From Turnera subulata (taxonomy: Eukaryota > Streptophyta > Magnoliopsida > Malpighiales > Passifloraceae), in the NCBI GenBank assembly GCA_028386065.3, contig JAKUCV010004467.1, positions 309,561 to 373,560 of the forward strand: a stretch of DNA of 64,000 bases, written 5' to 3'. Shown here in pieces: positions 1 to 64,000 of the stretch. The position numbers and the translations under genes were made by a program. Position 1 is the stretch's first letter. Each line of letters opens with the position of its first letter. The notes beneath the pieces were generated by a model that saw only the letters and a program-made list of their open reading frames with translations, was not told the origin of the DNA and did no database searches.

Positions 1-97
1 GGAATAAGACATTTGACAAAAGCGTCCACCCAATGGCGAAGATGATTTGCATTATCTACATGCGTATATGTGAGCTTTTCGGTGCTTTTGTTCCTAG

Positions 98-854
98 CCT
101 GCCCCGTTTCCCTAAACCTAATACGCGACATAACAAACACCACCACCACGGCCACCAGAAAATCCACCCGGACCCGGACCAGAAGCACCTGCACCTCCGG
201 TGCAACATGTCCAAATCAGGTCCGATCAGCAGGTGCGTGCCGCCGGGGATGGTTCCAGTCCGGTTCTACAGCCAGCAAATCCTCTCCCTGGCGAGTGCCG
301 AGACATTCAGAGAACTGGAGAGGAAACAGACTGTGATCGAGTCCGCCCCGCCGTCCACGGTGGGCCACGCCGGGCTGGCGATGCGGTACGCGAGTATAAT
401 CATACTCGCGCAGCGGTACCTGAACTCGCCGACCAAAATAAACGACGACACTCGGGGGTACATGTACGAGCTGCTCCCCGCGAACGTGAAGGCCTTGGTT
501 CGGAGGAAGCTGAGAAGCAGGTGGAGCAAGGCGGAGAAGAGAGGTTGTGAGATTGACCACGCACTGGCGGAAGGGTGGAGGGAGCCGCTGGAGGAGATAA
601 TGAGGTGGTTGGCGCCAATGGCGCACGATACCGAGCAGTGGCACGCGGAGAGGAGCATGGAGAAGCATAGATTCGATGCCAAGCCTACGGTGTTGCTTTT
701 TCAGACCCTTTACTTCTCGAATCTGGAGAAGACGGAGGCCGCTATCGTGGATGTTTTAGTTGGGTTGAGTTGTATATATAGGTACGAGAATCGGAGGTCG
801 CGGGGCGGCGGCAGTGGCCGCGGCGTTGATACCGATGATTTTCTGGGCAGATGA
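98..854 (+). CDS. DUF668 / PSK SIMULATOR 1-like protein, 3' part
   Basis: This is the 3' part of a plant DUF668 gene. The family includes PSK SIMULATOR 1 and relatives, implicated in growth and peptide-hormone signalling; the biochemical role is not established. The open frame runs to TGA at 852-854. It contains the family hallmark order: an RFYSQQIL segment, an ERKQTVIESAPPST segment, an AGLAMRYA segment, then WREPLEEIMRWLAPMAHDT, RPTVLLFQTLYF-like and KTEAAIVDVLVGLSCIYRYENR blocks. Family members normally have a DUF3475 domain further N-terminal; it is absent here, so the 5' exon(s) lie left of the window. A pyrimidine-rich stretch ending in AG at 96-97 is a plausible splice acceptor, hence the start given; an in-frame ATG at 33 also exists. 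The low-complexity His/Pro/Lys stretch just after the start is not conserved family sequence, so the exact exon edge is unsure. Confidence 0.8.
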
Positions 855-1589
855 CACTGGGTGTGTATGGATGTGAAGAAGTAGGCGTATGGTTAATTAA
901 TTAATTAATATTTTCAGTTTGAACTAAATAGGTTTCGAACTTTCTGTTCTTTCAATAGAATTGTTTATTGCTTCAACTTCTATGTTACTGTTATTTTTTC
1001 CCGAGGCGTAATTGTATAAACTCAATTAACTGTGTGGAGAGGATGAGCCTCCATTTAGGTCGTGAAAATAGCTTGCCCGAGTAGATTGCAATAGGTGATT
1101 GGTAGCACTAGCAATGCGTCCAACTAAGACGGTAAGGCCGGACAAGCCACCTGAATGATCCGACACTCTCCATTTGTCATTCCCACACATGATAAAATAT
1201 TTTCTAACCAAACAAATGACACGCTTCTGCGAACACACGAAATTGGATTACTCGAGGCTTTCTTTTCAAGCGGGTCTAACAAAGACTAACGCCTACTCTG
1301 AGCTCTAAATGAAAATATCTAATAAGAGCTGAAGCTCAACTACCATACTTCTTAGCCCGGATGCACCTGAGCCACTATAGGCTTCAGATGCGTTATTAGC
1401 AAAACAAGGATGGCGTCTGTTGTTACAACATGACACTTCACTTTGTGCTCGAACACTGAAAGCTAATTAAGTACGTACTTCCTGGAAGTAATTTTCTAGC
1501 AGCAGCTTGGTTGCAGACCTTTATATAATGGAGAAGTTTGTGGGGGCTAAAACCACTTTTATAATGAGAATTAATTTGGACAGTAGGAA
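855..1589. other. Intergenic, 3' flank of the DUF668 gene
   Basis: AT-rich sequence following the DUF668 stop. It contains a TTAATTAA run near 894-907 but no ORF with recognisable similarity, no RNA gene and no repeat that I can see. Confidence 0.6.
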
Positions 1590-1944
1590 ATGGACAACCT
1601 ATTCAAGTTCACACGGATCCATGGGTTACCAATTCCTTGGGCTTTTCAGCTGGTTATTATACATCAGTTTCCTGCAGATATAGCTAGTGATGGTGGGAGA
1701 TCATATAGATCATGCTACCCTTTCTTGGAATTTGGTTGTTGGAACCATCCTCTTCTACAATCTCTCTTACTTCCTCACGAAGTCGAGTCTATTTCCTCAA
1801 TTCCACTCGGTCACATGGGCAACCCCTCACAAGCTCCGCTAGTACTTTTTTTTTTTTTTTCTAAAGATGGAGCTTTCACGGTCAATTCAGCTTATTGGGC
1901 CAATTTTCGACACAAGATCACTTCCACTGGTGCCAGTTCCTTTA
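1590..1944 (+). pseudogene. LINE reverse-transcriptase C-terminal fragment, 5' piece
   Basis: Decayed L1-type LINE coding sequence. The frame reads through segments typical of the region between RT and the zf-RVT domain of plant LINEs: an FPADIASD-like motif, then VESISSIPLGHMGNP, then a DGAFTVNSAYW motif (normally KNG-F-V-SAY). A T-tract around 1850 may mark a small insertion. The piece stops exactly where the TIR element at 1945 begins. RNase H-like LINE sequence resumes after that element, so I read this as one old LINE split by a later DNA transposon. No functional protein is expected. Confidence 0.65.
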
Positions 1945-3711
1945 GGGTGCGTTTGGAACGCGGGACAGGGACGGGCGCGTTGGGACAGTGTCCCAAAGGG
2001 TGGATGTTTGGATCGTGGGACGCACTGTTCACGTGGGACGCGCGTCCCTTTTGTTTGGGACAAAATCAATTTTTTCCGTCCCTTAAAAAATGCAGGGACA
2101 GAACGCTGTCCCATGGACAGCACTGTTCACGTTCCTAAATTGCCCCTGCTCATTTTCCATAAGGACAAAATTATCCTCCACAAAAAATCCCATCAATTTT
2201 TTTTTCTTTCTTCCAAACAATCTTCCCTCGATGATTACTGGCGGTAGTGACACGGAAAAAAAAAGGGAAGAGGAGAGGAGGAAAGAGGAGGAGGGAGGAG
2301 GAGGGGAGAGGAGAGTGGCCGGATCTATGGCCGTCAGCGTCGGCGAGGTAGAAGAGGGAGGAGGAGGGTGGCGCGGAGGAGGCTGCGTAGAGGAGAAGAA
2401 GGTGGAGGCGCAATAAGTGAAGCCTTCGTCGGCTGCTCCATGGAGGCGCGGGCCTAATTCCGACTCCGGCGGGTGAGTGCGAGGGGGCTAGAGGATGGGG
2501 AAGGCGACAGTGCCGGAACTTGAAGGAGGAGGAGGTAAGGCGGAGGTAGTGCGGGAGGAGGGGTGGGGCGGCCATCGGGTTTTTTAGGGAAGGGTGATCC
2601 TTTTTTATTTTTTTTTAAATTAAGAAAATTATTTTGAGATGTGAAGGGAGAGACAGTCTGAAGGTCAAAATCTTTTTGCCTTTTTTATATTTTTGCTAGA
2701 AAATAAAAAACATTTAATTTGTTGAAATCTTAAGTAATTGAGCGTGTTTCCTCTATTATTTTTCTAAATTTTAAGATCATCATTTAATTTGTCAAAATCT
2801 CAGGTAATTAAGCGTGAGGAGACTTTCTTTCCTTATTTATTTTTTAAAATTAGAAAATCACATTTAATTTGTCAAAATCTTAGGTAATTAATCGTGAGGA
2901 GATTTTCTTTCTTTTTTATTTTTCTAAATTAGAAAATCACATTTAATTTGTCAAAATCTTAGGTAATTAAGCGTGAGGAGACTTTCTTTCCTTTTTTATT
3001 TTTCTAAATTAGAAAATCACATTTAATTTGTCAAAATCTTAGGTAATTAAGCGTGAGGAGACTTTCTTTCCTTTTTTATTTTTCTAAATTAGAAAATCAC
3101 TTTTAATTTGTCAAAATCTTAGGTAATTGTGCATGCGGAGATTTGTTTTCCTTTCTTATTTTTTTTTTAAATAGAAAATAAATATTTATTTTGTCCAAAA
3201 CTAAGTAATTACGCATGAGGATATTTTTTTCCTTTTTTTAATTTACTAAATTTAGAAAATGACCATTTGATTTGTCAAAATTTCTAATAATTTTATATAC
3301 CTATAAATTATGAATTTAATTTAGGAAAATATCTTGTCAACAATCTCTTGATTGTATATTCAAATTATGATATAGATATTGTACACAACAAGAAAATTTC
3401 ATATATTGATTATAATTTAAATTGTACATACAATATATAAATTGACTGATTAAATTATATATGTTGTTTAAAGCCTAAATTTTGTTATATTGCATACTTA
3501 AATAATTTCTACTGCACCAAGGGCAATATTGACATTACAGCTTTTAGTCCCGTCCTGTGTACAACTAACCAAACATAATTCAGTACAACAGACCCATTCA
3601 GTCTCCACCATACCAAACGCTATATTGGACAGTACAATTGTCCAGTTCAGTGCCGTCCAGTCCCGTCCAGTCCAGTCCAGTCCTGTCCCGTCCAGTGAAC
3701 CAAACGCACCC
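1945..3711. mobile_element. Non-autonomous TIR DNA transposon, ~1.77 kb
   Basis: The ends are inverted copies of GGGTGCGTTTGG (1945-1956) and CCAAACGCACCC (3700-3711). Flanking trinucleotides are TTA on the left and CTA on the right, an imperfect match to the TWA-type duplications of PIF/Harbinger; the superfamily is therefore only tentative. Subterminal regions are rich in repeated GGGAC/GTCCC and GTCCAGT motifs, as in many class II elements. No transposase ORF is present, so it would need a helper. A GC- and purine-rich block occupies 2250-2580 and a tandem array 2690-3300. The element interrupts an old LINE. Confidence 0.65.
2690..3300. repeat. ~80-bp tandem repeat array (about 8 units)
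   Basis: The anchor word CATTTAATTTGT (or a close variant) recurs near 2711, 2781, 2861, 2940, 3020, 3100, 3182 and 3264, giving spacings of 70, 80, 79, 80, 80, 82 and 82 bp. Each unit also carries an AGGTAATTAAGCGTGAGGAG-like word and a pyrimidine run. The central units are nearly identical and the outer ones diverged. The array lies inside the TIR transposon. Confidence 0.85.
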
Positions 3712-3714
3712 CTA

Positions 3715-4270
3715 TGGAAGAAACATTGCAAACTACCAATTCAGAACAAAATCAAGTCTACCACCCTAATCCATCATTCGCTACATGATTAAACAGTGCC
3801 AGCTCGCCCTACAGAGTGATCAGCACCTCCTTGTGGTTTTCTAAAACTTACTGTGCATGCTGCCTTTTTAAGTCCCTAGTCCCAGCAACAACACACCGCT
3901 ATGCTAGATTGAGAATGGCTGTTCGAGATAGCAATGGCGCTTTTTATCCAGGATGCTCCTCCACATTTATGTTGGGCAAATTTGATGTTTTGACTGACAG
4001 GAGAGGCAATTGCTTTGAGAGGAGTTTGCAATTAACCATTTTTTTACCCTGGGTTACTTGTTGACTCTTACAGGAAACAATTAATCAAATTACTTTCAGC
4101 CCAATTGCCCATCTCAAGTTACTCTTACTCCTCTTGGTGTCCTGCTGGATGATATTGAGGCCCTGGCCCAAAGGGCCAATGTATCTTGATTCTATATTTT
4201 CCATCGCCAATGGTTGTTTCTAGCAAAGCTTTCTAGGACTACTAGCGAGAATATTTTTTTGATTGGAGCC
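3715..4270 (+). pseudogene. LINE RNase H fragment, 3' piece
   Basis: Around 3910-4060 the plus strand encodes a degraded RVT_3/RNase H-like stretch: a MAVRDSNGAF motif, normally (V)IRDSNG, followed by a glycine/serine segment and an acidic region. Near 4140-4200 an LLDDIEALAQRANV-like segment resembles the C-terminal part of LINE RNase H, but it is in another frame. I infer it is the downstream half of the LINE interrupted by the element at 1945-3711. Frameshifts make it non-coding. Confidence 0.5.
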
Positions 4271-4511
4271 TTGGAGGCCCCTATTGTAATTCAAAGGCAC
4301 CTCGATCATGATTGCATTTAAGTTACTTAAGTTGACGATCATCCTGTGGGGGGGATTAGGAATGAAGGACATTATTGAATCCCTCCCGCTGTTATTAAAT
4401 CCCAAACCAGTAGACTCTAAACCAGATCCTAGCCGGCCTTTTTCTTTTGGACATGTTTTTCATACATAGAGGATTTGGTCACATGTACGGATGTACCTAT
4501 ATCTTTTTAGC

Positions 4512-4567
<56 letters not shown>

Positions 4568-5900
4568 GAAAATAAAAGAAAGAGATAGAGAAGAATATGA
4601 ATGAAGCTGAAAAATGTGGGATACATTTGGTTACTTTCCATGGGTTTTTTCCTCAATGGAGTGAGCATTCAACAGGTTTATCCAGGTCCAAACTCAAGCC
4701 CAAACCCAAGATGGCTAACGCAGCTATGCATGTGCGTAAATTCGACACCGTAGGTAGGGCTCCCAATCAGGGACTGAAGTTTCTGGACATGAGATATTTT
4801 TGCCATTCCCAATCCATCCATCCTCTTTAGTAGGACCTTCTAGAAGTGTCCCAACTCCCAACCAATGGGGAACCGCAAATAGCCCGAATTAGAGTTTTTC
4901 ATGAAAATCGGAACTGTGCTTGTTATTATTAATATATTTTTTTTTTTTTGTCATTGTAACTTGTAAGAATAACTGTTGCTTGGATTCCTCAAGTATGATA
5001 ATGAAATTTTAAAAAGACTCCACCTGTTTACGTATTATATGTGATTTATTTTGTTAAAAAATTATCTTGTAGCCATAAAGATTAATTTGTTGATGTTATA
5101 TAATATAAACAAAGAACAAAAAGAAGAGCCAGCACAGTGTGGTGCGGTGGCATCTGTGTCTAAAATTTGGGTTGACAATCTGGTTTAGAACTAGGATTTG
5201 GACGGGATGGGGATAGAATATCAATTGTGCATAAAAAAAAAATAGATTAATTTGTTGATGAGATACTGAGAAATACTTTATAGTATTATCTTAAATGTCT
5301 CTCCAAATAACATTTTGGCTCTTATCTTACAGAATTCGTTGCAACCTGCAAAAGTTGATCCGAGTAAAGAGACTTTTGTAGTGAAATCAAAATCACTTGG
5401 GTTCCATGTCAAAGTTTCCTAAACTAAAATGTATTTCATGTGGGTTTACTTTTGACTGAAGAAAAACTTTTAAAACCTTACAATTTATCCTATGTTTCTA
5501 AGGGGAAAAAAAAAAAACTTCACCAGCTCAAAAGCTTGCATTCTTATGTTGAAGGTGAACCAGCTTCAAGCTCGAGTCGTGTTACCTCTCCACTTTATTC
5601 AACTTTACTTAGCACTGTAGTAGCAAATTTGGTAACTCGATCCATTTTTAGTGGATAAAAAAAGAGGTTAAACCCTAACCTCAAAACCAGGCCAGACCCG
5701 AGAAGCCTCCATTTTGTTTGTAAACAGTGTCTAGCCCATTCTCCTCAAACCGAGAAACTAAAATTTCCCACCTCACACCAAGCACGCCACGTAATAAAAT
5801 CAAATGACAAATTGTGTGGCCGTTGGGAATTCGTAACCCAAATCCACAGGATTTCATCTTCAACTTCGCTTTCTCACACACTCCCAAAAACCTCACCCTC
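4271..5900. other. Intergenic, upstream of Rubisco activase
   Basis: AT-rich spacer with one microsatellite. Short ORFs here (for example 4597-4830) show no recognisable domain. The last ~200 bp form the presumed Rubisco activase promoter; an ACGT-core G-box-like word, CCACGTAA, lies at 5788-5795. Confidence 0.5.
4513..4567. repeat. (ATT)n microsatellite
   Basis: About 18 uninterrupted ATT/TTA trinucleotide units. Confidence 0.97.
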
Positions 5901-5917
5901 CAGTCCACCACCTAATC

Positions 5918-5925
5918 CTATAAAT
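5918..5925 (+). promoter_or_regulatory. Candidate TATA box of Rubisco activase
   Basis: CTATAAAT sits about 130 bp upstream of the start codon at 6052, followed by a CT-rich leader (5930-5950) typical of plant 5' UTRs. Transcription would start near 5950, leaving a ~100-nt leader. Confidence 0.55.
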
Positions 5926-6051
5926 CCCATACCACTTCTCCTCTCCCTTTCTCCAAGCAAACAAACAACACCAACACCAACAAAAAAAAAAAAGGAACAA
6001 TCCACACTTCCATCTCGTCTTCTTCTCTTTTGATCATCCACCGTTGGATCA

Positions 6052-8622
6052 ATGGCTGCATCAGTCTCAACCGTCGGAGTTGTTAACAGAGCACCGGTAC
6101 GCACAGTTGTTTTCCCGCCCTTTTCTTTCCCTCACTTAGTTTTCATCGACCAACACACTTGAGTTTACTCCTGCTCTGCCTCTTTTACAATTTTTTCACG
6201 TTGTTTTCATCGATTCTCTTCAGGGTTTTCCTATGCTCCTTCACTTTTAAGTAACCGAAGCATTTTTGTTGGGTTTCCTTTACTTTCTCGCTTCAAAGAA
6301 TAACTTGATCTCTTAAACTCAGTTACATTACCAGCAATAGTCATTCTTTTTTTCTACAAAAGATGGAGAAAGAAAATATCTCCATGATGGTTTGAGTGAT
6401 CAAGTGATGTTTAAGAAGAGATGGAGCTTGAATTTTCTTTGCAACATCTTGTAAAGAAAGAAGCGTGTGTTTTGCAGTTGAATTTCAATGGTGCTGGACG
6501 ATCAGTGCCCAGCTCGACATTCTATGGAACTAGCTTGAAGAAGCAGCTGAATGTGTCAAAGATCTCCGACAAGAGGGCTTTGTCAGGGAAGTTGAGGGTT
6601 GCAGCAGAATATGATGAGCAGAAGCAGACTTCCAAGGACAGATGGGGAGGGCTTGCATTCGACACATCAGATGACCAACAAGACATTACCAGAGGGAAAG
6701 GAATGGTGGACGCTCTCTTTCAAGCTCCGTTGGGGGCAGGAACTCACGATCCTGTTCTGAGTTCCTACGAATACCTCAGTCAGGGTCTTCGACAGTAAGT
6801 TGCCGAATCAAAACTGAAAGAATTTTCTGTTTGATTTGTGTCTTGTCCGGGTTTATTGGCGTTTCGGAATTCTGAAGATGGGAGTTTATTTATTGGGACG
6901 TTTCTAATTTTTCAGTCTGGACAATACTATGGATGGTTTCTATATCGCCCCTGCATTTATGGACAAGCTTGTTGTTCATATCACCAAGAACTTCCTGAAC
7001 CTGCCAAACATTAAGGTTGGTGAATTGAAATTTACAGACCTATTTGTCCGTCTTCAGTACTCGTCATTTGGAATTGCGAAGAAAGTTCAATTGATGTGTA
7101 ATGAATTGATACAGGTTCCCCTCATCTTGGGTATCTGGGGAGGCAAAGGTCAAGGAAAATCATTTCAATGCGAGCTTGTCTTCGCCAAGATGGGAATCAA
7201 GTAAGCATTTTCCTCTCATTTGCTGTCATGATCCTTAAGTAGGATAGAAATTTGATTTCAAAGGTATTGGTATACCTGTACTCTTGAACTTAAAACTTCA
7301 AATTTTGTGTACTGCGATGAATATTCAGCCCCATCATGATGAGCGCTGGAGAGCTGGAAAGTGGAAATGCTGGAGAGCCTGCTAAATTGATCAGGCAAAG
7401 GTATCGTGAGGCGGCGGATATCATCAAGAAGGGAAAGATGTGTGTGCTCTTCATTAATGATCTAGATGCAGGGGCAGGTAGAATGGGTGGCACCACACAA
7501 TACACGGTCAACAATCAAATGGTGAATGCTACCCTCATGAATATTGCTGATAATCCAACCAATGTCCAGCTCCCTGGTATGTACAACAAGCAGGAGAACC
7601 CCCGCGTTCCCATCATAGTCACTGGTAATGACTTCTCCACATTGTATGCCCCTCTGATTCGTGATGGCCGAATGGAGAAATTCTATTGGGCCCCGACTCG
7701 GGAAGACCGGATTGGTGTTTGCACAGGAATCTTCAGAACAGATAATGTTCCTACACAGGATATTGTCAAGCTTGTTGACACATTCCCTGGCCAATCCATT
7801 GGTAAGCTTTGTGCAATAATCTATTCACATGTCATTGTAAAACTTTGATTGTAGAGTAAGTATATTATAAACAAAGTAAAAAGAAATTAACCCAAAATTT
7901 ATAAGATAATGTTCTGTGAATATACCCTGCTTCTATATGCTTCCACAAAAAAAAAAAAAAAAGATGAACTATACCTGCTTGGCTAAATTTTAATAAAATA
8001 ACCCAAACATTTTCAACTTTGTTTATACACATGCGCACACAGAGAATAGGAGTCAAAGTAAGTGACTGATTTTGCTTTTATTCTGTGTGCAGATTTCTTT
8101 GGTGCTCTTAGGGCAAGAGTCTATGACGACGAAGTGAGGAGATGGGTTGCCAGTGTGGGAGTAGAAAACATTGGAAAAAGGCTTGTCAACACCAAGGAAG
8201 GTCCTCCAATTTTTGAGCAACCAAAAATGACTATTGAGAAGCTCCTCGAGTACGGTAACATGCTTGTAAAAGAGCAGGAGAACGTGAAGAGAGTTCAATT
8301 GGCCGACAAGTACTTGAAAGAGGCAGCACTTGGAGATGCAAACCAAGATGATGACCCCAAGAAGGGAAGCTTCTATGGTTAGACCTCAGACCGTAAAAGC
8401 CTTGATAATGAGGGATTTAGATGTGGCATTTAGGATTTTGGTGCAATAAAGATGTCAATAAAAAAGGAAAATAAAGTAATCTTCTTTGGTGATTGTTTGG
8501 ATGCAGGCAAAGCAGCACAACAGATTAAACTTCCTGTTCCAGAAGGCTGCACTGACCCAGAAGCAGAAAACTTTGATCCAACTGCTAGGAGCGATGATGG
8601 GAGCTGCCTTTACCAATTGTAG
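6052..8622 (+). CDS. RCA: Ribulose bisphosphate carboxylase/oxygenase activase, chloroplast
   Basis: AAA+ ATPase of the chloroplast stroma that uses ATP to release inhibitory sugar phosphates from Rubisco. Exons inferred from splice sites and family continuity: 6052-6096, 6478-6794, 6916-7015, 7115-7200, 7329-7801, 8093-8377, 8507-8622. Together they give 473 residues, the usual length of the alpha isoform. Residues 1 to about 57 are a Ser/Lys-rich transit peptide. Walker A GGKGQGKS is at 163-170 and the Walker B region LFINDLDA at 223-230. The C-terminal extension carries Cys450 and Cys469, matching the redox-regulated pair of alpha isoforms. If the sixth exon is read through, it stops at 8380-8382 and gives a 436-residue beta form. 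The exon 2/3 join seems about two residues shorter than usual. The gene looks intact. Confidence 0.95.
8378..8506 (+). promoter_or_regulatory. RCA: Alternatively spliced last intron of Rubisco activase
   Basis: The donor at 8378 (G|GTTAGA) joined to the acceptor ending at 8506 yields the alpha form. Retention, or use of a second possible donor at 8393 (GTAAAA), keeps the in-frame TAG at 8380-8382 and yields the beta form. Alpha/beta production by alternative splicing of the last intron is established for RCA in several plants; its use here is inferred from the preserved sites. Confidence 0.75.
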
Positions 8623-11323
8623 GTCTGTTTCCATACATTTATTGGGTTCTGGATTTTAAAATGTAAAGAGAAGCCCATGGATATTGCTTAGCATTATGTA
8701 TCCTATAGATTGTTTTATCTTGATTAGCCCATGGTTACTATGTTTATTAACCTACTGTCACACCAGTTTTATGTTTATAATTAGAACACTTGTTTCGTGA
8801 ACCTGTCCACTGTGATATCTGTTTGTCAAAATTTCGAAGAAATTCTGAATATTTCAATTGATATACTTAACAAACCTTCAAATTCTCGTCTAAAAGAGCA
8901 TGTAGAATGATGTCACGAGTGATGCAAGGTCAGCAACTTGATCGGTTTTCATGGCAATTAAGAATTTGCTCTTCTTAGTACTCCATAATCTTCTTTTCCG
9001 TTTTTTTGAGAATCCAATAACTTGGAAATAGATTGCGGGCTTGACTTGATAAGGATTCAATTATTTGTGGTGCCCATAAGTTTCGGCTGGAGTACGCAAT
9101 AAACTGGATATCAGCCCATATTTGCATCCGATGTGGTCTTTATATTGTTACTTTTAATAATCATTAATTTACAGTACGAAAACTTATGAATGAAAAGAAA
9201 TAAATGTCGAATTGAATGTTTTCATTCTCTATTATCTTTTAGACGAGAATTGATTGCTCATGGTGGGTAATAAACCAGGGTTGGTGAGTTGATTACTCAT
9301 GGTGGGTACACATGCATATAGACTATAGATGATTTCATGATTCATCATGGCGTTAGCCTGACACAAGGCGCAGAATAAAACAAGCACGGTCCAAGACAGT
9401 CTTGCCTTAATCCATTTCGTTAATTTAATAACGTTCGTGAGAATAATTATGATAATAGTTTTCTTGAGCATTACAGTTGATCCGGTCGTCAAACCAAGAA
9501 TATATGTTTATGCAACCTTTAGAATTTTGTGGCTTAATTAAGTCAACCCACTTTCCTTCCCATCCTTCCCTGCGTTGAGGTTGAACCAAGGGACTAATTA
9601 TTTGCTCCTAAAGCTTCAATCCTCCACTGGATAGAGAGGATGAAGCGGCTGCCACTACCAGTAACTCTCAAGTTGATATTTGAAAAATTCAAGATTCCTC
9701 TTGTCCAGCAAGAGACACCACTGAGTCTGAGACGTATAGTGTCAGGGGAAAAAAAAAAAACAATGGTGTACTGTGACGAGTTGGCTTTCTGGTTAAGCCC
9801 CACAAGAAATTTTGCCCCCAATAAAGAACAACTTGGCTCCGAATAGTGGCAGTCAGTGAACCTACTTTAACATATTTTATTAACAGTTTATGCTTATTAG
9901 TTAGTACTTAATACTTTAAGATTATCTTTAGGACTTTTCTCCTCTGTTCAAGGTATCTTTTAGGACTTAGTGCTAGACATAACCAAAGAAATAATATAAA
10001 CAAACATTCTTTTCGTTTCTGTGTTTAAGAAACTTCCCTCCTCCATCCTTTTATTTTTATTTTTCAAGAAAATTCTCTCATCCTCAATCTTTTACTCGTC
10101 TTTCTTCTCACCTTTAGACCAGCCCACCAAGGACAAAAGCCAGCAGATAAACTCCAAAGCAAAGAAAAGAAAAATCATGATATTCAAAATCTTAAAATTG
10201 CTACATTCCAACTAGGCAACTACTTTCTCAGAACAGAATTTTAGCCACAAAAATTGTTCAAACTTATATTTTGTCGCTAGGAATGACAAAAAGGAATGTG
10301 ACCATTGTTTCTTTTCTCATAATTCAAATAAGAGTGTAAAAGTATTGAATAACTCCTAATCCAAAATATGACCATTTGTGGCGGTTGCTTCTCTGTTTTA
10401 CTTAGCTCACTTTTAAGATTTCCGAATCAAGCTCCACACAAGTCCATGAGTTGAAGTATAAAATGCATAATCAGTGATCTCAAAACCTGTGCATTTGAAT
10501 GTGAGCAGCAGCAGCACTGTCCCAATTCATATATGCCACAGAAAGAAATTTTGAGAAAGAAAAAATCCCACAATTTTCCTACAGCCAACTTGTCAAAAGA
10601 ATTACAATGGCAGTTTCTATGCTATAAAAATCTTCAATGGGAATCAAAGCGAGACATGGCGGCTCAGTCACAGCTCGCTAATGGACCTCATCATCAGCTG
10701 ATAAAAGGCCTCAATTCCTACTACTGTTACAAACAAACTCTTTGACCTGTGAGTAGCTACAAACTCACTCTGTGACTTGCGAGTTGTGACTGGGGAGTTG
10801 AAACTTTAGTCTGATCTTTGTCAACTGATACGGTGTAAATACAAACAGAATGACCATACGTATCATTAAGTTTCCTACACCTCTCGAATGAGATCCTCTC
10901 CTGTAAAGTTATGTCCTGTTCGTTGAATCGTGGCCATGATTTTCAAAATCATTGGTGAGAATTTATTTTTACCTTATTTAATTTTTTAAATTTTTCTTAC
11001 CTTATATATTTTAGGGCCATTGATTAAACAAATCAACGGTAGTTATTTAACAGGATCTCTCCTGTTGAATACTGTACATGACAGAATCCAAATCCGTTTT
11101 CAACTGTTCCTCTTTTCTTCTAGTAGCCCATGTGATGTGACATAACTTCTGATTTTGATACTTCCTGCCTCTTTCAAAGTTAGAAAAGCCCACCGCTTGG
11201 CCTTGCCAACATCTCTTCTGTCAAAACTCAAAGCAGACACCCAATTCCAATCTCCACCAAATTCTTACCCTTCTTCCACTTTCAAAACAGTACCTTAGCT
11301 TCATATTTCCCTGTACTGGGCAT
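8623..11323. other. Intergenic between RCA and the lectin receptor kinase
   Basis: Contains the RCA 3' UTR at its start and the kinase promoter at its end. Small ORFs (9232-9492, 9594-9846, 10533-10745) have no recognisable domain. Near 10885-11090 the words GATCCTCTCCTGT and GGATCTCTCCTGTTGAAT recur in the same orientation, possibly remnants of a small element, but I cannot define ends. Confidence 0.5.
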
Positions 11324-13390
11324 ATGGCCTATCTTCTACTAAATCTTTTCTCAGCTTTTCTCATTTTCTTCTCCTCAACCCAAGTCTCATGCCAGCCCGA
11401 CGAGATCTTCTACTCTGGGTTCAAAGACGTTGGCACCAACATAACCTTAAGTGGAGTAGCCGAGATTGAAAAGAACGGTATCATTCGCTTAACCAATGAC
11501 ACTAGCAGATTATTGGGCCATGCCTTCTACAGCTCTCCGTTTCGATTCAAGAACTCTAGTGCAGGCAAAGCCTTCTCCTTTTCAACCTCTTTCGCTTTAG
11601 CTATAGTACCCCAGTATCCAACACTTGGTGGTCATGGCTTCGCCTTCACCATCTCAGCTACAAAAGATCTGAATGCTCTTCCTAGTCAGTATCTCGGGTT
11701 GCTCAACCCAGCTAACCACACAACTAACCTCCTCGCGGTTGAGTTCGACACAGTTCAAGATTTCGAGTTCGGGGACATTAATGACAACCATGTCGGGATC
11801 GACATGAACAGCATGAAGTCTAACGCATCTGCAGCTGCAGCATATTACGCCGATGATTCCTCGAAGCGGAATCTTACACTCAAGGGTGGACATCCAATCC
11901 AGGTTTGGGTCGAGTACGATTCAGCTCAAAGTCTGCTCAATGTGACCATGTCGCCAACTTCCAAGAAACCAAGATTGCCAATCCTGTCATATCCGGTGGA
12001 TCTGTCCCCGCTGTTTAAAGAATACATGTACGTTGGCTTCTCTGCTTCCACAGGTCTGATCGCTAGCTCACACTACGTTCTTGGCTGGAGCTTCAAGGTA
12101 AATGGACAGCCTCAAGAACTGGATCTCTCTTCCTTGCCTTCGCTTCCGGGTCCCAAGAAGAATCACACAGGTTTAACTATTGGTGTTTCGGTTGCTTCAG
12201 TTTTTCTTGCAATTATTCTTGTCTCTGTTGCTGCTGCTTATGTGGTTAGAAGAATCAAGAATGCTGAAACAATTGAAGATTGGGAGCTGCACGTTGGGCC
12301 GCACCGGTATTCTTATCAAGAACTCAAGCAAGCAACTAATGGTTTTAGCGAGAAAGAGCTACTGGGGCGGGGTGGCTTCGGACAGGTTTATAGGGGTACA
12401 TTGCCGGACTCGAAGATTCAGGTTGCAGTGAAGCGAGTTTCTAATGAATCAAAACAGGGCCTGCGTGAATATGTGTCGGAAATTGCCAGTATTGGTCGGC
12501 TTCGCCACAGGAATTTGGTTCAATTGGTGGGTTGGTGTAGGAGAAGAGATGATTTCCTTCTGGTTTATGATTACATGGCTAACGGTAGTTTAGACAGGCA
12601 CTTGTTTGATGGAGCAAAGAGGGTTTTATGTTGGGAGCAGAGGTTCAAGATTATAAAGGATGTTGCTTCAGGGCTGCTTTATCTACATGAAGGCTATGAG
12701 CAAGTGGTTATTCACAGAGATATTAAGGCCAGCAATGTTTTGCTTGACGAAGAGCTAACTGGTAGGCTTGGAGATTTTGGTCTTGCAAGATTATACGAAC
12801 ATGGGTCGAACCCAAATACCACCAGGGTGGTGGGTACTTTGGGTTATCTAGCACCAGAGGTGCCAAGAACAGGGAAGGCCACGGCCAGCTCTGATGTGTA
12901 TGCATTTGGTGCGCTTCTGCTTGAAGTTGTATGTGGTCGCAGGCCAATTGAACCCAGGGCGCCGCCTGAAGAACTGGTGTTGGTGGATTGGGTGGGGGAG
13001 AAATATAGGCAAGGGAGAGTGCTTGATGTGGTGGATCCCTCGCTGGGGGGAGAGTACAATGAAAGTGAGGTGGTGGTGGTGCTTAAGTTGGGACTTATGT
13101 GTTCCAATACTGCGCCAATCGCACGGCCTAGAATGAGGCAAGTGATGAGGTATTTGGCTGAGGAGATTGAGGTGCCTGAAAATTTGAGGAGCCCCGGTGT
13201 TTCTTTTGAGGAAGGGAAGGGGTTTAAGGAGGGGTTCAGTGATTTTGTCAATTCCTTCGCTTCTTCCTCGTTTGATAAAATGAGTCCTTCATTTTCTGGC
13301 AATGGAGACAGTGGTGGTATGTATAGTTTTGCTTCACTTTCCACCTCCCCTCTTCCGCTCCTCGATAGCAGAGGATTGGAGACAAGATAG
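11324..13390 (+). CDS. L-type lectin-domain receptor-like kinase (LecRK, S.4/clade IV-like)
   Basis: Single-exon 688-residue plasma-membrane receptor kinase, the usual size and intronless layout of LecRKs. Family members act in defence and development by sensing extracellular ligands such as eATP or lipids; the ligand here is unknown. Residues 1-23 form a signal peptide. A legume-lectin ectodomain spans ~26-262, with GGHGFAFTIS, LLAVEFDT and NDNHVGIDMNS motifs and several N-glycosylation sequons. One membrane helix lies at ~285-308. The kinase (~340-615) has the glycine loop GRGGFGQVYRG (348-358), Lys370, HRD with Asp466, DFG Asp484 and a GTLGYLAPE activation-segment end. It is therefore an RD kinase predicted to be active. 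The tail to 688 is Ser-rich. The start is the first in-frame ATG and leads straight into the signal peptide. Confidence 0.93.
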   Translation: MAYLLLNLFSAFLIFFSSTQVSCQPDEIFYSGFKDVGTNITLSGVAEIEKNGIIRLTNDTSRLLGHAFYSSPFRFKNSSAGKAFSFSTSFALAIVPQYPTLGGHGFAFTISATKDLNALPSQYLGLLNPANHTTNLLAVEFDTVQDFEFGDINDNHVGIDMNSMKSNASAAAAYYADDSSKRNLTLKGGHPIQVWVEYDSAQSLLNVTMSPTSKKPRLPILSYPVDLSPLFKEYMYVGFSASTGLIASSHYVLGWSFKVNGQPQELDLSSLPSLPGPKKNHTGLTIGVSVASVFLAIILVSVAAAYVVRRIKNAETIEDWELHVGPHRYSYQELKQATNGFSEKELLGRGGFGQVYRGTLPDSKIQVAVKRVSNESKQGLREYVSEIASIGRLRHRNLVQLVGWCRRRDDFLLVYDYMANGSLDRHLFDGAKRVLCWEQRFKIIKDVASGLLYLHEGYEQVVIHRDIKASNVLLDEELTGRLGDFGLARLYEHGSNPNTTRVVGTLGYLAPEVPRTGKATASSDVYAFGALLLEVVCGRRPIEPRAPPEELVLVDWVGEKYRQGRVLDVVDPSLGGEYNESEVVVVLKLGLMCSNTAPIARPRMRQVMRYLAEEIEVPENLRSPGVSFEEGKGFKEGFSDFVNSFASSSFDKMSPSFSGNGDSGGMYSFASLSTSPLPLLDSRGLETR

Positions 13391-13759
13391 TGTTGAGTGA
13401 GAAATTGATTCGGATACATTGCTTTCTAACACTTCCACGCTTATGTTTCTGGTGAAAAGAGATGTCTATAGCAAATCTAGTACTAGTACATACAATGATG
13501 ATTAATTGACTTCATCATTTTTGTTGCTCTCCGACACAAAGCATATAGTTTCCCAAGTTTCATTACCAACGCAATGTGGCCAAGCATTAGTCTCCCTTTG
13601 TCCATTTTCCATTCGGTTCATTCACAAAGCTTCTTTCTGCTCTGATCTTTGTATGGAGGAAAAGAAATTGGGATGCTGCCTCGGGAATTATCCAGTCCAG
13701 TTTAGTGAAACGGCATTTTAGTTATGTACAAGACCGTGGGATTGAGTGTATTTTCATTC
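13391..13759. other. 3' flank of the lectin receptor kinase
   Basis: Non-coding sequence between the kinase stop and the MULE-like element; presumably holds the 3' UTR. No other feature seen. Confidence 0.5.
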
Positions 13760-15038
13760 GCTTAATGGCATATTTCACCCCCTAATTTAGCACTCATTTT
13801 GAAAATGGCCCCTAGTTTTATTTTCCACGAATTTGCACCTTAATTTGGCATTGATTGGGCTATTTTGGCCCTTGGTTATAATACTGAGGTGTAGCCGTGT
13901 AGGTATTCAGCCTAATAAATAGTGACATGCCCCAAATTTTCATTTGATAAAAATTTTTTAAAACATTTTAAATGAATTTCAACACTTCCTAAAACCTATG
14001 TTCTCTCTGTAAACTATGAAGTTAAAACGTCCACCATTGTCAACCCATCGCCGTCACCACCAGACCTCCATCCCCACATCCATCATCATCCCTAGCATCT
14101 CTAGATTTATAGCCTCCCACCTCCCTACACTAACGCTAAAACGAGTTTGTTTACTGGAAAAGTCTACTATGTCTTGGTGCTATTCACTCTCGCACAGAAA
14201 ATAATCTCTTGAAAATCAAGAAAAACTAATTAATCTCTGCTCTTTTCTTGTAAGGCATGAGCCATGGACCATCTGATTGTTGAATTGTTCCCTTAGATTA
14301 GCGATGCCACATTCACTGATTAATTAGATTAGCGATGCCACATTCACTTGATTAATCCTATATGATGGCTCTTTAAAAAATAATATAGCAATGGCATTTC
14401 TTAATTAGAATGTGTTTCTCATTTTTTTGAAATCAAGAAAGATGACAATATAATACTGATCAGAAAAAGATGAGATTACAACGCTCGGGATGATTGTGAA
14501 CTCACTAAAATATTGGTTTTCTTAAATAGGTTGCATATCTATTTTTCATTTGATGGGTTTCATTGTTATAAATAACAGAGAGGTCCTCTGCCCCAAGTTG
14601 CACTAGCTTGTCTTCATGCACCAGTTTTTGTTCGTCCTTTTTCTTTTCTCTTTGGTTTTAAATTTGTTTCTTTGATTCATTACATTAACAGTGGGATTTG
14701 TAATACTTCTTCTGTTTCGATCAAAGAATACTTAACTGTGGGATTTGTTCCCCATAATAAAATTTTCAAGAGAACAAGGCACAACGGAATTGTAGAAAGT
14801 TGAAAAGGTCTTTTTTTTGTTTTAGTTTCTTTTCACAGATAAGAATCTACCACCTGACACTTTTTCTTTTTAGCTGAATATCCACACATCAGCATCGAAC
14901 CCGTTAAATGTGTACTACTACTAGGCCAAAAGAAAAAAGTCAATTATTGCCAAACTGGGGTGCAAATTGATAGAAAACAAAACTAGGGGACCATTTTCTA
15001 AATGATTTCCAAAGTGGGGGTGAGATATGCCATTAAGC
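13760..15038. mobile_element. Long-TIR DNA transposon, Mutator-like (non-autonomous)
   Basis: The two ends are inverted copies over roughly 85-90 bp, starting GCTTAATGGCATAT at 13760 and ending with its complement at 15038. Inside, the left arm reads CACCCCC, CCCCTAGTTTT and AATTTGCACC, each matched in order by complements in 14945-15025. Long TIRs and ~1.3 kb length without transposase suit a non-autonomous MULE or foldback element. I could not find a clean 9-bp target duplication (flanks end TTTCATTC and begin CTATTCC), so the superfamily is provisional. Only trivial ORFs are inside. Confidence 0.75.
14293..14353. repeat. 31-bp direct tandem duplication
   Basis: TTAGATTAGCGATGCCACAT occurs at 14293 and again at 14324, inside the MULE-like element; a simple local duplication. 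Confidence 0.85.
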
Positions 15039-16520
15039 CTATTCCAAAAAGGACACTGTCTTCAAGGTGGCATTTCTTTTTCCTGGGCTTTTAATGTGGA
15101 ATTTTTTTGGGAACATTCTGCATCGACATTCTGCAACATTCCGCATAATTCCCACCTTCTAACATCACGTTGGTGTTACAGATTATAAATTTATAGATCA
15201 GTTTTCCTTACGGTTTGGAAAATGGAGAGAGTATGGGTAGGGGGGGTGGGGGGTGGAAATAGATTGGAAGGAAAAGGATGAAATGGTTGGTGAAGAAAAA
15301 TTTTACCTTAATTTATTTGAATAATATTTATGAAATTTAAAGTTATCATTTAAATTTAAATTTAGTTTTAAAATTTCTTTCTCCATACTCACCAAAATTT
15401 GGAAGGAGACATCTTAGAAGGGAAGTAGAATGTTTATTAAAATATTCTCCATCCCCTCCATTAAATTTTTAACATTCTCCTGTTTTCACATTCCTTCCCC
15501 TCTATTCTCTTTTTATGGAAACTTAAGTAACAAGATCAACATCCACTTGTATGGAATTGATGAGTGAAACTTGGTTCTTATTCGGTATCCGGAGCTTTGC
15601 CTCGACTAATTTGAATTCGACTAGCTTCACACAACTAGATATGGTGGGTGAGTCTCCCCATAAGAATTGGGTGAAATCTTTTTTTAATCTAGGAATAGGA
15701 TGCACATTATCAAACAAAAAGCAACGAAGTTAATAGGAGTCTGAAGCCTTTTACTGTATACCCACATTATGCTAATGGTATAATAATAAGAACCACGGGA
15801 AACTCACACAATACAAGATCTTTGGCATGTTTTGGACTTGGTTCCATCCTAGATTAAAAAAGAAAAAAAAAACATGTTTTAGTTGGTTAAGTTGGAAAGT
15901 TTGTCTATAGTGTATATATTATGCTAATGGTATAAGAATGAGAAGGCAAATTAACCCAAGACAAGACTTGTGCTTTGTGTGGTTGTTTTGGACTTAGTTC
16001 CATCCAAGAGTTAAATTAAAATAGTTCTTCCTTCCACTAATAGCCGCCTCATAGCTGCAAAAGAAAAATCCGAGGAAGTTGTGTTATACTAACAACATTA
16101 CTAAACTATAAATGATCAGAAACATATTGGATAGTAAAATTCAACAACTTATACCAATGAACTGGTTTCAGGAATCCAGGCAGGCGTGTGAAAATTCCTC
16201 AAGAGCACCTTCTAATGTGAAATCTGTCAAAGACAAAAAAAAAATAAATCATTAAATAAATTATGAAAATCATTTACCGCAACATCAAACCGTCCGTAAG
16301 ATATTTGCAATCAGAGTGATTTGAACTGGTCATGAATATGATAAATCCCACCGACAATGATGGGCTTTAAATTGATGGGTTTTTTTCCCGATTGTATACC
16401 TCTAAATTTTCATATCTCTTTTATATATTTCGAGTTTTAACTTTTGTCGCATTTATATGCACTGCATAGCCTGGGCCTGACAAGGTAATAATATGTCTGA
16501 ATCCACTTCACATGTGATAA
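15039..16520. other. Intergenic with degenerate direct repeat and G-rich tract
   Basis: Two diverged copies of a ~100-bp segment lie about 152 bp apart. They share ATTATGCTAATGGTATAA (from 15766 and from 15918), followed by TTTTGGACTT-GTTCCATCC. A G-rich tract with four G-runs occupies 15235-15256. No gene recognised. Confidence 0.55.
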
Positions 16521-16531
16521 ATGCGATTGGT

Positions 16532-16775
16532 GCCCTATCATTATCTCTTCAGATGCAATGCTGTCTAAATGGGAGCCGGCTTGACTCTTCTTTTTCATAT
16601 CTTGTTTATAATGGCACAAGAACATTTGTGTTCGATTGTGAACACCATTACTCTGAACTAAGTAGGTTGTTGAAGATAGCTGGTAGTGCTCTCTTGCATT
16701 ATTTAGATTGGTGTTGTAATAGTTATTATTTCTCTTAATATAAGGCTATTACTTTCCACGGCAAAAAAAAAAAAA
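16532..16775 (+). mobile_element. 5'-truncated LINE 3' end with poly(A) and target-site duplication
   Basis: A 244-bp segment ends in a run of A (16763-16775). It is flanked by ATGCGATTGGT at 16521-16531 and again at 16776-16786, an 11-bp target duplication that may be extended by preceding As. This is the signature of target-primed reverse transcription. The sequence just before the tail (ATATAAGGCTATTACTTTCC) resembles plant LINE 3' ends, but no coding domain remains. Confidence 0.8.
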
Positions 16776-16786
16776 ATGCGATTGGT

Positions 16787-17139
16787 CCAATGTGGACAAT
16801 TTTTTTGGAACCCATAAATTAAGGTATACAACAAATAAAAAGGGATTACATATTTTCCACCTGACACTAATCGTATTGTGCTACTTTCAGTCCCCTAAAT
16901 TTTTATTTTCTCCATATAAGTCCTATAACAATTTATATTTTGACCCACTTAAATTCTATTTTCTCACATAAACTTTTATTATTATGGAAAAAAATTATAT
17001 CTACCCCTCTAAAAATTTTGTCTAACTTCGACACTGACAGGCTGCCCAAGGACAAAAGTTAAAACTTAGCGGATAAGAAAATTTTGAGATATATAATCGA
17101 AGCAAATGGAAACTCGAGGTCCATGAGAAGGTATTGACC
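16787..17139. other. Non-coding spacer
   Basis: AT-rich spacer between the truncated LINE and the SINE; nothing recognisable. Confidence 0.5.
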
Positions 17140-17148
17140 CATTTATAA

Positions 17149-17288
17149 TTTGTTTTTTTGTCACAAAAAATTCCTACACTAGCCTAATCTAACCTAAATA
17201 CTAACTCAACACCGGTCGGGATCGAACCCTCGACCTAAACCCCACACAAGGTGGGAAGTGCCACTCGAGCTGACGCTCACAGGCAACT
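17149..17288 (-). mobile_element. tRNA-derived SINE with 9-bp target-site duplication
   Basis: Read on the minus strand, the head has tRNA promoter boxes: an A box in CAGCTCGAGTGGC and a B box GGTTCGATCC about 45 bp later. A short body ends in TTGTGAC followed by an A-rich tail. CATTTATAA occurs on both sides (17140-17148 and 17289-17297), the expected target duplication. Length, pol III boxes and tail all fit a plant SINE. It is not a tRNA gene: no acceptor stem or anticodon arm can be built. Confidence 0.85.
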
Positions 17289-17364
17289 CATTTATAAATT
17301 GATAGTGGAATTAGATACAAGTTGTGGTTATAAAGGCATGGGAAAACTCAGAAACAAACAAGTG

Positions 17365-20300
17365 TTTTTTTTTTTGAAAACTGAATATCATACTTTCATT
17401 CATGAAAGGAGGGTGATTCCCTCTGAATGATATTACAAAAATCCCTTGGCTCAGTATAGCTAGGGATTAAACAGCTATGTGTGGCAGCAAATTTTGCAAG
17501 ACAATCGGCTGCTGCGTTTGCAGATCGATACACATGCTTTACAGAATAGTTAGGAAAGGAAAGCAAAAGAAATCTGATATCCGAAAGTAGCGATTCAAGT
17601 TCCCACAGGGTTGGTTTGTGAGGTGATTCTCCAAGTTCCTTGGCAATGGTGAGGGAGTCAGTTTCCACCTCAATGTTGGTGCATCCTAGCCGGAGTGCTC
17701 GCTCAATGCCAACCCTTATGCTCCACGCCTCCGCAGCAAGAACAAAGCTGCAACGCTTTCTGATGGAGAAAGAGTCCACGACCCTTCCTTGTTCATCGCG
17801 GATTACCACTCCTATACCTGCTGGTGACTTGGGATCTTTCATAGCAGCATCGCAATTGACTTTGAACCAGCCGTTTTGCGGTGTGCACCATGTATCTCTT
17901 CGAGCATTTGAGCTTTCCGAAGTTGGAGTTCGTCGCTGCTCCTACAGTTGTACTGACAATCTCCGCGCTCTTGTGGCTACTTTTTCTGGGTGCACAGCAT
18001 CCCTTCCAAAGGTAGCAGTGTTTCGTTCCTTCCAAATCTCCCAGCACATGTTACCCGCAAGTTCAAGTAGGTGGGGCTCTGCTTTCTTCCAAGCAAGTGT
18101 TAGATCTGTCCACCAATGAGCAAAGGAAAACTGACCTGATTGTATTGATCTCAAACCAAATGGACTCGCGAGCCATGCTGCCCTTGCGTGGTCGCAATTG
18201 AAAAGAAGGTGTTCCACCGTTTCGGCTTCCTGCCTACATATTGGGCATAAGTCCTCTTGACTAACCTTTCTCCTCGCTAAGTTCTCCATGGTTGGCAGCG
18301 AGTTATTAAGCACTCGCCACAAAAAGTGGTGAACCTTGGGAACCAATTGAAGGCTCCAAAATAACTTCCAATTTAGACAGGGTTGTGATGTGGAGGCTTT
18401 TTGCAGGTTTGCAATCCTCAACTTCTCGCTGCTAAGCACGCCATACCCCCCCTTTACCGTGTATTCGCCCCTCACTTTCCAGTGCCACACAAGTCTGTCT
18501 CGGGCATCGGATATAGAAATCGGAATTTTAAGGATATTGTTCACCTCTGCTGATGAGAATAAAGTTCTGAGGAGGTTCTCATCCCAAACTCTTGTTCCTG
18601 GAAGCAAAAGATCTGAAACCAATTCTAGAGTACACCCATCGGGTTTAGGAGAAGTGACCCGGAAGTTGGGGTTACACGGGATCCACGCATCCCCCCAAAT
18701 CTTCACGCTGTCTCCTTTCATGACCTGCCATCTGATGCCCGCTGATAACAACCCTTTACATTCAAATAAACTTCTCCAAGCCCATGATGGCCTTCCACCT
18801 AAAACACTGCTGCCGTAGTCTGTTAGAGGAAAATAGACTCCTTTGATGACCCTGGCCCATAGGGTATCCGGGTTAGTCACAAGTCGCCAGACTTGTTTAG
18901 TGAGCATGGCCTTGTTGAACAATTTCAGGTCTTTGAAACCCATTTCGCCGAGGCCCTTTGGAAGTGCAAGCCGCTCCCAATTTACCCAATGGGTGGCCCC
19001 ATCTTCGCGATTATAACCCCACCAGAACTTGCGCACTTTTTTGTTGAATTCCTGCAAAAAATTTTCTGGCAGCATAAAGCAAGAGAGTGCATAGTTAGGG
19101 ATAGCAGTTAAAGCTGATTTGATTAGAGTCTCCCTCCCTGCTTGCGTCAAAAAAAGCTGCTTCCAGGCAGTTGTTTTCTGGTCCACTCTTTTCAAGAGGT
19201 ATTTCATCGCCTCCATCTTTGGCCTCCCCCACTCTGTTGGGAGTCCCAAGTAAACATCCTGTTTGTCAGCCACCCTTATCTCTAAACGATTTGCCACAGC
19301 TTCTTGGATGGCCCTTGGCGTGTTTTTCCCAAAGACCACACTTGATTTGTCAAAGTTTATCCTTTGCCCAGATACCCTACAGTACTCATTTAGGATAGGC
19401 ATCAATTGATCTGCCTCATTCATATCAGCTTTCCCGAATAGAAGTAGGTCATCTGCAAAAATTATATGGCATAACACCGGGCAAGCGGGCTTGATCGCGT
19501 ATCCCCCTATCCTTTGGTTTCTCCTGGCCGTGGTGAACAAGGAGGATAAGACTTCAGCCACTAGGATAAAGAGATATGGTGACATGGGGTCTCCTTGGCG
19601 GAGCCCTCTAGATGGCTTGAAATCTTTTGTATGCTCACCATTCACCACAACACTATATTCCACCGACGTCACACATTGCATCACCCAAAAAATCCATCTC
19701 TCATGAAAACCCCATTTGGATAAGATAAACTCCAAGAAGGTCCATTCTATTCGATCATAAGCCTTATTCATGTCAATTTTGACGGCCATATGGAAAGTGT
19801 TCTTTGCCCTTGCTAACCTCAAACCATGGTAGGCCTCATGGGCAATTAGGATATTGACTTGAATTACACGATTGGCCACAAAAGCGGCTTGTTCTTCGGA
19901 GATGAGGGCTGACATGAAAGGCTTGAGCCGGTTCACCATGATCTTGGAAATCACCTTGTACATGAAGTTGCAAAGGCTGATGGGGCGATATTGTTTGATT
20001 GATGTTGGGTGTGGTGTCTTGGGAATAAGGGCTATGGCAGTTTCATTAAACTTTCGCAAGAGGAAGCCATTGTTGAAAAAACTCTGCACTGCTGCGATCA
20101 CATCATCCCCTATTGTCTCCCAATTCTGTTGGTAAAAAATCCCTGAGAAGCCGTCAGGCCCGGGAGCTTTAAGTCCATCAAGTTGGAACACTGCCTTCTT
20201 GACTTCAGAGGCTGTAACCACTCTTAACAGCTTTTCATTCATATGCTGCGAAACCCGGCACGCCACAGCCTCGTCCACAAGAGGTGAAGAAAAAGAGAGT

Positions 20301-20600
20301 TGCTGGCCTTTAAATAGCTCTTGGTAGAAAGACCTGATGTGGCATTTTATCTCGCCATCAGCATTAATCCACCTTCCCTGCTCGTCTTGCAGTGTCATAA
20401 TTTGATTCAGTTGTCTTCTGTAAATGGTTGATAAGTGGAAAAATTTTGTATTTCTGTCCCCTGCTTTCAACCCTTGATACGCGAGCGTTGCATCCAGAAT
20501 AGTTCAGATTTTCGCCATAACAATTCAAGTTTCTGTAGCAGTTCATCCTCCTCTTTTTTTACCTCAGCTGTATAATCCAATGCTAGTCGTAACAGGAGGA
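17365..20600 (-). mobile_element. L1-type LINE, 5'-truncated, antisense
   Basis: The element contains reverse transcriptase, zf-RVT and RNase H but no endonuclease domain, so the 5' part is lost. Its 3' end is marked by a T run at 17365-17375 on the plus strand, the poly(A) tail of the minus-strand element. The 5' limit is approximate (~20600): LINE-like residues (an ELLWRKSELFW stretch) are still readable near 20500-20545. I did not find its target duplication. Confidence 0.85.
17396..20470 (-). pseudogene. LINE reverse transcriptase-RNase H polyprotein, broken
   Basis: One frame runs from 20470 to 17396 and is broken by a single TAG at 17942-17944. The first segment has the LINE leader KAGDRNTKFFH, then GLKAPGPDGF, ALIPKT, YRPISLCN, a palm FADDLLLF catalytic motif, thumb motifs, and a C-terminal zf-RVT domain with a CPICR-x-AETVEHLLFNC pattern. 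After the stop, 17842-17396 encodes RNase H (RVT_3) with GIGVVIRDEQG, AAEAWSIRVGIERA, VETDS and an ANAAADCLAKFA end. Upstream of 20470 the frame shifts by one base. The natural role is target-primed reverse transcription; this copy is dead. The first listed codon is TTG, so no real start is implied. Confidence 0.88.
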
Positions 20601-21597
20601 GAAGCATCACTACCACAAGATTAAGTCAATGTTAAAAAGGCGACAAGAGATGGTGGACCAAGATCCGTTGTGCCTAGTGGTCAAAATTTCTGGCTCAGTG
20701 GATTATTCTAGATTTTAGACTCCGGATTTCTGCTATTTAGGGTATTTTTTCATAGATTGCTAGTTTAGAGTGTTGAATGTTGATAATGCAAGTAAATAAA
20801 CCTAGGAAAAAAAGAAAGGATAAAAGAACAAATCAAAGGACCCCAGTCCTTCTCATATCATAGGTGGGTAACCTTTTACCAGTAGCATAAGCAAATGCAA
20901 GAACCCAAAACAGAAATAAAAAATGTAAGCATAATTTTGTAGAATGCATATATAGGGTTGAAAGTGAAAATTGGTAATTTGGAGAATACATAACTTTTAA
21001 AAGTTGAATTTTGAGTAAAGCAGCAGGCTCGTTGAAATTAGGTTATAGCAACCTACCTAGCTATAGTATATGCCTTATAGTCAGCCAATACTTCACTTTT
21101 GCATGTAACATTTGGTTTTTCTATTTTTCTACCTCTTTTATAAAATAAAATTTCAAAGAGCTGAAAATTGGAGAACCTAAGATGGATCATATCTCTAGGG
21201 CTATTTTGACTAATAAGGACAAAACCAATTTTTGAGATTTCAACTATCTATTTAAGTTTTTGGTTGAGATCATCATTTGATATAATGGCAGAGGCATTAT
21301 GACCAATCCATGATGGCTTGTTTCCCCACCCCTCCCTCTTTGTTCAATTAAAAAAACACAAAGAATCAATGAGTCTATACAAGTTTCAAACCCAAAAGAC
21401 TTTCATTTCAGGATGAAATTAGAGTAATAAAGCCAAAACCAAGGCTTGACCATAATATATAAGTTTTTTTGGATATCTCTTTTTTTTTATCATGCTTTTT
21501 TGGGTATCTCTATGCATAATCAGTAACTCCCGAGTACTTTGTATGTTCTGCTATAATCCTTCTATACTAGGCATTTCATTCTTTATTTTAGGACTCT
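20601..21597. other. Intergenic
   Basis: AT-rich, with no gene, RNA or defined repeat that I can see. Confidence 0.5.
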
Positions 21598-21602
21598 CAC
21601 TT

Positions 21603-24600
21603 TGTAACAGCCCGGGTAAAATTTTTGATTTTTACCGGAACTGTAAAAGTCTTTTTACCGTGATTCACTGTTGAATTAATCTTGGGTAATTAATTCACGG
21701 TAAATCGGGAGACGTTTTTCGAAACCGAGAGTTTTCCCGCGCTCGTGATTTTTCCGCGAATTTTTCGGGCCTAAGTTGGTATTTTTCGGGTTTCAGAATT
21801 TCTCGGAAAAATCACACCGGAAAATAACTAAGGAGGTATCTGTTATTTTCTGGTCCGGACCGGACTCGCCCGTAATGCAGACGAATTGTATTATTGGTTC
21901 ACATGTGTATAGTAAAAAGAAAAAAAAAACCAGCTTAAAGCCGGTGAAGGAAGCAAGAGAGGAAGGTAGAAGAGAAGAGGAAAGAAAAAAAGAAAGAAAA
22001 AAAAAAGAGAGAGGGAGAGGAAAAATGATGAAAAAAAAAAGAAGCTGAAGAAGAAAAAAAAAAAAAGAAGAACCGGTGAAGCAGGAAGGGAAAAGAGAGA
22101 GTGAAGGAAGAAACCAGGCCAAACGTCGTCGTTTTGGCATCATCTTCATCTTCATCCTCGCGCGAGCCGGCCACCACCCGAGTCACCCATAGCGAGCCTG
22201 CCCCGTCGCCGCCAGCAAACCTTCTCTTCTTCCCCGTCGAGTTCACCGCAGTAGCTGTCGGTAGGAGCCGTCACTGCCGCGCCTCCACCATGGCGAAGGG
22301 CCGACCGGGTGAGCTTCCCGTCCACGGCGCGAGCCCGCTTCCGACCACTGCACCAGCAGCAACACGACCGGCCTCCTCGCATCGCAGAGCCGTGCACCCC
22401 ACCTCTTGCCCGTCTTCTCCTCGTGAGCCATCGCCTGCAACTGCAAGGTATGCCGGGTTGAAGACGCTGCCCGTTTCAGCAGCCGGGTCATGGTTCGGGC
22501 CGGATTGACCCGACGGGTCATTGGCCTGGCCCAAAAACCTGGCACTGTTCACGGCCTAACACTGTTCATATGGGCCTGGAACTGTTCATGGGCCCAGCCT
22601 GTGTAAAAAAGAGAGGAAAATAATAAACCAAAATAATAATTCTAGAAAAAAAGAGAGTTGTTTTAAATATATATATATGTTTTATGATTATATTTTTCTA
22701 GAAATAAAATAAAGACTTATTATTTTAAGAAAATATGGTGTTTGGGAAAAAAAATTAGATAATATATATATACTTTGGCTCTTGGAAAACTATATACGTT
22801 GCGGTAATAATCTTTTTATGAAAATACCTTGGATTAATATTTTGGAAACTATATATATGTTATAATTTCTAGAAAACTATGGTAATTAATATCTTGGAAG
22901 AGTATAATTATTTAATATAATATTTTGAAGAGAGTTTTAATTAAAGTATGGTACCAAAATTATATTCGGAAATACGTACGGTAAATATTTTCGGTAAAAG
23001 GAAATAAATCAAAGATGAGTAATCGGGATGGGAATATTTCGTAAAATTGGCATCATGACATACTCTTATGTGCATTTATGTGTATATGTTGTTTTGTTGT
23101 ATAGGTTTTTGGATATCGGGCAGTTTCCCGAGGAGCCGGCGTCGGACCGGTCATAGTTTCCGAAGTTGAGTAATCGGCCAAGGTGAGGATGGATAACCCT
23201 TGATATGTGCCCGTAATGCTGTATGTGTAACTTGGTGCTTGATTGACCCACTGAAATGATTGTTGACCGTTACTTGATTGTTGTGGAAATGTTGTTGCTG
23301 TTCTTGGTTCGTTGTGTTATTGATTTGTGGAATCTGTGCTGAGAATAATGTTGATCCGTCAATTGTGTTTAATTAGTGATACGAGATTTTAGATTGGACG
23401 AGTCTGTGAAATAATTTGGAATAATGAAAAAGAGATAATTGATGGAAGAATAAAGGAATTGGACTGTGCTAATAGGTCGTGTGGATAATATGATAAACTG
23501 TTGATTGTGAATAACTGGCGCTATATGTATTGTTGATGGATGTTTGGTAATATGGAATTATGTTGGTTATTGGCTGCTATGGTTACGGTTGTTGCTGTTG
23601 CTATGATATTGAGTTGCTTGATTGAACCGTTGTTTGGCTGTTATTGGTTTATTGGATATTGTGTTGTGATTGATGTCGGACTGCGAGTAAATGATGTTAT
23701 GAAACTGTTGAAGGATTTGTCTGTTGTGTAACTTGAGCTGATAGGAATTAGATAATTGTTTAGCTGTTATGGATATTGTGATTGTTGGCAGTAGACAGTG
23801 TTGTGTTGAATAATTGGAATAAACTATTGACTGTGGATAATTGAGAAATGGAAAGTGGAAATTGGAATTGGAATTGATATGAGATGATGAAATATGTGGG
23901 AAGTAGTGGTACGACCCGATGGTTTGAAAATTAATTCTGGGATGCTATGGTCGGTTACTTGGTTTGGTTACTTGATTTGGTTGGCATGTTGTTGCCTGTG
24001 GTTAGGGTATACCAAATACCCAGTGGTTCGGATATACCGAATATCCGTTTGGCTTGTTGCCTGTGGTTAGGGTATACCAAATACCCAGTGGTTCGGATAT
24101 ACCGAATATCCAGTTTTGGGATGTTGATCCCGGTATAGTATTTTGGGTTGTTGAACCCGGTGTGATTTGGTAATTTGGGACATGGTCCCGGTATGGTAAG
24201 ATTTGGTTTGGTTCTTTGACCTGGCATCCGGAATTAATTGATAACCTGGTACGACCCTAGCTTGTCCAGTGACGGGGCCGGAAGATAAAGTTGGAAATAA
24301 AAATTAATGAGTATTCATTTGGTCTTGGCTTTGATATGATTTAGTAGGATTCCTCTATCGTGTTGTTTGTGTTGGTTTCCCCTGTTATGTTGTTCGTGTT
24401 GGTTTCCTCTGATGTGTTGTTTGAGTTGGATTCCTCTGTCGTGAAGTATGTGTTAGTTGTTATGGCAGTATCCTTGTGATGTGATTGTAGTGCTTATTGT
24501 TGTGTTTATTTCGAAAGTATTATGGTTGATTATATATCACTGTTTATCTTTCGTCGGTGAGCGTTTCGGACTCACCCCTCGCCTGCGGGGTTTCATCCCG

Positions 24601-24981
24601 TAGGATGAGTTGTTCGTAGTGCAGGAACGTACCGGGCAAGCTGATGCGTACCCTCGGACAGGACTCGGATCTATTAGTCGCATTGGGTTTTGCATATGAT
24701 GTCATGTGAGTCATAAGTCTTCCGCTGTGCATAACGTTAGGACTTCTGTTGTGTACTTGTGGTATTTGGGCCTTTGGGCCGGATGGTTGGTTATTGTTGA
24801 TGTCCCCGGGGTTCGGGTGATGAGTACCATGTTGGGCCGAAGGGCCGGTTTTCTGTTTTTGATATTGAGCCGTTGGCCAGTTTATTGTTTTATACGCAGT
24901 CCGTCGGGCTTTGTTGGGTTGGGTTGTCACAGTTCCGACACGTGTTTACTGTGTACGGTAAATACGGGTCGGGGCGCCTCA
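21603..24981 (+). mobile_element. Solo LTR, Tekay/Del-like Ty3/gypsy
   Basis: It begins TGTAACAGCCCGGG and ends GGTCGGGGCGCCTCA, the same ends as the other Tekay-like LTRs in the window. Five-base flanks are CACTT (21598-21602) and TACTT (24982-24986), a target duplication with one mismatch. No PBS, PPT or internal domain adjoins either end, so it is best read as a solo LTR left by LTR-LTR recombination. It contains a purine-rich tract (21908-22110), a GC-rich block (22130-22510) whose ORF shows no domain, and a 65-bp duplication. Confidence 0.8.
23991..24120. repeat. 65-bp tandem duplication in the solo LTR
   Basis: GTTGCCTGTGGTTAGGGTAT recurs at 23991 and 24056, followed in both by near-identical sequence including TACCCAGTGGTTCGG. 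The Tekay 3' LTR has a related pair around 25995-26100. Confidence 0.85.
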
Positions 24982-25302
24982 TACTTAGTCGCTACCTAAG
25001 TTTTTATTTTAAGTAAAAAAAAAAAGGGAAACCATTGCTCCTTAAAATCTAAAAGGAACATATCTTGCAAAACAAAAAAATCATATTCATGGCTCGTCAT
25101 AGGTAGGAAAGAGTGAGGCACTTTGCCCTTGGACAAATTAACACTTTATAGAAAATAAATTTTTGTTTCAGGCATGCATGTAAGTGTGAAACAAATAATC
25201 TAACAAGCAACTATAAAACACGTGCATAGATAACAAATAAAAACATAAAAATAAATAAACGAGTAGAAGAAGAAAATGGATGATAAAATTATTAAACTTA
25301 CA
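24982..25302. other. Spacer between two LTR insertions
   Basis: AT-rich flank separating the solo LTR from the Tekay-like element; no feature seen. Confidence 0.6.
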
Positions 25303-25307
25303 TCTTG

Positions 25308-28012
25308 TGAAGCGCCCCGACCCGTATTTACCGTAACACAGTAAACACGTGCCGAAACTATTCTTATTGATAGGGAATACAGTACAACAACCCGTATGTA
25401 CAATTGGAAAACAAATACAACAACTGTCACCCAACACGGGGACCATTATTCAGCAGCTCACAGCTCACAATATAAAACAGCAGCAGAGAAAAGAGCAAGC
25501 AACAGAGGCAGAGTGACAAACAGCCTCAAAGTCATATGAACAAGCAACCACAGCAGCAGAAATATAATACAGCATCATATGCAACAGAACAGCAGCGGAA
25601 GACTTTATGCATATGCAGTGGAGGTATGGATCCAGAGTTAGGTGGATAAGAAAGCAGCAGCCATCGAACATCGTACCTGAACTACGAAACAACTTAACCT
25701 ACGGGATGAAACCCCGCAGGCGAGGGGTGAGTCCGAAGTGCTCACCGACGAAGGATAAACAGTGATATGCAGGCAACCGTAATACAGTAAAGAAATCACA
25801 GGCAGACAATAGTACAAATCAAACAAGACTGAGCCAAGACCAAAAGAGTAATTATTATTATTCCAATTTTATCTTCTGGGCCCCCATCACTGGACAAGCT
25901 AGGGTCGTACCAGATTATCAATTAATTCCGGATGCTAGGCCAAAGAGAACCATACCATTCTTACCATACCGGGTTCAACAACCCAAAACCGGATATTTGG
26001 TATATCCAAACCACTGGGTATTCGGTATACCCCAACCACAGGCATCATCATGCCAACCGGAACCACTGGGTATTTGGTATACCCCAACCACAGGCATCAA
26101 CATGCCATCCAAACCAAATAACCAATCCAAGTAGCCGACCATAGCATCCCAAAATTAATTTTCAAACCATCGAGTCGTACCACTACTTTCCACATGACAA
26201 TTATATCATCATCTCATATCAATTCCAACTTCCAATTTCCAATTTCCATTTCTCAATTATCCACAGTTAATAGTTCAACATCAAACTCAGCATAATATCC
26301 ATAGAATCAATATCACAGTCCAATAATCACAACAGCAATAATCACAGCAATCGATAACCAACAGTGAATATCTCAGCAGTTCAATCAAACAACAAAGCAC
26401 ACAAAGTATTACAGGCAATATAACAAAGGTTATCCATCCTCACCTTAGCCGATTATCTATTATGGAATTGCCCAATAGATTCCAGGTCCGGTTCCTCAGC
26501 AAATTGCTCGTTATCAACTCCTATATCAATCAAATAATATGCACACATAAGGTGATATGCAAATGCCATGCTAATACTGTGTACCGGAAAATAAATACTG
26601 ACTCGTCTCGGTTACTTCCCCAGGGTTAATATTCCATTATCATCATCATTCATCATTTATTTTCAGGTGTCAAAATACCCTTCTATACTTAGACTTATAC
26701 CCGGATATTATTCTGGTATTTTATTATCTTAATAATCCTCTTTCCAAAATTATTTTCTCTAAATATTATTTCAAAACCATATTCCAAAATTTATTTTCCC
26801 AAGATATAAACCCTATTGTTATTTTTCCTCCATTAAATTCTTTTTCCAGATTTATTCTCTCTTTTCTTTCCTTTTTTTAATTTAATTTCGGACTGGGCCT
26901 ATGTGTCCAAGCCCAGCCCAAACCCAGGGGAGCCCAGGCCAACAGGACAGACCAGGCGCAGGAGGCCCGGACCGCGAGCCCAAGCCGAGGCCATAGTAGG
27001 CCCGTGCGCCCAGCAGGCTCACGCGTGGTCAGTCCAGGCCCGCACTACACAAGACCCGCAAGGAAACGGGTCACTCGACCCAGCTCGTCCTGCACTCGGG
27101 TCGACCGCGGCTGCTGCTCACCTCGGTTTGTAGACGATGGCGGCACGACGAAGCACGACGCGGGATGGCGAGGCGAAGGCAACGTGAAGCACCAGCAGCA
27201 GGGAGGCGGGACGGCGGCTGTCAGAGTCGGCAGGGGCGGTGCTCGTCAGCGACAGTTGCAGCGAGGAAAAGAGAGGGAGGACGGCGACGTCCACTCCTCG
27301 TCCTGCAGCGTCGGCATCTAGAGGAAGGAGAGGAAAAGCGAGTGGCGACGACGACGAGGTGGTCTCGGTGGTGGTCACGGGTGGCTTGGCCACGGCGGCG
27401 GTGAAGGGAAAAAAAAAAGAAAAAGAAAAAGAAGGAGGAGGGAGCGTGGTGATGTGGCAGTGAGGGTTGGGTGTTGTGTTATTTTTTTTTCTTCTTTTTT
27501 TTGTTCTGGTTTCTTGGGTAAGGTTTGCAAGGGAAGAGTATAACGGTGGTGTATGCAGGGAAAAGATGGAGACGAGGGTGATGATGGTGGTGGTGTACTG
27601 ATGAGGCAGGTAAAACACAGCTATATAGGCATGCAAATCCACTGGTAAGTCACAGGCATAACAGGTAGAGGCGGCTGAATAATTGAACTTCAATTATGCA
27701 GTTACTATGCTGCATGTGAAGTGTGACCCGCCTGGACCAGAAAATATCCAATATACCCACTTATCTTATTTCTGGTCCGTTAACTCGAGGATAAACCCGA
27801 CTTTTCCGAAGATTCCTGGACCCGGAAAAATCCCAACTTGGTCCGTAAAATCCACAGAAAAATCCCGAACGTGGGGCAAGGCTCGGTTTCGGAATCCAAT
27901 GCTCGATTTACCATAATTTAACTACCCAAGATTAAAATTTTTTAATGGTAAATTACTGTAAATTAACTTAAATAGTCCAGGTAAAAATGAAATTTTTACG
28001 GGGGCTGTTACA
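25308..28012 (-). repeat. 3' LTR of the Tekay-like element
   Basis: 2705-bp LTR. It pairs with the split 5' LTR (52066-53478 plus 59827-60513). Relative to it, this copy keeps 585 bp (25661-26245) that the 5' LTR lost between two CCAT tetranucleotides. GC-rich sequence at 26900-27400 gives spurious ORFs. Confidence 0.88.
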
Positions 28013-28047
28013 GCCTACCCATCTTAAAAGAATTTCGTCCTCGAAAT
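28013..28047 (-). promoter_or_regulatory. Polypurine tract region of the Tekay-like element
   Basis: On the minus strand the sequence just before the 3' LTR reads GAGGACGAAATTCTTTTAAG then ATGGGTAGGC, the plus-strand priming region next to the LTR start. It follows directly on the chromodomain coding end. Confidence 0.65.
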
Positions 28048-28640
28048 TCACTCCGGAGCTGTGAACAGGTGCAGATACTGGGAACGCATATGCTCCTCGA
28101 CTTCCCACGTGGACTCGTTCGCAGAGTGCTTGCTCCACTTAACCTTCACCATCGGAATAACTCTATTCCTCAACTGTCTGACCTCTCGGGCTAGAATCTG
28201 CTCTGGCAACTCTATATACGTAAGATCCTCTGCGACCTCAACATCTGCTGTAGTAACCACATGGCTCGGATCTCATCTGTACCTCCTCAACATGGAAACA
28301 TGAAACACGTCGTGAATCCGTGACAACTCCTCGGGTAAAGACACTCTGTACGCCAAGGGTCCAACCCTTTCTACGATCTCATACGGCCCGATGTATCTGG
28401 GACTCAGCTTCCCTCTTTTTCCGAATCTGATAACTCCCTTCCAAGGTACAACTCGGAGGAAAATTTTTTCTCCCACCTGGTACTCCTTCTCACGACGATG
28501 TTTATCGGCATAGCTCTTCTGTCGGTCCTGTGCTACTCTCATACTCTCTTTAACTGTCTGAATCTTATCAACTGTCTGCTTAACCAAATCTGGACCAACG
28601 ATCAAACGAAGACCTTCTTCATCCCAACAAACTGGACTTC
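28045..28640 (-). pseudogene. Integrase C-terminus and chromodomain (Tekay-like pol, distal part)
   Basis: One frame covers the integrase C-terminal domain and a chromodomain. The integrase part (28605-28276) has AAQDRQKSYADKHRR, VPWKGVIRFGKRGKL-SPRYIGPYEI and an HDVFHVSMLRRY end. The chromodomain part (28260-28048) has PEQILAREVRQLRN, VKVKWSKH and ESTWEVEEHMR. A single in-frame TGA at 28273-28275 separates them. Chromodomains direct chromovirus integration toward specific chromatin. The upstream part of integrase is cut off at 28640 by insertion A and resumes, with about 200 bp missing, at 43281. Confidence 0.88.
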
Positions 28641-31600
28641 TGTAACGCCCCAGATTTTATAATTTGATTTACGGAATTTCTGGAATTTTTATTCCAATGT
28701 TACCCTCGATGGATTTCGGAGTTTCTGGTTATGGAAAATAATTATTTTTCTTTGGAAATGTGAATTTCCAGTTGGGTTTTCTCAGGCTTCGGGTTTCAAT
28801 GATATCGGAACGTGTTTCGGGGTGAAACACGGGTCTTGTTAAGTCTTCGATCGAAACTACGTCGTTTTGAAGGAAAAAAAAACTTATAGAAGGGTCAACC
28901 TGACGTTGACCGAGCCAGGCCAAACGACAGGTCGTTCGGCCGGCTAGGTCAAGCCAGACACCCACCTTTCCTTCTTTCCTTCTTCTTCTTTTTTCTTTTT
29001 CTTTTCTCCTCCACTTTTCTTTTTCTTTCTGCCCGTTGCTCCCCCACTCAGTCGCTATTGCCCAACGGCTTTGTCTCCACGATCTCCCCTCAATCACACC
29101 CTCTCTTTTCTTCTTTTTCCCCTCACCCGAGCGCCGCTTCTCTCTTTTTTTCTTGTTTCCCTGTTTCTTTCTTTCATTCTTTTCTCCATAAACACCCTCA
29201 AACAGCCTTCGTCACCATCTTCTCTTCTTCCTTAATTACATACCGTCGCCTTCCCACTCTTCCTTTCTCTCCCCCCTTCGAGCCGCGCCCCTCTTCCGCC
29301 ATCTCTGCAGGCCTCAATCGGTGGAGGTCATACGACGAAGAACTCGAGGGCGCACTCGAGTCTGCTGTCACTGCCAATCACCATGGTGCGTGTCGCTGGT
29401 GCTAGGCGAGCCGATGAGTTTCGGTGGTGAGGACGGGTTGGTCGTGTTAGTTTTCATCGGTCTGTGTGCCTCTGTCAAGGCTCGGGGTTGAATCGAGCGG
29501 TCTCGCCGCCACCTATTCCGTGTCGCCGGATTTGGAGCTGTGGGTGCTGGTCGTGTTGAGCAGGGTTGCTGTTGGCTCGACCGGCTTGAAGGCTGCTGCT
29601 ATGGACAGTTTGGACGGTGTGTGTGCGTTTTCGGATAACTACCATTCACGGCCTTGAACTCGGCAGTGGACAAAACCGGCGTGAACAATACTCTCCGTTG
29701 AGCAATTTCTTCCCTTCTTCAATTCGTTTAGATGTTCTGTGATTGAATTAGTTGATGGATGATTGTTGTCTTGAGTTGGGGATTGAATGTGGGTTGTGGT
29801 TTTTCGGCATTGGCAGTTTGTTGAGGTTTCCGGCATCTCGGGTTACTGTTCCGACGAGGGTGACCGGAATCCGGCGAGCACGTACTGTTCCGGCGAGGGC
29901 TCGGGAATCTTCCGACGAAGGCTCGGGTTCTGCCCAGCGGACTATATTTCTCGTTTTTACGAGTGTTAGACGGTATTATTCTTGTTTTGTCTCGGTTATA
30001 CCATGTATTTAAATTTTGGAATTTATTTACCGAAATACATTTATATTTATATATTTAGTGAATTGCGGTTTACCGAGAGCGGAGAGTTAGAGTGTGTGGC
30101 CGGGAGAACTTACCGACACGTAGAGAATTTAGGCCGATTAACCTTGGGCTCGGGATGGCTTTAGGACGGTTTTTAGGAAAACCGAGCCCAGGCCCAATAA
30201 TCTCAATTTGAAGCTTAGAATGTTTTAAATGGACTTAAAGTTATGGACTTAGGACCTAATCACGGATAATTAAATTCACGAACATTAAGAACGGGCTCGA
30301 AGCCCAATTTCATAATTAGTAAATATGGACTTAAGGAAGTGGGCCTCAGCCCGGAATTTGTGATTAAGGATTTAGTGGGCTTTAGGCCCGAGAATTGTTA
30401 ATGGACTTAAACAGATGAACCTTAGATCTCTAATCGTTGGAGTTAAGGAAGTGAAAATACCCTTTTGGGCTTAGACCTGGAAATCTTATAATCAGATAGT
30501 TAAGGTCGGGAGTTACTCGATTGGAGCATACCTTAGCATGCATATACGTTTTTACTTCAAACATTGGTTTAGTGATTACATTGTGTACCGGTAATCAGGC
30601 ATGGGAGATACCTCGAGAGCTATAGACTCGGATCGGGAAGAAGTCATAATCTGCATTTTGAGGTGACATTACAAGTCTTTTTATATATGTTTTGTGAATG
30701 CATGTTGGTGTGGTTTGTTTGTTTACTTGCCTTGTTTGCTACATGCGATGATTGGAATTGTATACCTGATTGTTCTCACATGCCTAATTTCTATATGAAA
30801 AACTGCTTTGGTGATAGTGTGTGGTTATGGGCCGCAGGCCCGGATGAAACAGGGACACATACAATTCACACATCCCTGAAAGACATAATGTATCTCAACG
30901 GAAATGTAAAAACGTAATTAAGAATAAAATACTAAATTCTACTGTGTATCGGTTGGTAGCCCCGAGGGAGGGTTGGGTACCCTTGGGTCACTTTATGTTG
31001 TTTAGCATGGTATCCCAGGGGATGTAGGTGCACCCCTGGAAGACTTGCACCGGTTAGGTGTGTCTGAGTGCGCCCTCAGGTAGCTAGCGGCCACTCGAGA
31101 TTTATCAGTGGTTTTTGGCCTCAGAATCTACCCCTTCTAAGGTTCGACATTTGGGTTTCACACCCTGATCTGATCAGATGCGCTACCGACTCTTGACTCA
31201 CAGTAGAGGGCCCATAATGATAATAATAATTATAACAATTAAAATATCGCACTGAAACTAAATAATAGGAACAATAATACAGTAAGATGTTTATGTGTTG
31301 GTGTGTGATTCTGATTTGCTTGTATGATGTACTTGTGCTTGTGAACTACTCACCCTACGAGCATGACTTCACTTTCATGTATACTTAGACTTTTAATGTT
31401 CACTGAGTAGGCGACTCACATAATCGCCACCGTTGTTTTTCAGACTTTAGTTAGCGTGCTGTCTCACTTATACTATCGACTCGGAGTTCAGACGCAGACA
31501 CTTCATCAGGTAGTTGTGCATCTTCTCTTGGTTGGATCCATAGGGCCATATGCATGTTATTTTCTACTTTGATTTTTATTATTACTTTCATCTTCCGCTG

Positions 31601-31884
31601 CATGAGAAATAATTCGAGATGTCATAAATGTTTTATCTCCATATCGGCGGTTTGCCGGAGTTTGAATTTTGTGATATTATTTCGGTGTGATGCCGGGGTG
31701 GCTTACGACTTGATAAGCCGGTTAATTTCATTCACTTTTATGACATCCCGTTGTTAGTACATTTTACATGGAAAATGTTGTATGCTGAGGCATCGGTATT
31801 CGTATCCCGGGTTTCAAGAGTATTTTGGTAACTCTTTTTCATTTAAATATTTTATTTTATCAAATTGGGGTACGGGCTTCCACA
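28641..31884 (+). repeat. LTR 1 of insertion A
   Basis: Starts TGTAACGCCCC, ends GGGCTTCCACA. It contains a pyrimidine-rich tract (about 28965-29230) and GC-rich leader-like sequence. Recurrent 60-86-residue ORFs here occur identically in the other LTRs simply because the LTRs are copies. Confidence 0.88.
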
Positions 31885-31886
31885 GT

Positions 31887-31900
31887 TGGTAGCGGAGCGG
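31887..31900 (+). promoter_or_regulatory. Primer binding site, family A unit 1
   Basis: TGGTAGCGGAGCGG starts two bases after the LTR end. It differs from the common plant initiator-Met PBS (TGGTATCAGAGC) at several positions, yet the same word follows the LTRs of all families in this window. Confidence 0.75.
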
Positions 31901-32011
31901 GCTTCAGATCTTTGGGTTCTCAAAGTGATTTTTCCCTGTGCATAAGCCTGTTCCAGATTTATAATTTCTAAAAAACATTTTTCGTCTTGTTTGCATTCAT
32001 ATAGGCGTTAT

Positions 32012-32069
32012 TATGGATCCACCGCAAGACATGTATAATGCTGAAGGACAGGATGAATTGATGCCATAA
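32012..32069 (+). pseudogene. Gag start relic, family A unit 1
   Basis: ATG at 32012 opens a frame beginning MDPPQDMYN, comparable to the MDPVGG start of Tekay gag at 51943. It dissolves within about 19 codons into non-coding sequence. The rest of gag-pol is gone. A counterpart lies at 37686 in unit 2. Confidence 0.55.
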
Positions 32070-32190
32070 ATAAACGAAAATACAAATATTATTAATATTG
32101 CAAATACTGATATTACAAAGGGGGACACATTACATTGATTTTGATATTTTATATTTCATAAAAAGGGAAATATTACAACGATTTTGATAT

Positions 32191-32196
32191 TTTATT
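32191..32196 (-). terminator. Poly(A) signal of aORF2, unit 1
   Basis: AATAAA on the minus strand, about 17 nt after the aORF2 stop codon. The equivalent in unit 2 is 37864-37869. Confidence 0.5.
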
Positions 32197-32212
32197 AAAA
32201 TAGAAAATACAT

Positions 32213-32896
32213 TTAATGGTTCGGAACGACGTTGACACGGAAGCTGTTTGGATCGCTGTTGATGTTGACCGTGACTCTGTCGCTCCAAGTGAACCACATG
32301 CCGCCTCTGTCGCGCTGGCCAGGAATCTCGAACCGGTTTGCTGTAGGGAACCGGAGTGGGATCAGACCGTGATTGTCCCGTGGTTGCCACTGTGTCTCCG
32401 TTAGAAGAACCATATTCGGTTTGTACTGGTTCTTCAAGTCCCTCAGCGTATGTGAGAACTCTTGAGCGCGCCTTGCAACTCCTCTGCAGTTCCACACCAG
32501 CAGCCGTGCCTTTGGCCAAGTTGGAGGTAAGCGCGTCATTCTGGGCATGCTCTGGGCCGTCATCGAGAGCTGGTAGTAGGCACCTTGCTCCACAGTTTGG
32601 CAAGTAGACTCCAGGTTGAACTCCTGCAGCCTTTTCGAGATGAAGAACATCACGGAGTTTGCCGATCCGTTGTAGGATGTCCTCAGCGTTTCGTGATCCT
32701 CCAAGAAGAACACCTCTTCCATTGGAGTGACGAAGAACCGCAACGAGTAGAGCTCGTCGGCGAGGACTAGACGCGGCATTCTTCCGAGCTCGTTCGGTAG
32801 TTCCTCTGGGCGTTCGTTGACCATGCTGTAGGCCAGTCGGTTCCTTCTGCCAAGGTTGGCACCTTCGACGAAGAAAACTGATGATGGGGCAGGCAT
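32213..32896 (-). CDS. Antisense ORF aORF2 (LINE-endonuclease-like C-terminal half), unit 1
   Basis: Intact 227-residue ORF, antisense to its host retrotransposon. Residues 1-115 match no family I recognise. From ~130 on, the sequence resembles the start of the endonuclease (EEP) domain of plant LINEs: RLLVWNCRG at 131-139 (the Asn of EEP motif I), LRDLKNQYKPNMVLLTET (Glu167 in the metal-binding position) and a GGMWFTWSD segment at 198-206. The later catalytic Asp/His motifs are absent, so nuclease activity is unlikely. A candidate TATA box lies ~111 bp upstream and AATAAA just downstream. A 227-residue copy is in unit 2 and a broken relative in element C. Function unknown. Confidence 0.75.
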   Translation of the reverse strand: MPAPSSVFFVEGANLGRRNRLAYSMVNERPEELPNELGRMPRLVLADELYSLRFFVTPMEEVFFLEDHETLRTSYNGSANSVMFFISKRLQEFNLESTCQTVEQGAYYQLSMTAQSMPRMTRLPPTWPKARLLVWNCRGVARRAQEFSHTLRDLKNQYKPNMVLLTETQWQPRDNHGLIPLRFPTANRFEIPGQRDRGGMWFTWSDRVTVNINSDPNSFRVNVVPNH

Positions 32897-33000
32897 TGTG
32901 TTGGGCGTGTAGGTGTTTCGTTTTTCTAGAGTTTTGCGGTTTCTTTGTTTGGGCGTGTGGTTGCCTTAAAAAGCTTTTGATGACTTACTCCTCACCCTAC

Positions 33001-33014
33001 CGTCTTTTATAACC
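33001..33014 (-). promoter_or_regulatory. Candidate TATA box of aORF2, unit 1
   Basis: Minus-strand GGTTATAAAAGACG, about 111 bp before the ATG at 32896. The same position in unit 2 (38674-38687) and in element C (TATAAAAGAAACGG near 56750, ~113 bp before its ATG) keeps TATAAAAGA and the spacing. Confidence 0.6.
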
Positions 33015-33687
33015 TTAGGAGGAGCGTGTTTATTGCTTTCGAAGTTCAAGTTTTTGCTTTGAAATTTTACCGTTGCCTCATTTATTGCTTCGACACGCTA
33101 TGTGTTTGTTTTTCGGGCAACAAATGCCAGAGTTTGTCAGTCCTTTTCTACCTTACAATTTTCAATTTCCTGGGCTACTTCATTTTAGTCTCCTTAAGAC
33201 TTGTTCCTACATCCTTTGTCACAAGCACTCGTGACCGTTGTGGCTAGACCGTGGAGACCACACCTCGAGTAGAGTGCATGTGCGACAAGGTTACAACTGT
33301 TTGGACAGCGTGGAGAGATACGAGACTTGACCGACAATTTTGGCTCAAGCGGACTTTAGGGACAAGTGGGTAACATTTCTTTCGAGGAAACAGGATGTCC
33401 CGTGATCATCGCCTTGCGAGTTAACGGACGTCTTTTCCACGAGGGAAACCAACGTCACCGTTAGCTGTGTACGTTACGTTTCTCGGGATCGAGGATGTTT
33501 ACGATCGATCTAGAGCCCCGCACGGAGACGTGTTTTGTTTTAACTTCTCAATGTTTTGATGTTACTACCCGAGTGTTGTTTCGTTTATAATTCCTAATGT
33601 CTGATTTCATATCTTTATTGCTGGTTTTTAATCGGCTTAATACGAGATTTCGTAATAGAAGAGTTTTGATTTAAGAAGAAAACTTAT

Positions 33688-33693
33688 TTTATT
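33688..33693 (-). terminator. Poly(A) signal of aORF1, unit 1
   Basis: AATAAA on the minus strand, about 35 nt after the stop. It sits in a word conserved in unit 2 (39364-39369) and, on the plus strand, in element C (56085-56090). Confidence 0.55.
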
Positions 33694-33728
33694 GATTTCA
33701 TAACATTTTACAACAAAGAAGAAGCACT

Positions 33729-34124
33729 CTACGGAGTTACATGATTTTTCAGATCTTTTACAAGTTCTTGAATGTTCGCGTTCTGAGAAGAGAGTCCCAT
33801 ACAGGCCAGTTCAATCTGCATCACCACTGAGCTGACCTTCTTCAGTGAGGTGTCCAGCTGCTTTATTGTATGCAGTGGTGTGCTGCCCTCAGCTGTTGCC
33901 TTGCCTTTCCTATCTTTTGCATCCTTATTACCAGAAGGTCCTTCCTTGCTTACACGCTTCTTTAGCCGTCTTGGAGGAACCACCATATGCTCCTTCAGGC
34001 CGATGATGCTGGTCTTGAACCGCTTCTTAGGAGGTTCCTCATCGGAGCTTGTCGGGAAAGCCCTACTGATGTAACTGTTATCCTCTGAGTCAGAGGTAGT
34101 ACGGGATCTTAGTGGTGAGTCCAT
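33729..34124 (-). CDS. Antisense ORF aORF1 (short protein with NLS-like clusters), unit 1
   Basis: 131-residue ORF antisense to the retrotransposon, lying between aORF2 and the PPT. The N-terminus is rich in Ser, Asp and Glu. Two basic clusters resembling nuclear localisation signals follow: PPKKRFK (31-37) and PRRLKKR (51-57). The last ~45 residues look helical, with heptad-like Leu/Ile/Val spacing, and might mediate oligomerisation. No known family recognised. Minus-strand CTTATATCC and TATATAAACC words lie 35-70 bp upstream, and a conserved ATCAATAAAATAAG poly(A) signal follows the stop. Related ORFs are at 39405-39803 and 55671-56048, and their length differences are whole codons. The function is unknown; a nuclear accessory role is only a guess. 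Confidence 0.72.
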   Translation of the reverse strand: MDSPLRSRTTSDSEDNSYISRAFPTSSDEEPPKKRFKTSIIGLKEHMVVPPRRLKKRVSKEGPSGNKDAKDRKGKATAEGSTPLHTIKQLDTSLKKVSSVVMQIELACMGLSSQNANIQELVKDLKNHVTP

Positions 34125-34276
34125 AGTTGTGTGTGAGTTCTCAATTATTAGGTTCGGTTTATATAAGCGGAGGAGGAGTCGCTTAAGGATATAAGCGGTA
34201 TCTTGCGATGAGTTTGGACACCGGTAGAGGATACCAGAAACTTATCGTGGTAGGACCTATGGACTTGATAATTGAA

Positions 34277-34311
34277 TTTCGAGGACGAAATTTCCTTAAG
34301 TGGGGTAGAAC
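34277..34311 (+). promoter_or_regulatory. PPT region of insertion A, unit 1
   Basis: ATTTCGAGGACGAAATTTCC then TTAAGTGGGGTAGAAC immediately before the next LTR; closely similar in layout to the Tekay PPT region. Repeated before LTR 3 at 39990. Confidence 0.65.
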
Positions 34312-37300
34312 TGTAACGCCCCGGATTTTATAATTTGATTTACGGAATTTCCGGAATTTTTATTCCAATGTTACCCTCGATGGATTTCGGAGTTTCTGGT
34401 TATGGAAAATAATTATTTTTCTTTGGAAATGTCAATTTCCAGTTGGGTTTTCTCAGGCTTTGGGTTTCGTTGATATCAGAACGTGTTTCGGGGTGAAACA
34501 CGAGTCTTGTTGAGTCTTCGATCGAAACTACGTCGTTTTGAAGGAAAAAAAAAACTTATAGAAGGGTCAACCTGACGTTGACCGAGCCAGGCCAAACGAC
34601 AGGTCGTTCGGCCGGCTAGGTCAAGCCAGGCACCCACCTTTCCTTCTTTCCTTCTTCTTCTTTTTTCTTTTTCTTTTCTCCTCCACTTTTCTTTTTCTTT
34701 CTGCCCGTTGCTCCCCCATTCAGCCGCCATTGCCCAACGGCTTTGTCTCCACGATCTCCCCTCAATCACACCCTCTCTTTTCTTCTTTTTCCCCTCACCC
34801 GAGTGCCGCTTCTCTCTTTTCTTCTTGTTTCCCTGTTTCTTTCTTTCATTCTCTTCTCCATAAACACCCTCAAACAGCCTTCGTCACCATCTTCTCTTCT
34901 TCCTTAATTACATACCGTCGCCTTCCCACTCTTCCTTTTTCTCCCCCCCTTCGAGCCGCGCCCCTCTTCTGCCATCTCTGCAGGCTTCAATCGGTGGAGG
35001 TCATACGACGGAGAACTCGAGGGCGCACTCGAGTCTGCTGTCACTGCCAATCACCATGGTGCGTATCGCTGGTGCTAGGCGAGCCGGTGAGTTTCGGTGG
35101 TGAGGACGGGTTGGTCGTGTTGGTTTTCATCGGTCTGTGCGCCTGTGTCAAGGCTCGGGATTGAATCGAGCGGTCTCGCCGCCACCTATTCCGTGTCGCC
35201 GGATTTGGAGCTGTGAGTGCTGGTCGTGTTGAGCAGGGTTGCTGTTGACTCGACCGGCATGAAGGCTGCTGCTATGGACAGTTTGGACGGTGTGTGTGTG
35301 TGTTCGGATTACTACCATTCACGGCCTTGAACTCGGCAGTGGACAAAACCGGCGTGAACAATACTCTCCGGTGAGCAATTTCTTCCCTTCTTCAATTCGT
35401 TTAGACGTTCTGTGATTGAATTAGTTGATGGATGATTGTTGTCTTGAGTTGGGGATTGAATGTGGGTTGTGGTTTTTCGGCATTGGCAGTTTGTTGATGT
35501 TTCCGGCATCTCGGGTTATTGTTCCGACGAGGGTGACCGGAATCCGGCGAGCACGTACTGTTCCGGCGAGGGCTCGAGAATTTTCCGGCGAAGGCTCAGG
35601 TTCTGCCCAGCGGACTATATTTCTCGTTTTTATGAGTGTTAGACGGTATTATTCTTGTTTTGTCTCGGTTATACCATGTATTTAAATTTTGGAATTTATT
35701 TACCGAAATACATTTATATTTATATATTTAGTGAATTGCGGTTTACCGAGAGCGGAGAATTAGAGTGTGTGGCCGGGAGAACTTACCGACACGTAGAGAA
35801 TTTAGGCCGATTAACCTTGGGCTCGGGATGGCTTTAGGACGGTTTTTAGGAAAACCGAGCCCAGGCCCAATAATCTCAATTTGAAGCTTAGAATGTTTTA
35901 AATGGACTTAAAGTTATGGACTTAGGACCTAATCACGGATAATTAAATTCACAGACATTAAGAACGGGCTCGAAGCCCAATTTCATAATCAGTAAATATG
36001 GACTTAAGGAAGTGGGCCTCGGCCCGGAATTTGTGATTGAGGATTTAGTGGGCTTTAGGCCCGAGAATTGTTAATGGACTTAAACAGATGAACCTTAGAT
36101 CTCTAATCGTTAGAGTTAAGGAAGTGAAAATACCCTTTTGGGCTTAGACTTGGAAATCTTATAATCGGATAGTTAAGGTCGGGAGTTACTCGATTAGAGC
36201 ATACCTTAGCATGCATATACGTTTCTACTTCAAACATTGGTTTAGTGATTACATTGTGTACCGGTAATCAGGCACGGGAGATACCTCGAGAGCTGTAGAC
36301 TCGGATCGGGAAGAAGTCATAATCTGCATTTTGAGGTGACATTACAAGTCTTTTTATATATGTTTTGTGAATGCATGTTGGTGTGGTTTGTTTGTTTACT
36401 TGCCTTGTTTGCTACATGCGATGATTGGAATTGTATACCTGATTGTTCTCACATGCCTAATTTCTATATGAAAAACTGCTTTGGTGATAGTGTGTGGTTA
36501 TGGGCCGCAGGCCCGGATGAAACAGGGACACATACAATTCACACATCCCTGAAAGACATAATGTATCTCAACGGAAATGTAAAAACGTAATTAAGAATAA
36601 AATACTAAATTCTACTGTGTATCGGTTGGTAGCCCCGAGGGATGGTTGGGTACCCTCGGGTCACTTTATGCTGTTTAGCATGGTATCCCAAGGGATGTAG
36701 GTGCACCCCTGGAAGACTTGCACCGGTTAGGTGTGTCTGAGTGCACCCTCAGGTAGCTAGCGGCCACTCGAGATTTATCAGTGGTTTTTGGCCTCAGAAT
36801 CTACCCCTTCTAAGGTTCGACATTTGGGTTTCACACCTTGATCTGATCAGATGCGCTACCGAGACTTGACTCACAGTAGAGGGCCCATAATGTTAATAAT
36901 AATTATAACAATTAAAATATCGCACTGAAACTAAATAATAGGAACAATAATACAATAAGATGTTTATGTGTTGGTGTGTGATTCTGATTTGCTTGTATGT
37001 TGTACTTGTGCTCGTGAACTACTCACCCTACGAGCATGACTTTACTTTCATGTATACATAGACTTTTAATGTTCACTGAGTAGGCGACTCACATAATCGC
37101 CACCGTTGTTTTTCAGACTTTAGTTAGCGTGCTGTCTCACTTATACTATCGACTCGGAGTTCAGACGCAGACACTTCATCAGGTAGTTGTGCATCATCTC
37201 TTGGTTGGATCCATAGGGCCATATGCATGTTATTTTCTACTTTGATTTTTATTATTACTTTCTTCTTCCGCTGCATGAGAAATAATTCGAGATGTCATAA

Positions 37301-37557
37301 ATGTTTTATCTCCATATCGGCGGTTTGCCAGAGTTTGAATTTTGTGATATTATTTCGGCGTGATGCCGGGGTGGCTTACGACTTGATAAGCCGGTTAATT
37401 TCATTCACTTTTATGACATCCCGTTGTTAATACATTTTACATGGAAAATGTTGTATGCTGAGGCATCGGTATTCGTATCCCGGGTTTCAAGAGTATTTTG
37501 GTAACTCTTTTTCATTTAAATATTTTATTTTATCAAATTGGGGTACAGGCTTCCACA
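34312..37557 (+). repeat. LTR 2 of insertion A
   Basis: Near-identical to LTRs 1 and 3, with scattered substitutions only. It serves as 3' LTR of unit 1 and 5' LTR of unit 2. The PBS TGGTAGCGGAGC follows from 37560. Confidence 0.88.
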
Positions 37558-37885
37558 GTTGGTAGCGGAGCGGGCTTCAGATCTTTGGGTTCTCAAAGTG
37601 ATTTTTCCCTGTGCATAAGCCTGTTCCAGATTTATAATTTCTAAAAAACGTTTTTCGACTTGTTTGCATTCATATAGGCGTTATTATGGATCCACTGCAA
37701 GACATGTACAATGCTGAAGGACAGGATGAATTGAGGCCATAAATAAACGAAAATACAAATATTATTAATATTGCAAATACTGATATTACAAAGGGGGACA
37801 CATTACATTGATTTTGATATTTTATATTTCATAAAAAGGGAAATATTACAACGATTTTGATATTTTATTAAAATAGAAAATACAT

Positions 37886-38569
37886 TTAACGGTTCGGAAC
37901 GACGTTGACACGGAAGCTGTTTGGATCGCTGTTGATGTTGACCGTGACTCTGTCGCTCCAAGTGAACCACATGCCGCCTCTGTCGCGCTGGCCATGAATC
38001 TCGAACCGGTTTGCTGTAGCGAACCGGAGTGGGATCAGACCGTGATCGTCCCGTGGTTGCCACTGTGTCTCCGTCAGAAGAACCATATTCGGTTTGTACT
38101 GGTTCTTCAAGTCCCTCAGCGTACGTGAGAACTCTTGAGCGCGCCTTGCAACTCCTTTGCAGTTCCACACCAGCAGCCGTGCCTTTGGCCAAGTTGGAGG
38201 TAAGCGCGTCATTCTGGGCATGCTCTGGGCCGTCATCGAGAGCTGGTAGTAGGCACCTTGCTCCACAGTTTGGCAAGTGGACTCCAGGTTGAACTCCTGC
38301 AGCCTTTCCGAGATGAAGAACATCACGGAGTTTGCCGATCCGTAGTAGGATGTCCTCAGCGTTCCGTGATCCTCCAGGAAGAACACCTCTTCCATTGGAG
38401 TGACGAAGAACCGCGACGAGTAGAGCTCGTCGACGAGGACTAGACGCGGCATTCTTCCGAGCTCGTTCGGTAGTTCCTCTGGGCGTTCGTTGACCATGCT
38501 GTAGGCCAGTCGGTTCCTTCTGCAAAGGTTGGCATCTTCGACGAAGAAAACTGATGATGGGGCAGGCAT
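37886..38569 (-). CDS. Antisense ORF aORF2, unit 2
   Basis: 227-residue intact copy of the unit 1 protein, with about a dozen residue differences (for example Asp12 for Gly12 and Cys16 for Gly16). It keeps VWNCKGV at the endonuclease-like motif, TET at 166-168 and GGMW at 198-201. Arg138 of WNCRG has become Lys. A TATA candidate is at 38674-38687 and AATAAA at 37864-37869. Because the units arose by recent recombination, this copy adds little independent evidence of selection. Confidence 0.72.
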   Translation of the reverse strand: MPAPSSVFFVEDANLCRRNRLAYSMVNERPEELPNELGRMPRLVLVDELYSSRFFVTPMEEVFFLEDHGTLRTSYYGSANSVMFFISERLQEFNLESTCQTVEQGAYYQLSMTAQSMPRMTRLPPTWPKARLLVWNCKGVARRAQEFSRTLRDLKNQYKPNMVLLTETQWQPRDDHGLIPLRFATANRFEIHGQRDRGGMWFTWSDRVTVNINSDPNSFRVNVVPNR

Positions 38570-39404
38570 TGTGTTGGGCGTGTAGGTGTTTCGTTTTTCT
38601 AGAGTTTTGAGGTTTCTTTGTTTGGGTGTGTGGTTGCCTTAAAAAGCTTTTGATGACTTACTCCTCACCCTACCGTCTTTTATAACCTTAGGAGGAGCAT
38701 GTTTATTGCTTTCGAAGTTCAAGTTTTTGCTTTGAAATTTTACCGTTGCCTCATTTATTGCTTCGACACGCTATGTGTTTGTTTTTCGGGCAACAAATGC
38801 CAGAGTTTGTCAGTCCTTTTCTACCTTACAATTTTCAATTTCCTGGGCTACTTCATTTTAGTCTCCTTAAGACTTGTTCCTACATCCTTTGTCATATGCA
38901 CTCGTGACCGTTGTGGCTAGACCGTGGAGACCACACCTCGAGTAGAGTGCATGTGCGACAAGGTTACAGCTGTTCGGACAGCGTGGAGAGATACGAGACT
39001 TGACCGACATTTTTTGGCTCAAGCGGACTTTAGGGACAAGTGGGTAACGTTTCATTGGAGGAAACAGGATGTCCCGTGATCATCGCCTTGCGAGTTAACG
39101 GACGTCTTTTCCACGAGGGAAACCAACGTCACCATTAGCTGTGTGCGTTACGTTTCTCGGGATCGAGGATGTTTACGATCGATCTAGAGCCCCGAGCACG
39201 GAAACGTGTTTTGTTTTAACTTCTCAATGTTTTGATGTTACTACCTAAGTACTGTTTCGTTTATAATACCTAATGTCTGATTTCATATCTTTATTGCTGG
39301 TTTTTAATCGGCTTAATACGAGATTTCGTAATAGAAGAGTTTTGATTTTAGAAGAAAGCTTATTTTATTGATTTCATAACATTTTACAACAAAGGAGAAG
39401 CACT

Positions 39405-39803
39405 CTACGGAGTTACATGATTTTTCAGTTCTTTTACAAGTTCTTGAATGTTCGCGATCTGAGAAGAGAGTCCCATACAGGCCAGTTCAATCTGCATCAC
39501 CACTGAGCTGACCTTCTTCAGTGAGGTGTCCAGCTGCTTTATTGTATGCAGTGGTGTGCTGCCCTCAGCTGTTGCCTTGCCTTTCCTATCTTTTGCATCC
39601 TTGTTACCAGAAGGTCCTTCCTTGCTTACACGCTTCTTTCGCTGTCTTGGAGGAACCACCATATGCTCCTTCAGGCCGATGATGCTGGTCTTGAACCGCT
39701 TCTTAGGAGGTTCCTCATCGGAGCTTGTCGGGAAAGCCCTACCACCGATGTAACTGTTATCCTCTGAGTCAGAGGTAGTACGGGATCTTAGTGGTGAGTC
39801 CAT
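39405..39803 (-). CDS. Antisense ORF aORF1, unit 2
   Basis: 132 residues, one longer than unit 1 through a codon-sized difference near residue 20 (GG replacing S). Both basic clusters are kept (PPKKRFK and PRQRKKR), as is the C-terminal helix-forming region. Poly(A) signal at 39364-39369. Confidence 0.7.
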   Translation of the reverse strand: MDSPLRSRTTSDSEDNSYIGGRAFPTSSDEEPPKKRFKTSIIGLKEHMVVPPRQRKKRVSKEGPSGNKDAKDRKGKATAEGSTPLHTIKQLDTSLKKVSSVVMQIELACMGLSSQIANIQELVKELKNHVTP

Positions 39804-39990
39804 AGTTGTGTGTGAGTTCTCAATTATTAGGTTCGATTTATATAAGCGGAGGAGGAGTCGCTCAAGTATATAAGTGGTATCTTGCGATGAGTTTGGACAC
39901 CGTTAGAGGATACCAGAAACTTATCGTGGTAGGACCTACGGACTTGATAATTGAATTTCGAGGACGAAATTTCCTTAAGTGGGGTAGAAC

Positions 39991-42900
39991 TGTAACGCCC
40001 CGGATTTTATAATTTGATTTACGGAATTTCTGGAAATTTTATTCCAATGTTACCCACGATGGATTTCGGAGTTTCTGGTTATGGAAAATAATTATTTTTC
40101 TTTGGAAATGTCAATTTCCAGTTGGGCTTTCTCAGGGTTCGGGTTTCGTTGATATCGGAACGTGTTTCGGGGTGAAACACGGGTCTTGTTGAGTCTTCGA
40201 TCGAAACTACGTCGTTTTGAAGGAAAAAAAAACTTATAGAAGGGTCAACCTGACATTGACCGAGCCAGGCCAAACGACAGGTCATTCGGCCGGCTAGGTC
40301 AAGCCAGGCACCCACCTTTCCTTCTTTCCTTCTTCTTCTTTTTTCTTTTTCTTTTCTCCTCCATTTTTCTTGTTCTTTCTGCCCGTTGCTCCCCCACTCA
40401 ATCGCCATTGCCCAACGGCTTTGTCTTCACGATCTCCCCTCAATCACACCCTCTCTTTTCTTCTTTTTCCCCTCACCCGAGCGCCGCTTCTCTCTTTTCT
40501 TCTTGTTTCCCTGTTTCTTTCTTTCATTCTCTTCTCCATAAACACCCTCAAACAGCCTTCGTCACCATCTTCTCTTCTTCCTTAATTACATACCGTCGCC
40601 TTCCCACTCTTCCTTTCTCTCCCCCCCTTCGAGCCGCGCCCCTCTTCCGCCATCTCTGCAGGCTTCAATCGGTGGAGGTTATACGACGGAGAACTCGAGG
40701 GCGCACTCGAGTCTGCTGTCCCTGCCAATCACCATGGTGCGTGTCGCTGGTGCTAGGCGAGCCGATGAGTTTCGGTGGTGAGGACGGGTTGGTCGTGTTG
40801 GTTTTCATCGGTCTGTGCGCCTGTGTCAAGGCTCGGGGTTGAATCGAGCGGTCTCGCCGCCACCTATTCCGTGTCGCCGGATTTGGAGCTGTGGGTGCTG
40901 GTCGTGTTGAGCAGGGTTGCTGTTGGCTCGACCGGCTTGAAGGCTGCTGCTATGGACAGTTTGGACGGTGTGTGTGCGTGTTCGGATTACTACCATTCAC
41001 GGCCTTGAACTCGGCAGTGGACAAAACCGGCGTGAACAATACTCTCCGGTGAGCAATTTCTTCCCTTCTTCAATTCGTTTAGATGTTCTGTGATTGAATT
41101 AGTTGATGGATGATTGTTGTCTTGAGTTGGGGATTGAATGTGGGTTGTGGTTTTTCGGCATTGGCAGTTTGTTGAGGTTTCCGACATCTCGGGTTACTGT
41201 TCCGGCGAGGGTGACCGGAATCCGGCGAGCACGTACTGTTCCGGCGAGGGCTCGGGAATTTTCCGGCGAAGGCTCGGGTTCTGCCCAGCGGACTATATTT
41301 CTCGTTTTTACGAGTGTTAGACGGTATTATTCTTGTTTTGTCTCGGTTATACCATGTATTTAAATTTTGGAATTTATTTACCGAAATACATTTATATTTA
41401 TATATTTAGTAAATTGCGGTTTACCGAGAGTGGAGAGTTAGAGTGTGTGGCCGGGAGAACTTACCGACACGTAGAGAATTTAGGCCGATTAACCTTGGGC
41501 TCGGGATGGCTTTAGGACGGTTTTTAGGAAAACCGAGCCCAGGCCCAATAATCTCAATTTGAAGCTTAGAATGTTTTAAATGGACTTAAAGTTATGGACT
41601 TAGGACCTAATCACAGATAATTAAATTCACGGACATTAAGAACGGGCTCGAAGCCCAATTTCATAATCAGTAAATATGGACTTAAGGAAGTGGGCCTCAG
41701 CCCGGAATTTGTGATTAAGGATTTAGTGGGCTTTAGGCCCGAGAATTGTTAATGGACTTAAACAGATGAACCTTAGATCTCTAATCGTTAGAGTTAAGGA
41801 AGTGAAAATACCCTTTTGGGCTTAGACCTGGAAATCTTATAATCGGATAGTTAAGGTCGGGAGTTACTCGATTGGAGCATACCTTAGCATGCATATACGT
41901 TTTTACTTCAAACATTGGTTTAGTGATTACATTGTGTACCGGTAATCAGGCACGGGAGATACCTCGAGAGCTGTAGACTCGGATCGGGAAGAAGTCATAA
42001 TCTGCATTTTGAGGTGACATTACAAGTCTTTTTATATATGTTTTGTGAATGCATGTTGGTGTGGTTTGTTTGTTTACTTGCCTTGTTTGCTACATGCGAT
42101 GATTGGAATTGTATACCTGATTGTTCTCACATGCCTAATTTCTATATGAAAAACTGCTTTGGTGATAGTGTGTGGTTATGGGCCGCAGGCCCGGATGAAA
42201 CAGGGACACATACAATTCACACATCCCTGAAAGACATAATGTATCTCAACGGAAATGTAAAAACGTAATTAAGAATAAAATACTAAATTCTACTGTGTAT
42301 CGGTTGGTAGCCCCGAGGGATGGTTGGGTACCCTCGGGTCACTTTATGCTGTTTAGCATGGTATCCCAAGGGATGTAGGTGCACCCCTGGAAGACTTGCA
42401 CCGGTTAGGTGTGTCTGAGTGCACCCTCAGGTAGCTAGCGGCCACTCGAGATTTATCAGTGGTTTTTGGCCTCAGAATCTACCCCTTCTGAGGTTCGACA
42501 TTTGGGTTTCACACCCTGATCTGATCAGATGCGCTACCGAGACTTGACTCACAGTAGAGGGCCCATAATGATAAAAATAATAATTATAATAATTAAAATA
42601 TCGCATTAAATCTAAATAATAAGAACAATAATACAATAAGATGCTTATGTGTTGGTGTGTGATTCTGATTTGCTTGTATGCTGTACTTGTGCTCGTGAAC
42701 TACTCACCCTACGAGCATGACTTCACTTTCATGTATACTTAGACTTTTAATGTTCACTGAGTAGGCGACTCACATAATCGCCACCGTTGTTTTTCAGACT
42801 TTAGTTAGCGTGCTGTCTCACTTATACTATCGACTCGGAGTTCAGACGTAGACACTTCAGCAGGTAGTTGTGCATCATCTCTTGGTTGGATCCATAGGGC

Positions 42901-43238
42901 CATATGCATGTTATTTTGTACTTTAATTTTTATTATTACTTTCATCTTCCGCTGCATGAGAAATAATTCGAGATGTCATAAATGTTTTATCTCCATATCG
43001 GCAGTTTGCCGGAGTTTGAATTTTGTGATATTATTTCGGCGTGATGCCGGGGTGGCTTACGACTTGATAAGCCGGTTAATTTCATTCACTTTTATGACAT
43101 CCCGTTGTTAATACATTTTACATGGAAAATGTTGTATGCTGAGGCATCGGTATTCGTATTCCGGGTTTCAAGAGTATTTTGGTAACTCTTTTTCATTTAA
43201 ATATTTTATTTTATCAAATTGGGGTACGGGCTTCCACA
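39991..43238 (+). repeat. LTR 3 of insertion A
   Basis: Third near-identical LTR. The PBS after it reads TGGTTGCGGAGC, one base changed. Only ~42 bp of internal sequence follow before the junction with Tekay integrase at ~43280. Confidence 0.88.
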
Positions 43239-43280
43239 GTTGGTTGCGGAGCGGGCTTCAGATCTTTGGGTTCTCAAAGT

Positions 43281-45067
43281 GAAACTCAGCTGCGTACCCA
43301 AAGCTGTTTGCAGACTCTTCCAAAACCGTGATGTGAACCTCGGATCTCTATCTGAGACTATGGACTTATGAATTCCATGTAGCCTCACAATCTCTGCAAC
43401 ATACTGCTTCGCCAACTTATCCAAGGTGTCTGTCTGTCGAATGGGAAGGAAATGAGCTGACTTTGTAAGTCGGTCAACGATAACCCAGATAGCATCATGC
43501 TGTCTCCGGGTCAACGGTAACCCCAATCACAAAATCCATAGTGATCATCTTCCATTTCCATTCTGGCACTGTCAATGATCTCATCTTCCCAGCTGGAGCC
43601 TGATACTCAGCTTTCACTTGCTGGCAGGTGATACACTTAGCAACATACTCTGCTACGTCTTTCTTCATACGCGGCCACCAAAAGTGACTCCTCAAATTCT
43701 GATACATCTTGGTGCTCCCGGGATGCATAGCATACGGTGTCATATGTCCTTCTTCCAGAATCTGACTGCGCAGGTCACCAACACTGGGTACACATAGACG
43801 TTTTCCCAGCATCAGTGCACTATCCTCGGCTATGTGAAACTTATCTTCTTTTCCACTGCGGACTGCTTCCTTCAGCTTGATCAGGTCGGGATCTCCATCT
43901 TGTAGTTCCATAATCCAGCCTTTCAGGTTAGACTTGACTTCAATATGTGTCAAAAAAGCTTCTGTCTTGTCAACTGACAAATCAACTCCCATCTTCCTTA
44001 ACTCGATAAGAGAGGATATCGAGTAGGTCGTGGAAGCATCTTCTGGTTGTCTCCGGCTTAAAGCATCGGCTACGACATTAGCTTTTCCAGGGTGATACTC
44101 AATAGTACAATCATAATCATTCAGCAACTCAACCCAACGTCTCTGTCGCAGGTTAAGCTCCTTCTGAGTCATGATGTACTTGAGACTCTTATGATCTGTG
44201 AAAATCCGGCATCTCTCTCCGAACAGGTAATGTCGCCAGATCTTCAAAGCAAGGATCACTGCGGCCATCTCTAAATCATGCGTCTGATAATTCTTCTCGT
44301 GTGGCCTCAACTGTCTCGAAGCATAGGCAATCACTCGGCCTTCTTGCATCAGAACTGCTGCCAATCCAAGACCTGAAGCATCGCAAAATAACACGTACTC
44401 CACTCCTGGCTTAGGTACTGTCAAAACTGGCGCTGATGTCAACTTCTTCTTCAGTTCATCAAAACTCTTCTGGCAGGCATCACTCCAAAAAAATGCTTGA
44501 ACTTTCTTCAACAGCTTGGTCATAGGACTAGCTATCAGAGAAAAATCCTCGATGAATCTCCGGTAATATCCTGCAAGGCCAAGAAAACTTCTGACTTCTA
44601 GTACCGTCTTGGGCGGCTCCCACTCTAGAACAGCTTTCACTTTAGCAGGGTCAACCTTAATTCCATCTCCGGATACAACATGTCCAAGGAATGCTACTTC
44701 TTCAAGCCAGAACTCGCACTGGCTGAACTTGGCATACAACTCTTTTTCTCGCAACCTCTGTAGTACTACCCTCAGGTGCTCTTCATGTTCTTCCCTGTTC
44801 TTGGAGTATATCAGAATATCGTCGATGAAGACTACCACAAACTTATCCAAGAACTCGTTCAGGACCAAGTGCATCAAGCACATGAAAACTGCAGGTGCAT
44901 TGGTCAAGCCAAAAGGAACCACTGTGAACTCAAAGTGACCATACCGAGTGCGAAAGGCTGTCTTCGGTATGTCCTTCTCTGCAATCTTGACTCGGTGATA
45001 TCCAGACCGAAGATCAATCTTGGAAAAAACGGTAGCTCCGCGTAACTAATCGAAAAGATCATCAATC
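43281..45067 (-). pseudogene. Tekay-like pol: RT C-terminal part, RNase H, integrase N-terminal part
   Basis: Central pol segment between two insertions. From 45067 downward it encodes the RT palm after the copia insertion, with an FIDD catalytic variant in [11 protein letters not shown], then RNase H ([32 protein letters not shown]). Integrase begins with the zinc-binding HHCC region (HPGSTKMYQ, then CITCQQVK) and reaches MDFVIG, then [13 protein letters not shown] and [14 protein letters not shown] stop at 45046-45048 and a one-base frameshift near 43528 disable it. At 43281 it stops at insertion A. The stretch holding the third catalytic residue of integrase is missing from both sides. Confidence 0.9.
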
Positions 45068-46501
45068 TGTTAGAACTCATGCCTCCTTGTTTCATTTCAG
45101 AGTTTTGATAATGACAAACCTTGGCTCAATTGATGACAACCTTGAAGCAAAAAGAAATCAAGCAAACAAGTGCTCAACCAAAGTGATCAAGAATTCAAGA
45201 GAAGATATGATCAAGAGTTGAAGTACAAGAAGAGCAAGAGAAGTTAGGACCCATTTGTACAGGGTAAAACACTCAACTTCTCTTAGGCATTGGCTCAAAA
45301 TAAAACAAGTTTTACTCATGCATTTCATAGCATCATTTCAATCACAAAGTTGTGTTTTTAGTCCAAAACATCGATGTTCTGAAACCAAACATCGATGTTC
45401 TGTTTTTCAAAGATTTCCAAAATTTGGCAGTAGGAAAATAACATCGATGTTGGCATCCTAAACATCGATGTTCTTGTGACCGTTGGTCAAAACATCGATG
45501 TTTACAATCCAACATCGATGTTCATGAAAACTGTCTTTGAAACATAATTTTGCCGAAGCCAAAAAACATCGATGTTGGACAATACAACATCGATGTTTCA
45601 CAAAACATCGATGTTTCATTTTCCAACATCGATGTTCTGGCATAGACCCTTTTTCATCATATTTTTGCGAAGCCAAAAAACATCGATGTTGGTTTAGAGA
45701 ACATCGATGTTGTAATGAAAACATCGATGTTCCGCAGACAAACATCGATGTTCTACTAGCCGTTGGAGCAATAATTTAAAATTGCTGGCTAAAACATCGA
45801 TGTTTAAAGTGAAAACATCGATGTTTTGCCGTTGTAGCAGACAACTTTTCAGCACCCACTATGTTTTGTTTAAGGCTGTTTTTGGGTGGATTTAAAACGG
45901 CTCTATAACTTTTCAAAGCTATAAATTGAGCATTTTTAGCTGTGTTTCAAAGTGAATCAACTCTCTACTTACATGCATTCATCTCATACATTCAAATCAA
46001 TCTTTGTTGAGCCAATATCCTATTGAGGATTTGAGAGTTGCCTTTTAGAGCTTCATTTGTACACTCACATCTGCTCTTTGAGAGAGACCTCTTGTTTGAG
46101 TGATTATTGTGTTGTTATACACCTTGAGGGAGGTTAGTTCCCTTGGTTAGATTCATAAGAAGAGGGGTATATCTTCTTGTGTGAGAAGTCTTGAAGTGAG
46201 GTATCTTCAAGCAAGAGAGCTGAAGTTCATGTGACTTGAACTTTCAGGGTTTAGGATTCTTGTGACTAGAATTCCTAGGTTGTAACGGTTTGTTAAGCAC
46301 CCGTAAGCTTAACGTAGATAGTGAAATCTTCAAGTGAGACTTGAAGGGCTGGATTAGCCACACTAGTAGAGTGTGTGTGAACCAGGATAAATCGCTTGTG
46401 TCCTTCATTCTTTTAATTCCGCACTTATTTCCTGCAAAGTTTTTAATTTTCGATCATAAGCTATTCACCCCCCCTCTAGCTTAAGTCTATTGTTCCTAAC
46501 A
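45068..46501 (+). repeat. 5' LTR of copia insertion B
   Basis: 1434 bp, TGTTAGAACTC to TTCCTAACA. It carries the palindrome array at 45367-45825. Confidence 0.92.
45367..45825. repeat. Array of 16 perfect AACATCGATGTT palindromes, 5' LTR
   Basis: Sixteen exact copies of a 12-bp palindrome. Within clusters, successive copies start 20-21 bp apart (spacers of 8-9 nt), with one 18-bp step (spacer TCACAA). Clusters are separated by longer unique stretches. Because each copy is self-complementary, neighbouring copies could form 12-bp-stem, 8-9-nt-loop hairpins in RNA, or serve as phased binding sites in DNA. Function unknown. Confidence 0.95.
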
Positions 46502-46502
46502 A

Positions 46503-46516
46503 TTGGTAGCGGAGCC
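46503..46516 (+). promoter_or_regulatory. Primer binding site, copia B
   Basis: TTGGTAGCGGAGCC one base after the 5' LTR: the same non-canonical word seen in the gypsy elements here. Confidence 0.75.
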
Positions 46517-46557
46517 TAACTCTCTGAAAAACTTAACAGTTTGAGAGGTAAATTTCC

Positions 46558-47922
46558 ATGGCTTGTTCAAATTATTTGTATGCAGGAATCATTGAAGGAC
46601 AATCCACTACCCGTGCACCATTCTTTGACGGGACAAATTACGCATATTGGAAGGAAAGGATGAGAATCTTCATCCAAGCCAATAACTTTGCAGCTTGGCT
46701 AACGATAAAGAATGGCGTTCAAGTTCCGACAAGGACGAAAGCAGGGTACAACGAAGATGACATCCAAAGAATCGAAAACCACTCCAAGGCAATACACATG
46801 CTCCAATGTGCAGTCAATCCGAATGACTATCAAATGATCTCGCACTGCGCAACGGCCAAGGAGATGTGGGAAATGCTGGGAGTCATCTATGAGGAAACCG
46901 ACAGCAAGCAAGATGAAACTGTCAACCTCTGTTGCATGGCAAATGAAGAATCTCCGGAAGAGGTAAGTACTTCCTATTCGAATGATGATTATACATTTGA
47001 AGAGCTGCAAGATGCATTTAGTGAATTGTATAGTAAATTCATTTCTGTTTCAAATGTTAATAAGAACTTAAAGAAACAGAACAAGACCCTAGAAAATAAT
47101 GTAGAATTATTATCACATGATAAGGATGAGTTGTTAAGCAAAATTGATGAGCTTGGAAAAGAAAAGCATGCTCTTAATATGTCTTGCAATGAACTTAATG
47201 AGAAGATATCCTCAAATGTATGTTCTTGTGTTGAATTGGGAAAAGAGAATGAATCTCTTAAGCATCAAGTTGATGATTTGAAGAATACATTAGAGAAGTT
47301 TACTAATGGTAGAGATAGTCTTAATCTTCTTCTAGGACAACAAAGAAGTCCAACACAAAAAGAAGGATTAGGTGCATCTAATGTGTCAAATGATGTCAAA
47401 CCTACTGTGCTTAATGCTAAGACACATAAACATGATGCTTCATCTTCTACTTATCATATTAGATCACATGTTCATGACACAAGATCATGTATTCATCATA
47501 GAAGGTCATATGCTCAAAATGCCAAACCAAATGCAAGTAGTGGAAAAGTTCACTATGCTAAAATGTATGCTTACAATGGTAGATCAAATGCTAACGTTGC
47601 AAGATCACACATACGCACCGCTAAAAATGAAAGGCTACAATATACTAAACCTAGGAAACATATGACTCAATTTAGGGAAAACAAGATTATACCTAGGAAA
47701 GACAAGTATGATAGATTGCATGAACATAGGCAATATGGTACCTATAACCAACCTAGAAGAATGCACAATCCTAACGTTACTTGTCACTATTGTAATAGGA
47801 TAGGTCACATTGCCCCGGTATGTTTTACTAGGCATAGACATTGGGCACAAGATAAGGCTCATCACTATTATGTTCCTAACCACCAAGGACCCAAAAAGAT
47901 TTGGGTACCAAAATCCCTTTGA
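46558..47922 (+). CDS. Copia gag protein with internal deletion
   Basis: 454-residue gag, the capsid/nucleocapsid polyprotein. The N-terminus has the copia DUF4219-like motif (FFDGTNYAYWKERMRIF), then the beginning of a UBN2 domain ending at MLGVIYEETD. Compared with the 589-residue relative at 61965, the rest of UBN2 and a first zinc knuckle are deleted in frame at about 46908. A coiled-coil-like Lys/Glu/Leu stretch and a second knuckle, CHYCNRIGHIAPVC, remain. The extra segment rich in His, Arg and Ser (about residues 290-390) is degenerate repetition. It ends WVPKSL then TGA; in the same frame after the stop a protease relic can be read. Assembly competence is doubtful. Confidence 0.85.
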   Translation: MACSNYLYAGIIEGQSTTRAPFFDGTNYAYWKERMRIFIQANNFAAWLTIKNGVQVPTRTKAGYNEDDIQRIENHSKAIHMLQCAVNPNDYQMISHCATAKEMWEMLGVIYEETDSKQDETVNLCCMANEESPEEVSTSYSNDDYTFEELQDAFSELYSKFISVSNVNKNLKKQNKTLENNVELLSHDKDELLSKIDELGKEKHALNMSCNELNEKISSNVCSCVELGKENESLKHQVDDLKNTLEKFTNGRDSLNLLLGQQRSPTQKEGLGASNVSNDVKPTVLNAKTHKHDASSSTYHIRSHVHDTRSCIHHRRSYAQNAKPNASSGKVHYAKMYAYNGRSNANVARSHIRTAKNERLQYTKPRKHMTQFRENKIIPRKDKYDRLHEHRQYGTYNQPRRMHNPNVTCHYCNRIGHIAPVCFTRHRHWAQDKAHHYYVPNHQGPKKIWVPKSL

Positions 47923-48100
47923 TTTGTTTTGCAGGTATGCTTGAAGGCATCAAGTGTACTTTGGTACCTTGATTGCGGATGCTCCAAGCAAATAACCAAA
48001 GAAGCATCCAAGTTCTTAATCAATTCTTGTAGAAATGCAAGGATGAGTGTTGTTTTTGTAGGAACCCCTCATTTAGGCAAAAAGATAGGGGGAACAAAGG
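47923..48100 (+). pseudogene. Aspartic protease relic after copia gag
   Basis: In frame after the gag TGA, the sequence reads a LWYLDCGCSKQIT motif, in which the usual protease D-S-G is D-C-G, then about 40 further codons to a TGA near 48100. All downstream pol domains are missing. Confidence 0.65.
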
Positions 48101-48138
48101 GATGATGAAGAACTTCAAAATTTGAGCAGAAGTCTCAA

Positions 48139-48171
48139 TACATCGATGTTGAGTATCACAACATCGATGTT
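48139..48171. repeat. Internal palindrome pair, copia B
   Basis: TACATCGATGTT (first base changed) and AACATCGATGTT separated by 9 nt, outside the LTRs. The second copia element has the same pair at 63951-63983. Confidence 0.9.
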
Positions 48172-48434
48172 CAGCTAAGCTTTCTAACTTTCTTTATTTT
48201 GGCACATATAGAAGTGTATAGGTGTAGCTAATATGTTTCAAAAGCTCCACTTATTTCTTACATAAGCACTTCCCAACCTCTTCTCATTGCTATTTCTTTT
48301 TGCTAATGCCAAAAGGGGGAAGATAGGAAGAAGTATATGCAACAAGATAGGGGGAATTATAGTTTGTAAAACATAGGGGGAATCATCTTTATGTTATAAA
48401 CATTAGCATATACTTCTAGTTGTTTGTCATTATC

Positions 48435-48448
48435 AAAAAGGGGGAAAT
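48435..48448 (+). promoter_or_regulatory. Polypurine tract, copia B
   Basis: AAAAAGGGGGAAAT directly before the 3' LTR start. Confidence 0.8.
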
Positions 48449-49884
48449 TGTTAGAACTCATGCCTCCTTGTTTCATTTCAGAGTTTTGATAATGACAAAC
48501 CTTGGCTCAATTGATGACAACCTTGAAGCAAAAAGAAATCAAGCAAACAAGTGCTCAACCAAAGTGATCAAGAATTCAAGAGAAGATATGATCAAGAGTT
48601 GAAGTACAAGAAGAGCAAGAGAAGTTAGGACCCATTTGTACAAGGTAAAACACTCAACTTCTCTTAGGCATTGGCTCAAAATAAAACAAGTTTTACTCAT
48701 GCATTTCATAGCATCATTTCAATCACAAAGTTGTGTTTTTAGTCCAAAACATCGATGTTCTGAAACCAAACATCGATGTTCTGTTTTTCAAAGATTTCCA
48801 AAATTTGGCAGTAGGAAAATAACATCGATGTTGGCATCCTAAACATCGATGTTCTTGTGACCGTTGGTCAAAACATCGATGTTTACAATCCAACATCGAT
48901 GTTCATGAAAACTGTCTTTGAAACATAATTTTGCCGAAGCCAAAAAACATCGATGTTGGACAATACAACATCGATGTTTCACAAAACATCGATGTTTCAT
49001 TTTCCAACATCGATGTTCTGGCATAGACCCTTTTCCATCATATTTTTGCGAAGCCAAAAAACATCGATGTTGAATTGAAGAACATCGATGTTGAGTATGG
49101 AAACATCGATGTTCTAAAATGCAACATCGATGTTCTACTAGCCGTTGGAACAATTATTTAAAAATGTTGGCTAAAACATCGATGTTTAGATGCAAAACAT
49201 CGATGTTCTGCCGTTGTAGCAGACAACTTTTCAGCACCCACTATGTTTTGTTTAAGGCTGTTTTTGGGTGGATTTCAAACGACTCTATAACTTTTCAAAG
49301 CTATAAATTGAGCATTTTTAGCTGTGTTTCAAAGCTAATCAACTCTCTACATTCATGCTATTCATTCATACATACATTACAAATCCTAATTGAGCCAATA
49401 TCCTTTGAGGATTGAGAGTTGCCTTTTAGAGCTTCATTTGTACACTCATACCTGCTCTTTGAGAGAGTCTTTTGTTCTGAGTGATTATTGTGTTGTTATA
49501 CACACCTTGAGGGAGGTTAGTTCCCTTGGTTAGATTCACAAGAAGAGGGTATATCTTCTTGTGTGAGAAGTCTTGAAGTGAGGTATCTTCAAGCAAGAGA
49601 GCTGAAGTTCATGTGACTTGAACTTTCAGGGTTTAGGATTCTTGTGACTAGAATTCCTAGGTTGTAACGGTTTGTTAAGCACCCGTAAGCTTAACGTAGA
49701 TAGTGAAATCTTCAAGTGAGACTTGAAGGGCTGGATTAGCCACACTAGTAGAGTGTGTGTGAACCAGGATAAATCTCTTGTGTCCTTCTATTTTTCAATT
49801 CCGCACTTCATTTCCTGCAAAGCTTTTAATTTTCGGTCATAAGCTATTCACCCCCCCTCTAGCTTAAGTCTATTGTTCCTAACA
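48449..49884 (+). repeat. 3' LTR of copia insertion B, with 16-copy palindrome array
   Basis: 1436 bp, near-identical to the 5' LTR except inside the palindrome array (48748-49207). There the spacers of the later clusters differ almost completely, while all 16 palindromes are perfect. Confidence 0.92.
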
Positions 49885-51094
49885 CAATCTTGGGAAGCGG
49901 ATACTTGTTCTTTACTGTCACTTTATTCAATTGGCGGTAGTCCACACACATGCGCAAACTGCCATCTTTCTTCTTCACAAACAGAACTGGTGATCCCCAA
50001 GGTGAAGTACTAGGCCTGATGAAACCTTTCTCAAGCAGCTCATCTAACTGTTTCTTCAACTCCTGGAGTTCTGTCGGTGCCATCCGATACGGTGCTATCA
50101 AAATAGGTGTCACTCCCGGCATCAAGTTGATAGTGTACTCAACTTCCCTGTCAGTTGGCAATCCTGCTAAATCCTCCGGAAATACATCTGGGAATTCTCT
50201 GACAACTACGATGTCTCCCAAAACTGGAGTCTGAACATCTTCGCCCTTGACATGAGTCAACAAGGCATCTGGACCATGCGGCTTCATTCCGACATCCTGG
50301 TTAGCAGAGATACTACTTGTAGTAGCAACTCTCCCAATACCTGTCAACAAAACCTGTCGTCCACCATCGGAAGTCAACAGCACTTCCTTGGTTCGACAGT
50401 TTACCAAAGCACTGTACCTCGACAACCAATCCATTCCCAGAATGATATCGAAACCTCCCATGTTCATTACAACCAACCGTGCAAGAAAAACCTTATTACC
50501 GTACGAAAGAGAAACGTCTCCGCACACATGGGTTAATCTGACCACTATACCCGCAGGTAACCAAACCCTCATCGGACAAGTTAAATTTTCTCCCGTACAG
50601 TTATGTTGTATTGTAAAACTTTGCGCGACAAAAGAATGCGTAGCACCAGGATCAATCAAAGTATATGCAGTACTACCAAAGACTGTAAAAGTACCTACTA
50701 TGACATCGACATTCTCCGGATCCTCTTCAGCGGTGATAACAAATGCTCTCGGCACAGCTGCACTTTGATTCATGGCTGACTGGGTCCTAGCAGAAACAGC
50801 TCCACGTCCCCGGCCTCGGCCAATTCCAGAACCACTAGGAACACTGGCAACTGAAGCTTGCACCGTCTGAGTAGATGCTGTACCTCCAGATCTTCCCAAC
50901 TTGGGACAAGCGTACCGGTAGTGCCCAACTTCGTTACACTCATAGCACCTCACCTGAGACAGAGGAAGTCTCGAGCGAGTATGCCCAGATGAAGTCCCTC
51001 CAGACTGAGTCCAAGAACTGCCTCGGTTATAGGTATTGTTGTTCCATCCATGTCCTTGACCCACGGGCATAGAGCGGCTCTGTCCATACTCTGA
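49885..51094 (-). pseudogene. Tekay-like nucleocapsid, protease and RT N-terminal part
   Basis: This frame continues from gag across an in-frame TGA at 51095-51097. A zinc knuckle [14 protein letters not shown] (CX2CX4HX4C) is followed by an aspartic protease with [10 protein letters not shown], where family members usually have D-S/T-G. Then comes the start of [15 protein letters not shown], a [19 protein letters not shown] segment, a [24 protein letters not shown] segment and a [17 protein letters not shown] end. At 49885 it is broken by copia insertion B. The last ten residues of the open frame belong to the copia LTR, not to RT. Confidence 0.9.
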
Positions 51095-51943
51095 TCAGTT
51101 AGCAGGTGTCTGGAACCTCTTGTTCTGTCCCCCAGAACTCTGTGCAGCTTGCCTCTTACGGATCTCCTGTTGCTTCCTCTCAGTACCTAGCCAAATAATC
51201 TCAGCTCTCAGGGCATCTGTCAGCATGTCCTGATAAGTCTCATAGACCTTGCACCCCATGACTGTCTGAATACCAGATCGAAGACCATCCCAGAAACGTT
51301 TACATCTGGCCTCCGAAGTAGCTACAAACTCACTGGCATAAATGGACAGGCAGTTGAACTTGATCTCATAATCATTGATCGTCTGATCCGGTCCCTGTTG
51401 CAGTCCCAGAAACTCTCGTCTCAGCTGATCCTGGAATGCCTCAGAAACAAACTTCCTTCGGAACATCTCCATGAACTGGTTCCACGGCATAGTGATAGGT
51501 GTCGGCATGTCCCTGGTGGTAGACTCCCACCAATCAACGGCTTCTCCTCGGAACATGGCAGCGGCGTATCTGGCCCACCTATCATTCCTGCATGTCAGCC
51601 TCAGCATAACCCTGTTCATCTGTTTGAGCCACCGATCTGCATCCAGCAGTGTAGTGACACCAGTGAAAACCTCAGCCCCAAGCTTTTCCAGCTTCATATA
51701 CACTGGATCCACAACTGGTCCCTGGTTTTTCTGTTCCCGAGCTTCCATAGCATCGATACAGGCATCTCTGGCATCTTGCCTTTGCAGATTCTGAGTTACC
51801 ACGTTTAACATCTGCGTAGGGTCTCCCAAAGGAACATTCGTAGGGTGTTCTGGACCTCCCGCAACTTGCTGCGGTTGATCCACCGATACCTGATCGTCAT
51901 CTAGGTGAACTCCAGCATGTTGATTCCCTCCAACCGGATCCAT
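51095..51943 (-). CDS. Tekay-like gag (capsid part)
   Basis: 282-residue frame starting MDPVGGNQ at 51943, about 105 bp after the PBS. It contains the Retrotrans_gag core: ADRWLKQMNRVM, AAMFRGEAVDWWES, a WNQFMEMFRRKFVSEAF-like helix and GPDQTINDYEIKFNCLS. It forms the particle shell of the retrotransposon. In chromoviruses gag and pol are commonly one polyprotein; here a single TGA at 51095-51097 cuts gag from the nucleocapsid-protease frame. I read it as a point mutation, although readthrough cannot be excluded. Confidence 0.9.
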   Translation of the reverse strand: MDPVGGNQHAGVHLDDDQVSVDQPQQVAGGPEHPTNVPLGDPTQMLNVVTQNLQRQDARDACIDAMEAREQKNQGPVVDPVYMKLEKLGAEVFTGVTTLLDADRWLKQMNRVMLRLTCRNDRWARYAAAMFRGEAVDWWESTTRDMPTPITMPWNQFMEMFRRKFVSEAFQDQLRREFLGLQQGPDQTINDYEIKFNCLSIYASEFVATSEARCKRFWDGLRSGIQTVMGCKVYETYQDMLTDALRAEIIWLGTERKQQEIRKRQAAQSSGGQNKRFQTPAN

Positions 51944-52048
51944 TCATACCTATATGAGAATGTATATGCATGCATATCATATCATGATAAATCTTATGCA
52001 CAAACAAGCAGTCATGCAATCACAATCATATCCCTAATGACCTACTGC

Positions 52049-52063
52049 CTACTCCGCTACCAA
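52049..52063 (-). promoter_or_regulatory. Primer binding site, Tekay-like element
   Basis: Minus strand TTGGTAGCGGAGTAG, two bases after the 5' LTR end at 52066. Confidence 0.75.
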
Positions 52064-52065
52064 AC

Positions 52066-53478
52066 TGAAGCGCCCCGACCCGTATTTACCGTAACACAGT
52101 AAACACGTGCCCAAACTATTCTTATTGATAGGGAATATAGTGCAACAACCCGTATGTATAACTGGAGAACAAATACAACAACCGTCACCCAACACGGGGA
52201 CCATTATTCAGTAGCTCACAGCTCACAATATAAAACAGCAGCAGAGAAAAGAGCAAGCAACAGAGGCAGAGTGACAAACAGCCTCAAAGTCATATGAACA
52301 AGCAACCACAGCAGCAGAAATATAATACAGCATCATATGCAACAGAAAAGCAGCGAAAGACTTTATACATATGCAGCGGAGGTATGGATCCGGAGTCAGG
52401 TGGGGAAGAAAGCAGCAGCCATTTCTCAATTATCCATAGTTAATAGTTCAACATCAAACTCAGCATAATATCCACAGAATCAATATCACAGTCCAATAAT
52501 CACAACAGCAATAATCACAGCAATCGATAACCAACAGTGAGTATCTCAGCAGTTCAATCAAACAACAAAGCACACAAAGTATTACAGGCAACATAACAAA
52601 GGTTATCCATCCTCACCTTAGCCGATTATCAATTATGGAATTGCCCAAACAGATTCCAAGTCCGGTTCCTCAGCAAATTGCTCGTTATCAACTCCTATAT
52701 CAATCAAATAATATGCACACATAAGGTGATATGCAAATGCCATGCTAATACTGTGTACCGGAAAATAAATACTGACTCGTCTCGGTTACTTCCCCAGGTT
52801 AATATTCTATTATCATCATCATTCATCATTTATTTTCAGGTGTCAAAATACCCTTCTATACTTAGACTTATACCCGGATATTATTCTGGTATTTTATTAT
52901 CTTAATAATCCTCTTTCCAAAATTATTTTCTCTAAATATTATTTCAAAACCATATTCCATAATTTATTTTTCCAAGATATAAACCCTATTGTTATTTTTC
53001 CTCCATTAAATTCTTTTTCCAGATTTATTCTCTTTTTTCTTTTTTTAATTTAATTTCGGACTGGGCCTGTGTGTCCAAGCCCAGCCCAAACCTAGGGGTG
53101 CCCAGGCCAACAGGACAGACCAGGCGCAGCAGGCCCGGACCGCGAGCCCAAGCCAAGGCCACAGTAGGCCCGCGCGCCCAGCAGGCCCACGCGTGGTCAG
53201 TCCAGGCCCGCACTACACAAGACCCGCAAGGAAAGGGGTCAACCCAGCTCGTCCTACACTCGGGTCGACCACGGCTGTTGCTCACCTCAGTTTGCAGATG
53301 ATGGCGGCGCGACGAAGCACGACGCACGATGGCGAGCCGAAGGCGACGTGAGGCACCAGCAGCAGGGAGGCGGGACTGCAGCTGTTAGAGTCAGCAGGGG
53401 CGGTGCTTGTCGGCGACAGTTGCAGCGAGGAAAAGAGAGGGAGGACGGCGACGTCCACTCCTCGTCCTGCGGCGTCGG
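52066..53478 (-). repeat. 5' LTR of the Tekay-like element, part 1
   Basis: Portion left of insertion C. It matches 25308 onward of the 3' LTR but lacks 585 bp present there, the junction being at the CCAT of 52419-52422. It ends with GTCGG (53474-53478), which is duplicated on the other side of insertion C. Confidence 0.88.
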
Positions 53479-55485
53479 TGAAATGCCCCGACCCGTATTT
53501 ACCGTACACAGTAAACACGTGCCGGAACTGTGACGACTCAACCATACCAAGCCCAGCATACAGTGTACTCATCAGTAACTCGGGCTCAACAGCCCAAAAA
53601 TAATAACGTCAATACAACATCACCGGCCCAATGGCCCAACAATAGTAAAAACATGCACAGCGGAAGACTTAAATAACTCACACAAACACTGTATGCGACA
53701 TAGATGCAAATTATGGATCCAAGTCCTGTCCAAGGGATAACGCCGCAGCCTGTCTGGAATGCACCAAACCTGTACCAAAAGTAACTCATCCTACGGGATG
53801 AAAGCCCTCAGGTGAGGGGTGAGTCCGAAGTGCTCACTGACGAAGGAAAGACAATCAATATGCACACTAAAATTACTCAAGTCAAAAACAGGCTAAACAG
53901 CCCAACCAAAAGACAAGACCCAAAAGACTCAAATAAAACCAATTTCCAATTTTATCTTTCCGGGCTCCGTCACCGATAACTAGAGGTCAGACCTGGTTAT
54001 CAACACATTCCAGGTGCCAGACCAAATCCAGAGAACCCAGGGATCGACATCCCAAAAATACGAACCCAGGGATAGACATCCCAAAAATAATCACGGGATA
54101 GACATCCCAAGCATAGACATGCTTATCACAAGAACCCAGGTCATGGCCACTACGAAACAGTCTTAAACCATCGAGTCGTACCACTACCTATCACGTGACA
54201 ATTATATTACCGTCATTAAAATCAAATCACAGGGATCGACATCCCTAACCAAAATCCCGGGATAGACGTCCCATCCAAAATACCAAGGATCGACATCCTT
54301 GTCACAATTTATTACTTAATCCATTTTATTTAGTGCCAAAACGACTCAAGAATAAACGTCCAAAAACCGACATGGGATAATCATCCCGACCACAGTCAAG
54401 ACAATGGGATAAACATCCCGAAGCATAACATAGCAAATGCAGCATCCAACAGTGTAAAACCAACAAACACAACTACCGAGCAATATAGGCACATATTGAA
54501 GGAAATCCATCCTCACCTTGGCCGATTACTCAACTCCGGAAACAATGACCGGTCTGACGCCGGCTCCTAGGGAAACTGCCCGATATACAAACCCTCAAGA
54601 CCCGAACTCCACGGGTTTGGCGGACGGAGCAAGGTGGCGGGTCGAGCAGCAGGACGAACGGCGAGAGGAACGCGGCGTCGCGTGAGGAGGAACGGCTGCG
54701 GCTGACAACGGCGAGGGGAAAATCGAGGCGACGATCTCCAGGCGCGGTCGATGGACCTGCTGGTGAAGTCAACGCGAAGAGGAGACACGCAAGGCAACGA
54801 CGATGCATCCTCAGCGGCGGCACAACACGTGCAGGAGGACGGCGACACGATCCAGGGGCGATAAGCAAGCGTTGGGGGAAAAGTCGTGCGGCGAGTAGGC
54901 AGCGGCTACTCGTCGTCGGGTTGCCGGCGGCACTCCTCTCCCCCTCTTCTCTTTTTTTCTTTTCTACTTTCCCTCCTTTCTTTTTCTTTCTTTCATTTCT
55001 TTTTTTTTTCCTCTCCTTTTTTTCTTCTCCTCCTCTTTCTTTTCTCCCTTTTTTTTCTTTTTCTTCCCTCTTTTTTTTTTTCTCTTTTCCTCTCTTTTTT
55101 CTCTTCTTTCTTTTCTCTTTTCTTTCCTCTTCTCTTCCTCTTCACCGGCTTTAAACTGTGTTTTTTACTTTTACTATTCAATATGTGAACTCCAATAATA
55201 CAAATCGTCTGTATTACGGGGCGAGTCCGGTCCGGACCAGAAAATAAGTGATACCCCCTTAGTTATTTCCCGGTGTGATTTTCCGAGAAATTTCGAAACC
55301 CGAAAAATACCAACTTAGGCCCGAAAAATCCACGGAAAAATCACGAGCGCGGGAAAACTCCTGGTTTCGAAAAACAACTCCCGATTTACCTTGAATTAAT
55401 TACCCAAGATTAATTCAACAGTAAATCACGGTAAAAGACTTTTACAGTCCCGGTAAAAATCAAAAATTTTACCCGGGCTGTTACA
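53479..55485 (-). repeat. 3' LTR of insertion C
   Basis: TGAAATGCCCC to GGGCTGTTACA. It contains a ~200-bp polypyrimidine tract (54945-55145) and repeated short GGGATCGACATCCC-like words (54000-54420). Confidence 0.9.
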
Positions 55486-55670
55486 GTCTACCCACCCTAA
55501 AAAGAATTTCGTCCCCGAAATTCCGTCTTATCAGTGGGTCCTACCATGATAAGCTTCTGGCACACTCTGTCAGGTGTCCAAACTCAACCCGAGATACCGC
55601 TTATACCCTTAAGCGACATCTCGTCCTCTACAAGAACCAAACCTCATGACTGGCATACTCACACACAGTC

Positions 55671-56048
55671 ATGGACTCTCCACTGAGATCAAGAACTACC
55701 TCAGACTCCGAGAACAACAGCTACATCGGTGGCACTGCCTTCCCGACAAGCTCTGATGAAGAACCTCCGAAGAAGCGCTTCAAGACGAACATCGTCGGCC
55801 TGAAGGAACACATGGTGGTCTCTCGAAGACGCCGGAAGAAGCGTGCTCCCAAAGAAGCTGAGGATCGAAAAGGCAAAGCGATGGCTGAAAGCAGCACACC
55901 GCAGCAGACTCTGACGCAGCTGAACGTCTCACTGAAGAAGATCAGCTCGGCGGTGGCGCATATCGAACTGGCGTGCGCGGAACTCTTCCCTCACATGAAG
56001 AACGTCCAAAAACTTGTAAAAGACTTAGCGAAGCATGTAACTCAATAG
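55671..56048 (+). CDS. Antisense ORF aORF1, element C
   Basis: 125-residue open frame, homologous to aORF1 of insertion A. The first ~48 residues are almost the same, including PPKKRFK, followed by an RRRRKKR cluster. There is a five-residue gap where family A has GPSGNKD, then a diverged but similar helical C-terminus. All length differences are whole codons. Upstream, CTTATACCCTTAAGCGAC (55600-55617 region) matches a word ahead of the family A copies. An AATAAA signal at 56085-56090 follows the stop in a conserved context. Function unknown; nuclear location is suggested by the basic clusters only. Confidence 0.72.
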   Translation: MDSPLRSRTTSDSENNSYIGGTAFPTSSDEEPPKKRFKTNIVGLKEHMVVSRRRRKKRAPKEAEDRKGKAMAESSTPQQTLTQLNVSLKKISSAVAHIELACAELFPHMKNVQKLVKDLAKHVTQ

Positions 56049-56084
56049 AGTACTTCTTCTCCGTTGTAAAACTATTATAAAATC

Positions 56085-56090
56085 AATAAA
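56085..56090 (+). terminator. Poly(A) signal of aORF1, element C
   Basis: AATAAA about 37 nt after the stop, inside ATCAATAAAATAAGTTTTC, which is shared with both family A copies. Confidence 0.55.
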
Positions 56091-56746
56091 ATAAGTTTTC
56101 TTTTAAAATCAAAACTCTTGTTAAGTTATGAAAACCCTTGCTAACAGAAAGTTTAAAACATTTCAAAGCAAAACAAAATTAACAATATGAATATAAAATC
56201 AAATATAAATAAATTAAAAACTAAATCTCGTTCAACAAAACCAAAATATAAAGAAGTTAAAACAAAAATATATTTCATGATCGGTGCTCGTATCGGACGT
56301 AAACACCCTCGAACCCAAGAAACGTGACATACGGAGCTAACGGTGACGATCTCGAGAGCGTCCTGTGTCCCACGAAAGGAACGTTATCCACTTGTCTGCA
56401 AATTTCGCATGAGCCAAAAACGTCCATCAAGTCTCGCATCTCTCCACGGTGTCCAAACAGCTGTGACCTCATCGCACATGCACTCTACTCGGGGTATGGT
56501 CCCATCCATCTAGCCCCAACGGTCATAAATGCATGTGATAAAAGATGCAAGAAAGTATAGTCAAACCATAAAAAGAAAAGACAAGGTAGCCAGAGTGAAA
56601 GAAAATCATAAGATGGAAAAAGGCTGAAAAACTCTGGCATAGTAGCCCGAAAAACGTATAAAGTAACAAAGCAATAAATGAAAGCAACGACAAATTTTCA
56701 AAGAGCAGAATCTTGAAAATCGAAAACAGTAAACACTCTCCCATAA

Positions 56747-56758
56747 GAGTATAAAAGA
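56747..56758 (+). promoter_or_regulatory. Candidate TATA box of aORF2, element C
   Basis: GTATAAAAGAAA about 113 bp before the ATG at 56866; same word and nearly the same spacing as in family A. Confidence 0.6.
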
Positions 56759-56865
56759 AACGGAGCGGTGAGGTGTAAATCATCAAAAGCATTTTAAGGC
56801 AAACAAACGCTTAGAAGAACAAAACCACAACGCTCAAAAACAAAATACCCACTCGTCCAAACACG

Positions 56866-57549
56866 ATGCCTGCTCCATCTTCCGTTTTCTTCGTCGAAGG
56901 TGCCAACCTAGGCAGAAGGAATCGTCTGGCCTACAGCATGGTCAACGAGCGTCCAGAAGAACTACCGAACGAGCTTGGCAGGATGCCGCGTCTGGTCTTC
57001 GTCAACGAACTTTACTCATCGCGATTGTTCATCACTCCCATGGAAGAGACGTTCTTCCTGGAGGATCATGGCACTCTGAGGACCTCTTACTACGGCTCGG
57101 CAAAATCCATCATGTTCTTCATCTCCGAAAGGCTTTAGGAGTTCAACCTAGAGTCCACTTGCCACTTCCTGGAGCAAGGTACCTACTACCAGCTCTCGAT
57201 GGCGGCCCAGAGCATGCCCAGAGTCACTCGTCTGCCCGTAACTTGGCCAAAGGCCCGACTTCTGGTGTGGAACTGTAGAGGAGTCGCAAGGCGTTCCTAG
57301 GAGTTCTCGCGTACTCTGAGGGACCTGAAGAACCAATACAAACCAAACATGGTTCTTCTCACAGAGACCCAGTGGCAGCCTCAAGACGATCACGGTCTCA
57401 TCCCACTCCGGTTCCCTCAAGCAAACCGGTTCGAGCTTCCAAGCCAGGACAACAGGGGCGGCATGTGGTTCTCGTGGAGCGACAGCATCCAAGTCAACAT
57501 CAACAACGACCCCACTAGCTTCAGGGTCAATGTCGTTCCGAGAAGATAA
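56866..57549 (+). pseudogene. Antisense ORF aORF2, element C, two premature stops
   Basis: 228-codon frame collinear with aORF2 of insertion A but interrupted by TAG at 57136-57138 and at 57298-57300. Both stops fall where family A has a glutamine codon. The first 44 residues are identical to unit 1 of family A despite 13 nucleotide differences, all synonymous. The endonuclease-like half keeps VWNCRG, LLTET and GGMWFSWSD. The gene was evidently under protein-level constraint before this copy decayed. Confidence 0.75.
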
Positions 57550-57699
57550 ATGTATTTTTATTTTTTATAAAATATCATGTAATATTTCTGTTTGTAACCA
57601 AAATATTAGTATTATCAATAATATTTATATTTCCGCTTATTTATGGCATCATTACCTCTTATGTGTATGTTCCGCGACAGATGGTGTCCCTTGACTGGA

Positions 57700-57818
57700 T
57701 CCATAATGCACTAACTAAATGATATAAAATAATAAAGAACTGGAGCGAACTATGCAAACAAGACAACAAACACACAAAGATTGCCCAACAAGACCTAACG
57801 CCCGCTCCGCTACCAAAA
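57700..57818 (-). promoter_or_regulatory. Leader, gag-start relic and PBS of element C
   Basis: The minus strand has the PBS TTGGTAGCGGAGCGGG (57800-57815) next to the 5' LTR. Further on, at about 57700, an ATGGATCCAGT start would read MDPVKGHH, resembling Tekay gag MDPVGG, and it ends without any gag domain. Confidence 0.6.
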
Positions 57819-59821
57819 TGAAACGCCCCGACCCATATTTACCGTACACAGTAAACACGTGCCGGAACTGTGACGACTCAACCATACCAAGCCCAGCATA
57901 CAGTGTATTCATCAGTAACTCGGGCTCAACAGCCCAAAAATAATAACGTCAATAACAACATCATCGGCCCAATGGCCAAACAATTGTAAAAACATGCACA
58001 ACGGAAGACTTAAATAACTCACACAAACACTGTATGCGACATAGATGCAAACTATAGATCCAAGTCCTGTCCAAGGGATAACGCCGCAGCCTGTCTGGAA
58101 TGCACCAAACCTGTACCAAAAGTAACTCATCCTACGGGATGAAAGCCCGCAGGTGAGGGGTGAGTCCGAAGTGCTCACCGACGAAGGAAAGACAATCAAT
58201 ATGCACACTAAAATTACTCAAGTCAAAAACAGGCTAAACAACCCAACCAAAAGACAAGACCCAAAAGACTCAAATAAAACCAATTTCCAATTTTATCTTT
58301 CCGGGCCCCGTCACCGATAACTAGAGGTCAGACCTGGTTATCAACACATTCCGGGTGCCAGACCAAATCCAGAGAACCCAGGGATCGACATCCCAAAAAT
58401 ACGAACCCAGGGATAGACATTCCAAAAATAATCACGGGATAGACATCCCAAGCATAGACATGCTTATCACAAGAACCCAGGTCAAGGCCACTACGAAATA
58501 GTCTTAAACCATCGAGTCGTACCACTACCTATCACGTGACAATTATATTACCGTCATTAAAATCAAATCACAGGGATCGACATCCCTAACCAAAATCCCG
58601 GGATAGACGTCCCATCCAAAATACCAAGGATCGACATCCTTGTCACAATTTATTACTTAATCCATTTTATTTAGTGCCAAAACGACTCAAGAATAAACAT
58701 CCAAAAGCCGACATGGGATAATCATCCCGACCACAATCAAGACAATGGGATAAACATCCCGAAGCATAACATAGCAAATGCAGCATCCAACAGTGTAAAA
58801 CCAACAAACACAACTACCGAGCAATATAGGCACATATTGAAGGAAATCCATCCTCACCTTGGCCGATTACTTAACTCCGGAAACAATGACCGGTCCGACG
58901 CCGGCTCCTCGGGAAACTGCCCGATATCCAAACCCTCAAGACCCGGACTACACGGGTTCGGCGGACGGAGCAAGGTGGCGGGGCGAGCAGCAGGACGAAC
59001 GGCGAGAGGAACGCAGTGTCGCGTGAGTAGGAACGGCTGCGGCTGACAACGGCGAGGGGAAAATCGAGGCGACGATCTCCAGGCGGCGGTCGATGGACCT
59101 GCTGGTGAAGTCGACGCGAAGAGGAGACACGCAAGGCGACGACGATGCATCCTTAGCGGCGGCACAACACGTGCAGGAGGACGGCGACACGATCCAGTGG
59201 CGACAAGCAAACGTTGGGGGAAAAGTCGTGCGGCGAGTAGGCAGCGGCTACTTGTCTTCGGGTTGCCGGCAGCACTCCTCTCCCCCTCTTCTCTTTTTTT
59301 TCTTTTCTACTTTCCCTCCTTTCTTTTTCTTTCTTTCATTTCTTTTTTTTTTCATCTCCTTTTTTTCATCTCCTCCTCTTTCTTTTCTCTCTTTTTTTCT
59401 TTTTCTTCCCTCTTTTTTTCCTCTTTTCCTCTCTTTTTTCTCTTCTTTCTTTTCTCTTTTCTTTCCTCTTCTCTTCCTCTTCACCGGCTTTAAACTGTGT
59501 TTTTTTTTACTATTCAACATGTGAACTCCAATAATACAAATCGTTTGCATTACGGAGCGAGTCCGGTCCGGACCAGAAAATAACTGATACCCCCATAGTT
59601 ATTTTCCGGTGTGATTTTCCGAGAAATTTCGAAACCCGAAAAATACCAACTTAGGCCCAAAAAATCCACAGAAAAATTATGAGCACGGGAAAACTCTCGG
59701 TTTCGAAAGACGACTCCCGATTTACCTTGAATTAATTACCCAAGATTAATTTAACAGTAAATCACAGTAAAAGACTTTTACAGTCCCGGTAAAAATAAAA
59801 AATTTTACCCGGGCTGTTACA
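57819..59821 (-). repeat. 5' LTR of insertion C
   Basis: TGAAACGCCCC to GGGCTGTTACA. Few differences from the 3' LTR. The polypyrimidine tract is at 59280-59480. Confidence 0.9.
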
Positions 59822-59826
59822 GTCGG

Positions 59827-60513
59827 TGTCTAGAGGAAGGAGAGGAAAAGCGAGTGGCGATGGCGACGAGGTGGTGTGGGTGGTGGTCACGGGTGGCTTG
59901 GCCACGGCGGCGGTGAAGGGAAAAAAAAAGAAAAAGAAGGAGAAGGGAGCGTGGTGACGCGGCAGTGAGGGGTTGGGTGTTGTGTTATTTTTTTTCTTGT
60001 TTTTTTTGTTCTGGTTTCTTGGGTAAGGTTTGTAGGGGAAGAGTATAACGGTGGTGTATGCAGGGAAAAGATGGAGACGAGGGTGATGATGGTGGTGGTG
60101 TACTGATGAGGCAGGTAAAACACAGCTATATAGGCATGCAAATCCACTGGTAAGTCACAGGCATAACAGGTAGAGGCGGCAGAATAATTGAACTTCAATT
60201 ATGCAGTTACTATGCTGCATGTGAAGTGTGACCCGCCTGGACCAGAAAATATCTAATATACCCACTTATCTTATTTCTGGTCTGTTAACTCGAGGATAAA
60301 CCCGACTTTTCCGAAGATTCCTGGACCCGGAAAAATCCCAACTTGGTCCGTAAAATCCGCAGAAAAATCCCGAATGTGGGGCAAGGCTCGGTTTCGGAAT
60401 CCAATGCTCGATTTACCATAATTTAATTACCCAAGATTAAAATCAATGGTAAATTACTGTAAATTAACTTAAACAGTTCCGGTAAAAATGAAATTTTTAC
60501 CTGGGTTGTTACA
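59827..60513 (-). repeat. 5' LTR of the Tekay-like element, part 2
   Basis: Continuation of the 5' LTR after insertion C. It matches 27310-28012 of the 3' LTR and ends GGGTTGTTACA, followed by the TSD TCTTG. Confidence 0.88.
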
Positions 60514-60544
60514 TCTTGAACTACTAAGAATGCCAATAAACCAC

Positions 60545-61909
60545 TGTTAGAACTCATGCCTCCTTGTCTCATTTCAGGGTTTTGATAATGACAAACCTTG
60601 GCTCAATTGATGACAACCTTGAAGCAAAAAGAAATCAAGCAAACAAGTGCTCAACCAAAGTGATCAAGAATTCAAGAGAAGATATGATCAAGAGTTGAAG
60701 TGCAAGAAGAGCAAGAGAAGTTAGGACCCATTTGTACAAGGTAAAACACTCAACTTCTCTTAGGCATTGGCTCAAACAAAACACATTTCAATCATACAAT
60801 TCATAAGCATGCTTTCAAACATAAAATTGTGTTTTTAGTCCAAAACATCGATGTTCTGAAAGCAAACATCGATGTTCTGTTTTTCAAGTTTTTCAAAATA
60901 TTGGCAGTAGCTCTAAAACATCGATGTTGGATTACAAAACATCGATGTTCTTGTGACCGTTGGTCAAAACATCGATGTTTCCAATCCAACATCGATGTTC
61001 ATGAAAACTTGTCTTAGAAATAGAATTTTGCCGAAGCCAAAAAACATCGATGTTGGCTAATCAAACATCGATGTTTCACAAAACATCGATGTTTCATTTT
61101 CCAACATCGATGTTCTTGCATAAACCTGTTTCAAAAGAATTTTGCCGAACCAAAATAACATCGATGTTTGGATTCAGAACATCGATGTTTTAGTTACCGT
61201 TAGCCCAAAATTCAAATTTTATGGGCAAAACATCGATGTTCTCCTTTAAAACATCGATGTTTAAGGCATGGTCCAGACAACTTTTCAGCACCCACTAAGC
61301 TTTGCTTAAAGGTGTTTTTCTTGGGTGGATTTCAAACGGCTCCATGACTTTTCAGAGCTATATATTGAGCATTTTTAGCTGTGTTTATCAACCAATCAAC
61401 TCTCTATTTCATTCATCATTCATTGCAAAACATTCAATCAAGTTTAAGAGCCAATTCCTTTGAGATTATTGAGAGTTGCCTTATTAGTGCTTAATTGTAA
61501 CTCATACCTACTCTTGAGAGAGCTTTTGTTTGAGTAATCTTTATAGTGTTGTTCATACACTGAAAGGGAGGTTTGTTCCCTTGTAGCTACTCATAGGAAG
61601 AGTGATTTTCTTTCCTTGAGAGAAGTCTTGAAGTGAGGTATCTTCAAGCAAGTGTGTAGGATTCTTGTGATTAGAATTCCTAGGCTGTAAACGGTTTGTT
61701 AAGCACCCGGAAGCTTAACGGTAGATAGTGAACTCTTCAAGTGTATCTTGAAGGACTGGATTAGCCACAAATTAGTTGTGTGTGAACCAGTATAAAAATC
61801 TCTTGTGTCCTTCTATTTTTCAATTCCGCACTTCATTTCCTGCAAAGTTTTTAATTTTCGGTCATAAGCTATTCACCCCCCCTCTAGCTTAAGTCTATTG
61901 TTCCTAACA
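60545..61909 (+). repeat. 5' LTR of the second copia element
   Basis: 1365 bp, TGTTAGAACTC to TTCCTAACA, clearly diverged from the copia B LTRs. The PBS TTGGTAGCGGAGCC starts at 61911. Confidence 0.9.
60844..61261. repeat. Array of 14 perfect AACATCGATGTT palindromes, second copia LTR
   Basis: Fourteen exact copies with the same pairing and 8-9-nt spacers (one 6-nt TCACAA), although many spacer sequences differ from copia B. Confidence 0.95.
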
Positions 61910-61964
61910 ATTGGTAGCGGAGCCTAACTCTCTGAAGACTTAACCGTTTGAGAGGAAATCTTCC

Positions 61965-63734
61965 ATGGCTTCTTCAAGTAATCATGCAGGAATTCTCGAA
62001 GGACATTCAACCGTTCGTCCACCGTACTTTGATGGCACAAATTACAGCTACTGGAAGGAGAGGATGAGAATTTTCCTCCAATCCAGCAACTATGCTCTTT
62101 GGCGAATCATGAAGGTTGGAGAGCAAATTCCGAAGAAGAAAGTTGGTGAAGTCGAAGTGCCAAAGACGGAGGAGGAGTACAATGCTGCAGACATTGTATT
62201 GGTTGAAAACAATGCCAAATCAATCAACATGCTCTATTGTGCAGTCAATCCCGACGATTATCGGAAAGTCTCTTGCTGCACAACCGCAAAAGAGATGTGG
62301 GATAAGCTGGAGGTCACCTACGAAGGAACCGATCAAGTTCGAGAGGCCAAAATCGACTCCCTCACTGCAGATTACGAACTCTTTCGTATGAAGGAGAATG
62401 AAGGAATTGAGGAGATGTTCGACCGCTTCTCCAAAATCATAAATGAGCTTCATGCTCTCAAGAAGGTCTACTCCGACAAGGACTTGGTCAGAAAAGTTCT
62501 TCGAAGTCTCACTCCCGAATGGCGATCAAAGGCGGATGCCATCTACGAAAACATCGGCATCAACAACACAACGATTGATGGACTAAGAGGTAATCTCATA
62601 ACCTATGAAACCACTATTCTTAAACCCTCTTTGCCTTCTTTGCAGGAACCAAAGAAGAAGAACATAGCTTTCAGAGCTTCCACTTACAAGACGCAAGAGC
62701 TCACTGAAACGGACTCTAGCGATGATGATCAAGAATTCGAGTTTGTCATCGGAAAATTCCGCAAATTCATGAAGAAAGAACTTGGGAAAGGAAAGAAGAC
62801 ATCCGGTTCACCCAAGTGTTATGAATGCGGAGAGGTTGGGCATATCAAGCCGAAGTGCCCAAAGACAAAGGAAAGAAAGGAGAAGAAGCCCTACAAGAAG
62901 CAAAGGGCATACATCTCTTGGGGAGGAGACTCCGGTGACGAATCATCCGATAGTGATGAAGAAGAAACGGCAAACCTATGTCTTATGGCAAGGGAAGAAC
63001 CGGAAGAGGTAAGTACCACTTCTCAAAATGAAAATGTCTCAATTGAGGAACTACAAAATGCATTTGATGAGCTTTATGGTGAATTCATTTCTATTTCTAA
63101 AGTTAATAAGAGTTTAAGGAAACGAGTTATAACGTTGGAAAATGATATGGAAAATGTGTCTAATGAGAACAAAAATCTTAAGGAAGAAATTAAGACTCTA
63201 GACACACCTAAAGAATGTGTATCATGTGGCTCCTTAAAAGAACAAAATGAAAAATTAGCATGTGAAAATATGAAGCTAAATGATGAAAATAAGGTGCTAG
63301 GAAAGAAGAGTGTAGAGGAATGTTCATCATGCATACCTTTAAGAAAACAAGTTGAACAACTTGAAACAACCTTGAAGAAGTTTAATACTCCTCATAAGAA
63401 TCTGAATTCTATGCTAGGTAATTTGCAATCTACTAGGCATGGAATAGGTTTTAGAAATGAACCTAAAAGACATAAAGTTGAATCAAAGAAACCTAAGGCA
63501 CAACCTAAGGTAAACAAAATGAGTAATGTGCATAAGTATAGGAAACATAGTAACTACTATCAACCTAGAAGAATGCATAACCCAAATGTCATTTGTCATT
63601 ATTGCAATAGAATAGGACATATTGCTCCTGTTTGTTTCACTAGGCATAGGCATTGGGCTCAAGAAGAAGCTCATAACCATTATGCTCCTAACCACCAAGG
63701 ACCTAAAAAGATTTGGGTACCAAAATCCCTTTGA
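61965..63734 (+). CDS. Copia gag polyprotein, full-length
   Basis: 589-residue gag of a SIRE/Maximus-like copia element. Order: DUF4219-like start (PYFDGTNYSYWKERMRIF, ~20-37), UBN2 capsid domain (~85-230) with AKEMWDKLEVTYEGTDQVREAK and DRFSKIINELHAL, an acidic linker, zinc knuckle 1 CYECGEVGHIKPKC, another acidic patch (SGDESSDSDEEET), a long coiled-coil-like region (~350-480), a basic region, and zinc knuckle 2 CHYCNRIGHIAPVC near the C-terminus. It ends WVPKSL-TGA exactly as copia B does. The frame is intact and could supply capsid for pol-less relatives, but reverse transcriptase must come from elsewhere. Confidence 0.9.
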   Translation: MASSSNHAGILEGHSTVRPPYFDGTNYSYWKERMRIFLQSSNYALWRIMKVGEQIPKKKVGEVEVPKTEEEYNAADIVLVENNAKSINMLYCAVNPDDYRKVSCCTTAKEMWDKLEVTYEGTDQVREAKIDSLTADYELFRMKENEGIEEMFDRFSKIINELHALKKVYSDKDLVRKVLRSLTPEWRSKADAIYENIGINNTTIDGLRGNLITYETTILKPSLPSLQEPKKKNIAFRASTYKTQELTETDSSDDDQEFEFVIGKFRKFMKKELGKGKKTSGSPKCYECGEVGHIKPKCPKTKERKEKKPYKKQRAYISWGGDSGDESSDSDEEETANLCLMAREEPEEVSTTSQNENVSIEELQNAFDELYGEFISISKVNKSLRKRVITLENDMENVSNENKNLKEEIKTLDTPKECVSCGSLKEQNEKLACENMKLNDENKVLGKKSVEECSSCIPLRKQVEQLETTLKKFNTPHKNLNSMLGNLQSTRHGIGFRNEPKRHKVESKKPKAQPKVNKMSNVHKYRKHSNYYQPRRMHNPNVICHYCNRIGHIAPVCFTRHRHWAQEEAHNHYAPNHQGPKKIWVPKSL

Positions 63735-63950
63735 TTTGTTTTGCAGGTATGCTTGAAGGCATCAAGTGTACTTTGGTACCTTGATTGCGGATGCTCCAAG
63801 TAAATAACCAAAGAAGCATCCAAGTTCTTAATCAATTCTTGTAGAAATGCAAGGATGAGTGTTGTTTTTGTAGGTACCCCTCATTTAGGCAAAAAGATAG
63901 GGGGAACAAAGGGATGATGAAGAACTTCAAAATTTGAGCAGAAGTCTCAA

Positions 63951-63983
63951 TACATCGATGTTGAGTATCACAACATCGATGTT
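63951..63983. repeat. Internal palindrome pair, second copia element
   Basis: Same pair (TACATCGATGTT, 9 nt, AACATCGATGTT) as at 48139-48171. Confidence 0.9.
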
Positions 63984-64000
63984 CAGCTAAGCTTTCTAAC

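Follow-up and report, generated by a model that had tools for sequence, protein, structure and literature searches.

The window, which is the whole 64,000-nt stretch of Turnera subulata DNA that was analysed, contains LTR elements of two families, A and C, and the internal regions of both carry two ORFs, aORF1 and aORF2 (Table 1). In the window, family A forms one tandem array (LTR, internal region, LTR, internal region and LTR, plus 44 nt) with no clean single insertion, and the family C element is bounded by a 5-bp duplication, GTCGG. The strand of each element was read from the PBS-like motif beside the 5' LTR and the PPT beside the 3' LTR; this PBS-like motif, TTGGTAGCGGAGCGGGC, is identical in A unit 2 and in C, and similar in the element that hosts these copies in the window. 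On these signals A lies on the forward strand and C on the reverse, and thus all of the aORFs in the window are antisense to their element. A sequence-only reading of this DNA had described two antisense ORFs in the same order in two families, and both the ORF coordinates and the PBS/PPT strand agree with it, family C being the second family with the pair.

Table 1. Positions of the family A and family C features within the window.
Feature	Position	Strand	Remarks
Family A LTR 1	28641..31884	+	97.7-97.8% to LTRs 2 and 3; ends TGTAAC...CCACA
PBS-like motif, A unit 1	31885..31902	+	directly 3' of LTR 1
Family A internal region, unit 1	31885..34311	+	without gag, without pol
aORF2, A unit 1	32213..32896	-	227 aa, antisense
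aORF1, A unit 1	33729..34124	-	131 aa, antisense
PPT region, A unit 1	34274..34311	+	kept in unit 2, C and host element
Family A LTR 2	34312..37557	+	
Family A internal region, unit 2	37558..39990	+	97.5% to unit 1
aORF2, A unit 2	37886..38569	-	227 aa; 94% aa to unit 1
aORF1, A unit 2	39405..39803	-	132 aa; 96% aa to unit 1
Family A LTR 3	39991..43238	+	then 44 nt of internal start, 43239-43282
Family C 3' LTR	53479..55485	-	96.4% to other C LTR
Family C internal region	55486..57818	-	75% DNA identity to A internal over 2.2 kb
aORF1, family C	55671..56048	+	125 aa, intact; 68% aa to A (tblastn)
aORF2 frame, family C	56866..57549	+	84% aa to A (tblastn), without indel
Family C 5' LTR	57819..59821	-	

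The internal regions of A and C are homologous over their full extent (61-84% identity by segment) but their LTRs are unrelated, which indicates that either the LTRs or the module was exchanged between the families. The idea that everything apart from the module had diverged is not supported as worded, as the internal noncoding DNA is homologous as well and only the LTRs are not. The C copy of aORF2 is broken by two nonsense codons, one at residue 91 and one at residue 145. In the host element, a putative member of the Tekay chromovirus lineage, gag, protease, RT, RNase H and integrase domains were detected, together with what we take, from its motif, to be a chromodomain; as had been proposed, the module was not found in this autonomous-type element, and its last domain adjoins the PPT. 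At another locus, L027, pol ORFs that match the pol of the host element (72-76% at the DNA level) are followed by a PPT and then by the start of an A-type LTR, and this locus may represent the autonomous partner type.

Codon conservation in the two ORFs

aORF1 and aORF2 are real genes under purifying selection. Between A and C, substitutions at the three codon positions number 30/15/70 in aORF2 (228 sites each) and 21/19/48 in aORF1 (125 sites each), dN/dS is 0.17 (95% bootstrap 0.10-0.25) and 0.21 (0.11-0.37), respectively, and aORF2 has zero indels over 684 nt. A-C noncoding identity almost equals that of aORF1, which could mean that dS is inflated, CpG decay being one possible cause. Within family A, pooled pN/pS is 0.17 for aORF2 (14 copies) and 0.38 for aORF1 (15 copies); among 24 A copies, variants found in at least two copies are 98 synonymous to 30 nonsynonymous, and those found in a single copy 72 to 104, stops included. 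Within the window array itself dN/dS reaches 1.35 (interval 0.48-5.5) and 1.53 (0.28-2.8), both intervals being wide. Broken copies make up 9 of 31 for aORF2 and 9 of 30 readable ones for aORF1. The purifying selection on both ORFs implies that their proteins work or worked. Furthermore, the presence of two selected ORFs sets these elements apart from LARDs and other non-coding LTR elements, which are recognized by an internal region without coding capacity.

The probability that these are functionless frames, left open by chance or artefact in G+C-rich repeats, is negligible. A second, overlapping frame of 284 codons is indeed open across aORF2, but its dN/dS is 2.4-2.9, against 0.16-0.17 for aORF2, and it was rejected as a gene; moreover, aORF2 is kept in the second family and in 31 further loci where it is paired with aORF1. 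It is also very improbable that the antisense RNA, and not a protein, is what matters, by forming double-stranded RNA or occluding sense transcription. This has been raised as a possibility for antisense ORFs (PMC7264820), but the codon-position pattern and the indel-free aORF2 require selection at the protein level. We also rejected a single spliced gene spanning the two ORFs, since the stop codon of aORF1 is conserved and comes with an AATAAA, and aORF2 has its own ATG and TATA.

The proteins and the LINE endonuclease fragment

Over residues 132-218, aORF2 matches the N-terminus of the plant LINE endonuclease. A profile built from 28 such plant N-termini scored 46.0 and 45.0 bits against the A copies of aORF2 (the best of 20,000 shuffles reached 9.9), and the homology begins at residue 3 of LINE ORF2; the Pfam Exo_endo_phos model gave only 14.8 bits, which is under its cut-off. 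A complete domain with all catalytic residues is not present in aORF2, which has only the first ~87 residues and, judged by its sequence, is too short in this part for a complete nuclease. Among 39 ungapped copies of aORF2, N136 is retained in 35 and E167 in 37, and these are presumably catalytic residues of the endonuclease. When LINE rows were included, AlphaFold modelled the C-terminal half with a mean pLDDT of 42 (21 residues at 70 or more), and its best PDB matches were LINE-1 endonucleases (best E 1.8e-3). However, this match is not independent support, as a control without LINE rows gave a mean pLDDT of 29 and no confident region.

The N-terminal 131 residues of aORF2 had no known relative in protein and domain searches. 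aORF1 has basic, NLS-like clusters and a coiled-coil-like C-terminus, both judged by eye (Pfam coiled-coil hits were sub-threshold). In whole-database protein searches, none of the candidates for aORF2 (77) or aORF1 (10) matched, although the same database yielded 1517 LINE relatives, and viral contigs gave no match to the module; sequence searches of the PDB were uninformative. As the protein searches depend on 5-residue words in common, and TEs are often masked in plant gene sets, their negatives are weak evidence for a narrow family.

Could the module be what is left of an entire LINE that inserted antisense, with aORF1 as its ORF1 and aORF2 as the start of its ORF2? A coiled-coil-like ORF followed by an endonuclease resembles the LINE order, and the start of the homology so close to the beginning of LINE ORF2 would be expected of such a relic, but we regard this origin as distinctly unlikely. 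The 131 residues that precede the endonuclease part are unrelated to it, the ORFs lie ~0.8 kb apart with TATA-like and AATAAA motifs in the gap, and aORF1 lacks a LINE ORF1 domain in Pfam and NCBIfam. Furthermore, of ORF2 there is only the beginning, and it is the 5' end that is usually missing from LINE insertions.

Genomic copies and capture by a hAT-like transposon

The genome was sampled through the best 40 of 4126 aORF2 candidates, and as only best matches, found via aORF2, were taken, the sample is blind to copies that lack the module. These 40 comprise the two window units, 31 loci in which aORF2 is paired with aORF1 and seven hAT-like loci, with no lone gene among them. Thus, 31 of the 38 best matches outside the window have aORF1 upstream with the order kept (16/20 and 15/18 loci); 16 of the 31 were seen within LTR elements and 15 were sampled as short pieces without LTRs. 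Among the loci examined, neither a majority of matches outside LTR elements nor a sense orientation came up, the aORFs being antisense in all 16 of the longer paired loci, and antisense to gag in the seven that bear it. Similarly, all three C-type copies inspected, among the 39 listed outside the window, carry aORF1 where expected.

The aORFs sit between gag or the PBS and the 3' LTR; pol, which is the upstream border for antisense ORFs of the aORF-3R type, is missing. In the 16 longer family A loci a sense gag without pol was found in seven (with the gag frame open in two of these), gag was absent from eight and one had a rearranged junction. Hence the earlier description of the module as standing 'instead of gag-pol' was partly right, failing as to gag in seven of these 16 loci. 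TATAAAA occurs upstream of aORF2 in 31/31 paired loci, TATA upstream of aORF1 in 29/31, and AATAAA within 65 nt past aORF1 in 31/31 and past aORF2 in 12/16, against a chance rate of about 4-10% per site and in copies that are related, not independent. Family C has no TATA for aORF1 and no exact AATAAA past aORF2. The sequence-only reading had mentioned neither these motifs nor the LINE endonuclease fragment or the hAT capture.

Such motifs give each ORF the look of a compact gene, and together with the orphan N-terminus of aORF2 this might suggest that the module was captured from the plant host, with its codon conservation inherited and the elements acting as mere carriers. We consider this unlikely, as dN/dS is low in comparisons inside family A as well as between the two families, no database protein matched, and no lone gene occurs in the best 40 of the 4126 aORF2 matches, although only 3 of the 39 outside-window C matches were inspected.

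The remaining seven of the 38 matches outside the window (L023-L026 and L034-L036) are hAT-like. All four of the copies examined, L023-L026, have inverted ends and perfect 8-bp TSDs; they are non-autonomous, as ORFs of at least 60 aa from an ATG comprise only aORF2 and a 95-aa ORF (plus one of 73 aa in L026) and there is no transposase gene. Their aORF2 differs by 2.0% from that of one LTR copy (L028), against an average difference of 7.3% for 24 A copies. This nesting within family A, together with the 8-bp TSDs, indicates that a hAT-like element captured aORF2 and its flanks from a family A copy. The reverse scenario, in which the module would come from a hAT element, was rejected, because the hAT aORF2 nests inside family A and the hAT copies lack aORF1.

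Proposed role and comparison with known systems

Our preferred explanation, to which we give a probability of roughly two in three, is that aORF1 and aORF2 are antisense nuclear accessory genes of pol-borrowing relatives of chromodomain-type Ty3/gypsy elements. Families A and C would be non-autonomous relatives of such elements that retain the cis signals (LTRs, PBS and PPT, with gag in some copies) and probably borrow pol in trans. In place of pol there are two antisense genes, both accompanied by motifs that resemble TATA boxes and polyadenylation signals. In aORF2, an N-terminal part with no known relative is fused to ~87 residues from the start of a plant LINE endonuclease. Between families, LTRs and module have been swapped, and the hAT-like element later took up aORF2 together with its flanks. 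The most likely role may be a nuclear accessory function, for example that of a DNA- or chromatin-binding regulator which would raise the expression, or counter the silencing, of the copy that encodes it, the nuclear part being suggested by the NLS-like clusters judged by eye. With such a role, the retention of the aORFs by an element that outsources pol would make sense. The sequence-only reading had guessed at accessory or anti-silencing proteins, and this is still a guess.

A more specific proposal, which we hold to be doubtful, is that one or both proteins bind noncoding DNA of the element and relieve its methylation, by analogy with VANC of the VANDAL DNA transposons. That a hAT-like element acquired aORF2 agrees with a function from which any TE class could profit, as opposed to one in packaging or reverse transcription, but DNA transposons can capture genes without any function, and the hAT copies differ too little from each other to reveal selection acting on them separately (two private sites, both synonymous). 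The segment upstream of aORF2 recurs imperfectly within the hAT copy, and tandem repeats are a frequent form of VANC targets (PMC5735166); however, 20 shuffled controls of the repeat comparison yielded 2 weak hits, and no array for this repeat was listed by Tandem Repeats Finder. In the same source VANC is likewise a TE-encoded accessory protein, although VANDAL belongs to a different TE class from families A and C and an analogy of function is only possible.

Tentatively, a broader view may be taken, in which the LINE-endonuclease-derived nuclear factor is a self-contained cassette (promoter, ORF and 3' signal) that circulates among element classes as an accessory or anti-silencing factor for any TE. 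If this were true, the success of a TE would depend on shared cargo and not on replication genes alone: two LTR families would have given up pol, and often gag, and yet have kept the gene under selection, and a hAT-like transposon would then have acquired it. Returning to the preferred explanation of antisense accessory genes, aORF2 is kept by purifying selection in elements incapable of replicating by themselves, and it has entered a DNA transposon. Its LINE source, its selection and its move into the hAT-like element together make its function directly testable, and suggest that this function has no tie to retrotransposition itself.

Antisense ORFs have already been documented in plant Ty3/gypsy elements, as the sequence-only reading had mentioned, and the antisense gene of Grande is reported to have its own promoter (PMC7264820; PMC11963269). 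Maize Grande gene23, rice RIRE2, Silene Retand and PvRetro13 likewise carry antisense ORFs near the 3' LTR; these are conserved across copies, as those here are in the best matches sampled, and a nuclear role is suspected for them too. According to both reports, such ORFs had no known similarity to other TEs (PMC7264820; PMC11963269). Here, in contrast, pol is absent and one ORF contains a LINE endonuclease fragment, so that a TE source can now be demonstrated for an antisense ORF of a plant LTR element. Retand belongs to a non-chromovirus lineage whose members mostly have pol, and the TRP28 domain is encoded by 97% of its clusters (PMC11963269), whereas TRP28 (PF04195) gave zero hits to aORF1 or aORF2 at E <= 1. 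TR-GAG elements have LTRs and a gag ORF without pol, as in 7 of the 16 longer A loci, but they are described with gag as their single ORF (PMC8704663); here there are two antisense genes in addition, and the window copies are gag-less. Finally, in LTR elements of bdelloid rotifers, types of ORF3 are likewise common to unrelated element classes (PMC5408684); the sharing there is among retroelements, whereas here it links an LTR element with a hAT-like DNA transposon and brings LINE sequence inside the ORF itself.

Nested elements and the antisense gene pair

The repeat content studied in the window is made up of nested plant LTR elements (see table). Family A forms a tandem array on the forward strand, with three LTRs and two internal regions at near-equal divergence; the array (28641-43282) stops after the first 44 nt of a third internal region. 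Families A and C are both inserted in one Ty3/gypsy host element on the reverse strand. At the right junction of the A array, part of the host integrase frame is, by eye, apparently missing, and the 3' end of the host coding region continues into the host PPT. PBS and PPT motifs are common to A, C and the host (the host PBS with small differences), and their positions make two ORFs, aORF1 and aORF2, antisense in both A and C.

Features of the window, in order of position
Feature	Position	Strand	Remark
Lectin receptor-like kinase gene	11324-13390		intact, 688 aa
LINE	17942-20503		RT and zf-RVT; no endonuclease part seen upstream
Solo LTR	21603-24981		related to C and host LTRs
Family A LTR 1	28641-31884	+	
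Family A internal, unit 1	31885-34311	+	
Family A LTR 2	34312-37557	+	
Family A internal, unit 2	37558-39990	+	
Family A LTR 3	39991-43238	+	followed by 44 nt of internal start
Host RT-RNase H-integrase	43498-45045	-	
Ty1/copia-type element	45068-49884		inside host pol; gag-like ORF 46558-47922; LTRs related to those of the element at 60545-64000
Host protease and RT start	49862-51070	-	
Host gag	51098-51943	-	
Family C element	53479-59821	-	5-bp duplication GTCGG
Ty1/copia-type element	60545-64000		gag-like ORF 61965-63734

Searching the window's genome (518.7 Mb) with the A aORF2 gave 4126 first-look candidates, of which 40 were scored, two being the window units. The other 38 loci, which are best matches and not a random sample of genome copies, were examined as pieces of 8-10 kb (20 loci) or 2.2 kb (18 loci). 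Among these best matches, aORF1 lay upstream of aORF2, in unchanged order, in 16/20 longer and 15/18 shorter pieces (at one locus, L046, aORF1 was readable only in part), and the remaining 7 of 38 were hAT-like. Orientation was antisense in all 16 longer paired loci, as judged from a correctly placed PBS or PPT motif; L009, L011 and L021 additionally carry one such motif elsewhere on the opposite strand. The PPT motif was present in 6 of the 15 shorter paired loci, the LTRs lying outside those pieces. A sense gag, about 1.4 kb extra, was found in 7 of the 16 longer loci (Retrotrans_gag by Pfam in both loci tested, E 2.4e-12 and 2.9e-13; the others by alignment). It was open in two of the seven, with a pN/pS of 0.29, and absent in eight; the other locus, L027, is a junction. 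With the C aORF2, 40 matches were scored at 93-100%, one being the window's own, and aORF1 was in place in all three checked of the 39 outside the window, two of the three being frameshifted.

Selection on aORF1 and aORF2

Both antisense ORFs are real genes under protein-level selection. The A and C internal regions can be aligned along their length, with no indels over the 684 nt of aORF2 and one to nine gap openings in each intergenic segment, and dN/dS between A and C is 0.17 for aORF2 and 0.21 for aORF1. A second long open frame overlapping aORF2 was rejected, its dN/dS being 2.4-2.9 against 0.17. Pooled over copies of family A, pN/pS is 0.17 for aORF2 (14 of 18 copies) and 0.38 for aORF1 (15 of 18), the 18 comprising the window units and the 16 longer loci, with copies of other length left out. 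Across 24 of the 33 A-type copies (nine of other length left out), variants in at least two copies comprise 98 synonymous and 30 nonsynonymous changes, and those in single copies 72 and 104, stops counted. Old variants are filtered and young ones less so, which fits the expectation if insertions decay while active lineages are selected. Comparing the two units of the window array with each other gives ratios of 1.35 and 1.53, both with wide intervals. Premature stops and frameshifts are absent from aORF2 in 22/31 paired copies (one of the 22 lacking an ATG and one a stop) and 7/7 hAT-like copies, and from aORF1 in 21/30 readable copies.

Exchange between families and capture by hAT-like elements

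With 7-base words and an E cut-off of 1e-3, blastn finds no match between the A and C LTRs, and similarity between the A and host LTRs is limited to a stretch of 30-38 nt; the C LTR matches the host and solo LTRs piecewise, at about 70-96%. Segment by segment, the A and C internal regions are nevertheless 61-84% alike, so either the LTRs have been substituted or the module has been transferred: the two travel separately, and have been exchanged between families. A further mosaic is L049, whose first 1.6 kb, aORF1 included, is mostly closer to C (2/8 200-nt windows being even between A and C) and whose aORF2 is closer to A.

Four hAT-like elements (L023-L026) of 2.0-3.1 kb have inverted ends, perfect 8-bp duplications in 4/4, and a common core 99.3-99.9% alike with differing flanks. 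L034-L036, three further copies, are 99.9-100% identical to this core. All seven are non-autonomous and, with a core 99% alike, were recently active. In each of L023-L026 aORF2 is intact and is accompanied by a divergent 95-aa ORF, by eye of coiled-coil type, which terminates in a basic cluster; the segment upstream of aORF2 is imperfectly repeated. The block shared with A, 90% alike (81% to C), comprises aORF2 with about 230 nt ahead of its ATG and about 150 nt past its stop. The hAT aORF2 differs by 2.0% from an LTR copy, L028 (mean among 24 A copies, 7.3%; C-A, 15.8%), and has only two private sites (4 of 7 hAT copies used). This closeness and the few private sites show that the gene passed from an A element to hAT.

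Origin and possible function of the antisense proteins

A control search with the window LINE gave 1517 relatives, and every named source seen among the 120 listed was a plant. Residues 132-218 of aORF2 align to about residues 3-87 of LINE ORF2, with 25-35% identity across about 80-96 residues. A LINE endonuclease profile, built from the 28 of 120 listed relatives with a recognisable endonuclease start, scored the A copies of aORF2 at 46.0 and 45.0 bits and the C piece at 30.8, against a maximum of 9.9 among 20,000 shuffles. The profile scores firmly indicate LINE homology; with Pfam's general endonuclease model the score was only 14.8 bits. An Asn and a Glu, which we take to belong to the endonuclease metal site, are kept in 35/39 and 37/39 copies. 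Nuclease activity is unlikely, because the domain lacks its later part.

TATA-like and AATAAA motifs flank both ORFs. They support, and do not prove, separate transcription units, since each would occur by chance at about 4-10% per site, the copies are kin, and family C lacks two of the four.

Pol, and often gag too, would come in trans from elements whose LTR ends match. One candidate partner is L027, whose ORFs read, by eye, as protease, RT, RNase H and integrase, and whose pol DNA is 72-76% alike to that of the window host. A chromodomain-like end is followed by the PPT, which the pol end abuts as in the host, and by roughly the first 105 bp of an A-type LTR, which are fused to the 3' flank of an aORF2 copy. 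This single locus is probably a rearranged nest; it shows that elements with both A-type LTR ends and pol exist. The aORF proteins would act in the nucleus and benefit the encoding copy itself, since an element without pol would otherwise not have kept the genes. We put such a nuclear accessory role at about two in three; anti-silencing specifically, which the sequence-only reading had offered as a guess, seems rather unlikely.

Among the titles and abstract openings listed, from literature that includes few subscription papers, none describes an antisense ORF pair in a pol-less chromovirus-type element, and none an antisense ORF containing part of a LINE endonuclease; any priority is therefore tentative. 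Related literature, seen in part, comprises PMC7264820, PMC11963269, PMC9289625, PMC6317226, PMC8704663, PMC5408684 and PMC5735166.
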